Assembly (NCBI GenBank): GCA_021018995.1
Contig: CM037598.1
Location: forward strand, 46,949,185 to 47,013,184
DNA: 64,000 nucleotides
Direction of reading: 5' to 3'
Origin: Chloranthus sessilifolius
Lineage: Eukaryota; Streptophyta; Magnoliopsida; Chloranthales; Chloranthaceae
Shown piece after piece: positions 1-64,000 of this stretch (position 1 is the stretch's first letter; each line of letters opens with the position of its first letter). The position numbers and the translations under genes were made by a program. The notes under the pieces are model-generated. The model did no database searches and was not told the DNA's origin. It was given only the letters and a program-made list of their open reading frames with translations.

Positions 1-1123
1 AGCCCATGTCCAAAACTAGGAAGTCAGCAAGGTAGAAGAATTTATCTACCCCTACCAGGACATCCTCAATCATTCCAATAGGCCTCCTCTCAGATCTATC
101 AGCCATCATTAGCACAATGGGGGTAGGTTTTAGCTCCGCAGATATAGATGGCAGCAGGTTAACACTGGCTCCCAGGTCTAAAAGGGCCTTCCCAATTGTA
201 TGGTCTCCAATTATGCAGGGAATAGTGGGGATTCCTGGATCTTGCAACTTCTCAGGCATTGATATGTTAATTACAGAATTCACTGTATTAGTTGCAAAGA
301 CTTTTTTGGACACATGGCCTCGAGCTTTTCTCTTTTGGGTACAGAGGTCTTTCAGGAACTTTGCATAGGCTGGGACCTGTTTAATTGCCTCAAGCAGGGG
401 CAAATTGATTTTCACCTACCTGAAGGTCTCCATCATTTCCTCCATCTGGGCATTCCCTTTATCAAAAGGGACCGGACTACCCAAAGCTTGAGGAAATGGC
501 AGCTGAGGTTCTGCTGGTTCCTTAGCTGTTAGCCCATGACTAAACTTCTGTTTCTTTCTTTTTTCATGTTTTTCTCCCTGCTGAGGCTCAACTACAACCT
601 CTTTATTTTTCTCCTCGCTGCAGTAGAGCAATTCTTGGCTTTGTGTTCCAACAACATCTCTATCACACTCATTCGAATAATTTGTGGAAATGACCTCTGC
701 TGGTCTGTTACCCACCTAGTTGTCTATCAGCCTGCCAGACCTTAGGGTAGTGACAGCATTGGTTCCCTCAAAACATGAGGAAGCTTCATCAATTAAAAAC
801 TGACCCTTGGGGTTGGCATTCGGCTGGCAGGGCAACCTCTCCTCATCTCCCTTAGCCAAGGCATTTGAAATTTTGCTTATCTGCTCTTCCATGGCATGGA
901 TGCTCTGACTGTGAGAGCTCACGGTCTGAGCCAAGGACCCCAGGTTTTGCAATGAAGTCAAGACCTGGTCCTCGAAGGAAGCATTTCTTGGCTGAGGTTG
1001 GGGTAAGATCAACTGATTTTATTGCTGATGGGGTTGCTGTTGGTGCTGGAAATTGGACCTAGGGGCATATCCTTGATTGAACTGCTGCTGTGGCCTTTGA
1101 GGTAAGGCCAACATCTGCTGGGG
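1..1123 (-). pseudogene. pol: Gag-Pol linker and aspartic protease, element A
   Basis: Continues gag in the same reading frame, so gag and pol were one ORF in this family. From right to left: a Gln/Pro-rich stretch, a helical segment around 730-1010, a Lys-rich linker around 420-600, then a retropepsin-like protease. The protease active-site motif DLGAS is at 164-178 and is followed by a hydrophobic strand segment and ADRSERR near 90-115; the domain is cut at base 1. In-frame stops lie at 1124-1126, near 1016, at 716-718 and 416-418; most are TAG where related copies in this window have Gln. The protease would cut the polyprotein during particle maturation. Confident in the family; the copy is inactive. 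Confidence 0.85.
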
Positions 1124-2277
1124 CTACATATAGTTGTCTTGCTTCCACCTCAGATTTGGGTGGTCTCTCCATTGGTAACTAGCATTTTGGTGCTGGTATC
1201 CATATGGCTGTCTGTTGTAGCCACCAGATTGTTGCTGGCCATAAGATTGCACAACAGCAGCATGTTCCAAAACTAATTCAGGATACTGCCCTGCAGATGG
1301 ACATTCCTCTACTGTGTGTTGTGGGGACTGGCATATCAGACATGCCTCCACCACTTGAGCAGCCCTTCTAGGTTGCATCACAGTCAGTAATTTGTCAAAC
1401 TTCCCTGAGAGGTTAGCCATTTGCAGCTGCAGGTCATTATTCCTAGACACCTCATAAACTTTTCCTCTTGACAAAGCAGCAGGCCCTACTTTTGACTCAG
1501 ACTCCTGACTAGTTCTTGCCAGGGATGGTTTTTGAAAAGCATTTTCACTAATTACCTCAAACAACTCCCATGCCTCATCAGCGGTCTTGTGCATGTAGGT
1601 TCCACCACAAGAGGCATAAACCATATCTCTATTTTTCTCATCAATCCCATTGTAGAAGCTTTGTTCAAGCTGCCAGTCTGGGATCTTGTGGTGGGGGCAT
1701 TGTTTGAGCATTTCCTTAAACCTATCCCAGGCTTGATTAAAGTCCTCAGTTGGGGATTTGGTAAAAGCAAGAATCTCCTTCCTCAACAGGCTAGTTTTGG
1801 TCTCAGGGAAGAACTTTGTCTGCAGGTCTTTCCATGTAGTGATGCCATTGTTGGGAAGAGTAGCCAACCAGGTACTAGCCTTATCCTTCAGAGAGAAGGG
1901 AAAGAGCTTGAGCCTAGTAGCCTTAGGTCCCAAACCAGCGACATTGAAAGTGGTGCACAAAGGGCCAAAAATTGGTCAATATGCTTATAAGGGTCCTCCT
2001 TGCTGAGCCCAGGGAAAGAGGGCAGCATCTGAATGATTGAAGTTTTAATCTCATAATTCCCTTGAACATCAGAGAATTGAATGCTGAATGGAGAGTTATA
2101 GTCATCCGGAGCATTCAACTCCTTGAGAGTTCTGGGTTGTTCTTCACCCATGAATACTGTCTCAAATTCAGTTGGGGGCTCTACGGTGGTGTACCTGTTC
2201 CTTACCAGTCTTCTACTCCTTTCTAGCTCAGGGTTGAACGGCTCTAAAGTAGGACTAAGAGATCTCCTACCTAGCAT
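1124..2277 (-). pseudogene. gag: Gag capsid/nucleocapsid, element A
   Basis: Gag forms the cytoplasmic virus-like particle and packages the element RNA. ATG at 2277 opens MLGRRSLSP, the same start as in B and C. The retrotransposon Gag core (Retrotrans_gag type) runs from about 2090 to 1600, with KDKASTWL and the CPHHKIP segment before a conserved FYNGI. A CX2CX4HX4C zinc knuckle is at 1301-1342. A two-base insertion near 1945 shifts the frame between the N-terminal part (2277-1888) and the core (1960-1124). The C-terminal part is rich in Gln, Tyr and Asn. Length and order match element C. Confidence 0.88.
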
Positions 2278-2608
2278 GCAAACACACCACTAGCAGGGAC
2301 AACTCCTTGCATGCACATTGCACTTGATTCAAAGAATGTTTTAACAAATTTACAGCTAATTTAAGAAGACATACATTTACAACTATATTAAACAACTGCT
2401 ATGTAATTTTCAAAGAAACTAGACTGAGTGTTAAAGGTTAGAGAATTGCAAACAGAGGTAGCTAATCTCCAAATGCAGTCCAATGTCCTTCTCTGCTGTT
2501 GTCTAGATCTGCAAGAAAGATTCAAAATTATATCAGCAGTATCAATTATTCACATTTACAAAGAATACTAAAAATACAAAAACTAAGGGTCTACTAATAG
2601 ATCATCTT
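2278..2608 (-). other. Untranslated leader, element A
   Basis: About 330 bases between the primer site and the gag ATG with no ORF of note. Related to the leaders of B, C and F, including a tract resembling GCTAGAGCTGCAGCTAGAG. Presumably holds the RNA packaging signal; nothing more can be read. Confidence 0.6.
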
Positions 2609-2626
2609 TTCCCGACAACGGCGCCA
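2609..2626 (-). promoter_or_regulatory. Primer binding site, element A (tRNA-Asp-like)
   Basis: Minus strand reads TGGCGCCGTTGTCGGGAA, six bases inside the LTR end. It matches the complement of the plant tRNA-Asp 3' end at 16 of 18 positions, the primer typical of Athila elements. It primes minus-strand DNA synthesis. Confidence 0.88.
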
Positions 2627-4136
2627 AAAACTTGTTGTGACATCTCAGTGTGCTTGTTTTATTTGTTGGTGGTAAAAACAATTTAAAATCAAAGAAAGAG
2701 TAAAATAGGGGATGGAATCAACACAACTGAGAAATCCTAGAACTGCAAGATACAGGGTCCATTTGTAGCAAGTTTTGATAAGTAAGAGTTTGTCCCACAG
2801 GGAAAGGTGATCTACAACTCCAAAGGAGCCATCTCTAATAGTCCCTCCAGATCTGACTACAGATCTGGCAGTCCTAAAAGGAGGGGAGTTTAAGGTCACT
2901 TATTCTAAGTATTCTAAGATAGCCTAATGAGTTAACTACAGAAAGGGTTGAGAAGATGGGTGGATTGTGGAAAATAAATATAAAAGGGTGAGAAGTAGGT
3001 TATTGAGTCTAGATCAGAGGAGTTTTATAACTCAGATTCAGATCTGATGTTATGAAAATCCTGTCCAATGGCTACATTATCACCAAAGAGGAGGAAGAAT
3101 TCAACTCATCCCTGTGTCATGATCCAATCCCTTAAGGTTATAACCTGTCCACTTAAATGGTCACAGACTATCCCATAGGGGAACCACAGTCTAGAGATGG
3201 GTCAAAACAAATTAATCATTGTAGACACTACTTCATCCAGGCTACAAGCTCAGGGAATCCATAGGGAACCTCAACCTCTAAAGCCCTATGTGTGGGGCTA
3301 AGGCTGTATAGGACCATGATAGCCCGTACGTAACCGGAAGAGATTGAGTACCACCTTAGATCTAGCTGTCCATTGCTTGAGTGGGGCTGCAATGGTCCAG
3401 TCACAAGCCTACAATCTCCATAACCAGATCAGATCTAACATCTGATGGCGGGTCTATACAAATATATGGGGAGTCTGCCTCTGCACAATCTCCTACCAGG
3501 CTTAACAGCTTAGGCTCGGGGAAGAAGGATCCGTCTTGGATCGGCGGATTGGATTCACCCTAAGGCTATAACCTGTCCACTTAAATGGTCACAGATTATC
3601 CCAGAGGCTATCCTCCTCACGGAGCCCAAGACAAAACAAGTTAGTTGCTGCTACCACCATGGTCACAAGGCTACCAGCTCAGGCTCCCATGAGAATTTCA
3701 GATCTAGTGGGTCCTATGGTGGGGCTAAGGCTGTATAGGACCGTGATAGCCCAGACACACAGGTCACTTGGATCTGAGTGGATCCTTAGAATCAGTCCTC
3801 CATTGCTTTGAAACATAGCCAAAGCAATGGCGGATCACAAGGCAGCAGTCTTGCACAGAATAGCTCACAAATACATAAATCCCATAAGAGTACAAATCCT
3901 ATTACAAAAACTCCATTAATCTAACCTCAATAGACATACAAAGGCATGGCCAGCAAGTGCTGAGCCATGGAGAGAAGAAAAAGAAGAAAAAGAAAACTAC
4001 TTACAGTTACAGAAAGAACAAGAACGGAAAAGAAAATTACAAAATCTGAGATAGGAGTTCCTCCTCTAAATTCTAACTCAAAGTATCCTCTCTTTCCCTC
4101 TTGGTATCCCCCCTTAAAACCTAAACCAGGCTTAGG

Positions 4137-4144
4137 TTTATATA
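4137..4144 (-). promoter_or_regulatory. TATA box of LTR A
   Basis: Minus strand TATATAAA in the context GCTATATAAACC, downstream (in sense) of the CG-rich array. It fits the U3/R promoter of the LTR. A telobox-like AGGGTTAGG lies just upstream in sense, near 4163-4185. Confidence 0.6.
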
Positions 4145-4339
4145 GCAGTGGTGTGGCGGTGCATTAGGGTTAGGAAACCCTAATTTTAACGATGCCACAT
4201 GGCCAAATAATGATCCTTGGATGCCTCGGGGCGCTTGCACGAAGATTTGAGCGTGGGAGTGCATGCCCTAATCCTTGGAAATCCCCAAAAAGTCCTTTGC
4301 AGGATGATGAAAGTTGGAGTTCAAAGCTTCGCCAGGTTA

Positions 4340-4990
4340 CAGTCGATTCCTAGACTTGTCGTGTGGTAGCTCTAGTCTTCGCGTGGTTGGGTTTAATAAT
4401 AAAGCTTCAGACGTTGCGTGGTTGCAGCTTCTTAATGCTTTGAGCAGTTGCGAGGTAGACAGTTAAGCTCTCGCTGGTTTGGGCTTCGCGTAGTTGGGTT
4501 GATAATTGTGAATAGCGCGGGAACTACGCGAGCTTTTCACTTCACTTTGTGAGGCTAATTCTAGCTTTCGCGAGACTGCTTTCTTTCTGAACTGCGCGAG
4601 AACTGCCCGAGAAGTTCACTTCTTAATGGATCTTTGCGAGGATCCTCGTGAGGCATTGAGGCTTTTCTGAACTGCGCGACAGGTTCTCTTGATATTTGCA
4701 TCCTGCGGCTACTGCGCGACAGCTGCGCGAGGCAGGATTCTGAAGCTCTCTCTCCTCAGCTGTTCTGAGCGAATCACGCGAGGGTGAGAGGGGTCTTCTT
4801 GAACTGCGCGAGAGCTGTACGACCTTTAACTTCTAAACTTTGTGAGAGCTGCGTGACTCAAGGCTTCTGAAGCTCTTCTGTCACTCTACTACGCGAGAAC
4901 TTGTTTGTGAAGTCTTGGGACTTCGCGAGGACTACGCGAAGTGTATTTTTCTGAATCCTCTGAAGGTTTGTCAGCTGTGCGAGGTTCTTC
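4340..4990 (-). repeat. CG-rich short-word array in U3 of LTR A
   Basis: About 650 bases densely packed with variants of GCGCGAGAGCTGCGCGAG, CTTCGCG and TTGCGAG spaced 15-40 bases apart on both strands. The surroundings are AT-rich and have few CG dinucleotides. The same array is at the same place in the LTRs of B, C and F. Confidence 0.75.
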
Positions 4991-5183
4991 TATGGTATGG
5001 ATTCATGGTTCATTCTTCTGAGGGACTTCTGGTGCCAAAACAGGCTCCTTAGCAGGTTCATGGCCTTATTACCCTGCTATTTATTACCTACAGAAAACAC
5101 TTAACAAGCATTTATTAGATGGCTAAGGGTCTAATCAAAGGCTAAGTTAAGGGGTGAAAAGTGGTACTTTTCAGGTCTTAACA

Positions 5184-7231
5184 GTGGGCAAATGAGAAGG
5201 TAAGGGGACAAATGGCTGTTGGGAAGGTTGGGTTAAAAGTGACAGCGTCGATTGAATGGCTTGTAAGCTGGTTTGAATGGAGGCTTGGTTTTGGAGGGTG
5301 GAGTTCATGGATTGCAGATTGGCTGTAATTGATGATTGGTTTTGGGTATCGACCAACACTTGGGCTTGGATGAAAAGTAGTAGGTTAAAGATATGGGGTA
5401 GGAAATTAGGGGTGGGGGTGGAATTGGTTGAAATGGGGAGGTGGGTGCATGAGTGAAGGTGGTGGCCTGTGGGGACCGTGGAGGAGGAGTTTAGTCTGGG
5501 AGAGGTGTAAACTCATAGTTGATGTCCTCTATGATAGAGGACATCATGGCTGAGTTTCCCTCTTCTGAAAGATGGATTTGGTCATGGGTAGGTGAAACAG
5601 GAATGGATTGGTCTAAGGGCTGAAGGAATTCAGGTGGAAAATGTGTGGAGGTTTCAATGGGCTAGGGGGTGTAGTGGGGAGCTATGTGGGATTTCAAGGG
5701 TGAAAGGCTCAGGCTCAAAGGCTTGGGCTGGTGAGGTAGGCGGTAGGTCAATGGTTGGGTCTGGTATGGTTGTGGTTTCAGGAATATGGATGGTTTGGGA
5801 TATATAGGTGGGTTGGGGCTCTGTGTGGCCTAATGATAATTTTCTTTTCTTTGTATAGGTGGCCTTCACAAGTGGGTTGGGGTGAGCTGGGTAGGTAGCA
5901 AAGGTACAGATATGGGTAAAGGGACTATTGAAGGTTATGAGGCTAGGGTAGTGGCTGATATGGAAGGTGAAGGGGTGGCTGGTAAGGTAATGGCTTTAGA
6001 TATGGTGGTGGTGCCGGCGAGCACAAATGAAAGGGCTGCCTGAGAGAGGGCAGCAGAGCTTGGGGCCAGAAAGGCAGCAATAGCAACAACATCAGAGGTT
6101 GCTCCTACATCTGTCTTTTTTTTCTTCTTCTTCTCAATGAGAGTACCACTGATCCCCCATCGCTTTTTACCACAGTTTCTATGATTTAGGGCAATGGTCT
6201 CTTCATTCATTTGAAATTGATACCCTCCAAGCTTTAGCAAGGCTATAATAAGCCTGTAGTAGGGAAGGGAATGGGGTTTCTTCTTGGTTTTCACCTTCTC
6301 CACAATGTCAGTCATTCCCTAAAAATTAACTTGGCAGCATCCAAGTAATGGTTCTTGTGGAAGGAGAATAGTGCATCAACAATAGAAAACCTCCTCTCCT
6401 GCTCATGTCTAGAGCAATATACATTTTTCCTCAGCACCCCATCCATAAATCTGAGGTGGGCGTGCAGATCTCTCTTCCTGATTGATGCTCCTGATGCAGT
6501 GACCCCTCCAGTCAATTCCTTGTCTATCTATGGGATGGTGGCTGTCAAAGGGGGACCCAAGCCACATTCAGGGCTATACCTAGCCGGTATCCCAAGGATC
6601 CTTGCAATGGTAGCTTGATTGAACAACATCTCAAATTTGTCTATGAGCACCAGCAGTGCTGGGTTCCCATCATCTCCAGTTTTGACTCTGATATTCTGGT
6701 AAAACAATTGCACTAGTCTAGGGAAGACTAGTTGCATTGAGAGTCTTAGTAGGGGCAACAATGAGGCTTTGGTGAGGTACCCCATTGAGGCAGCTGTTTC
6801 AGATAGCTCCTCAAAGAAAGCCTTATTAAAAATTGTCTCAGATTCCAGCTTAATTCCAGCTACAAATTCAGATGGGATCCTGAGGTATTCATTATCTTCT
6901 CCCTCTTCATCCTCAGGGACTTCAGGGGCCACTTCCCTGCCCATTTTCTTTTCTCCTTTGATTTCTCAGGGCTCTTAGATGGTGGGTGCTCTCTGGCCCT
7001 CTTCTTTGGGGCAAACTTCTATTTGGCACCTTGGGTAACAGAGGTCACACCTTGGCCTTTCTTCACAGTTTTCTCAATTTGGGGCTCCTAAGAGGGTGCA
7101 GTTACTACAGGGGTCTCCACATTGGAGGCCTCTGCAATTCTTATAGATTTCTGAGTGGCCACAAGGCTCCCAATAGGTGGTGGGGTTACCAAAGCAGACA
7201 AGGTGTTTGAGAAATTTTAACCCGTGGCCAT
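5184..7231 (-). pseudogene. Post-pol (envelope-position) ORF of element B
   Basis: Degenerate ORF in the sense orientation after the lost pol. ATG at 7231 is followed by an early stop, then a Lys/Pro-rich nuclear-signal-like part (PKKRAREHPPSKSPEKSKEK near 6980). A globular region follows in fragments at 6944-6528, 6515-6312 and 6315-6100; its leucine-rich FYQNIRV and ILGIPARYSPECGLG segments resemble the 'putative plant transposon protein' domain (PF20167-like). Then come a poly-Lys run near 6110-6130, a Pro/Thr-rich part and a Gln/Ser-rich helix (QSSITANLQSMNSTLQNQAS). No signal peptide or membrane helix is visible, so a true envelope is unlikely. Element D carries a relative (61988-63590). 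Domain assignment is by eye only. Confidence 0.6.
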
Positions 7232-7589
7232 ATCTATTCAGTTCCTCAAAATTAGGGTTTCAAAATCCCAGCAATTGTAATGCACTCTTTCATAAATAAA
7301 ATAGACCCCAAATTTCTCTCTACTTACACTAAATTAATATCCAATTAAATCAACTTAGAGAGAGTGACAAATCTTACCAAAAGATAGCTAGGGTTTCACT
7401 TCACACATTACACAGATGCTCAAATCCCCCTAAACCTAGCTTAAAGTGACCAGAAGGTGATGGGGAGGATAATGGTGTGAGGAAACTAGCTGAAGTTGAG
7501 TGGAATAGGTAGTATAGAAGAAAGAAGAAAAGGGGAAACTCGAAAACACATAGTGAAAGCTAGGGCAAAGAGAAATGAATGAAGGAAAG
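7232..7589 (-). promoter_or_regulatory. Leader of the B post-pol ORF with telobox and 5' splice site
   Basis: Minus-strand pyrimidine-rich leader containing GAAACCCTAGC just before TTTTG/GTAAGA; the GT is at 7377-7376. D has the same order (AAACCCTAGG then GCTG/GTAAGC, GT at 63715-63714). A second AAACCCTAA lies close before the ATG, and TGAATAG/ATATGG could be the 3' splice site. This suggests that the ORF mRNA is spliced in its 5' UTR. The donor is seen; the acceptor and the splicing are inferred. Confidence 0.5.
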
Positions 7590-7879
7590 GGAGAAATTCG
7601 TAGGGTCTATAGGGCTAAACCCATGCTTCGTGCAGCTGTCACGAGGCTCTCACGGAGTAAATTTTTTGCGCAGTATAGAGCTAACCTCTCAAGAGGTTTT
7701 GTCACAAAGAAAAGCAGAGCCTCACAGAGATAGGTTTACAAACTTCAAGTGCCTTGCGAAGCTCTTCACAGAGTTAACTTCAGGCCCAAGTGCGTGAAGC
7801 AGTTGCTCATCTCTTGCGGAGCTAGAGTAGTGAAGCCTCACGAGCATTAAAATGTGAGTCTCAAGCACCTCGCGGGGCT
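7590..7879 (-). repeat. CG-rich word array in the post-pol spacer of B (left part)
   Basis: Variants of GAGCCTCGTGAG, GCTCTTCACAGAG and CCTCGCGGGG, the same kind of words as in the Athila-type LTRs, but here outside the LTR. The array continues at 22355-22500 on the other side of C; C has the equivalent at 16745-17115 and F at 37360-37640. Confidence 0.65.
7875..7879. repeat. Target-site duplication of element C (left copy)
   Basis: GGGCT immediately before the 5' LTR; identical to 22350-22354 immediately after the 3' LTR. Five bases is the usual length for gypsy integrases. It fixes both ends of C. Confidence 0.93.
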
Positions 7880-8209
7880 TGTTATTCACTGAAAAGTACC
7901 ACTTTTCATGTCTTAACCTAGCCTTTATTGGACCTTGAAGCTGACTAATAACTCCTTTTTAGCTTGTTTTGTAGTTAGGAATAATTTGTGCAGCTTAACA
8001 TAAAGCCTATGCTTTTTGTGCCAAGAAGAGAGAGAATTCAAGCAAAAGATGACAGCTGAACTAGAAAGTGATGGAACACCATGATGGTACACACCATGGT
8101 AACTATTTTTGCATGTCATAATGGACCAAGAAAGTCCAGCAGATGAAAGAAGAATAGGTGAGAGTGGAGGAAGCTGCAACAGAGGCATGTGCATAGCAGC
8201 AAAGGAGCC

Positions 8210-8840
8210 AAGGACCTATCTCGCAGAGTTAAGGTACAACCTCGCACTATTGAAATTCATTGGCAGAGCTCCCTCGCGCAGCTAAGACATGCAGCATAAT
8301 AGATCTCACGAAGAAGTCACACAGCTCAATGAAGGGGTAATCACAAAGCCCATCTTATGCAGCAGTCGCGCACTTCAGCTGCAAGCTACATGTGAAGAAA
8401 CTCATGGAGCTCTCACGCACTAAGCCTTCAGAAATACTACTCACGAAGCTCTCGCAAGGATTAAGCCTTAATGTAGCCGCACGCATTACCTCATGACACC
8501 AATTGGCGTGAATAACAGCAAAGACCTCGCAAAGTTCTTGTGTGGTTCGGTAAGAGAGAGAGACACCCAGAAGTTCTCTCACATAGCTCTCGTGCAGCTA
8601 TCGCGCGTCTAAAAGTTTAAATCTGTACCGAGTGAGATGCAAAGGCATCTGCGCGAGTACCTCGCGAATAAAGTTCCTTAAGCTCTTTTGTGCGAGTGAA
8701 TTCAAAGTTGAAATAGCTGCGTGATCACCCAAAGCTCTACTACGTAAGACAGTAATATTCAAAGCTAAACTCTACCCTGTGAACACTCTGCAGCTGCGTG
8801 ACAGAAGTGATATGCAGAAGCCAACCTCGTGAAGTCGGGC
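8210..8840 (+). repeat. CG-rich short-word array in U3 of C 5' LTR
   Basis: Words such as CTCGCGCAGCT, CTCACGAAGCTCTCGC and TCGCGCGTC recur every 15-40 bases; many CG sites have decayed to TG or CA. Equivalent at about 19990-20620 in the 3' LTR. Confidence 0.7.
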
Positions 8841-9098
8841 CCTCCACTTCTCAATCTTAACTCAAGGACCTTTTAGGGATTTCCCCAAGTCTAGGGAAGA
8901 CTTCCCAAGGCATGAATTCTGATGCACACATCCCAAGACATCCAAGGGATGTAATAGTGCCACATCTGCTTGAAAAATTATGATTTACTCTTCTCTTAGC
9001 CACAGTATTAGGACTAAGTAAATAAGCTACACTTATAAGATAGAAACTATCATTCGCTATCTCCTTCAACCTTTGTCGGCTGAGACCTCAAGCAGACT

Positions 9099-9117
9099 AG
9101 GGTTAGGGTTAGGGTTT
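9099..9117 (+). promoter_or_regulatory. Telomere-like run (telobox) in C 5' LTR
   Basis: AGGGTTAGGGTTAGGGTTT, kept in the 3' LTR at 20872-20890 and, in other copies, near 26234-26254 (B), 45258-45273 (F) and 57493-57507 (G). In plants AAACCCTAA boxes near transcription starts bind Myb-type factors and can recruit Polycomb; that role here is inferred. Confidence 0.6.
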
Positions 9118-10606
9118 GATCACCTCTTTTTCCATTTTTTCTTCTCTCTTAGCCCAACACTTGCTTGCTAAATCTTTAGTAAACATTTAGGTGTTGTTTT
9201 ATTTAAGTTTTGTAATAGGTCATTTAAACATTGGGATTTTGTTTTGAGCCATTGTGCACAAGGCTGCTGCATTGAAAAATTGCATTGTTGGTAATATCAA
9301 ACCAATGGAATTTATATTTGAATGCTTACTCAATCTATTATTTTCCTATTTGTCCATAGTTCTATTCACGCTATAGCATATACTTAGGATTTGAGCTTAT
9401 TGAAAGGCCCATGGAAGCTTGAGCTTGTAGCCTGGGGACCACGGGGGTAGCAACAGTTTTCATCTTCTGTCTCATCATTTGTGGGTAAGGGAACCTCTGT
9501 GGATAGCCTGTGACCATTAGAGTGGACAGATTATAGCCCTAGGGCTATCTTGGTCACATATCTGAGATGGATTCTTTTTCTCTACACTTGAGCTTATAGC
9601 TTGGTGAGAGATTGTGCAGGAACATGCTCCCCTCTGTTTCACTTGACTGCTATCAGATGTTAGATCTCGCTTTTCTGTAGAAATTGCAGCAGTGAGGACA
9701 TTGTATTGTAAGCTATTTTAAGCAATAAATTATTGATTTAAAGTCTATTTAAACTTATAGGTCTTTTGGTTCCATTAGATTCTCGATCGGATTTGTGTAT
9801 TTTGGATTTGCCTATTCGCTTAACCTGTAAATCTTTTGATTGTCATTTAATCTTCCTAGGTTTAATACCCTATGAATGCCAGCCAGATTTGTGCGTAGAT
9901 CTGGGGAGCTCAGAGCACTGGCAGACGTAGTGTCTGTAATTGTATTCACGGCCTGACTTAATTCATTGGAGCAAGTTTGATTAGCTCACTCCTTTGGATT
10001 AGGTTAGCTCTTCTGGCTTGATCAATGGGATTTGACAGACTTTATTCGATAGACTATGGACATTAGAGTAGACAGACTATAGCCTTACGTGCACCCCAAA
10101 TGGCATGGGTTAAGTTGGATTCTTCTAACTTGCTGAGGTTATTGATAACACTTCAGCAAGGATTTTCTGCAGAGAGAGTCCTAAATCTGAGTTACAAAAC
10201 TGAATGAACTTTAACCTAGACTGCTTACTTCTCATCCTTTTATCTTTATTTTAATACACCATCATCACTTTCTTCATAACCCTTTCTTAGGATAGGACTG
10301 CACTTTATTTCTCTTCTTTTTAGTAGGTAATTTAGTGTAGTTGTGACACCCAACTCCCTTTATTTAGGATTGTCAGATTTGTAGCTAGATCTGGAGGCCT
10401 ACTATTATAGCCCATTTTGGGTTCTAGATCAATTTCTCTGTGAGACAAACTCTTACTTATCAAAACTTGCTACAATAGCCCTGTGTCTTGCAGGCTTAGG
10501 ATTACTTTGGTTGTGCTGTTTCCATCTTTTATTTTATTTTTATTTTCAATTTGTTCTCACCACACAATAAAATCAGCACACCCTAATCCGCCAATCAATA
10601 AGTTTT

Positions 10607-10624
10607 TGGCGCCGCTGCCGGGGA
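10607..10624 (+). promoter_or_regulatory. Primer binding site of element C (tRNA-Asp-like)
   Basis: TGGCGCCGCTGCCGGGGA, six bases after the LTR end; it differs at one base from the complement of the plant tRNA-Asp 3' end. Confidence 0.9.
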
Positions 10625-10938
10625 TATTGATCTTTTTTGTAGACCTGAGTTGTATTATATTATATTTTAGAAAATTCTTTATAGCTGTGCCATAGTAGAA
10701 TAAAAGTACTACTAATTCTTTTTAGAATCTTACATAGTTGGACAACAGCAGAAGGGAAATGCTAGAGCTGCAGCTAGAGTCTAGCAAGCTCTGTTTGCAC
10801 ATCTTTTACCCTGAAACCTAGTCCTTTAATGTTGAATTCCTTGTAATTAATTTAGTGTAAATTTGTTAGTTATTATTTTAGTTTAGAAATTCTTTGAGTG
10901 CTGTAAGCATTTTCCTTACTTGTTGAGTTTGTGGGTGT
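10625..10938 (+). other. Untranslated leader of element C
   Basis: About 310 bases between primer site and gag ATG without an ORF; AT-rich and alignable with the leaders of A, B and F. Confidence 0.6.
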
Positions 10939-12532
10939 ATGCTTGGGAGAAGGTCCTTTAACCCAGAGTTGGAACCTCCAAATCCTGAGGTTGAAAGGAT
11001 CCTCAGACCAAGAAACACCACACAAAGCTCTACTGTTGAAATAGAGCCAGCTAACATGGCTGAGAGGCAAAGAACCTTGAAAGAGTATAATGCACCAGGG
11101 GATTACACTTCTCCCTTCTGCATACAATTCCCTTCAGTGGAAGGAAACTATGAAATCAAGTCCTCCACCATCAATATGCTGCCATCTTTTCATGGGCTTA
11201 GTAAGGAAGATCCTTACAAGCACATTGACCAATTTTTGGCACTTTGCACCACTTTCAATATTGCTGGCTTGGGACCTAAAGCCACCAAACTGAGGCTTTT
11301 TCCTTTTTCCTTAAAGGACAAAGCTAGCACATGGCTCTCTAAGCTTTCAGCCAACAACATCCAAATATGGAGTGACCTCCAAAGCCAATTCCTGGCTAAA
11401 TTCTTTCCCATGAACAAGACCAGCCAGATGAGGACAAGTATTTTGTCATTTACTCAGTCCTCAATTGAGTATTTTTATGAAGCATGAGAGAGATTCTAGG
11501 AGATGTTAAAACAATGCCCCACCACCAAATTCCAATGTGGAAATTACTGCAAGTATTTTACCAAGGAATTAATCCCAAGAGCAGGGATATGGTGGATGCC
11601 TCATGTGGTGGTAGCTACCTACACAAGACATCTGATGAGGTTTGGGAGCTGTTTGATATTATAGGAGAAATCCCATGCAGCAGGAGTCACTGTCTTGCAA
11701 TGACAGCTAGACCCTTGCTAGGTTGATGAAAGAGTCCACCCCTAGAGGTGGAATATATGAAGTGAAGGTACAGAGTGAGTTGGAGAAGAAGGTGGACAAT
11801 TTGAGCTTGAAGTTTGACAAATTGATGAAGGTGATGTAGCCTAGAATGGTTGCACAAGTGGAGGAGGCATGTCTGATATGCCAATCTCCCACACATTCAC
11901 TACATGCTTGTCCATCAACTAACCAATTCCCTGATTTTGTTATGGAGCAAGCCAATGCTGCCAAAGCATTTGGGCAGCAACCTGCTGGGTACTCATGGAG
12001 GATCCACCCAAATTTGAGGTGGAGGCAAGATAATTACCCTCAACTCCTGTAGTAGCAGTTGGTAGCTCCATACAGACCTCAACACCAGTTTAACCAGGGA
12101 TACCCACCTCGGCAGAATTTTCAGTTGCCTGCCCCACAGCCCAACCAGTTGGCCTTGCGCCCATAATAGCCCATATCATCTTCTTTTGAAGAGCAAATAT
12201 TGACATTCATGCAGAATTTGGAGGACCAAACTGTAAACTCTCATGGGCAAAGTATTCAGAAAATAGAGGACCAACTTAGTCAAATCTATAATGCTTTGAA
12301 AAGGAGAGATGAGGGCAAATTTCCTGGTCAACCCTTAGCCAACCCTAAAGGGCAGTTTATGATTGGAGAAGCATCCTCTGCCCAAGAGCAGGCTAATGCA
12401 ATCACTATCCTAAGGAGTGGGAGAGTGGTTGATAATTTAGTGGGCAGAGCAACTGAGGAGGTCATAGAAAGTGAAATTGAAAGAGATGAGAGTGGTGAAG
12501 AGTCAAAGAAGTCATCTCCTACTGTGGATTAG
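10939..12532 (+). pseudogene. gag: Gag of element C, broken
   Basis: ATG at 10939 starts MLGRRSFNPELEPPNPEVER. The Gag core spans about 11140-11640 (KDKASTWL, then SQFLAKFFPMNKTSQMR, FYQGINPKSRDM). TGA at 11485 replaces the Trp of EAWERF seen in A, a TAG follows four codons later, and a one-base deletion near 11519 shifts the frame. The zinc knuckle CX2CX4HX4C is at 11870-11911. Further stops at the codon after VM (about 11836) and in Gln runs near 12050 and 12165 are TAG/TAA where relatives have Gln. The final helical part (SHGQSIQKIEDQLSQIYNAL) ends at 12532. Function as for Gag of A; inactive copy. Confidence 0.9.
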
Positions 12533-13155
12533 TAAGGGCAAAATAAAGGGGCTGATGTTGAGCCCCAACAATAACCAATAACTGAAGAAAAAATAAAAAA
12601 ATAAAAAATTGACCATGAGGCGGTTAGGCATGCAGCTGTCGCTCCAGCAGTCCCACAGCTGCTATTTCCTCATGCATTAGCTGGCCCATTTCCTTTTGAT
12701 AAGGGGAACACTCATATAGAGGAAATGATGGAAACCTTCAAGCAGGTCCATTTCCACACCAAAGAAACTACAAGACCCTGGGGTACCCACTATCCCCTGT
12801 ATAATTGGAAACCATATCATTGGTAAAGCCCTCTTGGACTTAGGGGCTAGTGTGAACCTGCTCCCATATTCTATGTATGAGGAACTAGGTTTGGGGGAGC
12901 AGAAATCCATATCAGTTGTGCTCCAACTGGCTGATAGGTCAGAGAGGAGACTTGTAGGTGTGGTGGAGGATGTTTTGGTGGGAGTGGACAAGTTCTACTA
13001 TCCTATCAATTTCCTTGTTCTGGACATGAACCCTTGCAAAAGTAAAGCCCCAATTCCTGTCATCCTTGGAAGGCCATTCTTGGCCATTGTAAATACTTGC
13101 ATACAATGCAGGTCAGGGTTGATCGAGGTGACCTTTGGGAACATGAAGGCCTAAT
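12533..13155 (+). pseudogene. pol: Linker and aspartic protease of element C
   Basis: Retropepsin-like domain with active site LLDLGASVNLLP near 12831-12866, ADRSERR, and the second conserved region PVILGRPFLA near 13055-13085. Upstream the sequence jumps from EEMMETFK to the protease lead-in; A has about 55 more residues there, so C carries an in-place deletion. Stops occur at both ends of the domain. It would release Gag and Pol products. Confidence 0.85.
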
Positions 13156-14495
13156 TAAATATGTACCTTGCTGCTGGGCATCCTTAGATGGACATTGAGG
13201 ACGGTTGTGTAATAGATGTACTAGATGGCCTAGTGGAAGAAGAATTATCTAATTTGCTAGATTGGGATAAGGTTGCTGATGACCTGGCAAATATTTGGAG
13301 TATGGTTGAGAAGGAGGCTTAAGTTTTCATGACAGAAGACATCACCAAAATAGAGTCTTCTGTGGGCCTAGTGCCGCATTCCAGCTGGAAACATACATTA
13401 CTGCCCCTTCTTGAAACTACTAAAGCACCTTTGTTGCCTTCAATTAAAAGTCCCCCTGAGCTGGAGCTGAAATAGCTCCCAGCCATATTAAAATATGCCT
13501 TCTTGGGGTAGAACAACAAGCTTCCAGTGATCGTCTCCTCTCTCACTAGTGAGCAGGAGGAGGCACTATTGAGTGATCTCTAGAAGCATAAAAAGGCAAT
13601 GGGGTGGACAATAGTTGATCTTGGAGGCATTGATGCCTCAGTCTACATGCACAAAATTCACCTGGATGAGGGTGCAAAACCCTCAAGGGAGATGCCGAGG
13701 AAACTTAATCCTCACATGCAGGAGGTGGTCCTTAAAGAGATAGTGAAACTGTTGGATGCAGGGGTAATTTACCCCATTTCAGATTAAGAATGGGTGTCAC
13801 CTATCCAGGCGGTGCCTAAAAAGTCAGGCATAACAATTATCACTACTGATTTTGGAGAGTTGATGCCAGCCAGAGAGACCACTGGCAGAAGAGTTTGCAT
13901 TGATTACAGAAAACTCAACTCCAAGACCATAAAAGACCACTTCCCCCTCCCTTTTACTGACCAAGTCCTAGATAAGCTGTCTGGGAAGGCATTTTACTGC
14001 TTTCTTGATGGATACTCAGGGTATAACCAAATCCTTATGGATCCTCAAGATGAAGAGCAAACTACTTTCACATGTCCCTTTGACACCTTTGCTTACAGAG
14101 GGATGCCTTTTGGACTGTGTAATGCCCCAGCCACATTTTAGAGGTGCATGTATACAATCTTTTATGATATGATTGACAAATTCTTGAAAATCTTCATGGA
14201 TGATTTCTCAGTTTTTAGGGATAACTTTAGCTCGTGCTTGAGTCATCTTGAGTTGGTTCTACAAAGATGTGAGAAGACCAATTTGGTCCTAAGTTGGGAA
14301 AAGAGTCACTCTACGGTGACACAAGGAATTGTATTAGGCCATGTGGTCTCTCACAAAGGGATAGAGGTTGACAAGGCTAAATTGGACTTGATTTCACATC
14401 TGCCCCCACTCAGGACTATCAAACAAATCAGATCTCTTTTAGGACATGTTGGGTTCTACAGGAGATTAATTAAGGACTTCAGTAAAATTTAAAAG
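13156..14495 (+). pseudogene. pol: Reverse transcriptase of element C
   Basis: Fingers start near 13600 (IHLDEGAKPSREMPRKLNPH). VCIDYRKLNSKT is near 13890, MPFGLCNAPATF near 14102-14137, and the catalytic FMDD is at 14193-14204; the thumb ends with LGHVGFYRRLIKDFSK near 14470. The frame is constant, interrupted by stops at 13785, 14139 and 14490 and by several in the protease-RT linker. The stop at 14139 is TAG where F has Gln. RT copies the RNA into cDNA inside the particle. Catalytic residues are intact, but the ORF is not. Confidence 0.9.
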
Positions 14496-15100
14496 CCATT
14501 GTGCGACCTGCTTTATCATGATGTGCCATTTGACTTCTCTGCTAAGTGCCTTAAGGCCTTTGAGGTCTTGAAGAAGTGCCTTACCATTGCTCCTGTAATC
14601 CAGCCCCCTGATTACTCACTCCCCTTTGAGCTGATGTGTGATGCATCAGACTTGGCCATAGATACTGTCTTAGGATAGAGGAAAGATAAGTTGCCTGGAG
14701 TGATCTATTATGCCAGCAAATTACTGGCTGAAGCTTAGTTGAACTACACCACTACTGAGAAAGAGCTGCTAGCTGTTGTGTTTGCTGTGGACAAGTTTAG
14801 GCCCTACTTGCTTGGGTCTAAAATTGTTGTTTTTACTGATCACTCAGCCCTAAAATACCTATTGGCTAAGAAGGATGCCAAGCCAAGGTTAGTCAGATGG
14901 ATCCTCCTGTTACAAGAGTTTGATCTTGAGATCAAGGATAAAAAGAGAGTTGAGAATGTGGTGGCTAACCACCTCTCTAGGATTATTTTTGAAGAATGTG
15001 CAGCAACACCTGTTAATGAGTTTTTCCCTGATGAGCAGCTATTTGTTGTGCAGTCTAGTGTTCCCTGGTTTATACATATTATCAATTTTCTTGCTATTGG
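14496..15100 (+). pseudogene. pol: RNase H domain of element C
   Basis: Metal-binding residues are in CDASD (about 14640), TEKE (about 14757-14768), [10 protein letters not shown] (about 14832) and NHLSR (about 14967), the usual D-E-D plus His/Asp pattern; the last motif has Asn before His where Asp is common. TAG stops at 14676 and 14736 replace Gln codons. RNase H removes RNA from the hybrid during reverse transcription. Confidence 0.87.
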
Positions 15101-16358
15101 TAGGATTCCCCCTCACTGGTCCAAGATGGACAAGGACCTATTTTTCTCTCATGTCAAACATTTTTTGTGGGAGGATCCATACCTATTTAAGCATTGTGTA
15201 GACTAGGTTGTTAGGAGGTGTGTGCCTGAAAGTGAGTTCCACAACATTCTTTCAATGTGCCATGAGCAAGCTTATGGAGGACACTTCAGTGGCAATAAGA
15301 CTGCAGCTAAAGTATTGCAATATGGTTTTTATTGGCCTTCTTTGTTCAGAGATGCATTGATACATTGCAAGGCCTGTGAGAGATGTAAAAGGATGGGGGG
15401 CATTTCAAAGAAAATTCTATGCCATTGTAGCCCATCCTTGTGGTAGAACTTTTTGACATCTGGAGCATTGATTTTATGGGCCCCTTTCCTCCATCTATGA
15501 GTTATAACTTCATACTTTTGGCAGTAGATTATGTGTCCAAATGGGTGGAGGCCATTGCCACAAGGATCAATGACCACACAATTGTCCTTAAATTTTTGAA
15601 GGACAATATCTTCTCAAGATTTGGCACCCCCAAAGCTATCATTAATGATGGGGGGAGTCATTTCTGTAACAGACCTTTTGAGAACCTCCTCAAACAGTAC
15701 TCTATTACCCATAAAATAGTAACTTCCTACCACCCACAAACTAGTGGGTAAGTTGAAATTTCCAATAGGGAGATCAAGCATATCTTGGAGAAGACTATGA
15801 AGACTGATAGGAAGGATTGGGCACAAAATCTAAATGATGCTTTGTGGGCTTATAGGATTGCCTATAAGACCCCTATTAGCATGTCTCCATTAAGGTTGGT
15901 GTATGGCAAGGCCTGCCACCTATTAGTGGAGTTAGAGCACAGAGCCTATTGGGCTATCAAATCACTAAAATTTGACCTAACTTCTCTTGGTTCTCACAGG
16001 AAATTCCAGTTGGCAGAGCTTGATGAGCTGAGGCTGGAGGCCTACTCAAATGCCAAAATATACAAGGAGAAATTAAAGGCATTCTTTGACAAGAAGCTAG
16101 TGAGAAGGGCCTGCAATGCTGACACTAAGGTTTAGCTTTTCAACTCTAGACTAAGATTTTTTTTCAGGGAAGTTGAAATCCAGATGGGATGGACCTTACA
16201 TTGTCATTCACGCCTCCCCAGCTGGTGCTATGGAGATTTTGGATCCTATGTCTGGGAAGATCATGAAAGTGAATCGGCAAAGGCTAAAAATTTGTATAGA
16301 AAATTTATTGGAGCCCCCTCAAACCATTCACCTACATGATCCTCCCACTGCTCAGTGA
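15101..16358 (+). pseudogene. pol: Integrase of element C
   Basis: HHCC zinc finger at about 15257-15390 (CHEQAYGGHF ... HCKACERCKR). The DDE core has Asp in DIWSIDFMG (about 15470), Asp in INDGGSHF (about 15645) and Glu in [10 protein letters not shown] (about 15760). The C-terminal part is rich in basic residues and ends at LHDPPTAQ, stop at 16356-16358. A one-base deletion near 15413 shifts the frame; stops at 15204, 15428, 15749 (TAA for Gln) and 16133 (TAG for Trp). No chromodomain is seen, as expected for Athila. Integrase inserts cDNA into chromatin. Confidence 0.9.
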
Positions 16359-17452
16359 TCCACAGCTTTATAACATATGTACCATTTGAGTTAACTGCTT
16401 TATATATATTTTTTATAATGCTTAGAAAATTTTCAATTACTGCTTTTAGGGTGTTGATTTGTTGGTGTGTTTCATTTTCTTTTGTCCATTTTTATTTTGA
16501 GTACATGTACATATCTGTCATTTGAATTTGCTATACAAGTTTGTTGATGCAAGGTTGAGGTGCTTTGATAATAAATGGCATGAATTTGATTTGAAAAACT
16601 ATCTTTAGAATTCTGTAATTGTGATGACCAGTTGTTGATAATAGGCACATAATTGTGATGATGAAATGGAGTATATGTGAAAGGGTTGATGCTGATGCAC
16701 AATGGATAGGTGCATGACATTATAGAAGCACTGGCCAATGTGCCAACCTAAGCAAATGGTTAAAAAATGGGTTCTCGCGATGCTAACAAGCATAAAGTTC
16801 AATCTAACAGAGCTCTTAAGACAGTGTGAGCCCCGTGAGACTCGATCTTGGCATAAATTTGGAACTGCGTGAATAACTGTCTCTGCTCATTCAACCTCAT
16901 GAGGCACTTGATGCTCTACATTTTGAAGTCTCGTGAAGTTAGACAGTGCAGCTGCACGAAAAGGAACCATTCAACTCGCACACCAAGGCCAAGTCTCAGC
17001 TCTGCGAAATACATTGTGAAGCATTTTTTTTCTTTTGCGTGACTAAACTCCTTGCGGGCCTGAATATACACTGCATGAGAAATGTGCCCCGCGAGCACCT
17101 GTTAACATCTGCGTGAGGCACAGGTTTTCCCTTTAAACTGTGGTGATTTTCTATGAATTCTTCATTTCATATCTTTTTGCCTTAACTCCCATTGCTAATA
17201 ATAGACCAACATGCACTCTGCGGGATCATTCCCCATAATAAATTGCACGACATTTTATATTTCTCCTAGCCAATGTATTTATTGCTAACTAACCTTCTTT
17301 AATATCATTATAGCAATTAACCATAGAAGGACAAGAAAAATTTAATGTGCCGATGCGTATTCCACCACTCACGCATTTTAAATATCAGGTCGGTTCACCT
17401 CCATCACATTCATTCTCTTATGATCCCCAATAGCCCATCCAAACCCACAACT
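16359..17452 (+). repeat. Post-pol spacer of C with CG-rich word array
   Basis: Non-coding. The first part (16430-16745) aligns with B (22540-22865, minus) and with F. From 16745 to 17115 lie words such as GGTTCTCGCGATG, CCTCATGAGGC and CCCCGCGAGCACC, of the same type as in the LTR U3 arrays. The last 330 bases are AT-rich with no clear signal. Confidence 0.65.
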
Positions 17453-17770
17453 ATGGCGGATGACAAACCCATTTAGTTGCCTATAAAATTCGACCCAGTT
17501 TGAGAGGACCCACTGCCACCAAAAGAGCCTGACCCACGACAATTCTTGTGGGACGAGTATGAGGAAGTACAAAAGATTTTGACCAAGGAGGAAAAGAAAA
17601 AGAATTAGAGAAAGAAGAAGAAACAGAAGATAGAGCCATCTGGATCTTTTGCCCCTCCCTCTACACCCCATCTACCACCTGCTCAGCATCCTTCTCCTTA
17701 GTCCCTGTTATCACCTCCCTCTCTGCCTTACAGTTCCTATTCCCGAAGCAGCAAGTTTCTTTTGTTTTTA
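17453..17770 (+). pseudogene. Remnant of the post-pol ORF in element C
   Basis: ATG at 17453 opens MADDKPI and an acidic, Pro-rich frame with DPRQFLWDEYEEVQKILTKE, then a Lys-rich run and a Pro/Ser-rich tail, interrupted by four stops. It sits in the same place as the longer ORFs of B and D and shares their Lys-rich and Pro-rich bias, but I cannot align it residue by residue. It may be a shortened relative or a different small ORF. Confidence 0.4.
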
Positions 17771-18017
17771 ATATTTCTTTTGCCATACATTGTACAAACT
17801 TTGTTGCAATAATGAAATTACTTTTTGTTATGTTCTATTTGCTTTGCTTTCTGTTCATAACTAGTTGTTTGTTTTAGATGTTTATGTGGGCTTTGTTTCT
17901 TACTTTGGCTTCCCTTATTTAGTGTTAATTTTGTCTATGTCTGCTTTGTTTAAGTGTCTTTGTTCCCTGCTGCACATGCCCTCTTCTCTTTGAATCAGTG
18001 AGGGCACTGCTCCTCAT
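17771..18017 (+). other. T-rich non-coding segment
   Basis: TTTGTTATG and TTGCTTTGC-like runs with no ORF; may be the 3' UTR of the ORF remnant. D has a similar stretch next to its internal polypurine tract. Confidence 0.4.
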
Positions 18018-18033
18018 AGGTTTGGGGGTATGG
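18018..18033 (+). repeat. Second, internal polypurine tract in element C
   Basis: AGGTTTGGGGGTATGG, preceded by CACTGCTCCTCAT. Its core is identical to the true polypurine tract 1636 bases downstream. D has the same duplicate 1632 bases from its own tract. Confidence 0.7.
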
Positions 18034-19653
18034 CAGGGATAGCCAATGATCTAGTTAACCTAAGTGTAGCAGTCTTAACTAAGTGAGGAATAAATAGAAT
18101 GAATTTCACCTAAGCAATATTGAAAGTGAGGAGATTTAAAACTATGCAGACCTTTTTAACACTAAAATCATTTGAAAATCAGTACTTCTATGAGGTGAAC
18201 ATTAGGACATTTTTATATAAATAGTAGTTAGGGAACCGGTAAGGAGAGAAACATGTGAAAGCATACCCCTTTGAGTTCAATTGAAGACCATACCCAGTGA
18301 GCTTTGAGGGTATAATTTTTTTTTTTTAAGGAGTATCTATGGCAATTTTTTCTGTTCTAAGGACTGACTAAGTCAAGCCCTTTTCACTAAAAGTTAGACA
18401 CCCCAAGTTGAAACTGTTTGACAGTAATCACACTAAGGAAAGGATCAAGGTCTTCATTTGGACAGTTTGAGCCTAAAAGATCAAACCTGTGAAACTATCC
18501 TTGTGCATACACTTGTTGAGCCTTAAAGCCCATTTTTCTTCAACAAACACCAAAGTCCTTGAACCTAAATCTCTTAACCTAATTCAGCCCTACCCTCACT
18601 CTAAGAATTCAGAAGGTAAAGGAGAGGATGTTGAAGATAGGTGAGTAAAGTTTAACATTTGGTGAAAGGAAAAGAAGAGAGAAGGAGATCTATAAACAAC
18701 AATGTAGTAGTTGTAGATGTGTGACAACAATCATCATAAAAAAAAAATATATATAAATCCAAGGAAAAAAAAAAGGAAAAAGAGAGAGAAGTCAAAAGAA
18801 GAATTTCATTGGAAATATTAAAAAGAAGAGAAGAAGTTGGCCACTTTAGCTCTGACATTTCAAAAGAAGATGGAGTTGTGCTGAAACGAAGAAGGTGAAG
18901 TCATGAATCATCTCCTACCTGTGTTGATTCTCAAATTTGAATCCCTTTTTACCCTTTTATTATTTACAACCCTCACCAATAAGCCACATTACAACCCATG
19001 AAAAGCCCTTGTTGATCCAAAGTCAAATGAATTATCATGTGAAGATGAGGGAATGTCTAATCTATGGTGAGAGTACTGTATAATATCAGAAATTAGAAGC
19101 AGTGCCCATGCTTATGATTGCAAACCCATTTAAGGTATGTAACTTCTCTTGAGCTTATGAAGAATGATACACCCTTAAATTCATTTATGAGAAACAGCCC
19201 TGGTAAGCATTGGGTCTGAGATTGAAATCATTGGGGCATTGTTTGAACCTGAATTTTGATGTATTGATAAGCTCAGTATTGTTTTGCACACCTTGTTTTT
19301 CTTGGTGTCAACTGACTGGATGTGATGAGCATGCATGCATGATTGAGGTGTTAAATTGCATGCATATACTACTTTGGGATTCCTGTAATTTTAACAGAGC
19401 AAGGGTGAAATGAATTATATTTATTTTAAACTGATTGACCACTATTTGCACTTTTCTTAACAGTTTGATTGAGAAGTTTGTGGGTACCTTCACTGAAAAC
19501 CCTCAGGAGGCTTTACTCCTCCACTAGGGATCGCCTAGGGGTTTAAAAGGCTTGATGCATTAGCTAAATACATCTGTCCTCCCTGCGAAAGTGGCATTTA
19601 CATTCTTAGAGTAGCTGTTTAAATTTTTCTTTGCTCAGGGACTAGCAAAGATT
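18034..19653 (+). other. Non-coding stretch before the 3' LTR of C
   Basis: No ORF. Contains a purine-rich part (18660-18870) and segments alignable to D (60020-61640, minus), for example GAATGATACACCC near 19160 and the CTTTGCTCAGGGACTAGCAAAG lead-in to the polypurine tract. Conservation between diverged subfamilies suggests a cis function, which I cannot name. Confidence 0.5.
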
Positions 19654-19666
19654 AGGTTTGGGGGTG
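19654..19666 (+). promoter_or_regulatory. Polypurine tract of element C
   Basis: AGGTTTGGGGGTG directly abutting the TG of the 3' LTR; primes plus-strand DNA synthesis. Confidence 0.85.
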
Positions 19667-22349
19667 TGTTATTCACTGAAAAGTACCACTTTTCACCTCT
19701 TAACCTAGCCTTTGCTGGACCTTGAAGCTGACTAATAACTCCTTTTTAGCTTGTTTTATAGTTAGGAATAATTTGTGTAGCTTAACACAGTTTATGTTTT
19801 TGGTGCCAAGAAGAGAGAGAATTCAAGTAAAAGATGACAGCTGAACCAGAAAGTGATGGAACACCATAGTGGTACACACCATGGTGACTATTTTCGCATG
19901 TCATAATAGACCAAGAAAGTCCAGTAGATGAATGAAGAATAGGTGAGAGTGGAGGAAGCTGCAACAGAGGCATGTGCATAGCAGTAGAGGAGCCAAGGAC
20001 CTATCTCGCACAGCTGAGGTGCAACCTCGCGCTGTTGAAATTCACTGGCAGAGCTCCCTCGCGTAACTAAGACATGTAGCATAATAGAGCTCACGAAGAA
20101 GTTTCATAGCTTAATGAAGGGGTTATCACAAAGCTCATCTCACACAATAATCACAAACTTCAGCTGTAAGTTACATGTGATGAAACTCGCGAAGCTCTCC
20201 CGCACTAAGCCTTTAGAAATACAACTCACGAAGCTCTCACGAGGATCAAGCCTTAATGTAGCCGTGTGCATTACCTTGCGAGACCAATTAGTGTGAACTA
20301 CAGCAAAGACCTCACGAAGTTCTCACGTGGTTCTTGAAGAGGGAGACGACCATAAGTTCTCTCATGCAGCTCTCATGCGTCTAAAAGTTTAAATTTGTAT
20401 CGAGCGAGATGCAAAGGCATCTGTGCAAGTACCTCGCGACTGAAGTTTCTGAAGCTCTTCTATGTGACTGCATTCAAAGCTGAAGCAGTTGTGCGATCAT
20501 CCAAAGGTCTATTATGCGAGACAGTAATATTCTAAGCTAAACTCTACCCCGAGAACACTCTGTAGCTGTGTGACAGAAGTGATATGTAAAATCCAACCTC
20601 GCGAAGCTCGGGCTCTCCACTTCTCAATCTTAACTCAAGGACCTTTTGAGAATTTCCCCAGGTCTAAGGCACACATCTCGAGGCACAAATTCTGATGCAC
20701 ACATCCCAAGACATCCAAGGGTTATAACAGTGCCACATCTACTTGAACAATTAGGGTTTACTCTTCTCTCAGCCATAGTATTAGGATTAAGTATCTAAGC
20801 TGTGCTTGTAACTTAGAAACTATCATTAACTTTCTCCTTCAACCTCTGTCAGCTGAGAGCTCAAGTAGACTAGGGTTAGGGTTAGGGTTTGATCACTTCT
20901 TTTTCCATTTTTTCTTCTCTCTTAGACTAGCACTTGCTGGCTAAATCTTTGGTAAGCATTTAGGTGTAGTTTTATTTAAGTTTTGTAATGGATCATTTAA
21001 ACATTAGGATTTTGTTTTGAGCTATTGTGCAGAAGGCTGCTGCTAAATTGCATTATTGGTAACATTAGATCAATGGAATTTATGTTTGAATGCTTACTCA
21101 ATCTATTATTTTCTTATTTATTCGTAGTTTTGTTCAGGCTATAGCATACATTTAGGATTTGAGGTTATTGAAAGGCCCATGGAAGATTGAGCTTGTAGCC
21201 TGGGGACCATGGTGGTAGCAGCAGTTTTCACGTTTTGTCTTATCATTTGTGGGTAAGGGAGCCTCTTTGGATAGCCTGTGACCATTAGAGTGGACAGATT
21301 ATAGCCCTAGGGCAACCTTGATCACAGATCTAAGTTGGATTTTTTCCCGGTGAGAGATTGGTAAACAGATCTCCCCTTTATTTCACTTCTGACTGCCATT
21401 GTCGATGAGCATTAGAACCGGCTTCTCCATGGTGATTCACGATTGTGACGACATTGTATTGAAAACTATTTTAAGCAATAAATTATTGATTTAAAGTCTA
21501 TTTAAACCTATAGGTCTATTGGTTCCATTAGATTCTTGATAGGATTTGTGTATGGGATTTGCCCATTCACTTAACCTTTAGATCTTTGATCGCCATCTGA
21601 TCTTCCTAGGTTTAATACCCATCTGAATGCCAGCCAGATTTGTGCACAGATCTGGAGAGCTTAGAGCACTAGTAGACAATGTTTTCAATGGTATTCACGG
21701 TCTTACTTGATTCATTGGAGGAGGTTTGATCAGCTCACTCCTTTGGATTAGGTTAGCTCTTCTGACTTGATCAATGGTATTTGACAGACTCTATTGGATA
21801 GACTGTGGCCATTTGAGTAGACAGACTACAGCTTTAAGAGCACCCAAAATGGCATGGGTTAAGTTGGATTCTTTTACCTTGTTGAGGTTATTGATAGCAC
21901 TTCAACAAGGATTTGCTGCAGAGAGAGCCCTAAATCTGAGTTACATAACTGAATGAACTTTAACGTAGACTGCTTACTTCTCATCCTTTTATCTTTATTT
22001 TAATACACTATCACCCCCTTCTTCATAACCCTTTCTTAGGATAGGACTACACTTTATTTCTCTTCTTTTTAGTAGGTAATTTAGTGTAGTTATAACACCC
22101 AACTCCCTTTCTTTAGGATTGTCAGATCTGTAGCCAAATCTGGAGGCTTACTATTATAGCCCATTTTGAGTTCTACATCAATATCTTTGTGGGGAAAACT
22201 CTTACTTATCAAAACTTGCTACAATAGCCCTGTATCTTGCAGGTTTAGGATTACTTTAGTTGTGTTGTTTCCATCTTTTATTTTATTTTACTTTTTAATT
22301 TATTCTCACCACACAATAAAATCAGCACACCCTAAACTGCCAATCAATA
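19667..22349 (+). repeat. 3' LTR of element C
   Basis: Starts TGTTATTCACTG and ends CAATCAATA, followed by the second GGGCT. Aligns to 7880-10600 over its full length with scattered, mostly transition differences and small indels. Telomere-like run at 20872-20890. Confidence 0.93.
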
Positions 22350-22354
22350 GGGCT
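22350..22354. repeat. Target-site duplication of element C (right copy)
   Basis: GGGCT, identical to 7875-7879. Confidence 0.93.
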
Positions 22355-22865
22355 CACTATTAGGCAGCAGCACATGTCCTTATGCTCACCAAGCTCTCGC
22401 GCGGAATAAAATACCCATCAGAACTCTGTGAGAAAGCTTCAGGTGGCCCGCGAGCTTGAAATTGAGACTATTTAGCCCCGCGAGAAAGCACACTTAACCT
22501 TTCCTTTAAGCTTGTGCCCTGGCCTGTGCATGTATAATGTCATGCACCAATTTAATGTACATCAGCACCACTCCATGACATGTACCCCATTTCATCATGA
22601 CAGTTAGGTTACCCCTTCATCAACATTGAAACATCACTAATTCAGAATTCCATAGATAATCATTTAGATCAAATTCAAGAATTATATTTTGAGAATATCT
22701 CAACTATCACCAACAGACATGAGCATTAAAATCACATGACAGATATGCACTTGCACTCACAAAAAAAAATGAATCAAAGCAAAATCAAACACACAAGCAA
22801 ATCAACACTCTAGCAGCAGTAATTGAAAAGTTGCTAAGTAACTTAAAACAAAACACACAATTAAT
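22355..22865 (-). other. Post-pol spacer of element B (right part)
   Basis: Aligns with C 16430-16780 on the opposite strand (shared TAGNGTGTTGATTTG, ATATCTGTCAT and GGTGCATGACATTATA). CG-rich words lie at 22370-22500. Non-coding. The junction with gag near 22865-22915 marks the pol deletion. Confidence 0.7.
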
Positions 22866-22899
22866 ACATATCGTACACACATTCTTTGGTTCTTTACCA

Positions 22900-24405
22900 C
22901 CCACCTTCACTTTTCATAACCTCCTCAGTTGTCATGTCCTACTAAATTATCATCCACATGGATAGAGGATGCTTCACCAATCATGTACTACTCCTTGGGG
23001 TTGGCTAAGGGTTAACTAGGTAGTCTACCCTCCTCTCTTTTGTTCAAAGCATTGCAGATTTGACCCAGTTGGTCCTCTATTTTCTTAATGCATTACCCAT
23101 GAGATTTCACAGTTTGGACTAAGCTCCCCAAATTCTGCATGGTTGCCAGCATTTGCTCTTCAAAAGAAGAGGATCTGGGCTATTGTAGGGGCAAGGCCAA
23201 CTGGTTGGGCTGTGGGGCAGGCAACTAAAAAATTTATCTAGGTGGGTATCCCTGGTTAAACTGGTGCTGAGGTCTATATGGAGCTACCAACTGCTGCTGC
23301 TGGGGTAATTATCTTATCTCCACCTCAAATTGGGGTGGTTCCTCCATGAGTACCCAGCAGGTTGCTGCCCAAATGCTTGGGCAGCATTGGCTTGCTTTAT
23401 AACAAAATTAGGGAATTGGTTGGCTGATGGACAATCTTAGAGTGAATGTGTGGGAGATTGGCATATCAGACATGCCTCCTCCCCTTGTATAACCATTCTA
23501 GGCTGCATCACATTCATCAATTTGTTAAACTTCAAGCTCAGGTTGTCCACCTTCTTCTCAAACTAACTTTGTACCTTAACTTCATACATTCCACCTCTAG
23601 GGGTGGACTCTTTCACCAATTTAGCTAGGATCTGGCTGTCATTGTGAGACTGTGCCTCCTGCTGCATGGAATTTCCCCCTATAATGTCAAACAGCTCCCA
23701 AGCCTCATCAGCTGTCTTGTGGGGGTAACTACCACCACATGAGACATCCACCATATCTCTGCTCTTGGGATTAATTCCTTGGTAAAATACTTGTACTAAT
23801 TGCCACATTGGAATTTGGTGTTGGGGGCATTATTTTAACATCCCCTAAAAACTCTCCCATGCTTCATAAAAATCCCCAGTTGAGGACTGAGTAAATGATA
23901 AAATACTTATCCTCATCTGGCTGGTCTTGTTCATGAGAAAGAATTTAGCCTTGAATTAGCTTTGGAGGTTACTCTATGTTTATATGTTGTTGGCTAGGAG
24001 CTTAGAGAGCCATGTGCTGGCTTTGTCCTTTAAGGACAAAGGAAAAAGCCCCAGTTTGGTGGCTTCAGGTCACAAGCCAACAATATTCAAGGTGGTGAAA
24101 AGTGCCAAAAATCGGTCAATGTGATTGCAAGGATCTTCCTTACTAAGCCCATGGAAGGAAGGAAGCATATTGATGGTGGAGGACTTGATTTTATAGTTTC
24201 CTTCCATTGAAGGGAATTGTATGCAGAAGGGAGAAGTGTAATCCCCAAGTGCATTGTACTCTTTCAAGGTTCTTTGCCTCTCAATCATGTTAGCTGGCTC
24301 GGTTTCAACAGTAGGGCTTTGTGTGGTGCTTCTTAGTCTAAGGATCCTTTCAACCTCATGATTTGGAGGTTCCAACTCAGGGTTAAGGGACCTTCTTCCA
24401 AGCAT
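22900..24405 (-). pseudogene. gag: Gag of element B, broken
   Basis: ATG at 24405 starts MLGRRSLNPELEPPN. The N-terminal frame runs to 24070. The core is in pieces, including FYQGINPKSRDMVDVSCGGS near 23700-23800, then the zinc-knuckle region near 23430-23470, where the His is followed by a stop in place of the next residues. Several stops and frameshifts. About a dozen codons are missing near 22970 relative to C, just before the pol deletion. Confidence 0.85.
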
Positions 24406-24751
24406 ACACCCACAAACTCAGCAAGTAAGGAAAAATGCTTACAGTACTCAAAGAACTCAAAGAATTTCTAACTAAATTAACAACTAACAAATTTACACTA
24501 AATTAATTACAGTGAATTTAACATCAAAGGACTGAGTTTCAGGGTAAAAGAAGTGCAAACAAAGCTAGCTAGACTCTAGCTATTGCTGTAGCTTTTCTCT
24601 TCTATAGTTGTCCAACTCTGCAAAATTAAAAAAAAATCAGTAGTACTTTTATTCTACTATGGCACAGCTACAAAGAATTTTCTAAAATGAAATATAATAC
24701 AACCCAAGTCTATTGAAAAGATCAAGATCCTCGGCAACGGCACCAAAAACT
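24406..24751 (-). promoter_or_regulatory. Leader and primer binding site of element B
   Basis: Primer site at 24728-24745 reads TGGTGCCGTTGCCGAGGA on the minus strand, 16 of 18 against tRNA-Asp. The leader to the gag ATG is non-coding and similar to that of C. Confidence 0.82.
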
Positions 24752-27467
24752 TGTGATTTTATTTTTATGTGCTGATTTTATTGTTGTGTGGTGAGAATAA
24801 ATTAAAAATCAAAGTAAAATAAAAGATGGAGATAGCACAACTAAAATAATCCTAAGCTTGCAAGATACAGGGCTATTGTAGCAAGTTTTGATAAGTAAGA
24901 GTTTGTCCCACAGAGAAATTGATCTAGAATCCAAAATGGGCTATAATAGTAGGCCTCCAGATCTGGCTACAGATCTGACAATCCTAAAGAAAGGGAGTTG
25001 CGTGCCACAACTACACTAAATTACCTACTAAAGAGAAAAGAAATAAAGTGCAGTCCTATCCTAAGAAAGGGTTATGAAGAAGGTGGTGATAGTGTGTAAA
25101 AATAAAGATAAAAGGATGAGAAGTAAGCAGTCTAGGTTAAGGTTTATTCAATTATGTAACTCAGATTTAGGGCTCTCTCTGCAACAAATCCTTGCTGAAG
25201 TGCTATCAATAACCTTAGTAAGGTAGAAGAATCCAACGTAACCCATGCCATTTGGGGTGTCCTTAAGGCTATAGTCTGTCTACTCAAATGGCCATAGTCT
25301 ATCCAATAGAGTCTGTCAAATCCCATTGATTAAGTCAAAAAAGCTAACCTAATCCAAAGGAGTGGGTTTATCAAACATAATCCAATGAATTAAATCAGGC
25401 CATGAATACCATTGCAGACACTATGTTTGTCAGGCTACATGCTCCCCATGTCTGCGTACATATCTGGCTGACATTCGTAGGAGTTTTAAAACTAGGAAGA
25501 TCAGATGGCAATCAAAGGATCTAAAGGTTAAGTGAATGGGCTATTCTTAAATACACAAATCCGATCGAGAAACTAATGGAACCAAAAGATCCATAGAATT
25601 AAATGGACTTTAAATCAACAATTTATTGCTTAAAAATAGCTTGCAATAAAATTTCCTCACAGCTGCAATCACTACAGAGGAGCTAGATCTAACTTCTGAT
25701 AGTGGTCAAGTGAAACAGAGGGGAGATTATTCCTGCACAATCTCTCACCAGGCTACAAGGTCAAGTGCAGAGAAAAAGAATCCATCTTTGATCTGTGACC
25801 AAGATTTTCCTAGGGCTATAGTCTGTGCACTCTAATGGTCACAGGCTATCCACAGAGGCCCCCTTACCCACAAATGATGAGATAGAACATGTAAACTACT
25901 ACTGCCACCATTGTCCCAAGGTTACAAGCTCAAGCTTCCATCGGCCTTTTAATAAGCTCAAATCCTAAATGCATGATATAGCCTGAACAAAACTACGGGC
26001 AAATAGGAAAATAACAGATTAAGTAAGCATTCAAACACAAATTCCATTGATCTGATGTTACCAACAATGAAATCTCTCAAGGCAACAGCCTTGTGCACAA
26101 TAGCTCAACACAAAATCTCAATGTTTAAATGACCTATTACAAAACTTAAATAAAACTACACCTAAATGCTTACTAAAGATTTAGCCAACAAGTGCTGGGC
26201 TAAGACGGAAGAAAAAATGGAAAAGAGGTGATTAAACCCTAACTCTAACCCTAATCTGCTTGAGCTCTCAGCCGACAGAGGTTGAAGGAAAGAGTGATTG
26301 ATAGTTTCTAAGTTACAATCATAGCTTAAATACTTATGTTATGGCCGAGAAAAGAGTAAACCCTAATTTTTCAAGTAGATGTGGCACTGTTACAACTCTT
26401 AGATGTCTTGAGATGCATGCATCAGAATTCATGCTTCGAGATGTGTGCCATAGACCTGAGAAAATCCCTAAAAGGTCCTTAAGTTAAGATTGAGAAGTGG
26501 AGAGCCCGAGCTTCGCGAGGCTGGCTTCTGCATATCACTTCTGTCGTGCATCTACAGAGTGTTTGTAGGGTAGAGCTTGGCTTTGAATACTTCTATCTCA
26601 CGCAGTAAGACTATGGATGATCGCGCAACTGCTTTAACTTCGAATACACTCGTGCATAAGGATATTCAGTGTTTAGCTTGCTCATGTAGTAGAGCTTTAG
26701 AAGTTTTCTTTCACGAAGTACTCGTGCAGATGCCGTTGCATCTCGCTCGGTTCACGGTTTAGCTTCTAGGTGCGCGAGAGCAGTACGAGAGGATTTCTAG
26801 GCGTCTCTCTCTTCCAGAGCCACGTGAGAACTTCACGAGGTCTTTGTTGTTGTTCACACCAATTGATCTCACGGGGTAGTGCGCGGCTGTATTAAGGCTT
26901 GATCCTTGCGAGAACTTCGCGAGCTGTATTTTTGAAGGCTTAGTGCATGAGAGCTCCATGAGTTTCTTCACATGTTGATTGCAGTTGAAGTGCAGAACTG
27001 CTGCGTGAGAGATTGCTTTGTGATAACCCCTTCATTGAACTGTGTGACTTCTTCACGAGCTCGAATATGCTGCATGTCTTAGCTACACAAGGGAGCTTTT
27101 TCAGTGAATTGAACAGTGTGAGGTAGCACCTTAGCTGTGTGAGATAGGTCATTGGCTCCTCTGCTGCTATGCCCATGCATCTGTTGCAGCTTCCTCCACT
27201 TTCACCTATTATTCTTTTATCTACTAGACTTCCTTGGTCCATTGTGACATGCAAAATAGTCACCATGGTGTTCCATCACTTTCTGGTTCAGCTGTCATCT
27301 TTTGCTTGAAATCTCTCTCTCCTTAGCACCAAAAGCATAGACTTTATGTTAAACTACACAATTTGTTACTAACTGTAGAACAAGCTAGAAAGGAGTTATT
27401 AATCACCTTCAAGGTCCAGCAAAGGCTAGGTTAAGAGGTAAAAAGTGGTACTTTTCAGTGAATAACA
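24752..27467 (-). repeat. 5' LTR of element B (2716 bp)
   Basis: Minus strand starts TGTTATTCACTGAAAAGTAC at 27467 and ends AAAATCACA at 24752. Same subfamily as C. CG-rich words are at about 26500-27140, a telomere-like run at 26234-26254, and quasi-palindromes near 25265-25300 and 25810-25845. Confidence 0.9.
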
Positions 27468-27720
27468 CTCTCTCACCCTCAGGTATCTCACCCTCAACCC
27501 TCTCACCCTCATCCTCAGCGACCCCCTGCTCAATCTCGAGCATCTCCTCCCTGACCCCCAACTAGTCAACCTTCAGTACCTCCTCTCTAATCACCTTCCC
27601 AATGTCCACCTCCCCAATAACGTCGGTCTAAACCTCAGAAGTCTCACCTATCTCTGCCCCTCACATCCTCTCTAACTCATAAACAGTAAGATTGCACCCA
27701 CCCATACCCTCACCCTCCAT
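27468..27720 (-). pseudogene. First exon of a PMD-type gene (copy b), cut by element B
   Basis: ATG at 27720 starts MEGEGMGGC; the frame is acidic (GEVDIGK, EDEGERVEGEIPEGE) with two or three stops. It aligns with exon 1 of the PMD gene at 51024, as does its 5' UTR and TATA box. The end at 27468 is the edge of LTR B, so B inserted into this exon and the PMD domain itself is lost. Confidence 0.6.
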
Positions 27721-27888
27721 CCTAGAATGAAGAGCTCGAAAAACTGAAGAGAACAAAGGAAACGACGCTTGAAACGGATGGCTAAATAGCAAAATATCAT
27801 GAAAATACAAAAATTAGAGCACAAAGAAATAAGGAAACAGAGAATCGAAGACTAAAATGAATCGTGTGATAAAATGAAAAGCTTTGAA

Positions 27889-27897
27889 CTATTTATA
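27889..27897 (-). promoter_or_regulatory. TATA box of PMD copy b
   Basis: TATAAATAG on the minus strand about 170 bases before the ATG. Upstream (27900-28260) are GCGC-type words such as GAGCGCATGAATTTATGCGC, similar to those upstream of the TATA boxes in the LTRs of this family. Confidence 0.55.
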
Positions 27898-28260
27898 GGA
27901 CACGCTAAAATCGGGCGCATAAATTCATGCGCTCAAACCAATCATGCACCACTCTCACCGCACTTAATTCGAATCACACGACCGGTCTTGAGCGCGTAAC
28001 CTAATCGTCGTCCGCTCAAACCAACCCGACCATTTGGTTGCACGCAGTCTAATAACCGTGTAATCACTTAAGCATCCACACAGTGGCGTGTGAATGCCAA
28101 TGGTCACCCGTACAGTGACCAGCCACCGCCCTAATCACACGCCAGGTACCATGCGTTTAACTCGGTCAAATGACCATGTACTGGCGCTTAACGACGTTCT
28201 GACACTCTGAACGCGTGTTCACCCTCTGGCACACAATTTATTTAAGCACTCGGAGTGAAG

Positions 28261-29940
28261 CGCAGAATTCCCCAGAAACACAAAAACAAAATGCCCAGGA
28301 TAGCGCGTTCACAGGCCTAAATTGGGTGACTTCCGACACTAATTATTGGCCTAAACCATGCTCTTGTTAAGATCAATCCAAATACTCCTGACTTAGAACA
28401 TATATACCCCAAACAAAACTGAAAAAATTCCCCCCAACATCATTTATACACTTCAACTAAGACCAAACTAAACAAAAAAATGAAGAAATGCCCCCACTTA
28501 CACACTCCAACTAAGACCAAGCTAAACTAAAAAATAAAATAAAAAAGAAGTGCCCCCCATCATTTATGCTCTTAAACATAAGCTAAAGTAAACCAAAATC
28601 TGCTCCCAACACACCCCAAATCAAAATCAGTAAACCCAATCAAACCAAACTCAAAGAAATATTAAATAAATAAACATCACATTCAAAACAAGTCAAATAA
28701 GCTATGAAATAAACTAAACCTAAATTTACAAATGAAATAAAAAACATAATCACTTCATAAATAAATAAAATAATTACAGAATACAGCGAGAATATGCCCT
28801 CTGAATATACAACTTAAAACAAGAAACTTAAAATCTGCATGTTCAAGCAATGTATGAATCCGGATTTATTCGGCAAACCAAAATTCCCATCTTCCCCTCT
28901 TCCCTTAGCATGGCAGCAATTCGACTGCTACCTTGTATTTCCAATCCTGTCAATTCTCAATAATCCATGCAATAAACACAACTCTTTGGGTCAAACTCTC
29001 GGGATACAAAAAACAAGGGAAGAAAAGACATTAATGAAAAAGAAAATGCCCAAAACAAAAAATGCCCCAAATACTTTTAATCCCAAACTTGGAATAAAAT
29101 TCAAAACAACAAGAACCCAAAACTTTTAGCTCACACATTTATAAACTATACCTCCTGAATTACCAAATGACAAGTGTCACATCTTTAAACCCTTTTAATC
29201 TAATTAAATCTAAATCAAACACATACCCCCTCGAAAGACCACAATCCATGACAAACCCAGATGAACCAATAATCACACAACACTTACCCCTTCAAGGAAA
29301 CACAAATCCCAAAACAAAGTAAACAAGCCGATAAGATTTGAACACTTAACACCCATCTAAAACTTTTGAAAACTCACACCTTTTAACAAGTGTCACCTCA
29401 AGTCAAATAAAAGGCTAGAACAAAATATCTTAAACCTTAAATTCAAAAAAAAGAAACTCTCTAAAAAATAAGACACTAAATTATTCGGGACCTTGCCAAG
29501 AAAAATGCCCCCAGCCAAACCCGTCAGAACCAAGTAAACCCTCTTAACAAATCCCATAAAAGAAATTGAACTTCAAGTTAAACTAAATCCTAAAATAAGT
29601 CAAACAAATCACGTAAATCTATCTAATCCGCTAATAAGTTTAAATGAATAAACAAGCACGGCGAAACAAAAAAATGCCCTTTATTTATAATTTAAAATTT
29701 TACAAGTATCACCGGAGGAATACCTCTTGAATTTACAACCCAAAACGAAACCTAAAACTTTAACCTACAACCCAAAATGAAGACTGGGTTCAAAACCGAG
29801 ACGAAGCGAGGAGCAGATTCCGCTTGGAGCGTCCAATCGGAGACTTCAGGGAGAATTGGTTGGGAAATACATCCCTCCACTTTTTACTCTTCTTTTACTA
29901 TCTTCACCTCCACCACCACCGCCTCCTCAACGCTGCCTTC
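28261..29940 (-). other. Spacer between two antisense PMD remnants with repeated 3'-end-like segments
   Basis: On the plus strand an A/C-rich, non-coding stretch with recurrent AAATGCCCC words. On the minus strand, segments ending near 28770 and 29670 resemble each other and the region just after the PMD gene at 54760-54820 (GTATANNCAGAGGG/GGGGTAT followed by AATTAT runs). A third, weaker one is near 29140. They may be old 3' UTRs of PMD genes whose bodies were deleted. Confidence 0.35.
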
Positions 29941-30060
29941 ACTGCTCCCTAAAAGGGACTGATGTGAAGACTAGCACTCTCAATCCCAATATCGCCCACT
30001 CCCAGAATGACGCCGTCCATGAGCATCTTCTCAGGACGAAAATCATGTGAAATAACGAAT
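29940..30060 (-). pseudogene. Probable 5' end remnant of a second PMD gene (copy a)
   Basis: Minus strand TTTCACATGATTTTCGTCC and the following bases align with the 5' UTR/first-codon region of the T2 copy at 46300-46390 (TTTCACATGATCTTTAGCC). The ATG used by the other copies is not preserved. Short and uncertain. Confidence 0.35.
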
Positions 30061-30428
30061 ATAGGAAGAAATGACATCCCAATTGGACGGTTAGATTGCC
30101 AGATATCACTAAAACATGAATTTTAGAACACAAGATATCTAAAAAAGGTTAAAACTCAAGACTAAACCAGAGAATGAAAAATAAATGAAAGCTCCCTCGC
30201 TTACATAGAATACGAACTCAATCCCGCGCATAGCCACGTGTGTTTAATTTGATCACGCCCCACGCACATTGTGCACAATCCAAAACACGTGCTTCAATCC
30301 GAGCGCATAATGAAACCATCACCTGCGCCAATCACGCGACACTCCAATCACGCGCACTCCATGAACCGTGCAAATTTATCAAACGACACACTACCGCTGC
30401 ACGACCTGAAAGGTCACCCGTACACTGA

Positions 30429-30433
30429 CCTAG
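30429..30433. repeat. Target-site duplication of solo LTR E (left)
   Basis: CCTAG before the LTR; CCTGG at 32522-32526 after it, one mismatch. Confidence 0.7.
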
Positions 30434-32521
30434 TGTTAAGCAGTGAAAAATACCATTTTTTACCTCCTAACCTGACCTCTGTTGGATCCTTGAGCTGACT
30501 AACAAGGTGTTTTAAGTATGTTTTATAGATAAGCAATAAAATCTAGCCTTAGTGTAGATATCCACTTAAAAAGGCCAAAGAAACAATCTGCTCCTCATTA
30601 TGTGTTCACAACAGCCCAAAGGCCTGTCAGTCACGCAATCAGAGCTGTATAAAATCATGAGAAGGTCATGGGATCAACAAGGCATGCTTGAGACCAAGCA
30701 TAGTAGCAAAGAAGACAAATTGAACCCACCAAGAGGTTGTTGAGTGCTAATGGATGAAAGACATCACACCAAAGATAGGTGCCAGCTGAATAAACTCAAG
30801 GCAGAAGCTGTCGAGAAGTTATGAAGCTCAAATGCCGATCTGCCAAGAGGATCCATTAAGCTATTGCAAGGTTCCAGTTGCTTTTCTATAGGTTGTGCTT
30901 ACTGTAAAAGAATCTTGTCGACACCTCACCTAAAGGTGCAGGGGAAGTTGCGAGGTTCAACTGAACTTATCGAGTAGATAGAGAGAAGCTTTCGACAGGA
31001 CCTTTCAGAACCTGTTGAGATGATCCCCAACTTGTCAAACACTTCACCAAGTCGACAAGTTGATTGTAACCTGTCGATAGGATTAACAAGGAACTGAACA
31101 GAAGGTATCGAGAGCCACTTCAATCCTGTCGAGATATGACAATCTTATGGACTTGTGCACTTCAACTTAATGCGAGGTTTTCCAAACCTATCGAAATACA
31201 GAGCAAGCAGACTAATACCCTGTCGAGAAGTTCCCTGAACCTCTCAACATTCATTTTGGGAACTTCTCATGGCCCTTCTTCAGCAGCTACAACTTCTGAA
31301 TTTCGGGCACACGATCCAAGGCATGACAGCGACCCTTGGGGGGTATTTTTAGTATTCAACTAAGCATGAGCGGGAACTCTCACTTCCTCACATGTACTTG
31401 TCAGTTGTGAACCAATAGGAGAAAAGCTTCTAGAAGAGGGATTAGCCAAATCAGCATAACTGCATTTTTCTTTTGAGTTCTGATTGGAAGAAACAGATCT
31501 GAGAAAAAAGTATAAATAGAGGAGCAATCACATTAAAGATCACCCAGAAAATGAGAGAGCCAGAGAGCCTAGTTTGAATTCATTTTCCCTCCAATTTTCC
31601 CCTCCCTTCTCCCTCTTCTTCTTCCTCGCTTTTAGCCATTTATGGTTGGCTAAAACTTCTCGAGTAGCTAGGGTAAGGTTATGAGCTATAATTAAGAGTT
31701 TCAGAGGCTTTGTAATGGATTGGATGCTGCACAGATTGTAGATCTGGGCACAACATTGTAAGTAGTGACATTACAATGAAATCGTGGGATTTAGAGTTAA
31801 TTCTGAGCTATACTTTATTTATTCATATTTGATTTTCCTAGTTTGGATACTCCTGTGTGCTAGCCAGAAATGGGCCGCTTGTAGCCTGGCATTCACAACA
31901 TCTACAATGGTTAACCTATTCTAATCAAGACCATTGGCTAAAGACAATCTCTAGGATGATCTGTGACCATTCAAGTGGATAGGTCATAGCCTTAGGATTG
32001 CTCTGATTCTCTGGTTAAGATCAGATTCTTATACCATGCATCTGCCGGGGTCGAACCTGGGGAGGTTGTAGCCAGAGGAAGGATTGTTGCATATTTGATC
32101 TAAGCGTTGCCTTTGATTCATTTAATTTTCAGTGAAAGACAAAATCCCTAGCTGCTGCTCTCCATCCTTTGATTTTTAATCCATTTTCCTTCACTTCTGT
32201 GTTTTCTTAAAATCTGGATCAACTGCATTTAATTTCTGTAGTTTGTAGTGACAAAAACCCAAAACCTTTCCTCTTTCCTGTTTTAGTGTAGCTCAAATTA
32301 GGATAGAGTGTCAGATCTATTGCAGATCTGGAGATTTACCATAGTTTATTAACATTTTCCCATAGACATACCCTTACTTACCTATCAAAACTTACTACAA
32401 CAGCCTTGTATCTTACAGGTCTAGGAGATTGTAGTTGTGTTGAATCTACCCTCTGTCTTAATTTGATTTGATTTTACTTTTACCATTACACACTAAATCA
32501 GCACACTCGATCTACCCAACA
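30434..32521 (+). repeat. Solo LTR E (Athila-type, same subfamily as D), 2088 bp
   Basis: Starts TGTTAAGCAGTGAAAAATAC, ends TCTACCCAACA; no primer site or polypurine tract adjoins it. Near-perfect five-base duplications flank it, so it arose from a complete insertion by LTR-LTR recombination. U3 holds words of the type CCTGTCGAGA and TCGACAAG (30850-31260) in place of the GCGCGAG words of A, B, C and F. TATAAATAG is at 31511-31519. One quasi-palindrome is near 31960-31995. Confidence 0.85.
31511..31519 (+). promoter_or_regulatory. TATA box of LTR E
   Basis: TATAAATAG about 250 bases after the U3 word array; the clearest LTR promoter in the window. Confidence 0.7.
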
Positions 32522-34616
32522 CCTGGTGACGACTCGATCACGTGCTACAATTATAGTGCATAATTCAATCACACGCACGGTTACATGTGCGTAAATGACC
32601 CCTCAAACCTGCGATCGCACGCCTAGAAACAGGCATGCAATCATATTGAGCAACCTAAAATAGATGCGCAATACCTAACTTTGGATGAAATCTGCACCCT
32701 CACACCTTTTTATCACATAACGGTCAAAATTCTTCTGTCCCATAGCGTAGCCTCACAGGCTGTTCTGGCAGAAAAGAAAGACCTACTCACCCATCCCATC
32801 GCATACCCTTGTATGAGAAGGAAGCATCGACAATACCCATCCCCATCATGATAACATGTACACATACGATATCACCTCAATATCCAGCCCCATTGTAATA
32901 AATTTGCTATGTCCTCATGGCCCATCACGAAAAGCCAAAAGCAAATCTCCCGAAAACGAGGGACACACCGCCTAAAAAAAAACTAAGCCAATCATGACGT
33001 AACCACAACGTGATTCTTTCATAACCCAAGATCTCCCATCGCTAACGACGTTCAGTCGACATCCCGTCGCGAACATCACTACTTGAAAAAAAAAACTCCG
33101 ACAACACATGCCACGCCGTATGACAAAAAGAGGGAAATATTGATCATGTCTCGTCACTAAGGCAAAAGGGTCTCTCTCTCTCTCTATATAATTGATCCCC
33201 ACGTCTCACCAGGACTGACCCAGCACGCAGCCAAAGAAAGGTAGAACCCCCAGGTCCCATCACGACATCATTCCTCTAAGACATTTTATCACACCGACGA
33301 CCACCAACCCCTGCCACAATGGACCCAAAGAGAAGAAAGCTCCAAAGTCCCATCGCGGTACCACTCCCAATAACTCACCAGTCCCATCACGGACCACACA
33401 AGCTACACGTAATCCAGGTAAGTATCAACCCCAGGTAAGTACTACCCACTTTTTTATTTTACTCAATATCCCTCATAAATATATAGTTAGCTATGATTAA
33501 GTCAAATATTTTCAAAACCCGTCTCTCTCGACTCGCGAATCACTATAGTCTTCCCATAAGAGACAATAATTAGTACTCACCGAGAAGGTTAGACGGAGTA
33601 TCCGGCATGCCAAGTGTCGTTTTGACAACCACAATAACAATCGGGTCTACAAATCTCATATAGGTGGATCTGCTCAGCGATGTCTCGGAAGCTACGTTTT
33701 CTGCCGTTTTACTACCAAATTGATCATAAGTTAAAATCCCTAAAATTTTAAAATTTCAATCCAAAATCCCCTTACTAACAAAAAAAAATAAAAAAAAAGA
33801 GAAGAAAAGAAGAACAAAGAAATAAGATAAATAGACCCGACTCACCTTTCTTTAAATACCAAAAAAAAATCTGATTATGCACCCCATCACCCGAGCACAA
33901 TAAGTTACACTTAAACCTGACCTTTAACTCCTAAGACCCCTAAACTCACAATCAAGCGCATTCCCACTACATAGAATTGGATCAAGCGCATACTCCACTT
34001 CACAGAATCATTTGTTCAGATGCATTTGGACTAGAATTCCCAACTTAGAGGCTGACTCCAGATGAATCAAGCGTACGTGCCACTACGCAGAATTCAATTG
34101 AGCACACCTCACAAGACCCATGCCGCAATTACCAGCCCAAATCGGCAATTTCCTTGGGAAACTGAACATTAAGTATATTTAATCTAAGAACTTACAAACG
34201 CCTATTGGAAAAGGAATGCCTGACGCGCATTGGTGTGAGCAATGACGCGCCCGGTCTGACATGACTTACAAAAGTCTTCGATATTACATGATATTTTATT
34301 TTATTATTATCAGTCCCTGGACCTTGTTTTGGATATTTGATTGATGTCCTGGTACCTCGATTGGGTAAAATCACTCTGTTTGCCTGCGCCATGTGACGGA
34401 ATGCGACATGCACCCATAGACTCAGAATGTGCCCTTCGACAGCTACCATTTGCCCTTCAAATTCTTCATTTTAGCTTGCGCTGATAGATAAGAAAGCCAA
34501 GCATGTCATGTTAGCATCTCTAGTTCACATTTGTGATTTCCAAAGAGAAACGAGAAGTCACCTCAAATGAGGGGTGTCTACTTCTTCGACGCGTTCTTAC
34601 TTCGCAAGAGCATGCT
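32522..34616 (+). other. T1 region upstream of the LTR, with CCCATCGCG word array and a conserved antisense peptide
   Basis: No long ORF. From 32740 to 33425 words like GTCCCATCGCG and CCCATCACG recur every 30-90 bases. At 33600-33695 the minus strand encodes a 32-residue stretch that is 26/32 identical to 47734-47829 in T2. From 34150 to 34616 the sequence is alignable with T2 48000-48600. A CT dinucleotide run is at about 33170-33188. Confidence 0.5.
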
Positions 34617-34629
34617 GAAGAGGGGTAGC
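34617..34629 (+). promoter_or_regulatory. Polypurine tract of T1
   Basis: GAAGAGGGGTAGC directly before TGTAGATACCCC; T2 has GAAGAGGGAAATC in the same place. This sets the plus orientation of these LTRs, since their ends (TGTAGATA and TATCTACA) are inverted and uninformative. Confidence 0.7.
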
Positions 34630-34699
34630 TGTAGATACCCCATTTTCCCTCTCAGAATATATAAATTTATTTGGTCAACCTTTGACCTCATATCCCCGA

Positions 34700-35095
34700 C
34701 GTGGGAACCATGCACTGAAATAATAGTACATGGCTAAACACAGGCTGAAATAATAGCTTTGTGTCTTAGATCCCGACGTAGGGAGACTATATACTGAAAC
34801 AATAATATATAGTCGGAATGCAGACTAAAATAATAGCCTCGCATTTTAGACCCTTAACCCTAATGAGGGACCATATACTAAAATAATAGTATATGGCTGG
34901 ACACAGGCTGAAACAATAGTTCTATGGCTCAGGCCCCATACCCCTGACGTGGGAATCATGCAGTGAAACAATAGTACATGGCCGGACACAGGCTGAAATA
35001 ATAGCTCTGTGGCTTAGATCCCAACATAGGGAGACTATATACTGAAAAAATAGTATATAGTCGAAATGCAGGATGAAACAATAACCTGGCATTTC
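34700..35095 (+). repeat. Tandem repeat inside LTR T1
   Basis: About five units of 75-85 bases, each with CTGAAATAATAGTACATGGC or a close variant followed by GACACAGGCTGAAATAATAG. The LTR of T2 has one unit (48728-48795), so the array expanded in one copy or shrank in the other. Confidence 0.8.
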
Positions 35096-35549
35096 AAGTC
35101 CGACCCAGACCCAGACAACCCCGAATTAAGCGCCTAAAACCAAGCGCTCAATTCGATTACACACCAAATCACAAGCGCGCAATCAGTCCCTTCTCAGACC
35201 AGACTTCCTTTCCCAAGACTAACTCGAGACTCGATCACTCGTCTACCATGAGACGCGTGATCAGATTGAGCACCACTTCACCGATGCGCATTTGGCCTAC
35301 GCCCAGCCTAGCCTCACTATCACTGACCCCTAAGTTTCCTCCATTAAACGCTTCGAGAGTGGCACTTAATTGGATTATGCACCCCAAAATGGGCGCGTAA
35401 TTAGTTCTAACGCTATTAGGACTAGGAAACTAGTTGAGCAAGTCAGCCGGTCACTCATTGAGTCGGTGACCGACTCAAAGCAATTAAGCATCGGGAAATC
35501 GACAATTTGATTAAACGCCTGAAACAGGGAGTTTAATTGGAGAAAAACC

Positions 35550-35557
35550 TATAAAAG
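35550..35557 (+). promoter_or_regulatory. TATA box of LTR T1
   Basis: TATAAAAG in CCTATAAAAGA, right after the GCGC/AATT word zone; T2 has TATAAATAG at 49408-49416. Confidence 0.6.
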
Positions 35558-37169
35558 ATTTTTTTCTAATTCGCCCCAGGGGAGGCTAGGCAATTTTCGA
35601 GAGAGAACAGACTTTTTTAGGATTTCAAAACTAGTGAACTCCGAGAATGAGCACATAGAACAACCTAACCATGATTTCGAGATTCAAGCTTCGAATCTTC
35701 GAGATTTCCCTCCTTAGCCCCGGTCCTAGGTAAAAATCTTAGTTTTAGACTTAAGATATTTCTCTTAGTTTTAATTTTCAATCCTAGACCGTAGCACCCT
35801 TTTTGGACCCAAATTCTCTATATCTTGCTCTAGTCCTCTATTTCTAGAACCAGTTCTTAATCCGACAGTGCGACCCACAGATCCCAGACTTTAATTCCGT
35901 CCTAAAATCTCAATTTCCAGTCCTATCATTAATCTCTGGTTCCAGGTCTGAGGCTTTAGAACTAGTCCTTAATCATGCAGTCTAATTTTTTGATTTCAGA
36001 CCCAAATTCAGTCCTAAAATTTTAAATTATAATTTTAATTTCCTATTTTAATACCTCTAAGAATCCTAAATATTAATTTTAGTTCCTACAATTTTAGTTT
36101 TACCATTTAATTCATAATTATTACTCCGAAATTGACTCTGAAAAATCCAAAAATACTATTTCACAGTCCAAAATCCAATTTATCTTTAATCTCAGCCACC
36201 CGATTTGCCTAAGGGAGGTTACGGAGGGTACTCAGAAACTAGGCCAATCCTCCTTAGCATAGCGGGCCCAAAACCCTTTTTTTTTGGAATTACTTTAATT
36301 AGGATTATAATATTAGTTCCATAATTTCTTCTTAGAATTTTAGTATAGTCAATTTACATGCTTTATTTCAATTAAATCCTTAGAATAATTGCTTTGATTA
36401 GAACTCCAGTAAAATTAGTTCCTTTATTTTAATTAGATAATTCTAGCATAGTTAATTCCTCGCTTTATTAGACCCCAGTATCAGTAATCAGTCCTTTTAT
36501 TTTAGTTAGAATCTTAGTATAATTAATTTATTGCTCTGATCATAATTCTAGTCAAATTAGTTTCTTTATTTTTAATCATAATTTAGTATAGTTAATTCAT
36601 TGCTTTAATCAGAATTTTAGCAAAATTAGTTTATTTAATTTAATTAGAATTTAAATAAAATTAATTCATTGCTTAAATTAGAGTTTTAGTAAAATCAGTC
36701 TTCTACATCAATTCAAATTCTGGTACAACTAGTACACGTGCTTTACTTAGAATTTCAATATAATCAGCATGCTTAGTTTAATTAAAGTTACATTAAAATT
36801 AATACACCTGCATTCCTAGTACAATTAAGAGACTGATGTTAATTGGACTTTTAGTAGTATTAGAACACTATATTAATTAGAATTCTAGTAGTGCTAGGAA
36901 ACTAAATTAAATAGACTCCTGATAGAATTAGAAAACTAGATTAAATAAATTATAATAAATTTCCACATAACTAAACTCACAACAAAATTGAGAAATCTAA
37001 ACTGATCAGAATTATAACAATAACGGGAAGGGAAGAAAAATTAAACTATCTAAATATAAGAAAAGACATAGCTGCTGACATTCGCAGGCGGACGATTCAG
37101 TATAGAAGTAACCCACACGCGTTCTAAGGCATGATCATTGATGTGTTGCAGCGTTGTTAAATATCTACA

Positions 37170-37330
37170 GCTGGCAATCACAACAAACTAGGAACCTTCT
37201 TAGAAAACCTTTTATTTCTAACCCTCCAAACGTCGCATCGCTAGAGTCCACCTGGGCAGAATTGGAGCCACTGATTCAACGGGGATCAAGAGGAACCCAG
37301 AAAAAGCGTGCACCAATAATCGTGAGCAGA
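37170..37330 (+). promoter_or_regulatory. Putative primer site and leader after LTR T1
   Basis: GCTGGCAATCACAACAAAC follows the LTR; T2 has GCTGGCGATCGCAACGAAC. The position fits a primer binding site starting at TGGC (37172); I cannot assign the tRNA. Leader similarity to T2 (GGAACCCAGAAAAAGCGTG) ends near 37320-37345, where element F begins. Confidence 0.55.
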
Positions 37331-37339
37331 AATAACCCT

Positions 37340-38025
37340 AGAAACACTTGTCGCATAGTTGAAAATGAGCTTCGCGAGAGGCATATTTGATGAGACAAAG
37401 GGGTCTCGCGAGGCTCATTACTGTTCATCCTTTCGGCAGTATGCTCGCGAGGCTCTCGCTAAGATAAAATTTGCACATTAGAGCCTCATGAGCACCTCCA
37501 TTCTGCCTGATTTGTAGCTTGCGGGGTTCAGTTAGCCATGCGAGAAGGCCACATTTGCCTTGATAGCTTCCAAATTTTCCTTGATAACTTCTCACGAGGG
37601 TGCTTAAGCTTTGCGATAAGGCCAAATCGATTGCTTCGCAGTGCCACCCCATTGGCATGTGCATTTAAACTGTCATGCACCTTGCCATGGTGCACCAACA
37701 CCATATGTCTATCACATCTCAACTATTTCAGAGCTGTGACACTCTTGCCCACTGCCTAATTCCTGCACACATATGTCCACAACACAAATCATAGCAGTTA
37801 ATCAATTTAAACTCTACATTGCACAGTCCACTTTATAATCAAACCACACATGCAGATTGCTTAATCCCTAGGTGAAGACTCAACCTAGATTCTGATTTTC
37901 TAGACACTTACACAATCACTCACACTAAAACAACACATCAAAAACAAACCAGGAACAATAAATGACAGAATTTTTAAAACACAATAAACAAAACAGCTAT
38001 GATACACAAGTTACAAGGCTATGGA
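37340..38025 (-). repeat. Post-pol spacer of F with CG-rich word array
   Basis: Non-coding, related to B 22355-22865. Words such as CTTCGCGAGAGG, CTCGCGAGGCTC and CACGAGGGTG lie between 37360 and 37640. No ORF corresponding to the post-pol gene of B or D remains. Confidence 0.65.
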
Positions 38026-39250
38026 TCACTTATTAGTGGGAGGTTCTTGAAGGTAGATGGTCTTAACTGACTTCATAGATTTTTCTACACACAGTTTAAG
38101 CCTCTGACCATTTACTTTCATGATCTTCCAAGAAGTGGGGTCCATGATCTGCATAGCCCCAGATGAGGATGCATGAGTTACAACAAAAGGGCCATCCCAT
38201 CAGGATTTTAACTTACCTGGGAAGAATTTCAGTTTAGAGTTGAACAACCACACCTTGGCACCAATTTCAAAGTCCTTTCTCAGCAGACTTTTGTCAAAGA
38301 AAACTTTGTATTTCTCCTTGTAAATTCTTGAATTTGCATAGGCCTCCAGTCTCAACTCCTCTAGTTCAGCCACCTGCAATTTCCTGTGTGAACCAGCAGC
38401 AGTTAGATCAAAATTTAAAATTTTAATAGATCAGTAGGCTCTATGTTCTAACTCCACTAGTAGATGACAAGCCTTGTCATAGACCAGCCTAAAATGGGAC
38501 ATTCCAATAGGGGTCTTATAGGCAGTCTTATAAGCCCACACGACATCCTGCAACTTCAAGGACCAGTCCCTCCTATCAGTCCTCACAATTTTCTCTAAAA
38601 TGTTCTTGATTTCTTTATTAGAGATCTCCACTTGCCCACTGGTCTATGGGTGGTATGGAGTAGCCACTCTATGTGAAACAAAGTACTTCTTGAGTAGTCT
38701 CTCAAACTACTTGTTACAGAAATGACTCCCCTCATCACTAATGATGGCTCTGGGGGTGCCAAATCTGGAGAAGATATTGTCTTTCAAAAATCTAAGGACA
38801 ACTATGTGGTCATTGGTTCTTGTGGCAATGGCTTTAACCCATTTGGACACAATCCACAGCCACAAGAATGAAATTAAACCCATAGGAAGGAGGAAATGGA
38901 CCCATGAAGTCTATTCCCCATACATCAAACAGTTCTACCACAAGGATGTGGTGCAATGGCATTGAATCTCTTTTTGATATGCCCCCCATCTGTTGACATC
39001 TTTGATAGGCCTTGCAGTGCTCCATTGCATCCTTAAACAAGGATGGCCAATAAAATCCACTTTGGAGTACCTTGGCAGCTGTTTTTCTTCCCCCAAAATG
39101 ACCTCCACAGGCCTGGTCATGGCACACTAAAAGAATGCTATGGAATTCATTTTTAGGAACACACCTCCGCACAACTTAGTCTGCACAACACCTGTAAAGG
39201 TAAGGATCCCCCCACAGAAAATATTTGACCTGAGAGAAAAATAGGTCTTT
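38026..39250 (-). pseudogene. pol: Integrase of element F
   Basis: Zinc finger HHCC at about 39010-39140 (CHDQACGGHF ... HCKAYQRCQQ). The core starts with VELFDVWGIDFMGPF near 38900. [10 protein letters not shown] near 38610 carries the catalytic Glu, and the basic C-terminal part ends at EPPTNK with the stop at 38026-38028. Frameshifts near 38840 and 38640 and stops at about 38428 and 38203 break it. Confidence 0.87.
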
Positions 39251-40560
39251 GTCCATCTTGGACCGATGTGGGGGGATTCTTCCTATAACAAGATAGTTCA
39301 CAATGTTTGCAAACTAGAAAACACTCACAGTTATGGAAAGAAGTTTCTCATCCAAGAAAGAATCATTCACAGGTATGTGTGCACAGTCAGCAGTTAAAAT
39401 TCTAGACAAGCGGTCTGTAACCACATTTTCCATACCCTTTTTATCCTTGATCTCTAGATCAAACTCCTATAACAGGAGGATCCATCTGATCAACCTAGGC
39501 TTAGCTTCCTTTTTAGACAACATGTATTTCAGGGCAGAGTGGTCAGTGAACACAATGATTTTAGATCCTAAGACATAAGTCCTAAATTTCTCCCAAGCAA
39601 AGACAACAGCCAATAGCTCTTTCTCAGTTGTGGTATAATTCAACTGAGCATCAATCAATGTCTTGCTGGCATAATAAATTACACTAGATAATTTATCTTT
39701 CCTCTACCCCAAAACTGCACCAATGGGAAAATCCGAAGCATCACACATAAGCTTAAAGGGAAGGGAGTAATCTGGGGCCTGCATGATAGGGGCAGAAGTC
39801 AAGTAATTTTTCAGAACCTCAAAGGCAATCATGCACTCAGTAGTGAATATAAAAGGCACATCTTGACACAGCGGGTGGCATAGAGGTTTAGAAAATTTTG
39901 AAAAATCCTTGATGAACCTTCTGTAGAAACCAACATGCCCAAGGAAAGATCTCACTTGCTTGACAGTTTTTAGAGGAGGCAAATGTGAGATCAAATCAAT
40001 TTTTGTCATATCTACCTCAATTCCTTTATTGGAAACCACATGACCAAGAACAATTCCATGGGTAACTATGAAATTGCTCTTTTCTCAGCTCAACACTAGG
40101 TTGGTTTCCTCACATCTCTGAAGCACAAGAGACAGATGATGCAAACACTGATCAAATCATCACCATATATAGAAAAATCATTCATAAAAATCTCCAAACA
40201 CTTGTCTAACATGTCAGAAAAAATTGCAAACATGCACCTCTGGAAAGTAGGAGGAGCATTACAGAGTCCAAAAGGCATCCTTCGATAAGCAAAGGTGCCA
40301 AAGGGATAAGTGAAAGCTATTTTCTCTTGATCTTGTGGATACACAGGGATCTGGTTATAACCAGAGTATCCATCAAGAAAGCAATAGTAAGCTTTTCCTG
40401 CTAACTTATCCAGAATCTGGTCAATGAAGGGCAGTGGAAAATGGTCCTTCCTTGTCTTGGAGTTTCAGTTTTTTGTAGTCAATACAGACCCTTCAACCAG
40501 TGGTCTCCCTGGTTGGCATTAATTCTCCAAACTCATTAGGCACTATAGTGATGCCAGACT
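39251..40560 (-). pseudogene. pol: Reverse transcriptase and RNase H of element F
   Basis: RT pieces: RMPFGLCNAPPTFQRCM near 40230-40290. The catalytic motif near 40185 is FMND, not FMDD (GAT to AAT), which would kill catalysis. GIEVDMTKIDLISHLPPL is near 39970-40020 and LGHVGFYRRFIKDFSK near 39900-39950. RNase H: CDASDFPIGAVLG near 39710, [14 protein letters not shown] near 39600-39640, [10 protein letters not shown] near 39530. A frameshift follows the first RT motif near 40480. Confidence 0.87.
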
Positions 40561-41700
40561 TCTTAGGCACCACCTGTGTAGGTGACACCCATTCAGAGTC
40601 AGAAATTGGGTATATTACTCCATCATCAAGTAGTTTTACAACTTCCTTCATCACCACCTCCTGCATATGAGGATTTAACTTCCTCTGCATCTCCCTAGAG
40701 GGTTTGGAACCCTCTTCCGAATGAATTTTGTGTATACACACAGCTGGGTTAATTCCCCTCAGATCAGCTATAGTCCATCCAATTGCCTTTCTATGCATCT
40801 TGAGTACAACAATCAGTTTCTGTTCTTGCTCCTCAGTGAGGGAAGATGAAATAATCGCAGGCAATTTTTTATCTTGCCCCAAGAATACAGATTTGAGAGT
40901 GCTGGGGACCTGTTTTAGCTCCAACTCTAGTGGGCTGATAAGAGAAGGCAGCAGAGGTAACTTTGATGGCTGAGGTGGGGGCAGCAACTTGGGTCTACAT
41001 GTGGAATGTTGCACTAGGCCCTTTGAAGACCTTGATGTGTTGTTGTCTTCAACCAGGTGAATTGGGGCCACCTCCTCATTAACCTCAGTCCAAATATGTT
41101 CAATCTCCTCACCAATTATGTCCCAATCCAGCAGATTGGAAACATTTTCCTCCACAAGGTCATCTAATACATCTATTGCAAAGCAGTCCTCATTGTCTAG
41201 TTGAGGTTGCTTGGCAGCATTGTACACATTTAATTTGACCTTCATGTTTCCAAAGGTCACCTCCATTATCCCTGATCTGTATTGTATACAAGCATTGGCT
41301 TTGGCCAAAAATGGCCTGTCCAAAATGACAGGAATGTACGTGCCACTTTCGAAGGTTCCATATCCAAAACAAGAAAATTAGAAGGATAAAATAATTTTTC
41401 CACTCCAACCAGCACATCTTCTACCAAACCCATAGGCCTTCTCTCAGATCTATCAGCCATCTAAAGCACAACAGATGTTGGTTTTAGTTCTCCCAAACCT
41501 AGTTGTTCATACACAGAGTATGGCAGCAGATTGACATTCGCTCCCAAGTCAAGGAGGGCTCTACCTATGTTATGTTCCCCAATGATGTAGGGGATAGTAG
41601 GTACCCCTGGATCCTACAATTTTCCTGGTGTGGAGATAGACAATACAGACTGGGCATTCTCAACTTCAAAAACCTTTTTGGATAAATGAACCCTAGACTT
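40561..41700 (-). pseudogene. pol: Protease and RT N-terminal region of element F
   Basis: Protease motif LLDLGANVNLLP near 41515-41560 (Ala-Asn for the usual Ala-Ser), then MADRSERRPMG (41460) and, after a frameshift near 41350, RPFLAKANACIQYRSG. The frame 41323-40493 is the longest clean pol ORF in F. It runs through the acidic protease-RT linker and the RT entry (KPSREMQRKLNPHMQEV, near 40650-40710), where C has several stops. Confidence 0.87.
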
Positions 41701-41987
41701 TTTGTGCTGGGTACAAAGGTCTTTGAGAAACTTTGCATAGGTTGGGACCTGGTTGATGGCATCAAGCAGAGGTAAATTGATCTTAACTTACTTGAAGGTC
41801 TCCATCATTTCCTCCATTTTAGCTTGCCCCTTATTAATAGGGGAAGGACCTTTTAATTCATGAGGAAATGGCAGTTGTAGTACTGCTGGTACCTTCGCTA
41901 CATGCTTAGCTATATCATGATCAAAATTTTATTTTCTTCATTTATTTCTTCTTGTTGGGGCTCAACAACAGCCCCATTATATTCCAC

Positions 41988-43594
41988 CTACTGCTCAGTA
42001 GCAGTAGATGAATTCTTCTCCTCTTCCAGACTCACATTCCTCTCTTTATTAGTCTCATTTTTCTCCTTTGTCTCCCTGCCAACCTGATTGTCAACCACCC
42101 TATCACTCCTTAAGGTAGTTACTGCCTTAGCCTCTTCATGAGTTAAAGAGCCCTCACCAATCATAAATTGACCCTTAGGGTTGGCTTGGGGTTGACTAGG
42201 CAGTCTGCCCTCCTCTCTTCTGGCCAATGCATTCAAAATTTTGCCCAACTAGTCCTCTATCTTTTTTATGCTTTAACTGTGAGAGTTCACAGTCTGTGAT
42301 AGAGAATTCAGGTTTTGCAGTGATGACAAAAAATTTTCTTCAGAGGAGGGGGTTCTAGGATTATGTGGGGGCAGTGCCAATTGGTTAGGCCGTGGGGCTG
42401 AATGCTGAAAGGCCTGTCTTGGTGCATAGTCCTACCGAAATTGTGGTTGTGGCCTATAAGGTAATACCAACTGTTGCTGCTGGAGTTGCTGATATGTGTC
42501 TTGTCTCCACCTCAAATTGGGGTGGTTTATCCATTGATACCCAGTAGGTTGCTGCCCATATGACTGGGTAACATTGGCATATTCCAAGACCAATTCAGAA
42601 TATTGGCTGGCTGATGGATAGTCCTCAAGTGAATGTGTGGGAGACTGACATATCAGATATGGCTCTTCCACATGTGTAACCAATCTAGGCTGTAACCCAC
42701 TCATCAATTTATAAAATTTGAGGCTCAACCTGTCCCCCATCCTCTCCAAATTAATGGGCACACTTACTTCATACATCCTTCCTTTAGAGCTGACCTCTTT
42801 CCCCACTTTAACAGGAATCTCAATGCCATTTCAGGACAGAGACTCTTGCTGTATGAATTTTTTACTTATAACATCAAACAACTTCCATGCTTTATCAGCA
42901 GTCTTGTGGAGTTAAGTGCCCCCACATGAGGCATCCACCAAATCCCTGCTCTTGGGATCAATTCCTTGGTAGAAGCTCTGGACAAGCTGCCACTTAGGAA
43001 TTTAGTGGTGGGACATTATTTCAAAAGCTCCTTAAACCTTTCCCAAGCTTAATAAAAGTCCTTAGTTGGGAATTGAGCAAAGGAAATTATGCTCTCCCTC
43101 AACTGGCTAGTTTTTGACATTGAGAAAAATTTAGTCAAAAATTGGCTTTGGAGATCATTCCATGACTGTATGCTATTTTCTAGGAGCATGGACAGTCAAG
43201 TTCTAGCTTAGTCCTTTAATAAAAAAGGAAAGAGCCTCAGTTTGGTGGCTTCCTCTCCCAAGCCAGCAATGTTGCATGTAGTGCACAAAGCCAAGAACTT
43301 ATCAATGTGCTTATATGGGTCTTCTTTACTAAGCCCATGAAAAGATGGTAGCATTTTAATGATGGATGATTTAATCTCATAATTTCCTTAAACAGTAGGG
43401 AAAGCAATGTAGAAAGGGGCGGTATATACCCCTGGTGTATTGAATTCCTTCAATATTCTATGTTGCTCACCCATCTCTACTACTGGTTAAGTATCCACAA
43501 CAAGGGTTTGTGTGGTGTTCCTAGGTCTATGGGCCCTCTCTATCTTAGGATTTGGAGGTTCTAAGTCAGGGTGAAGGGACCTCCTACCCGACAT
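41988..43594 (-). pseudogene. gag: Gag of element F, broken
   Basis: ATG at 43594 starts MSGRRSLHPDLEPPNPKIER, followed by stops. LPSFHGLSKEDPYKHID is near 43300-43360 and the core is in fragments. The zinc knuckle near 42600-42660 is degenerate (Tyr for the first and last Cys: YLICQSPTHSLEDY). The C-terminal helix and ANPKGQFMIGE lie near 42160-42250. Confidence 0.85.
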
Positions 43595-43928
43595 ACACAC
43601 ACACGGCAGTAAGTAAAGAAAAACACAGACAACACACTTAAAGAATTTACAAACAAAAAGAACTGCTAACAAGTACTACTGAACTACTGAAAATCAATAC
43701 AACAAAAATGGAACTGAGATCTAAGGGGAAAGAAATGTAAACTAAAGGTAGCTAAGCTCCAGCTGCAGTGTAAGCTTTTCCCTTTTTCTACTGTCCAGTT
43801 CTGCAAAAGCCAATACAAAATTAGTACCTTTTATTCAAAACAGGTACTGCTAGAAATGAATATAGTAAACAAATATACACTCAGGTCTACTAATTAGATT
43901 AACATCCTCGATAGCGGCATTAAAAACT
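43595..43928 (-). promoter_or_regulatory. Leader and decayed primer site of element F
   Basis: Minus strand TAATGCCGCTATCGAGGA at 43905-43922 occupies the primer-site position; it is a decayed version of the tRNA-Asp site. The leader is non-coding. Confidence 0.7.
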
Positions 43929-46296
43929 TGTTGGCTTATTTTCAGGTGCTGTTATTTTTAGTAGAAAACACAGTGGTAAAAATCAATCAAAGTAAAGGGG
44001 GATGGAAAGACATGAAAAGAGCACGATCCAGGGCCTGTTGTAGCAAGTTTTAAAAGTAATAGTTTATCCCATAGGGAAATTGATCTAGAACCCAGAAAGG
44101 GTTATTTAGTAGGCCTCTAGATCTGGCTACAGATCTGGCAATCCTAAAGAAAGGGAGTGTTTAGGGGTGCCACAACTAAAACTAAAACTAAGAAATGAAA
44201 TGCAGTCCTATACTACAGAAAAGGTTTTAAAGAAGGTGTTGATGGGATTATAAAATAAAGGTAAAATGATGAGAAGTTTGCAGCTAAGATTAAATCAGTT
44301 ATGCAACTAAGATCTAGAGTTGATTCTGCAGTATTCCTTCAGATGGCTACAAGCTCACCAGCAAGATAGAGGGATCCAAATCAACCCTTGTGAATCAACT
44401 GCTCTCTTAAGGCTATAATTTGTTCACTTAAATGGTCATAGACTATCCTAAGGAGATGATCAATTCACATGGGTCCAAGGGAATGGATTGATCCTAAGGC
44501 TATAATCTGTCCACTTAAATGGTCACAGACTATCCTAGAGATTTCCTCCAACCAATGAATCAAATTAAAAAATGAATACCATTGCATATACTATGTTTGC
44601 AAGGCTACAAGCTCAAGCATTCATAGGAGCAAACAACTCTTAAAAGTCTAGTGAAAATCATTGACAATCAGAGGTTGAATGGGGACTTAGACTCAGCTGG
44701 TCATTGCTACAAAAGGCCTGCAATGATCAAGCTCACAAGTCTGCAATCTCTATAGAATATCAGATCTAAAATCTAATAATGGCATTGCCACACAAAGGGG
44801 AGTTTGAATCTACACTATCTCTCACTTGGCCACAAGCTCAAGTTCAAAGAGAAAGAATCTATCTCAGATATGTGATTTAGACCAGTCTTAGGACTATAGT
44901 CTGTCCACTTGAATGGTCAAAGGCTATCACAGAAGGCTGAGATAGAACAAGATAATTGCTGCTACCACCATGGTTGCAGGGCTACAAGCTCAAGCAACCA
45001 TGGGTGTATCAAATCCATAGATATCCAAGCACCAAACATGAAATAAATATAGATTCAAATAAGCTAGAGAAATGGCATTGCATTGGTCAAAATGAAACTT
45101 ATAATATATGCCCCCAAGGCAACAGCCAGTGCAGAAATCAAATCAGCCCCCAGTGCTCACACAACACCCATTACAAACTGAAATAAAACTAACTACTTAC
45201 ACAAGATCTTGGCCAGCAAATGCTGAGCCAAGGAAGAAAAAAGGAAAAAGGGATGATCTAACCCTAACCCTAATGACCTAAGCACTCTCGAACTCACAGC
45301 CAATTTAGGTTAGAAGATGAGATAAGATTTCACAAAAATATTATTGCTTAAATATTAAGTCTCGCATTGCCTTGGCCAATAAGAACACAGAAGAGAAAAT
45401 CCTAATTTCTGCATGAAGACGTGGCTCCATGGATACCTTGAGATGTTTGAAATTAATGAGAACCTCGAGATGTGTGCCCTTGAAGTAAGGAAATCCCCAA
45501 AGTGTCCCTATGTATGGACTGAGAAGTTGGGATCCCAAGCTACACGCAGATGAGTGCTATAATTTGGCCTCTCGTGAAGCTCTCGCATGGATGATATTGT
45601 AGTTGAATGAGCTTCGCGAGGTCCCTTTTACATTGAGTAGTAGAGCTCGCGCAGATGGTTCGCCAAGCTGTCGCGAGGATGAACTTTGAACTGCGCAGAG
45701 TTGATTGCCAGGATGGGCTACACATCTCGTGTGGCTGGCTCTGTCTTGGAGGCACGAAAGGTCTTCACGAGATTTGTGTGAGAAATCTTTTGGGCATCTC
45801 TCTCCTCTTGAGATGTGCGAGTTGTGTGCGAGCTCTAAGTGCACTGCACGAGTTCTTTAACTGCTGCATGATTGAGCTATGCGAGAGCTGCGCGAGGGTC
45901 TGTTCAGGCCAATTGGGCTGCACGAGGATTGCACGAGTTTGCTTTCAGCCACATGAGACTTCCTCTATGCATAGATGCTACTGTGTGCAAACTGCTGCAA
46001 TAGTCTCCTCTGCATGGGTCCACTCTTCTTTCATCTACTTGACTTCTAGTGCACACTTGGGCTACCAAAATGATCACCAAGGTATATACCACCATGATGT
46101 ATCCTCTATTCTTGCATCCGCTTCAAGGCTTGCCTTAAAAATTCTCTTCTCTGGCCTCCAAATGAGTGGACTATTGTACTAAGATGCAAAGTCATTCCTC
46201 ACTACAAACACACTCAAAAGAGGTTTATTAAATGGCTCCAAGGTGTAGTAAAGGCTAGGTTAAGAGGTGAAAAATGGTGTTTTTCAGTTCTTAACA
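43929..46296 (-). repeat. 5' LTR of element F (2368 bp)
   Basis: Minus strand starts TGTTAAGAACTGAAAAACAC at 46296 and ends AGCCAACA at 43929. CG-rich words at 45540-45960, telomere-like run at 45258-45273, three quasi-palindromes (about 44407-44450, 44491-44535, 44887-44930). Confidence 0.88.
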
Positions 46297-46420
46297 GCTG
46301 ACCTCCTCCTTCCCAATGCTACTCATTCTGAAAGTCACACCACTGTCGGAAGCCCCGTCAGGCTAAAGATCATGTGAAACCATGAACCATGGAAGAAACA
46401 ACATCAAAATCCGATGGGTG
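46297..46420 (-). pseudogene. 5' end of a PMD-type gene in T2, cut by element F
   Basis: Minus strand 5' UTR and an ATG at 46326 (MSSIGKEEVS), aligned by its 5' UTR to T1 29940-30060 and by position to the other PMD copies. Only about ten codons remain before F. TATATATAG at 46496-46504 is its likely TATA box. Confidence 0.45.
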
Positions 46421-46495
46421 GATTATAAGTTATCGTTGAAACTCAGGACTTAGAGAAAAATAGGAATAAATGAAGAAAAATGATAAGAACTCGGG

Positions 46496-46504
46496 TATAT
46501 ATAG
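46496..46504 (-). promoter_or_regulatory. TATA box of the T2 PMD remnant
   Basis: Minus strand CTATATATACCC, with GCGCACAA/AATTGCGC words just upstream (46520-46760). Confidence 0.45.
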
Positions 46505-46520
46505 AAACTAGCTTAATTAA

Positions 46521-48600
46521 ACGCCCGGAATGAAATGCGCAATGCAATTATGCACATATATAGAAGCGCACAAACATAATGAAGCACACCCCAAGAGGCA
46601 CGCAATTGAACTTCCGCCCATACACAATCCTGACAAAATAATCGCGCACAGCTAATCCTGCTCATAATTAAATTATACGCTAATGGTACTGCATGGAATC
46701 TGAAGGGCCACTCTCATAGTGACCTAGCGACACTCCGATTGCACACACTAACTCTAGTGCATAATTGGTTTACCCACTGGTATTGATGCATGGAATTCAA
46801 GTCAACACCCAAACACCTCCGCTCTGCCAGCGCTACGACTCTCCGATTGTGCGCTATTCACAGAGTGCATAATGACATTGCACGTAGACTCACTAATGTG
46901 TAATCACCTCTTTAATCCCATAATCAAGCGCACGTGGCCCACTGTGTAACTTAGTTAAATGCCCAGTACCCTACGCGCAATACTCAGCTACAACCACATT
47001 TCAAACAGAATGCACACCCTCACACCCTTTTGTCCCATCACGATCAGAAATCCTCTTTCTCCTCTGTCCCATCGTGTGACCTCACAGGCCATTTATAGAG
47101 AGAGAGAGAGTCGTTGGCCACACCTACATCCCACCACGGCAGGACTTGCAGCATCCAAACACATCAGTATAAGTCAGCTATGTCCCACCGCGGCACTAAA
47201 ACTTCACCACACGACCTAAGGAAGGCTCAACCAATGTCTCATCGCGAAGAGTTAAGAATGAGCCTCCTGAAAATCCTATCACACCACTAAGACCAGAGTC
47301 GAATCCCATCCTCACACCATTCAAACTAACTCCAACCCATTACTTAAGTAAGATCTGCCAAAGGAAGAAACACCATCATCCCCCATCATGACATTGAGAC
47401 AATTAAAAAATCATTAACCATGCACATGTCCCATCGCGATGCAACTACAACTTGATCCCATCACAAACCTGCCTCATCATGACATTACTACCCAAGACAC
47501 TCGGACACATCTCGTCATGATGCACAATCAAGAAGGGAAGGCTCAGTCAATTTCCCATAGCAGAGAGTCGAACCTTCCAACCATTGCAAATCACACCTCC
47601 CCGAAATCCCATCGCATAACTTTGCATAACCAATAGAGGGGAAGGCTCGATCATGTCTCATCATGAAATTAGAGAGCCCACTTCCCGAATCCCTTGTCAC
47701 GCAACAATCATTAGACTCCACCGCAACCGAAACATCAGGCATACTAAGTGTTGTCTTGACAACCACGCAAACGGGTGGGTCCACAAATCCCATACCGGTG
47801 GATCTGCTCAGTGATATCTCGGAAGCCACATTTTCTAAAGATTTACAATCGAATTTATCTTGAGTTAAATTCCCAAATTTTTAAAAACAAAAGAAAAATA
47901 TAATAATAAAAAATAAAAAAAATTGATGATAATGAACTCCTATCTGTCAAACTTTCACTTCTCAACACTCCAATCCGTTCTTTCCCCTATGAAACTGAAA
48001 ACTAAATATATTCAACTCTGAGAATTCATAAATGTCCACTGGAAAAGGGACACCTGACATGCCATTGGTGTGGGCAATGATGTGCCCAGTCTGACATGAC
48101 TTGAGAAAGCCTTCGCCATTACATGATATTACATCTTATTATCGGTCTCTGGACCTTATCTCTGGACATTCGTATGACGCCCCTCGGTACCTCGATTGTA
48201 TTGTATATCCCTCTGTTTGATTGCCCCTTGCACCTGCAAATTAGGATATCGACTCCCCTACCGTTTAACTACCCCTTGCAGTAAGTCGCGATATGCGACG
48301 GGATGCCCCTTGCACCCACGGATTAGGTTATGCCTCTTTTCGCCCGTTGACTGCGACTAGCAGCACATCATGATATGCGGCGGGATGTCACTCACATTCA
48401 CGACATAGAATACGCCTTTTGACAACTACCACTGGGCCCCCAAATGCTCCATTTTAGCTTGCACTAATAGATAAGAAAGCCAAGCATCTCATGTCAGCAT
48501 ACTCGATTCACATTTATGATTTCCCAAGAAAAACGAGAAGGCACCTTGGATGAGGGGTGTCTACTTCTTCGACGCATTCTTATTCCACAAGAATGCACCG
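46521..48600 (+). other. T2 pre-LTR region, no long ORF
   Basis: GCGC/AATT words (46520-46960) and CCCATCGCG-type words (47030-47670). The antisense peptide region 47734-47829 is shared with T1. From 48000 to 48600 it aligns with T1 34150-34616. An AG run is at about 47096-47110. The empty version of the E insertion site is at 46715-46740. Confidence 0.5.
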
Positions 48601-48613
48601 AAGAGGGAAATCT

Positions 48614-50617
48614 ATAAATACCCCCATTTTTCCCTCTCGAAATATACAAACCTATTCAGTCAACCTTTGACCTTGCCCATGATCTCCCAAAAAGGATAAC
48701 CTTCTCTAAAGACTTTAAAATCCTATATGGGGACCATGCACTGAAACATTAGTACATGGTTGAGACCCAGGTTGAAATAATAGCTCTGTGGCTCGGACCC
48801 AGCTCAAACCCAGGAAAATCTCGAATTATGCACCCTATCTAGCGCGCGTAACTCAATTGCACGCCCCATGGCTGGCACGCAATTGGTCCCTCTTGGACCA
48901 GGATTTCACATCCCGAGAACCACCTTAGACCTTGATTATGCACTCCTCCGAGAGCACACAATCAAATTGCACGCTTTGTACCCATCACGCAATTAGTCCA
49001 TTTTGGATTGGCCTTGTACCCTTCTAAAAACTACCTAAGACATGATTGTACGCCCTACCTAGAGCGTGCAATCAATTTATGCGCCTCAGTACAAGCTTAT
49101 AATTGGTTCCTAAGTGAACCCGATCTCTAAGTCCCTAGATCACCTGAATTCCCTATTAAGCGCATGTATTCAGGTGCTTAATTGATTGAGCACACTAATC
49201 AGGGCACACAATTAGTCTAATTAGACTAGAACTAGGATACCGGCTGAGCTAGACATCCGGTCACTCACTGAGTCGGTCATCAACTCAGAGTGATTAACCG
49301 CCTGAAACAAGGTGCGTAATTCAATTAAGCACCCCATATAGGGCATGTAATTGAAATCCACTAACAAATTGAGTGCACCCCAAAGGGCGCGCAATAGGCC
49401 AAATACCTATAAATAGACCCCACCATCTCATCCCAAAAATAATCACAATGCAGTCAGTGATTGACTTTTCGAGTTCCTCGCTTTCAAGCTTAGGATTTTG
49501 AGATTCCTCTCTGCGGCCCTGGCCTCAGGTATACTTTTCTCGTAGTTTTTCATTCTTCTAGTTCTAGTTCTTCGTTCGGGTCCTTAGTTCTAGTTCTTCG
49601 CTCTAGATCATTAGTTCTAGACTTTAGGTTTTTAAGCTTTTAGTTCTAGATCTTAGATTTTAAATCTCTTTAATCCTTAATTCTTACCTTTTTCCCTAGT
49701 TCTAGTTCTCAGGTTCTTGAACCAGTTCCTCTTCTTTTAATTTTATTTCTAGATTAAGGTTCTAGCCCTCTGGTTCTTAAATTATAGATCTTAGATCTTA
49801 GGTTTTAATCTAAATTTCTAGTTTTCTTATTCTAGTTCTTAGTTTCTAGAACCAGTCCTTAATTTTAATCTTAAATTCAGTCTTAGAATTTTAATTTTAG
49901 TTCTAAATCTCTAGTCTTAGATCTTAGGTTCTTATTCTTAGACCAATTTTGACGTTTTAGTTCCTAAATTTTAGTTCTAATTTTTAACTTGATTCTCAAA
50001 ATCCTCAATTTTCGATCTGTAAATTCATAATTTCAGAATAAAAAATTAGTTTTTCAATCCATATTATTACTAAAATAATCTCTAGCCACCCGATTTTCCC
50101 ATGGGAGCTTACGGAGGGTACTCGGGAACGGGGCTGATCCTCCTTAGCATAGCAGGCCCAATACCCTTTTTTTTGGAATTCAGAGAAAATTAGGATACTT
50201 TGATTAATTAGAGTTTTGGTAGAATTAATTATTTAATTATAGTTTTAGTAAAATTAAGAAGATTAGTATTTCTAGTAAGATTAGGAAATTAATTAGATTC
50301 TGATATAACTAGATTTTTACTAGGATTAAGCCGTTAATTAGACTTTTAGTTAGATTATGAGACCCATCTTAACTAGGATTCCCCTGATTAATTAGACCCC
50401 TAATAAGATTAGAGAAAATTAGAGCCCTGAAAATCATAGCGAGAGTAAGAAAGGTAAAGTAGTTAGAAGAGAATTAGGAAAACTAGCTTAACTAAACTTA
50501 ACGGCGACCTAGTGCTGCTGACATCGGTCAGCTAATGATTCAGTAAAGAGAACAACCCGTATCTCCACCTCGAAAGGGGTGATCAGTGACGTGTTGTAGC
50601 GTCAATAAATATTTACA
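48614..50617 (+). repeat. LTR of T2 (2004 bp)
   Basis: Starts TATAAATACCCCC (a decayed TGTAGATACCCC) and ends AATATTTACA. Shorter than the T1 LTR mainly because it has one unit of the 80-base repeat. TATAAATAG at 49408-49416 follows GCGC/AATT words (48840-49400). TCTAGTTCTTAG repeats at 49540-50000. Confidence 0.82.
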
Positions 50618-50760
50618 GCTGGCGATCGCAACGAACCAGGTATTTCCCTATGATTTACTTCTTCAGTTTCAATACTTAATTACCTCTAAACAAACCCCAC
50701 TCTTTCAGGGGATCGAAAGGGACCCAGAAAAAATGTGTACCAACAGCGCCCCAGCTCATG
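50618..50760 (+). promoter_or_regulatory. Putative primer site and leader after LTR T2
   Basis: TGGCGATCGCAACGAACC at 50620-50637, then a leader with a GGGACCCAGAAAAAATGTG segment shared with T1. tRNA not assigned. Confidence 0.5.
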
Positions 50761-50846
50761 CGCATGATCAGAGCGTCCCCCGGTCACTATGCGGGTGACA
50801 TTTTAGATTGCGCGTCAGCTTCAAAGCGCGCGATTGGCCCTCATCC

Positions 50847-50854
50847 TATATAAG
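50847..50854 (+). promoter_or_regulatory. TATA box of the T3 PMD gene
   Basis: TATATAAG about 175 bases before the ATG, preceded by GCGCGTCAGCTTCAAAGCGC words. Spacing and words match PMD copy b in T1. Confidence 0.6.
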
Positions 50855-51023
50855 CTGCAAAATCTTCACTTTCATCCACACTTTTTAGTTTCTTCTTCAT
50901 TCTCTACTTTTTTTATCTCTAGTGCCTCATTTTTCATGTTTTTGCCATATTTTATGATCCGCTCGTCCGTTTTAAGCCCTGTTTCTTCTATTTTTCTTAG
51001 TTTTTCAAGATCTTGCTTTTGAG

Positions 51024-54000
51024 ATGGAGTCTAAGGGCAGTGATCGTCTCTACACAATTGCTTTAGAGATGGAGCAGATGATGGTGAGAGTTCTGAGGTT
51101 CGTACTGGCACTAAGGCCGTAGTAGAGGGCAACACTGAGGTGGTATTAAGGGAAGATGAACCGGAGGGCGGTGACGAGGAATAGGATGATGATGACAATG
51201 CTGCTCTGCATCAGGGTGAGGGTGCGATATGCACCCCTTTGGAGGAGTTCTTCACGAGAGACCAGGTAGGTACCTATGAGCAAGAGTCTTCTTTTATTAC
51301 TTAGGAATTTAGGTTAGACTTCTTAAGATCTGAAACCTCTTTAATTTATGTCGAACTTGCATGTAGTGTGCGTGCGCATTCATGCATCATCTTTGTGTCT
51401 AGTTTTAGGGAATGCTTATTTTATTATTCTATCTTAATTTTATCCTATTTTGTGTGTTTCATTATAGACTATCTTTGTGGTTTGTGATTATCGTATGTTT
51501 GTTGCTTTATCTTATTAGCATTAGGTTAATTTGTTGCTTGTAGTTCTTGTTAGTTTTATCGTAGTTATAGGTGTTAGTCTTACTTTGCTCCTTCATATTT
51601 TCTATTTATTATTTGTTAGGAGCCCCCGGTGCTGGCTATCAGCACTGTGTGGTCAGACTCCAACTCCTAGTATCGTGCCTTGCCTGAGTTCCAGCGGGCA
51701 CGATTGGCAGCTTTCGGCTTCAGGTCGATCCTGGAGTTGGAGCCCTTCCAGGTCGACCGGGGTCTAATCGGGGTAATTTTGGAGTGATGGAGGGAGGAGA
51801 AGCAGGCACTACTCTTCCCAATATGGATGTTGCTGCTGACTCTAGAGGACTGGTTTTGCATTACCAGACTCAGATTCGAGGGGGATTATCTGGCAGTATG
51901 CGAGGAGATTCTTAGGGTTGCATATCGTTACAGTGGGTCCAGCTCAGGGCAGGTCCATCTCACTTAGTTCTTTGACATGTTTACCAGTGCATTCGTCCCT
52001 CCGAGATGCCACTCGGAGTCGAGAGTGTTATTCAAGGTGCGACATGTGGCGATGGCTCGCCGAGAGGCTATGGTGGAGCCGGGAGTGGCGGCAGACCGAG
52101 TGCTCCGTGCATTCTTGATGCACTTCCTTGGGGTAGTGCTCTTTTCTTCTTCTACCTGTGGGTGCATCACATCGAGTTATTTCTGACATTACTCGGGAAC
52201 CTAGACAGAGCCCCAACCTACGCCTAGGGTGCGACAACATTGGCACACCTCTACGAGCAGTTGTTTAATAGAGGGAGAGGCGAGGCCACCACTGGAGGTT
52301 TTCTCCCCTTTCTTCAGGTGAGTTTTTTTATTAACCGTTGGTTTCTTCATTGTCTTAGTTGCCTAGTCTTTCATTTTAGTGATAGTTTTGTCTTCCTCCA
52401 GTTCTGGGCGTATGACCACTTCACCTTCTTACGCCCGCAAGTTCCAACGGAGATCACCGTTATGTTCCCATGGATGCACGTGTGGCGGAGGGCATTAGGG
52501 TGTCGTCACAATTCTTCATATCTCAAGACTGCATGAGGTCTCTTCGAGGACATGCATGTAGGGCAGGTACGTGCTGTCTACATTGTCAATGTGTCAGCTT
52601 TTCAGGTTTTGGATTTATTGATGATTGTTTCTTTGTTTCTGGCTATAGGTGATTTAGAGGCCCTATGAAGTCGGGGAGGATGCCGAGCAGCTGGTGAACT
52701 AGTCTGGCCGGCCCTTCTTTGATGTAGACATCTGGGTTCAATTTCTTTGAGAAGGTGGAGCATATCCACCTTTCTCGGGTAGCTCAATAGCTGGGGTCCC
52801 TCAGGGAGTTCTTTTAAAGATTCGCCACAGGGTGGCAAAGAGGATGACTAATCCCCTTGACCAGTACTTCGCATCAAAGATGAAGGCTCAGATTGCTGAT
52901 TTCAAAGCCGAGGGGACTAGGGTGATAGGGGCATGCGATGAGGCAGATGCCCGAGAGTTTGTGAGGTGGTGGTCGACTCTTAACGCGTCCCTTCCACAGG
53001 AGTGGTTCTTTTTCTATTGGCGGTCTTGAGTCCGCCTCACCAGTGAGGGAGAGGCTAGCCGCACTGGAGGAGGGCCACCTCGGTGAGGGTGTCCGTGGAT
53101 CAATAGATGCCCTGCACTAGGCGATGGAGATGGGACATGCTCCTCAGCCTGATGAGGAGATGTTGCATTCCTTCTAGGCTAGGATAGTGGAGGATCAGCT
53201 AATGGCTCAGTTGATAGAGACTCGACGATCTCTGGTGAGTTGGTTCAATTGTTTTGGTTGTTAGCACATATCCATCACTGCTTTATTTGATTCTCCTTGT
53301 GCTTGCCAGACTGAGAGGGAGGGTGAGGTCGCCAGCCAGGTAGCAATGATCGAGCTGCTGCGAGGTCAACAACAGGCCGGTCGTGAGGTAGAGGCAAGCC
53401 TACATTCAGAGATTGAGCGACTGGTGAGTGTTTATGTTAACTTGGTTTTGGTAGTCATTAGCATCATCTGTTTTGTCACTTATGATGCATTTATTATGCA
53501 TCATGTTTGCATAGGTCAGAGTTATCGGGTGCTGGGGGGTCTGCTCCAGCATTTGATCCTTCTTTGACTGCATCATCTAGTTGGGAGGATCCCATGATAG
53601 CTCAACTTTGGGCTGAGCTGGAGCACTAGGTGAGTTTCTTTTGTCTTTTGAGTTGTTTTATTATTTATGTTTCACTTTGCTTGATGATTTATTAATATTT
53701 TATGGTAATTCAGCGTTAGGTTGCTGAGGACCTCCAGATGAGGGAGGCTATAGCCGCTTCTTTACGTCGCGAGAGTTAGGTACAATGTGTGTGTATTAGT
53801 TTGTTTTTCTCCTATCGATTTGGTTTTATCTGATATGTTTTGTTGGTTGGTTTAGTTCTTGTGCAGGTCATTCCTGACTTGGCTCCCAAGGCTCCTCCTC
53901 ACAAGTCCACTCCTATCGCCACTCAGGTATATTATAGTTGGCATAGTTATATTTCATTTTCGATTTCTTGGTCGTAATATTATCTGATGTGCTTTCTTTT

Positions 54001-54666
54001 TTCGATTTCATGTTGCAGCCATCTACGCCTGAGGCTCCTCCTGCACCGCCTACCGATCCAGTGACCGCTGCAATTGTTGAGCGTCTTCTTCGAGAGAGGG
54101 CAGACCTGGTATGCTTCTTATTCTCTCTCGTCATCTTTTCCTTTGCGAGTGTGCTCGGTTCTTGATTTTGTGTTATCATGCAGGCTCGTCAGCTTGAGGA
54201 GGCACATGTCGAGGTGGTGTGGGAGCACGTAGCTCCAGGAGGAAGGCAAGTTCTCGGGGATACGCAAAGTTGTGAGGACTTGCTTGTTGACATGCTCATT
54301 GTGCAGGGGACTCAGACTGAGCTGATAGAGGCTACTCATCAGTTGTTGCAGTTAGAGATGTAGGCTACGATCGATCAGCTGTAGTATCGACTACCAAGGA
54401 GTGAGCGAGGAGTCCGCCGGATGGCCGGTCATCTTGCCCAGTTGGAGTCGGTGGGCACTGGCTCTCGGGCTGGCCAGCCTCATCGTACAACATGTGAGCA
54501 TGTCAGGGACTACGCTCATGAGGATTCCATTATTTGGGATTTACTTGTTGAGGGTCCTTCGCGCTCACAGTCTAGACAAATTGCCAGTCAGGAGAGCAAA
54601 GGAGGTTCAGTTGCTGGACCTTCCCCTCGCAAGGAGTGCCCTCCGACTCCAGGTGCCGGGATCTAA
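51024..54666 (+). pseudogene. Plant mobile domain (PMD) gene, ten exons, degenerate
   Basis: ATG at 51024. Exons inferred from GT-AG borders and frame: 51024-51265, 51620-52317, 52402-52566, 52649-53234, 53310-53423, 53515-53629, 53714-53779, 53867-53926, 54019-54108, 54184-54666. Introns are 75-92 bases except the first (354), and nearly all fall between codons. Exon 1 is acidic. Exons 2-4 hold the PMD fold: EEKQALLFPIWMLLLTLEDW, then VLRAFLMHFLG, YEQLFNR, GGFLPFLQ/FWAYDHF across a splice site, and EHIHLSRVAQ. The tail is helical, with a Pro-rich linker (exons 8-9). PMD proteins (PF10536; MAIN/MAIL1 in plants) act in gene and transposon silencing, and PMD ORFs are known in Tat elements. Several stops (often TAG for Trp or Gln) and frameshifts near 51075, 52135 and 52745 break it. 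The frame of exon 6 is uncertain. Confidence 0.72.
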
Positions 54667-56282
54667 TTTTTAGTGGATCAGTCTCCTGATCCATGGGTTG
54701 ATGATACTGGGGATAGCGACGATCGACCACCCCAGAGGTAGCGTAGGGAGTAGGGTTGTATATATTTGTTTGTTCATTGTATACACAGGGGGTATGCCCT
54801 CGGTGGAAAATGTAAAGAAAATTATATATATATACAGAGATCTTTGGTTTAGATGTACCTGGCTTCACTTTTCCCTTCTTTATTTTACCTTGCGTAGTTT
54901 AGCTGGTGACTTTTGATGTCGTTGTCTATTATTAGGACTTGGATGCTCTTTGGGCTGGTCCAATAATAGTCGATGGTTACTCTATACCTGCACCGAATGG
55001 CAAAGTTATTAGTAAGTTTATTTTCTCCCCTGGTAATTGTCAAGGGGGGAGGTATCTCAGACTGAAGCCAGGTAATATAGGATGGATCATTGTACCAATT
55101 TTTTTACACAAAAAGGAAAATAATGTAACAGGGAAAAAAAATAACTGAAAGAGAAATCCTAAATCTAAAAAAATGCCCCAGTGTAGGAGCGTGATGGAAT
55201 AGGCAGTGTGGTATTTTCAGCGGCCTTCTTGAGGCGATGACTTCATAATCCCCTATTTGTGAGCAAGCAGGGGTCTCAAGCTGACTCCTTTTCCAAAATA
55301 AAAATGCCCCAGTGTCAAGGGGCAATGGAGCGTTTTTGATTTTCATGAGCACTTGGGCCGAGGAGCCATGTGTATTTTGATGAATTAGTGTAGAGGAAAT
55401 TCCTTGATACTGTTTACCGGACTAGGGGAAGTTGTTTGGTTACATTAGTCATATACGAGGGTTTTACCTTTGGTAGTAATCATCTTATCTCATAGTCAGC
55501 ACTAGAGGGTGAGCGGTAGATAGTAAGTGGTTGCATCAGTAGTCATTCACGAGTTTTCAGTTTCATATCTGGGGATAGCTAGGAGGGCTATGACTCACTG
55601 TCTAAAAACCAAATTAAAGTTAAAAGAGGGGGTAAGGCTCAATGACGTGAGACAATAGTTTCTATCTGACAATTTCTAAAAGAGATAAGTAATAATTTTT
55701 TTCTCAGGTGTGTATGGGGTGCCAAGATTGAGCTCTCCATCATGTTTCGATACCATCAAAGTCTCACATTCTTTGGTTAGCAAAAGTTTTTCCTTCTCGC
55801 ACCACCTTATGACAAAATCTAATAGTATTGGACACTAGGGATGGCCTCGCGGATTGCTTATACTTTCCTAGTAAGGTTACCATGAATGTCCTCCCGATTT
55901 ACTTATGCTTCCCTGGGCTCATTGACTTGTTTACCTATCGTATTGCACTCTCTTAATTATGTACATGTATATATATATTTTCTGAAAGCAACCTGCTGAC
56001 ACAAGAATAGTGAGTTTTGATTGAACCTAACATCTTCATTTTATGTGCTCTAACATCTCCTCCAATGGCGAGGGGAAAGGGGTGAGAATCGGGTGCTACT
56101 TATACTTTTGGAAGATGTCAGGTATTCCACTAGTCCTTTTGATCAAATTGCCCGAATGAGAAGGTGGGCAGTGAGTTAGAAACCTTCAAGGATATCTTGG
56201 GAGATGAAGGCATACGACCAATGAATGAGTCTCGATGACTACGGGGGCAGTATATATAGGTATCTGACTACAGGATACATGA
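54667..56282 (+). other. Region between PMD gene and integrase, T3
   Basis: No ORF supported. 54760-54840 looks like the PMD 3' UTR, resembling segments at 28770 and 29670. AAATGCCCCAGTGT occurs twice (near 55170 and 55305). The rest is unique-looking and non-coding. Confidence 0.4.
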
Positions 56283-56548
56283 TTATGATACTAAGGGTAG
56301 TATTTCCTGAGGTACATGGTGTTCTAAGGGCTGGGGAGTTCCTCCCTGTCCTGGCTCACCAGCTTCTATGTATTCCCCGACCGTTATGACATACGGGCTC
56401 TCCCAGTTCGGTTTCAATTTTCCCTTTGGATGGGCATGTTTGGAAGGCATGATTTTCTTCAAGACTAGTTCTCTAATTTCGAAAGTTTGCTCGAGGACTT
56501 TCTTATCGTCAGCTCTGGCCATCCTCCTCTGGTATACTTCTGCATGAT
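56283..56548 (-). pseudogene. pol: C-terminal part of a Tat-type integrase
   Basis: Minus strand encodes AEVYQRRMARADDKKVLEQ and, further on, GKLKPNWESPYVI, the familiar end of Tat-lineage Pol. It is not Athila-like (compare 16100-16358). The 5' part of the frame is replaced by LTR G at 56549, so the apparent ORF starting in the LTR is an accidental fusion. Stop at 56283. Confidence 0.75.
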
Positions 56549-57587
56549 TGTTGATTGGCGGATTAGGGTGTGCTGATTTTATTACGTGGTAAGAACAAAT
56601 TGAAAAAAAAAAAAGAAAAAAAGATGGAAACAACATAATTAAAGTAATCCTAAGCCTGCAAGATACAGGGCTATTGTAACAAGTTTTGATAAGTAAGAGT
56701 TTTTCCTATAGAGAAATTGATCTAGAACCCAAAATAGGCTATAATAGTAGGCCTCTAGATTTGGCTACAGATTTGACAATCCTAAAGAAAGGGAGTTGGG
56801 TGTCACAACTACACGAAATTACCTACTAAAAGAAGAACCAAAAGACCTATAGGTTTAAATAGACTTTAAATCAAAAATTTATTTCTTAAAACAACTTACA
56901 ATACAATGTCATCACAGTTGCAATCACTACAGAGAAGCCAGATCTAACATCTGATAGCGGTCAAGTGAAATAGAGGGGAGCTTGTTCCTGCACAATCTCT
57001 CACCAGGCTATAAGCTCAAGTGCAGAGAAAAAGAATCCATCTTAGATCTGTGACCAAGAATGCCCTAGGGCTGTAGTCTGTCTACTCTAATGTCGCAGGC
57101 TATCCACAAAGGCTCCCTTACACACAAATGATGAGATAGAATATGAAAACTGCTGCTACCACCATGGTCCCCAGGCTACAAGCTCAAGCTTCCATGGGCC
57201 TTTCAATAAGCTCAAATCCTAAATGTATATTATAGCCTGAACAGAACTATGAACAAATAGGAAAATAACAAATTGAGTAAGCATTCAAACATAAATTCCA
57301 TTGATCTGATGTTACTAACAACGAAATATCTCAAGGCAGTAGCCTTGTGCACAATAACTCAACAAAAAATCCCAATGTTTAAATGACCTATTACAAAACT
57401 TAATAAAACTACACCTAAATGCTTACCAAAGAATTAGCCAGCAAGTGCTGGGCCAAGAGAGAAGAAAAAATGGAAAAAGAAGTGATCAAACCATAACCCT
57501 AACCCTAGTCTGCTTGAGCTCTTAGCCGACAGAGGCTGAAGGATAAAGTGAATGATAGTTTCTAAGTTACAAGTGCAACTTAAATAC
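56549..57587 (-). repeat. Element G: 3' end of an Athila-type LTR
   Basis: Minus strand ends CCAATCAACA at 56549, the canonical form of the end that is AATA in C. It aligns with LTRs B and C, including a telomere-like run (57493-57507) and a quasi-palindrome near 57061-57110. It has a deletion at about 56835 relative to B and stops at 57587, where D inserted. It inserted into the integrase of T3. Confidence 0.82.
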
Positions 57588-60007
57588 TGTTTGCGCAGCC
57601 TACCTTGCAATTATTATATGATTAAAAATAGCCGATTAACTGCATAAACTATAGCAAGGTTAAACTAAGGTAAGCTGCCAGTCCTACAAGAACCAAGGCT
57701 GTTGTAGCAAGTTTTAAGAGGTAAGTAAGGGTATGCCCACAAGGAGCTGTGGTTCAACTATAGTAAATCTCCAGATCTATGGTAGATCTAGCACTCTATC
57801 CTAAATTAAACTAAACTAAAGCAGGAAAGAGGAGAGGTTCTAGGTTTTTATCACTTTTACTACAAACTATAAAAGATAAATGCAATTGATCCAGATCTAA
57901 TCGAACACAGAGATAAGGGGACATATAGAAAAGATGAAAATTCAAAAGGGTGAGAATAATAGCTAGGGGTCTTGGTCTATTACTGAAAATCAAAGGAATC
58001 AAAAGTAGTGCAGAGAACTGATTTGCAATAATCCTCTTTTCTGGCTCCAAGCTACCCAGGTTCTCCCGAATTTACCAATGAATCAAAACAATCCTGAGGT
58101 TAGGATCTGCCCTTCTACTGGATACAATCCTAAGGCTATGATCTGCCCTTCTACTGGATACAGTTCATCCCCGAGATTGCTACAACTTATTGGTATACCT
58201 AGGTTCCCCCGAATGAGGTGAGGTATAAGAATCCAATCTCCACCAATGGATCAAAGTAATCCTGAGGTTAGGATCTACCCTTCTACTGAATACAGTCCTA
58301 AGGTTATAATCTGCCCTTCTACTAGATATAGTTCATCCCTGAGATTACTCTAATCTATTGATCTTAATTGGAACAGGAAAAGTATTGCAGATGTTGCAAG
58401 TGCCAGGCTAACAAGCTCCCCATTTCGGACTGGCATCCACAGGAATATCCAATCCAGGGAAATCAAATATGAAGAAGTGAAATATAGATTAGAATCACCT
58501 TTAAAAATCACAATATATTGTAAGCTTATAATACCATTGTGCCTAGATCTGCAATCTGTGCAATATACAATCTCCTACAAGCCTCTGAACTCTCAGTTTA
58601 CAGCTCAAGACCTCACCCTAACTATTGAAAAGAGTTTTGCCACTCATGATTGGCTAAAGAGAGAAAGGGAGAAGAAGGAAGAAGGAGGGAGAATTTGGAG
58701 GGAAAAATGGATCTCGCCCTAAGCTCTGGTTCTCTCTAATTCTGGATGTCTTCAATGTAATTTCGTCAAGCTTTTATACTCTCCTCCTCTGTCCTCAGAT
58801 CCGTTTCAGCCAATCAGAGCCCAAGAGAATAATTTTATTATTCTGGGCTGTTAATGTGGACGATTCTCTTCTAGAAGCTCTTCTCCTATCTGTCCACAAT
58901 TATCAAATGCATGCGAGGCCATTAGGGTTTCCAATCTTGTGTAGTTGAATACTAAAAATACCCCCAGGGGTCGCTGACATGCTTTGGGATGTGTGCACAA
59001 GCTTTTGCAATTGGCGACTGCTGAAGGAACACACTGAGAAGTTACCAACACGAGTGTTGAGAGGTTCAGGGAACCTCTTAACAGGTTCTGAGTGTACTTG
59101 CTCTTCATTTCGACAGGATCTCCGTGGCTTTTGACAGGATTGGCTAGCTCTCGGCAGGATCTGGAAACATCTCGAGATGTTGAACTGCACTTGTCGATAG
59201 GATTGATGACTCGTCGATAGGATCGAAAGCTCGTTGCATCGTTCTTCCCATTTCTTCATTCATCCTCTCGACAAGTTATACTAATCCTGTCGACTGGTTA
59301 TACAACTTAACACTGAGCTCTCAACAAGTTGGCTCAATCCTCACGAGAATGAGTTATAGCATCAGGCAAGCTATTGACATGTTGGATTGGATAGCTCGAC
59401 AAGTTCTGTTGAACGTCACAACAAGTATCTGGAACCTCTCGATAGGTTCCTCTTTCCAACTCCATTCCTCTTGATAGGTATGCTTACGGAACTTGTCGAC
59501 ATGTGTTTTAAAACCTCGCGACTGCTTAACTCCTGTGTACTACAACCTCTCGAGAGCTACTGCCATCCTCTCAAATACTTTAGTATTTCTCCTCAGGACC
59601 TCTCGACATGTTATAATTGTCCTTCAAAACTTCTTGACAACTTATGGATCTTCTCAAAATCTTAGATATTTGGGCATCGGATTCCATCGGCAGCTCAGGC
59701 CAACCTCTCGACAGGTTTATCCTTATGCTTCCACAACTGGAACACCTCTCACTTGTACTGTTCTTCATTTGTTCAACATCCAGCAACCGCTTGGTGGATT
59801 CAATCTTCATTCTCTGCAATTGCACTTGGTCCCAGGCATTTCCAGTTGAGTAGCAAATTGCTTTGGCTCTTTTAAGTGAATATTTGCACTAAACTTGCAA
59901 TTCATTGCTTATCTACAAAATACACTTAAAACACATTATTATTCTGCTCAAGGGTCCACCAAAGGTTAGGTTAGGAGGTGAAAAATAGTATTTTTCACTG
60001 CTTAACA
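57588..60007 (-). repeat. 3' LTR of element D (2420 bp)
   Basis: Minus strand starts TGTTAAGCAGTGAAAAATAC at 60007 and appears to end GCTGCGCAAACA at 57588. TATAAAAG at 58771-58778; CTCGACAGG/CCTGTCGA words at 59040-59740. Four copies of GATCTGCCCTTCTACTGGAT lie in two units about 168 bases apart (58088-58345). The 3' end is diverged from E, so the left border is less sure than the right. Confidence 0.82.
58771..58778 (-). promoter_or_regulatory. TATA box of LTR D
   Basis: Minus strand TATAAAAG in GAGAGTATAAAAGCTTG, same position as in E. Confidence 0.65.
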
Positions 60008-60020
60008 CACCCCCAAACCT
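60008..60020 (-). promoter_or_regulatory. Polypurine tract of element D
   Basis: Minus strand AGGTTTGGGGGTG directly before the LTR, preceded by GGGACTAGCAAAGCTT as in C. Confidence 0.85.
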
Positions 60021-61639
60021 AAGCTTTGCTAGTCCCTGAGCAAAGGAGAAAGTAAAAACTATTATTGGAAATAAAAAATGCCACTTTTGTAGGGAACACA
60101 AATGCATTTAGCATATGCATCAAGCCTTTTAAACCCCTAGGTGATCCCTAGTGGAAGAGTGAAGTTACCCACAAACTTCTCCAATGAGTCAGTTAATATT
60201 AGTGCATCATGTTTAAAACAAAGTTTAAGCAGTATAAGATTCATTCCACACCTTGTCCATTCAGTTTTAGAGGATTCTCAGCAAAAACATGACAGTTTAA
60301 AACTAAAATTCTACTATAATTCCTACACAATCAATCAGCTCATGTCAAGGTATTTTGTATGAAAATTAATGCAAAGCTTATCCTCAAATTGAGAATCCTG
60401 TTCTGATAATGCCCCCATCAACCCTAATTTCAGACCTAAAGCTCACCAAGGCTGTCACTCTCAACAAAAATAGAAGGGTGTATCAATTCACACAGCTCAA
60501 GAGCAGTTACAGTCCTCACATAGGACTGAAAGCATAAGCATAGGCTTTGCTCCAATTTCTGAAATTTTCTAACTCTTTTCACTATAGATTAAATAGATTC
60601 TCATCTCCACATGACAGCTCAATCAATTCAGATCAGTAAGGACTTTTTATTGGGTTGTAATGTGGCTTATGGGTGAAGTTTACAAAGAATAAAAGCATGG
60701 AATAGGATTCAAGATTGAGAAATCAATAAAGTAAGGAGGTGATTTGCAACTCAACCTTCTTCATTTCAGCACAATCTTCATCTGCTTTGAATTTTCAGAT
60801 TTGAAGTGATCAATTTCCAATCCTTATTTCAATGTATCCAATGAAGTGACTTCTCTCTTATTTTAGTTTTGCTTTTCTATTTTTCTCTTTTTGTATGCTT
60901 TTCTCATCATTTTTTAAAAATTTTTTTTTTTTTTTTTTTTTATATATATGGGCTAGATTGCCACAGCTACACAATTGATACACAATTGTCATCAAATGTG
61001 CTTTCTTCTTCTTCCACCAAATGTTGAAGCAGCTCCACCTTCTTTAACTTTTTCTCATTTACCTTCTGAAATCTCAGAGTGAGGGTCAAGCTGAATCAGG
61101 TCACTAAGGTTTGGGTTCAAATACTCTGGTTTTTGTCAAAGAAAGCTTGGATTTTTAAGGCTCAAATGGTGTGTATCAAGGGCAGTTCAAAAGATAAGGA
61201 AATTTTAAGCTCAACCTGTCCAAGGGATGGCCTTACTTCATGTCTTTAGTGTCATGAGTGTTGTTATGCTGTTTCAACTTGGATTCGCCTAACTTCTTGT
61301 GAGCAAAGATAGATTCAATCACACTTTGAGCAGAAGATTTTGCCAAACACTCTTCAAAGAAAATTTTTCAGGCCCAAATCTCATTGGGTATGGTCTTCCA
61401 TCAGATTTCTGGGGCATATCTGCACCATTTTCTCTCTTTTCAAGTTTGCCAAGTACTAATTTTTGAAAATTCCTGACATTTGCTTCATGAAAATGTTAGA
61501 ACTATAACATGTTCCAGTCTTAATTTTTTTTTTTATTTCCTCTATTTAAAAAAAATCAGGTGGAAAATTATTTTATTTTCTCAATTTCTGTTAAAACCTT
61601 GCTGCACTATCATTAACAATCCATTGGCAACCCTTGTCA
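60021..61639 (-). other. Non-coding stretch between the two polypurine tracts of D
   Basis: Counterpart of 18034-19653 in C. No ORF; a poly-T run at about 60918-60941. Confidence 0.5.
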
Positions 61640-61652
61640 CACCCCCAAACCT
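61640..61652 (-). repeat. Second, internal polypurine tract in element D
   Basis: Minus strand AGGTTTGGGGGTG followed by TGACAAGG, identical over 13 bases to the true tract, 1632 bases away; C shows the same pair. Confidence 0.7.
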
Positions 61653-61987
61653 ATGAGGAGCAGTGCCCTCACTGCTTGAGAGATAAAGGGATGTGCAACA
61701 TGATAAAAACATATACAGAGTAGCAAGGAAAGAAAAAGAAACACATAAACTACAGCTAAACAAAGAACAACAATACACAAACAAAATAAGGTCTAGTAGT
61801 AAACAAAACACACAAATGAGGATAAGAAATCTGACAATAACACAGAAAGAAAGCAGGAAAATCCTAGTAAAATAGGCTAAAGAGAAATCTATTGATAATA
61901 CAAAAAGATGGAGAAAAATATAAAAGCAACCTAAGCAACTGTAGAAAGCCTATAAAAGTAGGTACAAATCCAAAAAAAAAACTAAAA

Positions 61988-63590
61988 CTACTCAGAGTTA
62001 GAGTCAGAGTCAGAGGTGAAGATGTCAGCGAATCCTTGTTTAGCAACATAAGCTTTTAAGTAAGCTCTCCTCTCAGCCTTGGTCTGCTTTGTAGTAGCTA
62101 CCTCCTTAGACTGGGTAGTTGTCTCCTCTTTAATCTGTAGGGCAGGCTCAGCGGCTTGGGAAGGCTGGCCAACGTCAAGTGAGCAAATTTTCTTTTAAGG
62201 ATTTTAATCTTTTAATCAGTCAGTCCAACTTGAGTGTCATACAATTCCTAGGTTGCCTTGTTGCGAGCTTTGGAGGCAGCCAACCTCTCCTCTAATCCAT
62301 CAGCTCTTGATTTCTCATATGCTGTAATGAGCTTTGAAGCTTCATAGTGGAGTAAAATGATTTGCCAGCCCTTGGATATCTGCATCATATCATAGTTATA
62401 GTCTATAGTCATTTGCTCGATCTTTGCTTCATAGGGCATCTCAATTGATCTGCGGAGGGCAGCCATTCCTCGCACAACATCCCTTTTGAGGTAAAGATTT
62501 TATTGCATGACATGGAGGAGGGTGGAGTATGGAGGGAGGTGGGGAAAAGAGGAGGCAGGCAGTATGGATTGAGGAGATTGAAGTTCAGGAACTGGGTAGG
62601 TGGAGGTTGGGGTTGGGATTTAGTCCTCCACATCTATGGCAGCATTAGAGGTAGCTACCACAGGTGGAAGATTAGGTTGGGATTGTGGGAGGATGATTGG
62701 CAGAGGTAGGGGAATGATGGTAGGTTGGATAGGGTCAGGCTGGGGTTCTGGTTCAGGTTCAGTTTGAGTAGAGTTATCAGTGTAGGTAGGAGGAGGGATG
62801 GCTGGTTGGTGGGGAGGTTGGGTTAAAAGTGTCAAGGTGGAGTGGATGGTTTGGAGGCTAGTTGGCAAGGAAGATTGACTTTGGAGTGTTTGGTTCACGG
62901 CTTGGAGTGTGGCCTTGCTTGATGATTGGGTTTGGTTGTTGGCCATCACCTGAGATTGAAGGGAAAGTAAAATGTTTAGGATATGGGTAAAGGATGAGGT
63001 GTGACAAGGGCTATGGGTTGGATTGGTGGAATTGGTTGGAATGGGGGAGTGTGGGTATAGGTAAAAGGTGGGGTGGATGAGTGGGTAGGTTGTGGAGAGG
63101 TGGGATGTGGAGAATCTGGTAGTGGGGTGTGCTCATGTCCAACATTGTCCACGATGGCCTTTATTAGAGATGAATAACCCTCACTAGTGATTTGGCCTTG
63201 GGTATGTTGAGGTGAGATGGAAAAAATGGGGTCAAATTCAAAGGGAATGGATGGAGGGGAAGAAGTGGCTGGGCCAGCTGATGAAGCTGGTGCAGGGCTC
63301 ACAGGTGGAGTGGATAATATGGATGGGCTAGTTGGAATGATAGGCTCAGCTACAGGGATTTCTACCTCAGGGGCCTCCTCAACAAATTCTTCACTGGTTT
63401 GGGCCCTCTTTGATTTCTTGGCTTTCTTGGATTTCACAGTTTTCTCAGCTTGGTCCATGACCAATTTTCTCTTTATAGGTGGGGTCTTCTTAGGCTTTGT
63501 GGGTTGCCTAGTGGATTTCCTAGTGGCTTTGGTGGCTGATTTGGAGGGATTTTTGAAGAGGAAAGCTAAGGTGTCCTCTTTACCAGCCAT
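61988..63590 (-). pseudogene. Post-pol (envelope-position) ORF of element D
   Basis: ATG at 63590 opens MAGKEDTLAFLFKNPSK, then a Lys-rich, nuclear-signal-like part (PKKTPPIKRK, KSKKAKKSKR) and a Pro/Ser/Thr-rich part, open to 62976. Pieces follow: a Gln/Ser-rich helix (NNQTQSSSKATLQAVNQTLQ, 62949) homologous to B near 5184-5350, a Pro-rich part, a coiled-coil-like segment (SRADGLEERLAASKARNKAT, 62250-62310), and an acidic Ser/Asp tail with the stop at 61988-61990. The globular domain of the B copy is not evident here. No signal peptide or membrane helix. Function unknown. Confidence 0.6.
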
Positions 63591-64000
63591 TGGTCACTCA
63601 AACAATTGCAATTCACTCCCAATCACCACACAGACCTTTGTTATCAATCAAAATAACCACACCAATATGTAAATGAAATGCCAAAAACACAAAGTGGAGC
63701 AAAAGAGAGGCTTACCAGCAAAAACCTAGGGTTTCTCAGATCTTAAAATTCACAGCACCAAATCAGCTTCGACTAGGTGCAAAGTGTAGCTTTTGATGAA
63801 TTGAAGTAATGGGGAAAATAGCTAGGAAGTTACTATAACAGCCAATGAGATAGAGAGAGAAAAAGCAAAATGGAAAAATCGCCAGAGCAAACTTAAAGTG
63901 CAAAGAGAAGATGTCGAATGGCAAAAATGGAGTTGTCGTTAGGTTTAAAGCAGTGGGAAATGACTTTCGATAGGATTGGGGCAAGGTGTCAACAGGTTGA
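63591..64000 (-). promoter_or_regulatory. Leader of the D post-pol ORF with telobox and 5' splice site
   Basis: Minus strand GAAACCCTAGGTTTTTGCTG/GTAAGC with GT at 63715-63714, matching B (GT at 7377-7376). TTTGAG/TGACCAATGG is a possible acceptor just before the ATG. Upstream (63780-64000) is pyrimidine-rich. Confidence 0.5.

Follow-up and report, generated by a model that had tools for sequence, protein, structure and literature searches.

A probable Ty3/gypsy retrotransposon family of Chloranthus sessilifolius with an intron-rich plant mobile domain gene in antisense

The genome of Chloranthus sessilifolius probably harbours a dispersed Ty3/gypsy retrotransposon family with an intron-rich antisense accessory gene for a plant mobile domain (PMD), a domain used by some plant proteins in transposon silencing. 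This explanation as a whole, to which we give a probability of roughly 0.8, comes from a 64,000-nucleotide stretch of contig CM037598.1 (the window, with positions counted from its first letter) and from comparison of its PMD gene with other copies in the same 2.17 Gb genome; the anatomy of the antisense gene in the element (Table 1) is very probable. Retrotransposons are expected to lose introns in each cycle. A dispersed family with an intron-rich antisense gene puts that rule to a natural test and illustrates how a eukaryotic gene, introns included, can travel in an LTR element.

Table 1. Features of the PMD-bearing element and neighbouring elements in the window.
Feature	Position	Strand	Remarks
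Fragments of PMD-upstream region of another family copy, opposite orientation	28684..29777	+	
Second same-family LTR	32430..37319	+	right edge ACCAATA; left part strongly diverged, left limit uncertain
Same-family LTR inserted upstream of PMD promoter	46303..50747	+	right edge ACCAACA; left limit is Athila-type start
TATA box (TATATAA) of antisense PMD gene	50847..50853	+	in 5/5 aligned copies
PMD exon 1	51024..51265	+	frame broken in window copy; length multiple of three in 4/4 others
PMD exon 2, N-terminal part of PMD domain	51620..52317	+	
PMD exon 3, PMD domain, starts FWAYDH	52402..52566	+	
PMD exon 4, end of PMD match and following region	52649..53234	+	
PMD exon 5	53310..53423	+	
PMD exon 6	about 53513..53629	+	acceptor CAT here, CAG in C8 and C9
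PMD exon 7	53714..53779	+	
PMD exon 8	53867..53926	+	
PMD exon 9	54019..54108	+	
PMD exon 10, up to first TAA	54184..54666	+	
PMD 3' flank and spacer	54667..56282	.	colinear in C8 and C9; in C1 to 55963
Integrase C-terminal remnant, converging on PMD gene	56283..56550	-	domains found in copy C9
Athila-type LTR (name Athila presumed)	56551..60008	-	edge cuts integrase

The plus-strand, ten-exon PMD gene of the original prediction was confirmed: with X at the stops, its joined exons match PF10536 over positions 1-246 of the 347 in the profile (58.5 bits, E 8e-16, cut-off 34.9), and the exon 2 part of another copy, C12, matches by itself (38.7 bits). The end of exon 2 and the start of exon 6 were set by comparison with other copies. 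T makes up 44-57% of the introns and 16-30% of the exons, a contrast reached by 10 of 3,642 shifts of the intron mask round the gene; GT/AG is found at 17 of 18 intron ends, counted with one border placed 2 nt off, versus at most 6 in any mask shift, a count that is not independent because the exon borders were picked on GT/AG. The introns appear to be in phase 0. The product consists of the PMD followed by a charged C-terminal part, which has no Pfam match at E up to 10; the Pfam search of the antisense gene found only PMD, in the N-terminal part, and not Transposase_28 (TRP28, PF04195). There were no relatives among the viral contigs searched, no matches among solved structures at E up to 10, and no Rfam families at gathering scores in the 46-57 kb part of the window. 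As a query of the protein database, the broken PMD had no match at E 1e-3, versus 273 matches for an intact PMD gene of the same genome (L003); this PMD is therefore either distant from annotated proteins or decayed too much.

A probe made of exon 2, intron 2 and exon 3 found at least 39 other dispersed copies on 13 contigs (40 scored of 3,437 candidates), 75-80% identical, and at least 39 other scored copies were found likewise for exon 10 with its downstream DNA. All 39 other scored alignments of the probe cross intron 2 (84 nt) and are at most 31 nt shorter than the part of the probe that they cover, so that none is shortened by the length of the intron. All ten aligned copies retain introns 2 and 3, at 75-86 and 79-83 nt respectively. 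Both the GT and the AG of introns 1, 2 and 3 are kept in five of five copies, and those of introns 6 to 9 in two or three of three other copies; both ends of intron 4 are kept in no other copy, and the acceptor of intron 5 is displaced two bases in C8 and C9. In those copies that allowed alignment, the remaining introns have the same positions. The gene had also been credited with a TATA box of its own; TATATAA lies at 50847 and recurs in five of five aligned copies. The objection that intact members of the family might lack the introns is answered from decayed copies, in which the introns are present; no intact family member was seen.

The end of an integrase, originally proposed to converge on the gene from the minus strand (56283-56548), was substantiated through C9: the window remnant has no Pfam match of its own, and the colinear stretch of C9, on the same strand, matches rve (35.7 bits, cut-off 32.6) and Integrase_H2C2 (34.4 bits, cut-off 25.5), with SH3_Tf2-1 at 25.8, below its cut-off of 30. 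C8 aligns with the window as one block from 50807 to 56433 (80.8% over 5,804 columns) and C9 from 50807 to 56548 (79.1% over 5,866 columns). The sequence from PMD promoter to integrase is thus unbroken in two of the four fetched copies, C1 ending at 55963 and C12 at 53095. Because the copies are dispersed and two of four run into an opposite-strand integrase, the PMD gene is read as an antisense gene of the element and not as a host neighbour, and the prediction of a gene antisense inside a Ty3/gypsy-type element, its introns kept in other copies, was upheld. The element is most likely a Ty3/gypsy retrotransposon family of the Tat/Ogre lineage, the lineage being assigned from the layout and from integrase and primer-binding-site motifs. 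The PMD gene would lie between pol and the 3' LTR, a predicted position pieced together from partial copies. No reverse transcriptase or RNase H was seen by motif and open reading frame (ORF) listing in the fetched DNA of family copies, and the 20 kb to the right of the window, where the rest of the integrase was sought, held only Athila-type similarity.

What the original prediction did not mention is that the gene is broken: the copy in the window is a pseudogene, and dead. It has 16 in-frame stops in 861 codons (14 TAG, 2 TGA and no TAA) in reading frames that were chosen for openness, the other two frames having 28 TAG, 57 TGA and 10 TAA (Fisher p 1.6e-5), at least five frame changes (one each in exons 1 and 2, three in exon 4) and a decayed intron 5 acceptor, CAT instead of the CAG of C8 and C9. 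The preponderance of TAG fits C-to-T decay of methylated DNA, and is strongest in the window copy, since nine other aligned copies have 30 TAG, 21 TGA and 4 TAA in exons 2-4. Stops interrupt exons 2-4 in all ten copies compared, 1 to 10 in each, and no working PMD gene was seen among these ten.

The evidence for selection on the PMD frame is weak to moderate. Of 34 exon-by-copy cells, 25 have an exon length divisible by three, and among the variants are 249/252/255 and 717/720/723. Transversions common to at least two of ten copies are distributed over codon positions 1/2/3 as 15/9/24 (p 0.03), in contrast to 75/58/60 for singleton transversions (p 0.04 for the contrast with shared). Transitions lack such a contrast (shared 96/77/132, singletons 78/59/86, p 0.54), so that some of the signal can stem from recurrent decay where the DNA is methylated. 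Between copies, exons are no more alike than introns (exon/intron identity 0.819/0.863 in C8, 0.809/0.822 in C9, 0.744/0.771 in C1 and 0.822/0.821 in C12). The PMD may conceivably have come as a passenger, in a DNA transposon that inserted into an ancestral element in antisense orientation and was copied along without benefit. We consider this unlikely: the decay of every copy compared, exon identity no higher than intron identity and the similar distribution of shared and singleton transitions are what a passenger would show, whereas exon lengths that vary mostly in threes, the favouring of third codon positions by shared transversions and the retention of the TATA box speak against it.

The other PMD genes of the genome bear on the same question. 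A profile search fetched 20 PMD loci among the 128 matches listed; they were rejected as members of this family by the lack of nucleotide similarity at E 1e-5. A MULE is the repeat common to seven loci that were fetched with long flanks and of which five belong to the 20, and in the MULE copy tested the transposase (PF10551, 88.8 bits) lies on the strand opposite the PMD, with no fusion. Introns 2 and 3 of the antisense gene end at the same codon and in the same phase as introns of these MULE-family PMD genes, and so would be older than the capture of the gene by the element. The shared positions favour a DNA transposon as the source, but at the nucleotide level the PMD region shows no similarity to these loci. 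That the useful product is antisense RNA, acting through double-stranded RNA or transcriptional interference, and not the protein, is improbable; such transcripts can regulate retrotransposons, according to the accessible text of two publications (PMC7264820; PMC12786077), but if RNA were all that mattered, exon lengths would not have to come in threes.

Further copies clarify the layout on the other side of the gene. C12 has a family LTR followed by a TGG motif and a gag-like frame (14.7 against PF03732, below the cut-off of 24.1), with no PMD between them; three bases past the LTR end ACCAACA stands TGGTGATCGCGATGGG, a candidate primer-binding site that may be of the Arg type. Fragments of LTR in reverse orientation lie upstream of the PMD in C12 and C9, two of the three copies with upstream DNA fetched, and not in C8; a single alignment of C12 and C9 runs from these fragments past the PMD promoter (5,986 columns, 76.9%). 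Since LTR, TGG motif and gag-like frame adjoin without PMD, the PMD is not the sense 5' ORF in C12. It is accordingly very improbable that the gene is a sense accessory ORF of the Ogre ORF1 type whose 5' LTR is the one directly upstream in the window. That LTR has a plus-strand TATA at 49408 and stops 277 bp before the PMD ATG, which speaks for such an ORF, but in C8, C9, C12 and C1 the DNA upstream of the PMD runs past the junction without it, the reverse LTR fragments lie farther upstream, and the integrase converges on the PMD. The genome has at least one intact PMD gene, L003, without an intron at the intron 2 site, but an ordinary host PMD gene with the element inserted beside it is hardly credible here: at least 39 further copies were scored, spread over 13 contigs, and two of the four fetched run unbroken into the integrase.

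If the family carries the PMD gene in antisense, the genomic RNA of the element would hold the introns as their complement, and they would therefore not be spliced and would be copied by reverse transcription; the gene itself would be spliced when its own promoter drives transcription, and introns 2 and 3 would predate the presence of the PMD in the element. The original prediction that antisense placement preserves the introns stands as regards orientation, to which the layout of C12 also attests; that the introns survived copying by this route is most likely, and would follow from the orientation. Tentatively, the PMD protein might aid the element, perhaps by interfering with a host silencing complex of the MAIN/MAIL1 type. 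A somewhat more speculative possibility is that the antisense strand is an intron sanctuary, in which a backwards gene keeps its ancient introns through each reverse-transcription cycle and a spliced, host-like mRNA lets the PMD compete with the host PMD silencing complex. The introns would then be useful in themselves, the transcript being spliced, exported and a poor substrate for small-RNA silencing, and PMD protein could be made even while the sense RNA of the element is targeted. Against the idea of a poor substrate, PMD genes of tea are abundant sources of phased small RNAs in the portion of that report available (PMC10673657). A counter-silencing role has been speculated upon for MULE PMDs (PMC5418596) and for elements (PMC8616336), in the available text of each.

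Tat/Ogre elements with antisense ORFs and with PMDs are already known. Like the gene described here, the aORF-3R genes of the Tat lineage (maize Grande gene23, rice RIRE2 and Silene Retand) are antisense between pol and the 3' LTR, and the region upstream of Grande gene23 contains the promoter from which it is transcribed, according to the accessible text (PMC7264820). They differ in that those surveyed were found as ORFs and, in the part of the survey available, 97% of clusters had TRP28 (PF04195) (PMC11963269), whereas here a PMD is spread over exons, without TRP28. Available excerpts also report that 57% of Ogre elements have a PMD, located in extra ORFs (PMC6317226), that PMD-A1/A2 are encoded by Gypsy elements (PMC5418596), and that no other non-canonical domain was as common as PMD when plant LTR retrotransposons were screened (PMC9289625). 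A 2019 survey of PMD-bearing Ogre elements took ORFs of at least 250 codons, and introns therefore fell outside it. The gene described here is a warning that extra genes of plant LTR elements can escape surveys based on ORFs if they contain introns. Ikeda et al. applied gene prediction around PMDs and may have encountered introns, to judge from the available text (PMC5418596). Ogre and EVADE are likewise plant LTR elements with introns, which the accessible text of a 2025 review singles out as the notable exceptions among otherwise intronless elements, and from which it says subgenomic RNAs arise (PMC12786077); here, in contrast, the introns belong to an antisense gene. MULE-borne PMDs are similarly mobile, and two of their intron positions agree with those here in codon and phase, but a MULE is a DNA transposon. 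No description of an intron-rich antisense gene was found in the literature searched; Steinbauerova 2011 and Gomez-Orte 2013, which lay outside it, could describe introns. To call the PMD a host domain, as was done originally, proved too simple: PMDs also occur in MULEs, and the available text of Ikeda et al. leaves the direction of transfer between host and element open (PMC5418596). The intron positions common to MULE PMDs offer a handle on that direction, and on whether transfer was through DNA or RNA.

Two LTRs of the same family are present in the window. They were rejected as one element's pair round the PMD, which lies outside them, and the one nearer the gene was rejected as this copy's own 3' LTR, the upstream regions of C8, C9, C12 and C1 continuing without it. 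The flank of LTR copy 1 has no similarity to the PMD upstream region. The second LTR has a plus-strand TATA too, at 35550, roughly where the nearer one has its own.

The plus-strand gene (Table) was read as ten exons, their borders placed by motif and then corrected against other copies; T content is 44–57% in its introns, which appear to be of phase 0, and 16–30% in its exons. The protein translated from the gene with introns removed, with X at each stop, matched the plant mobile domain (PMD; PF10536) at 58.5 bits (cut-off 34.9) over profile positions 1–246 of 347, bearing out the assignment made in the original prediction, which had also given the gene its own TATA box, located as TATATAA.

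The window lies on contig C15 of its 2.17-Gb genome assembly (G000). With a probe running from exon 2 through intron 2 to exon 3, 41 matches were obtained, namely the window itself, 39 other copies and a small additional piece belonging to one of those copies. Because only the best 40 of 3,437 first-look candidates were scored, 39 is a lower bound for the other copies, which may be far more numerous. Among the matches scored, the other copies are 75–80% identical to the probe, and 39 of 39 alignments cross the 84-nt intron 2 and fall short of the part of the probe that they cover by 31 nt at most; the presence of the intron in the probe may favour intron-bearing copies, though 91% of the probe is exon. 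A second probe (exon 10 and downstream DNA) had at least 40 matches including the window (best 40 of 3,444 candidates scored), with identities, the window aside, of 76–82% among those scored. Two PMD-block copies separated by 17.6 kb and oriented alike (G000:C8:42540584 and 42558213) are perhaps a tandem or nested pair.

Four dispersed copies (C12, C8, C1 and C9) were fetched with flanks. Single alignments match window positions 50807–56433 to C8 (5,804 columns, 80.8%) and 50807–56548 to C9 (5,866 columns, 79.1%); that of C1 extends to 55963, and that of C12 ends at 53095, with another LTR of the same family farther along C12. The minus strand of C9 encodes an integrase with rve (35.7 bits, cut-off 32.6) and H2C2 (34.4 bits, cut-off 25.5) domains and an SH3_Tf2-1 match below cut-off (25.8 bits against 30). 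The unbroken C8 and C9 alignments and this integrase indicate that the PMD gene and the integrase converge in one dispersed element, as had been proposed from the window.

In C8, C9, C12 and C1, the PMD upstream region continues past the position matching 50747, so LTR copy 2 interrupts this region in the window and was ruled out as the window copy's own LTR; its right edge, ACCAACA, also occurs in two copies outside the window. In C12, the family's LTR leads into GAC and TGGTGATCGCGATGGG, the latter resembling a primer-binding site, and then, in the same direction, into a gag-like frame (PF03732 14.7 bits, under the cut-off of 24.1), with no PMD between LTR and frame. Upstream of the PMD gene, both C12 and C9 have fragments matching window positions 47213–48332 and 33432–34307, reversed, and the two copies share one 5,986-column alignment from these fragments through beyond the PMD promoter, an arrangement expected of the element's own 3' LTR. 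No LTR was found upstream of PMD in the 5 kb fetched for C8. The element would thus be ordered LTR, gag, pol with integrase, antisense PMD and 3' LTR, an arrangement pieced together from several copies, none read end to end. The probable assignment to the Tat/Ogre lineage is based on layout, integrase and sequence motifs rather than on reverse transcriptase.

Features of the PMD-bearing element and same-family LTRs in the window
Feature	Position	Strand	Remark
LTR copy 1	about 32430-37319		right edge ACCAATA at 37319
LTR copy 2	46303-50747		right edge ACCAACA at 50747
TATATAA box	50847	+	177 bp 5' of PMD gene ATG
PMD gene	51024-54666	+	ten exons
Integrase tail	56283-56548	-	taken to be integrase by sequence motifs; no match in Pfam search of the tail

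A block of about 100 bp (50076–50180, 36187–36291, and 14607–14513 of the fetched stretch L029/L030) is one of the most conserved segments of the LTR, 84–87% alike between copies; in the window copy it contains the palindrome CCCATGGG, and it may be an RNA element or a regulatory element under constraint. A leader intron might lie inside the LTR (49408–50709), where, 3' of the TATA box, inspection by eye picked out a donor-like GGTA, a long run rich in T and an acceptor-like TTTCAG.

Both GT and AG of introns 1, 2 and 3 are kept in five of five copies, and both ends of introns 6 to 9 in two or three of the three other copies that reach them. No copy other than the window's has both ends of intron 4: the donor alone is kept in C1, and the acceptor alone in C8 and C9. 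C8 and C9 keep the intron 5 donor, and their acceptor is displaced by two bases, CAG where the window has CAT; the acceptor chosen in the original prediction is therefore probably not ancestral. Introns 2 (75–86 nt) and 3 (79–83 nt) are present in all ten copies aligned over exons 2–4, one of which has lost the intron 2 donor. Introns in sense orientation would be spliced from genomic RNA and hence lost; for antisense introns, to judge from orientation, genomic RNA would hold the complement.

The window PMD copy is dead. In frames chosen for openness, its 861 codons include 16 stops (14 TAG, 2 TGA and 0 TAA), compared with 28 TAG, 57 TGA and 10 TAA in the other two frames (Fisher p 1.6e-5), a mix consistent with methylated sites of the CAG type having undergone C-to-T change; exons 2–4 of nine other copies have 30 TAG, 21 TGA and 4 TAA. 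There are also frame changes, one each within exons 1 and 2 and three within exon 4.

Variants common to at least two of ten copies are distributed 111/86/156 over codon positions 1/2/3 (p 2e-5), and singletons 153/117/146 (p 0.07; contrast p 0.036). Shared and singleton transitions do not differ (96/77/132 and 78/59/86; contrast p 0.54), and transversions barely do (15/9/24 and 75/58/60; contrast p 0.04); shared variants in introns 2 and 3, the control, are distributed 18/8/14 (p 0.15). Exon length is divisible by three in 25 of 34 exon-by-copy cells; the nine misses include all three of exon 6, where the border is off by two bases, and one success is a truncated exon (exon 4 of C12). Against a selected frame, exons are no more alike between copies than introns, and exons 2–4 have one to ten stops in each of ten copies. 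The favoured reading, on weak to moderate evidence, is a coding frame that was kept in the active lineage and became neutral after insertion.

PF10536 matches fetched from the genome have no nucleotide similarity to the PMD retrotransposon family. Seven loci with long flanks have one repeat in common, of which the copy examined has inverted-repeat-like ends and matches a MULE transposase domain at 88.8 bits. This MULE family is about 9.5 kb long (L023/L024 on G000:C10, about 2720–12260 of the joined stretch) and occurs at six other fetched loci; in the L023/L024 copy, PMD gene and transposase lie on opposite strands. In the MULE PMD, one exon starts A-W-S-Y-E-H directly after AG and the next V-T-W-D-P-Y or a closely similar sequence; the corresponding starts in the window are F-W-A-Y-D-H (exon 3) and V-I-(stop)-R-P-Y (exon 4), placing introns 2 and 3 at the identical codon and phase on the acceptor side. 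Of 17 loci (L004–L020), 13 have the first site, 11 of them with the AG intact, and 12 have the second according to an AG-requiring pattern; MULE membership was shown for five of the 17 (L005, L006, L010, L012 and L020). The intact PMD gene of L003, likely a host gene, is without an intron at the first site; its best protein-database match is a Nelumbo protein (54%), in keeping with a flowering-plant source. Common descent is the best explanation for two introns at the same codon and phase, so the PMD gene probably entered the element without a sense mRNA stage. The L003 gene (1501–2595) matches the full profile at 322 bits in a single reading frame; among the PF10536 matches listed for the genome, three are full-length and stop-free, two of them about 14 kb apart on contig C2.

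Gene23 of Grande is reported to be driven by a promoter of its own and to yield a nuclear product, in a paper that calls for a search for antisense and spliced transcripts (PMC7264820). Young Retand elements, reported in 34 of 617 species, all have antisense coding regions, with TRP28 in 97% of clusters (PMC11963269), and an ORF search with a 250-codon minimum is reported to have detected PMD in 57% of Ogre elements (PMC6317226). Ikeda et al. assigned PMD-A to Gypsy elements and suggested an anti-silencing use for MULE PMDs (PMC5418596), a suggestion widened to elements in a review (PMC8616336); PMD genes of tea are a source of many phased small RNAs (PMC10673657). A December 2025 review singles out Ogre and EVADE as notable departures from the rule that plant LTR elements are intronless (PMC12786077). 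In a non-exhaustive literature search, no description of an intron-rich antisense gene in such elements was found. A counter-defence role for the element's PMD is a speculative idea.

Nested elements, presumably of Athila type, occupy 1–45 kb and 56551–64000 and continue into the fetched stretch L021/L022. One has LTRs near 7874–10601 and 19661–22347, with blocks 84–94% alike, and the edge of another truncates the integrase of the PMD element at 56551. To the left of LTR copy 1, 28684–29777 contains PMD-upstream fragments of another family copy in opposite orientation.
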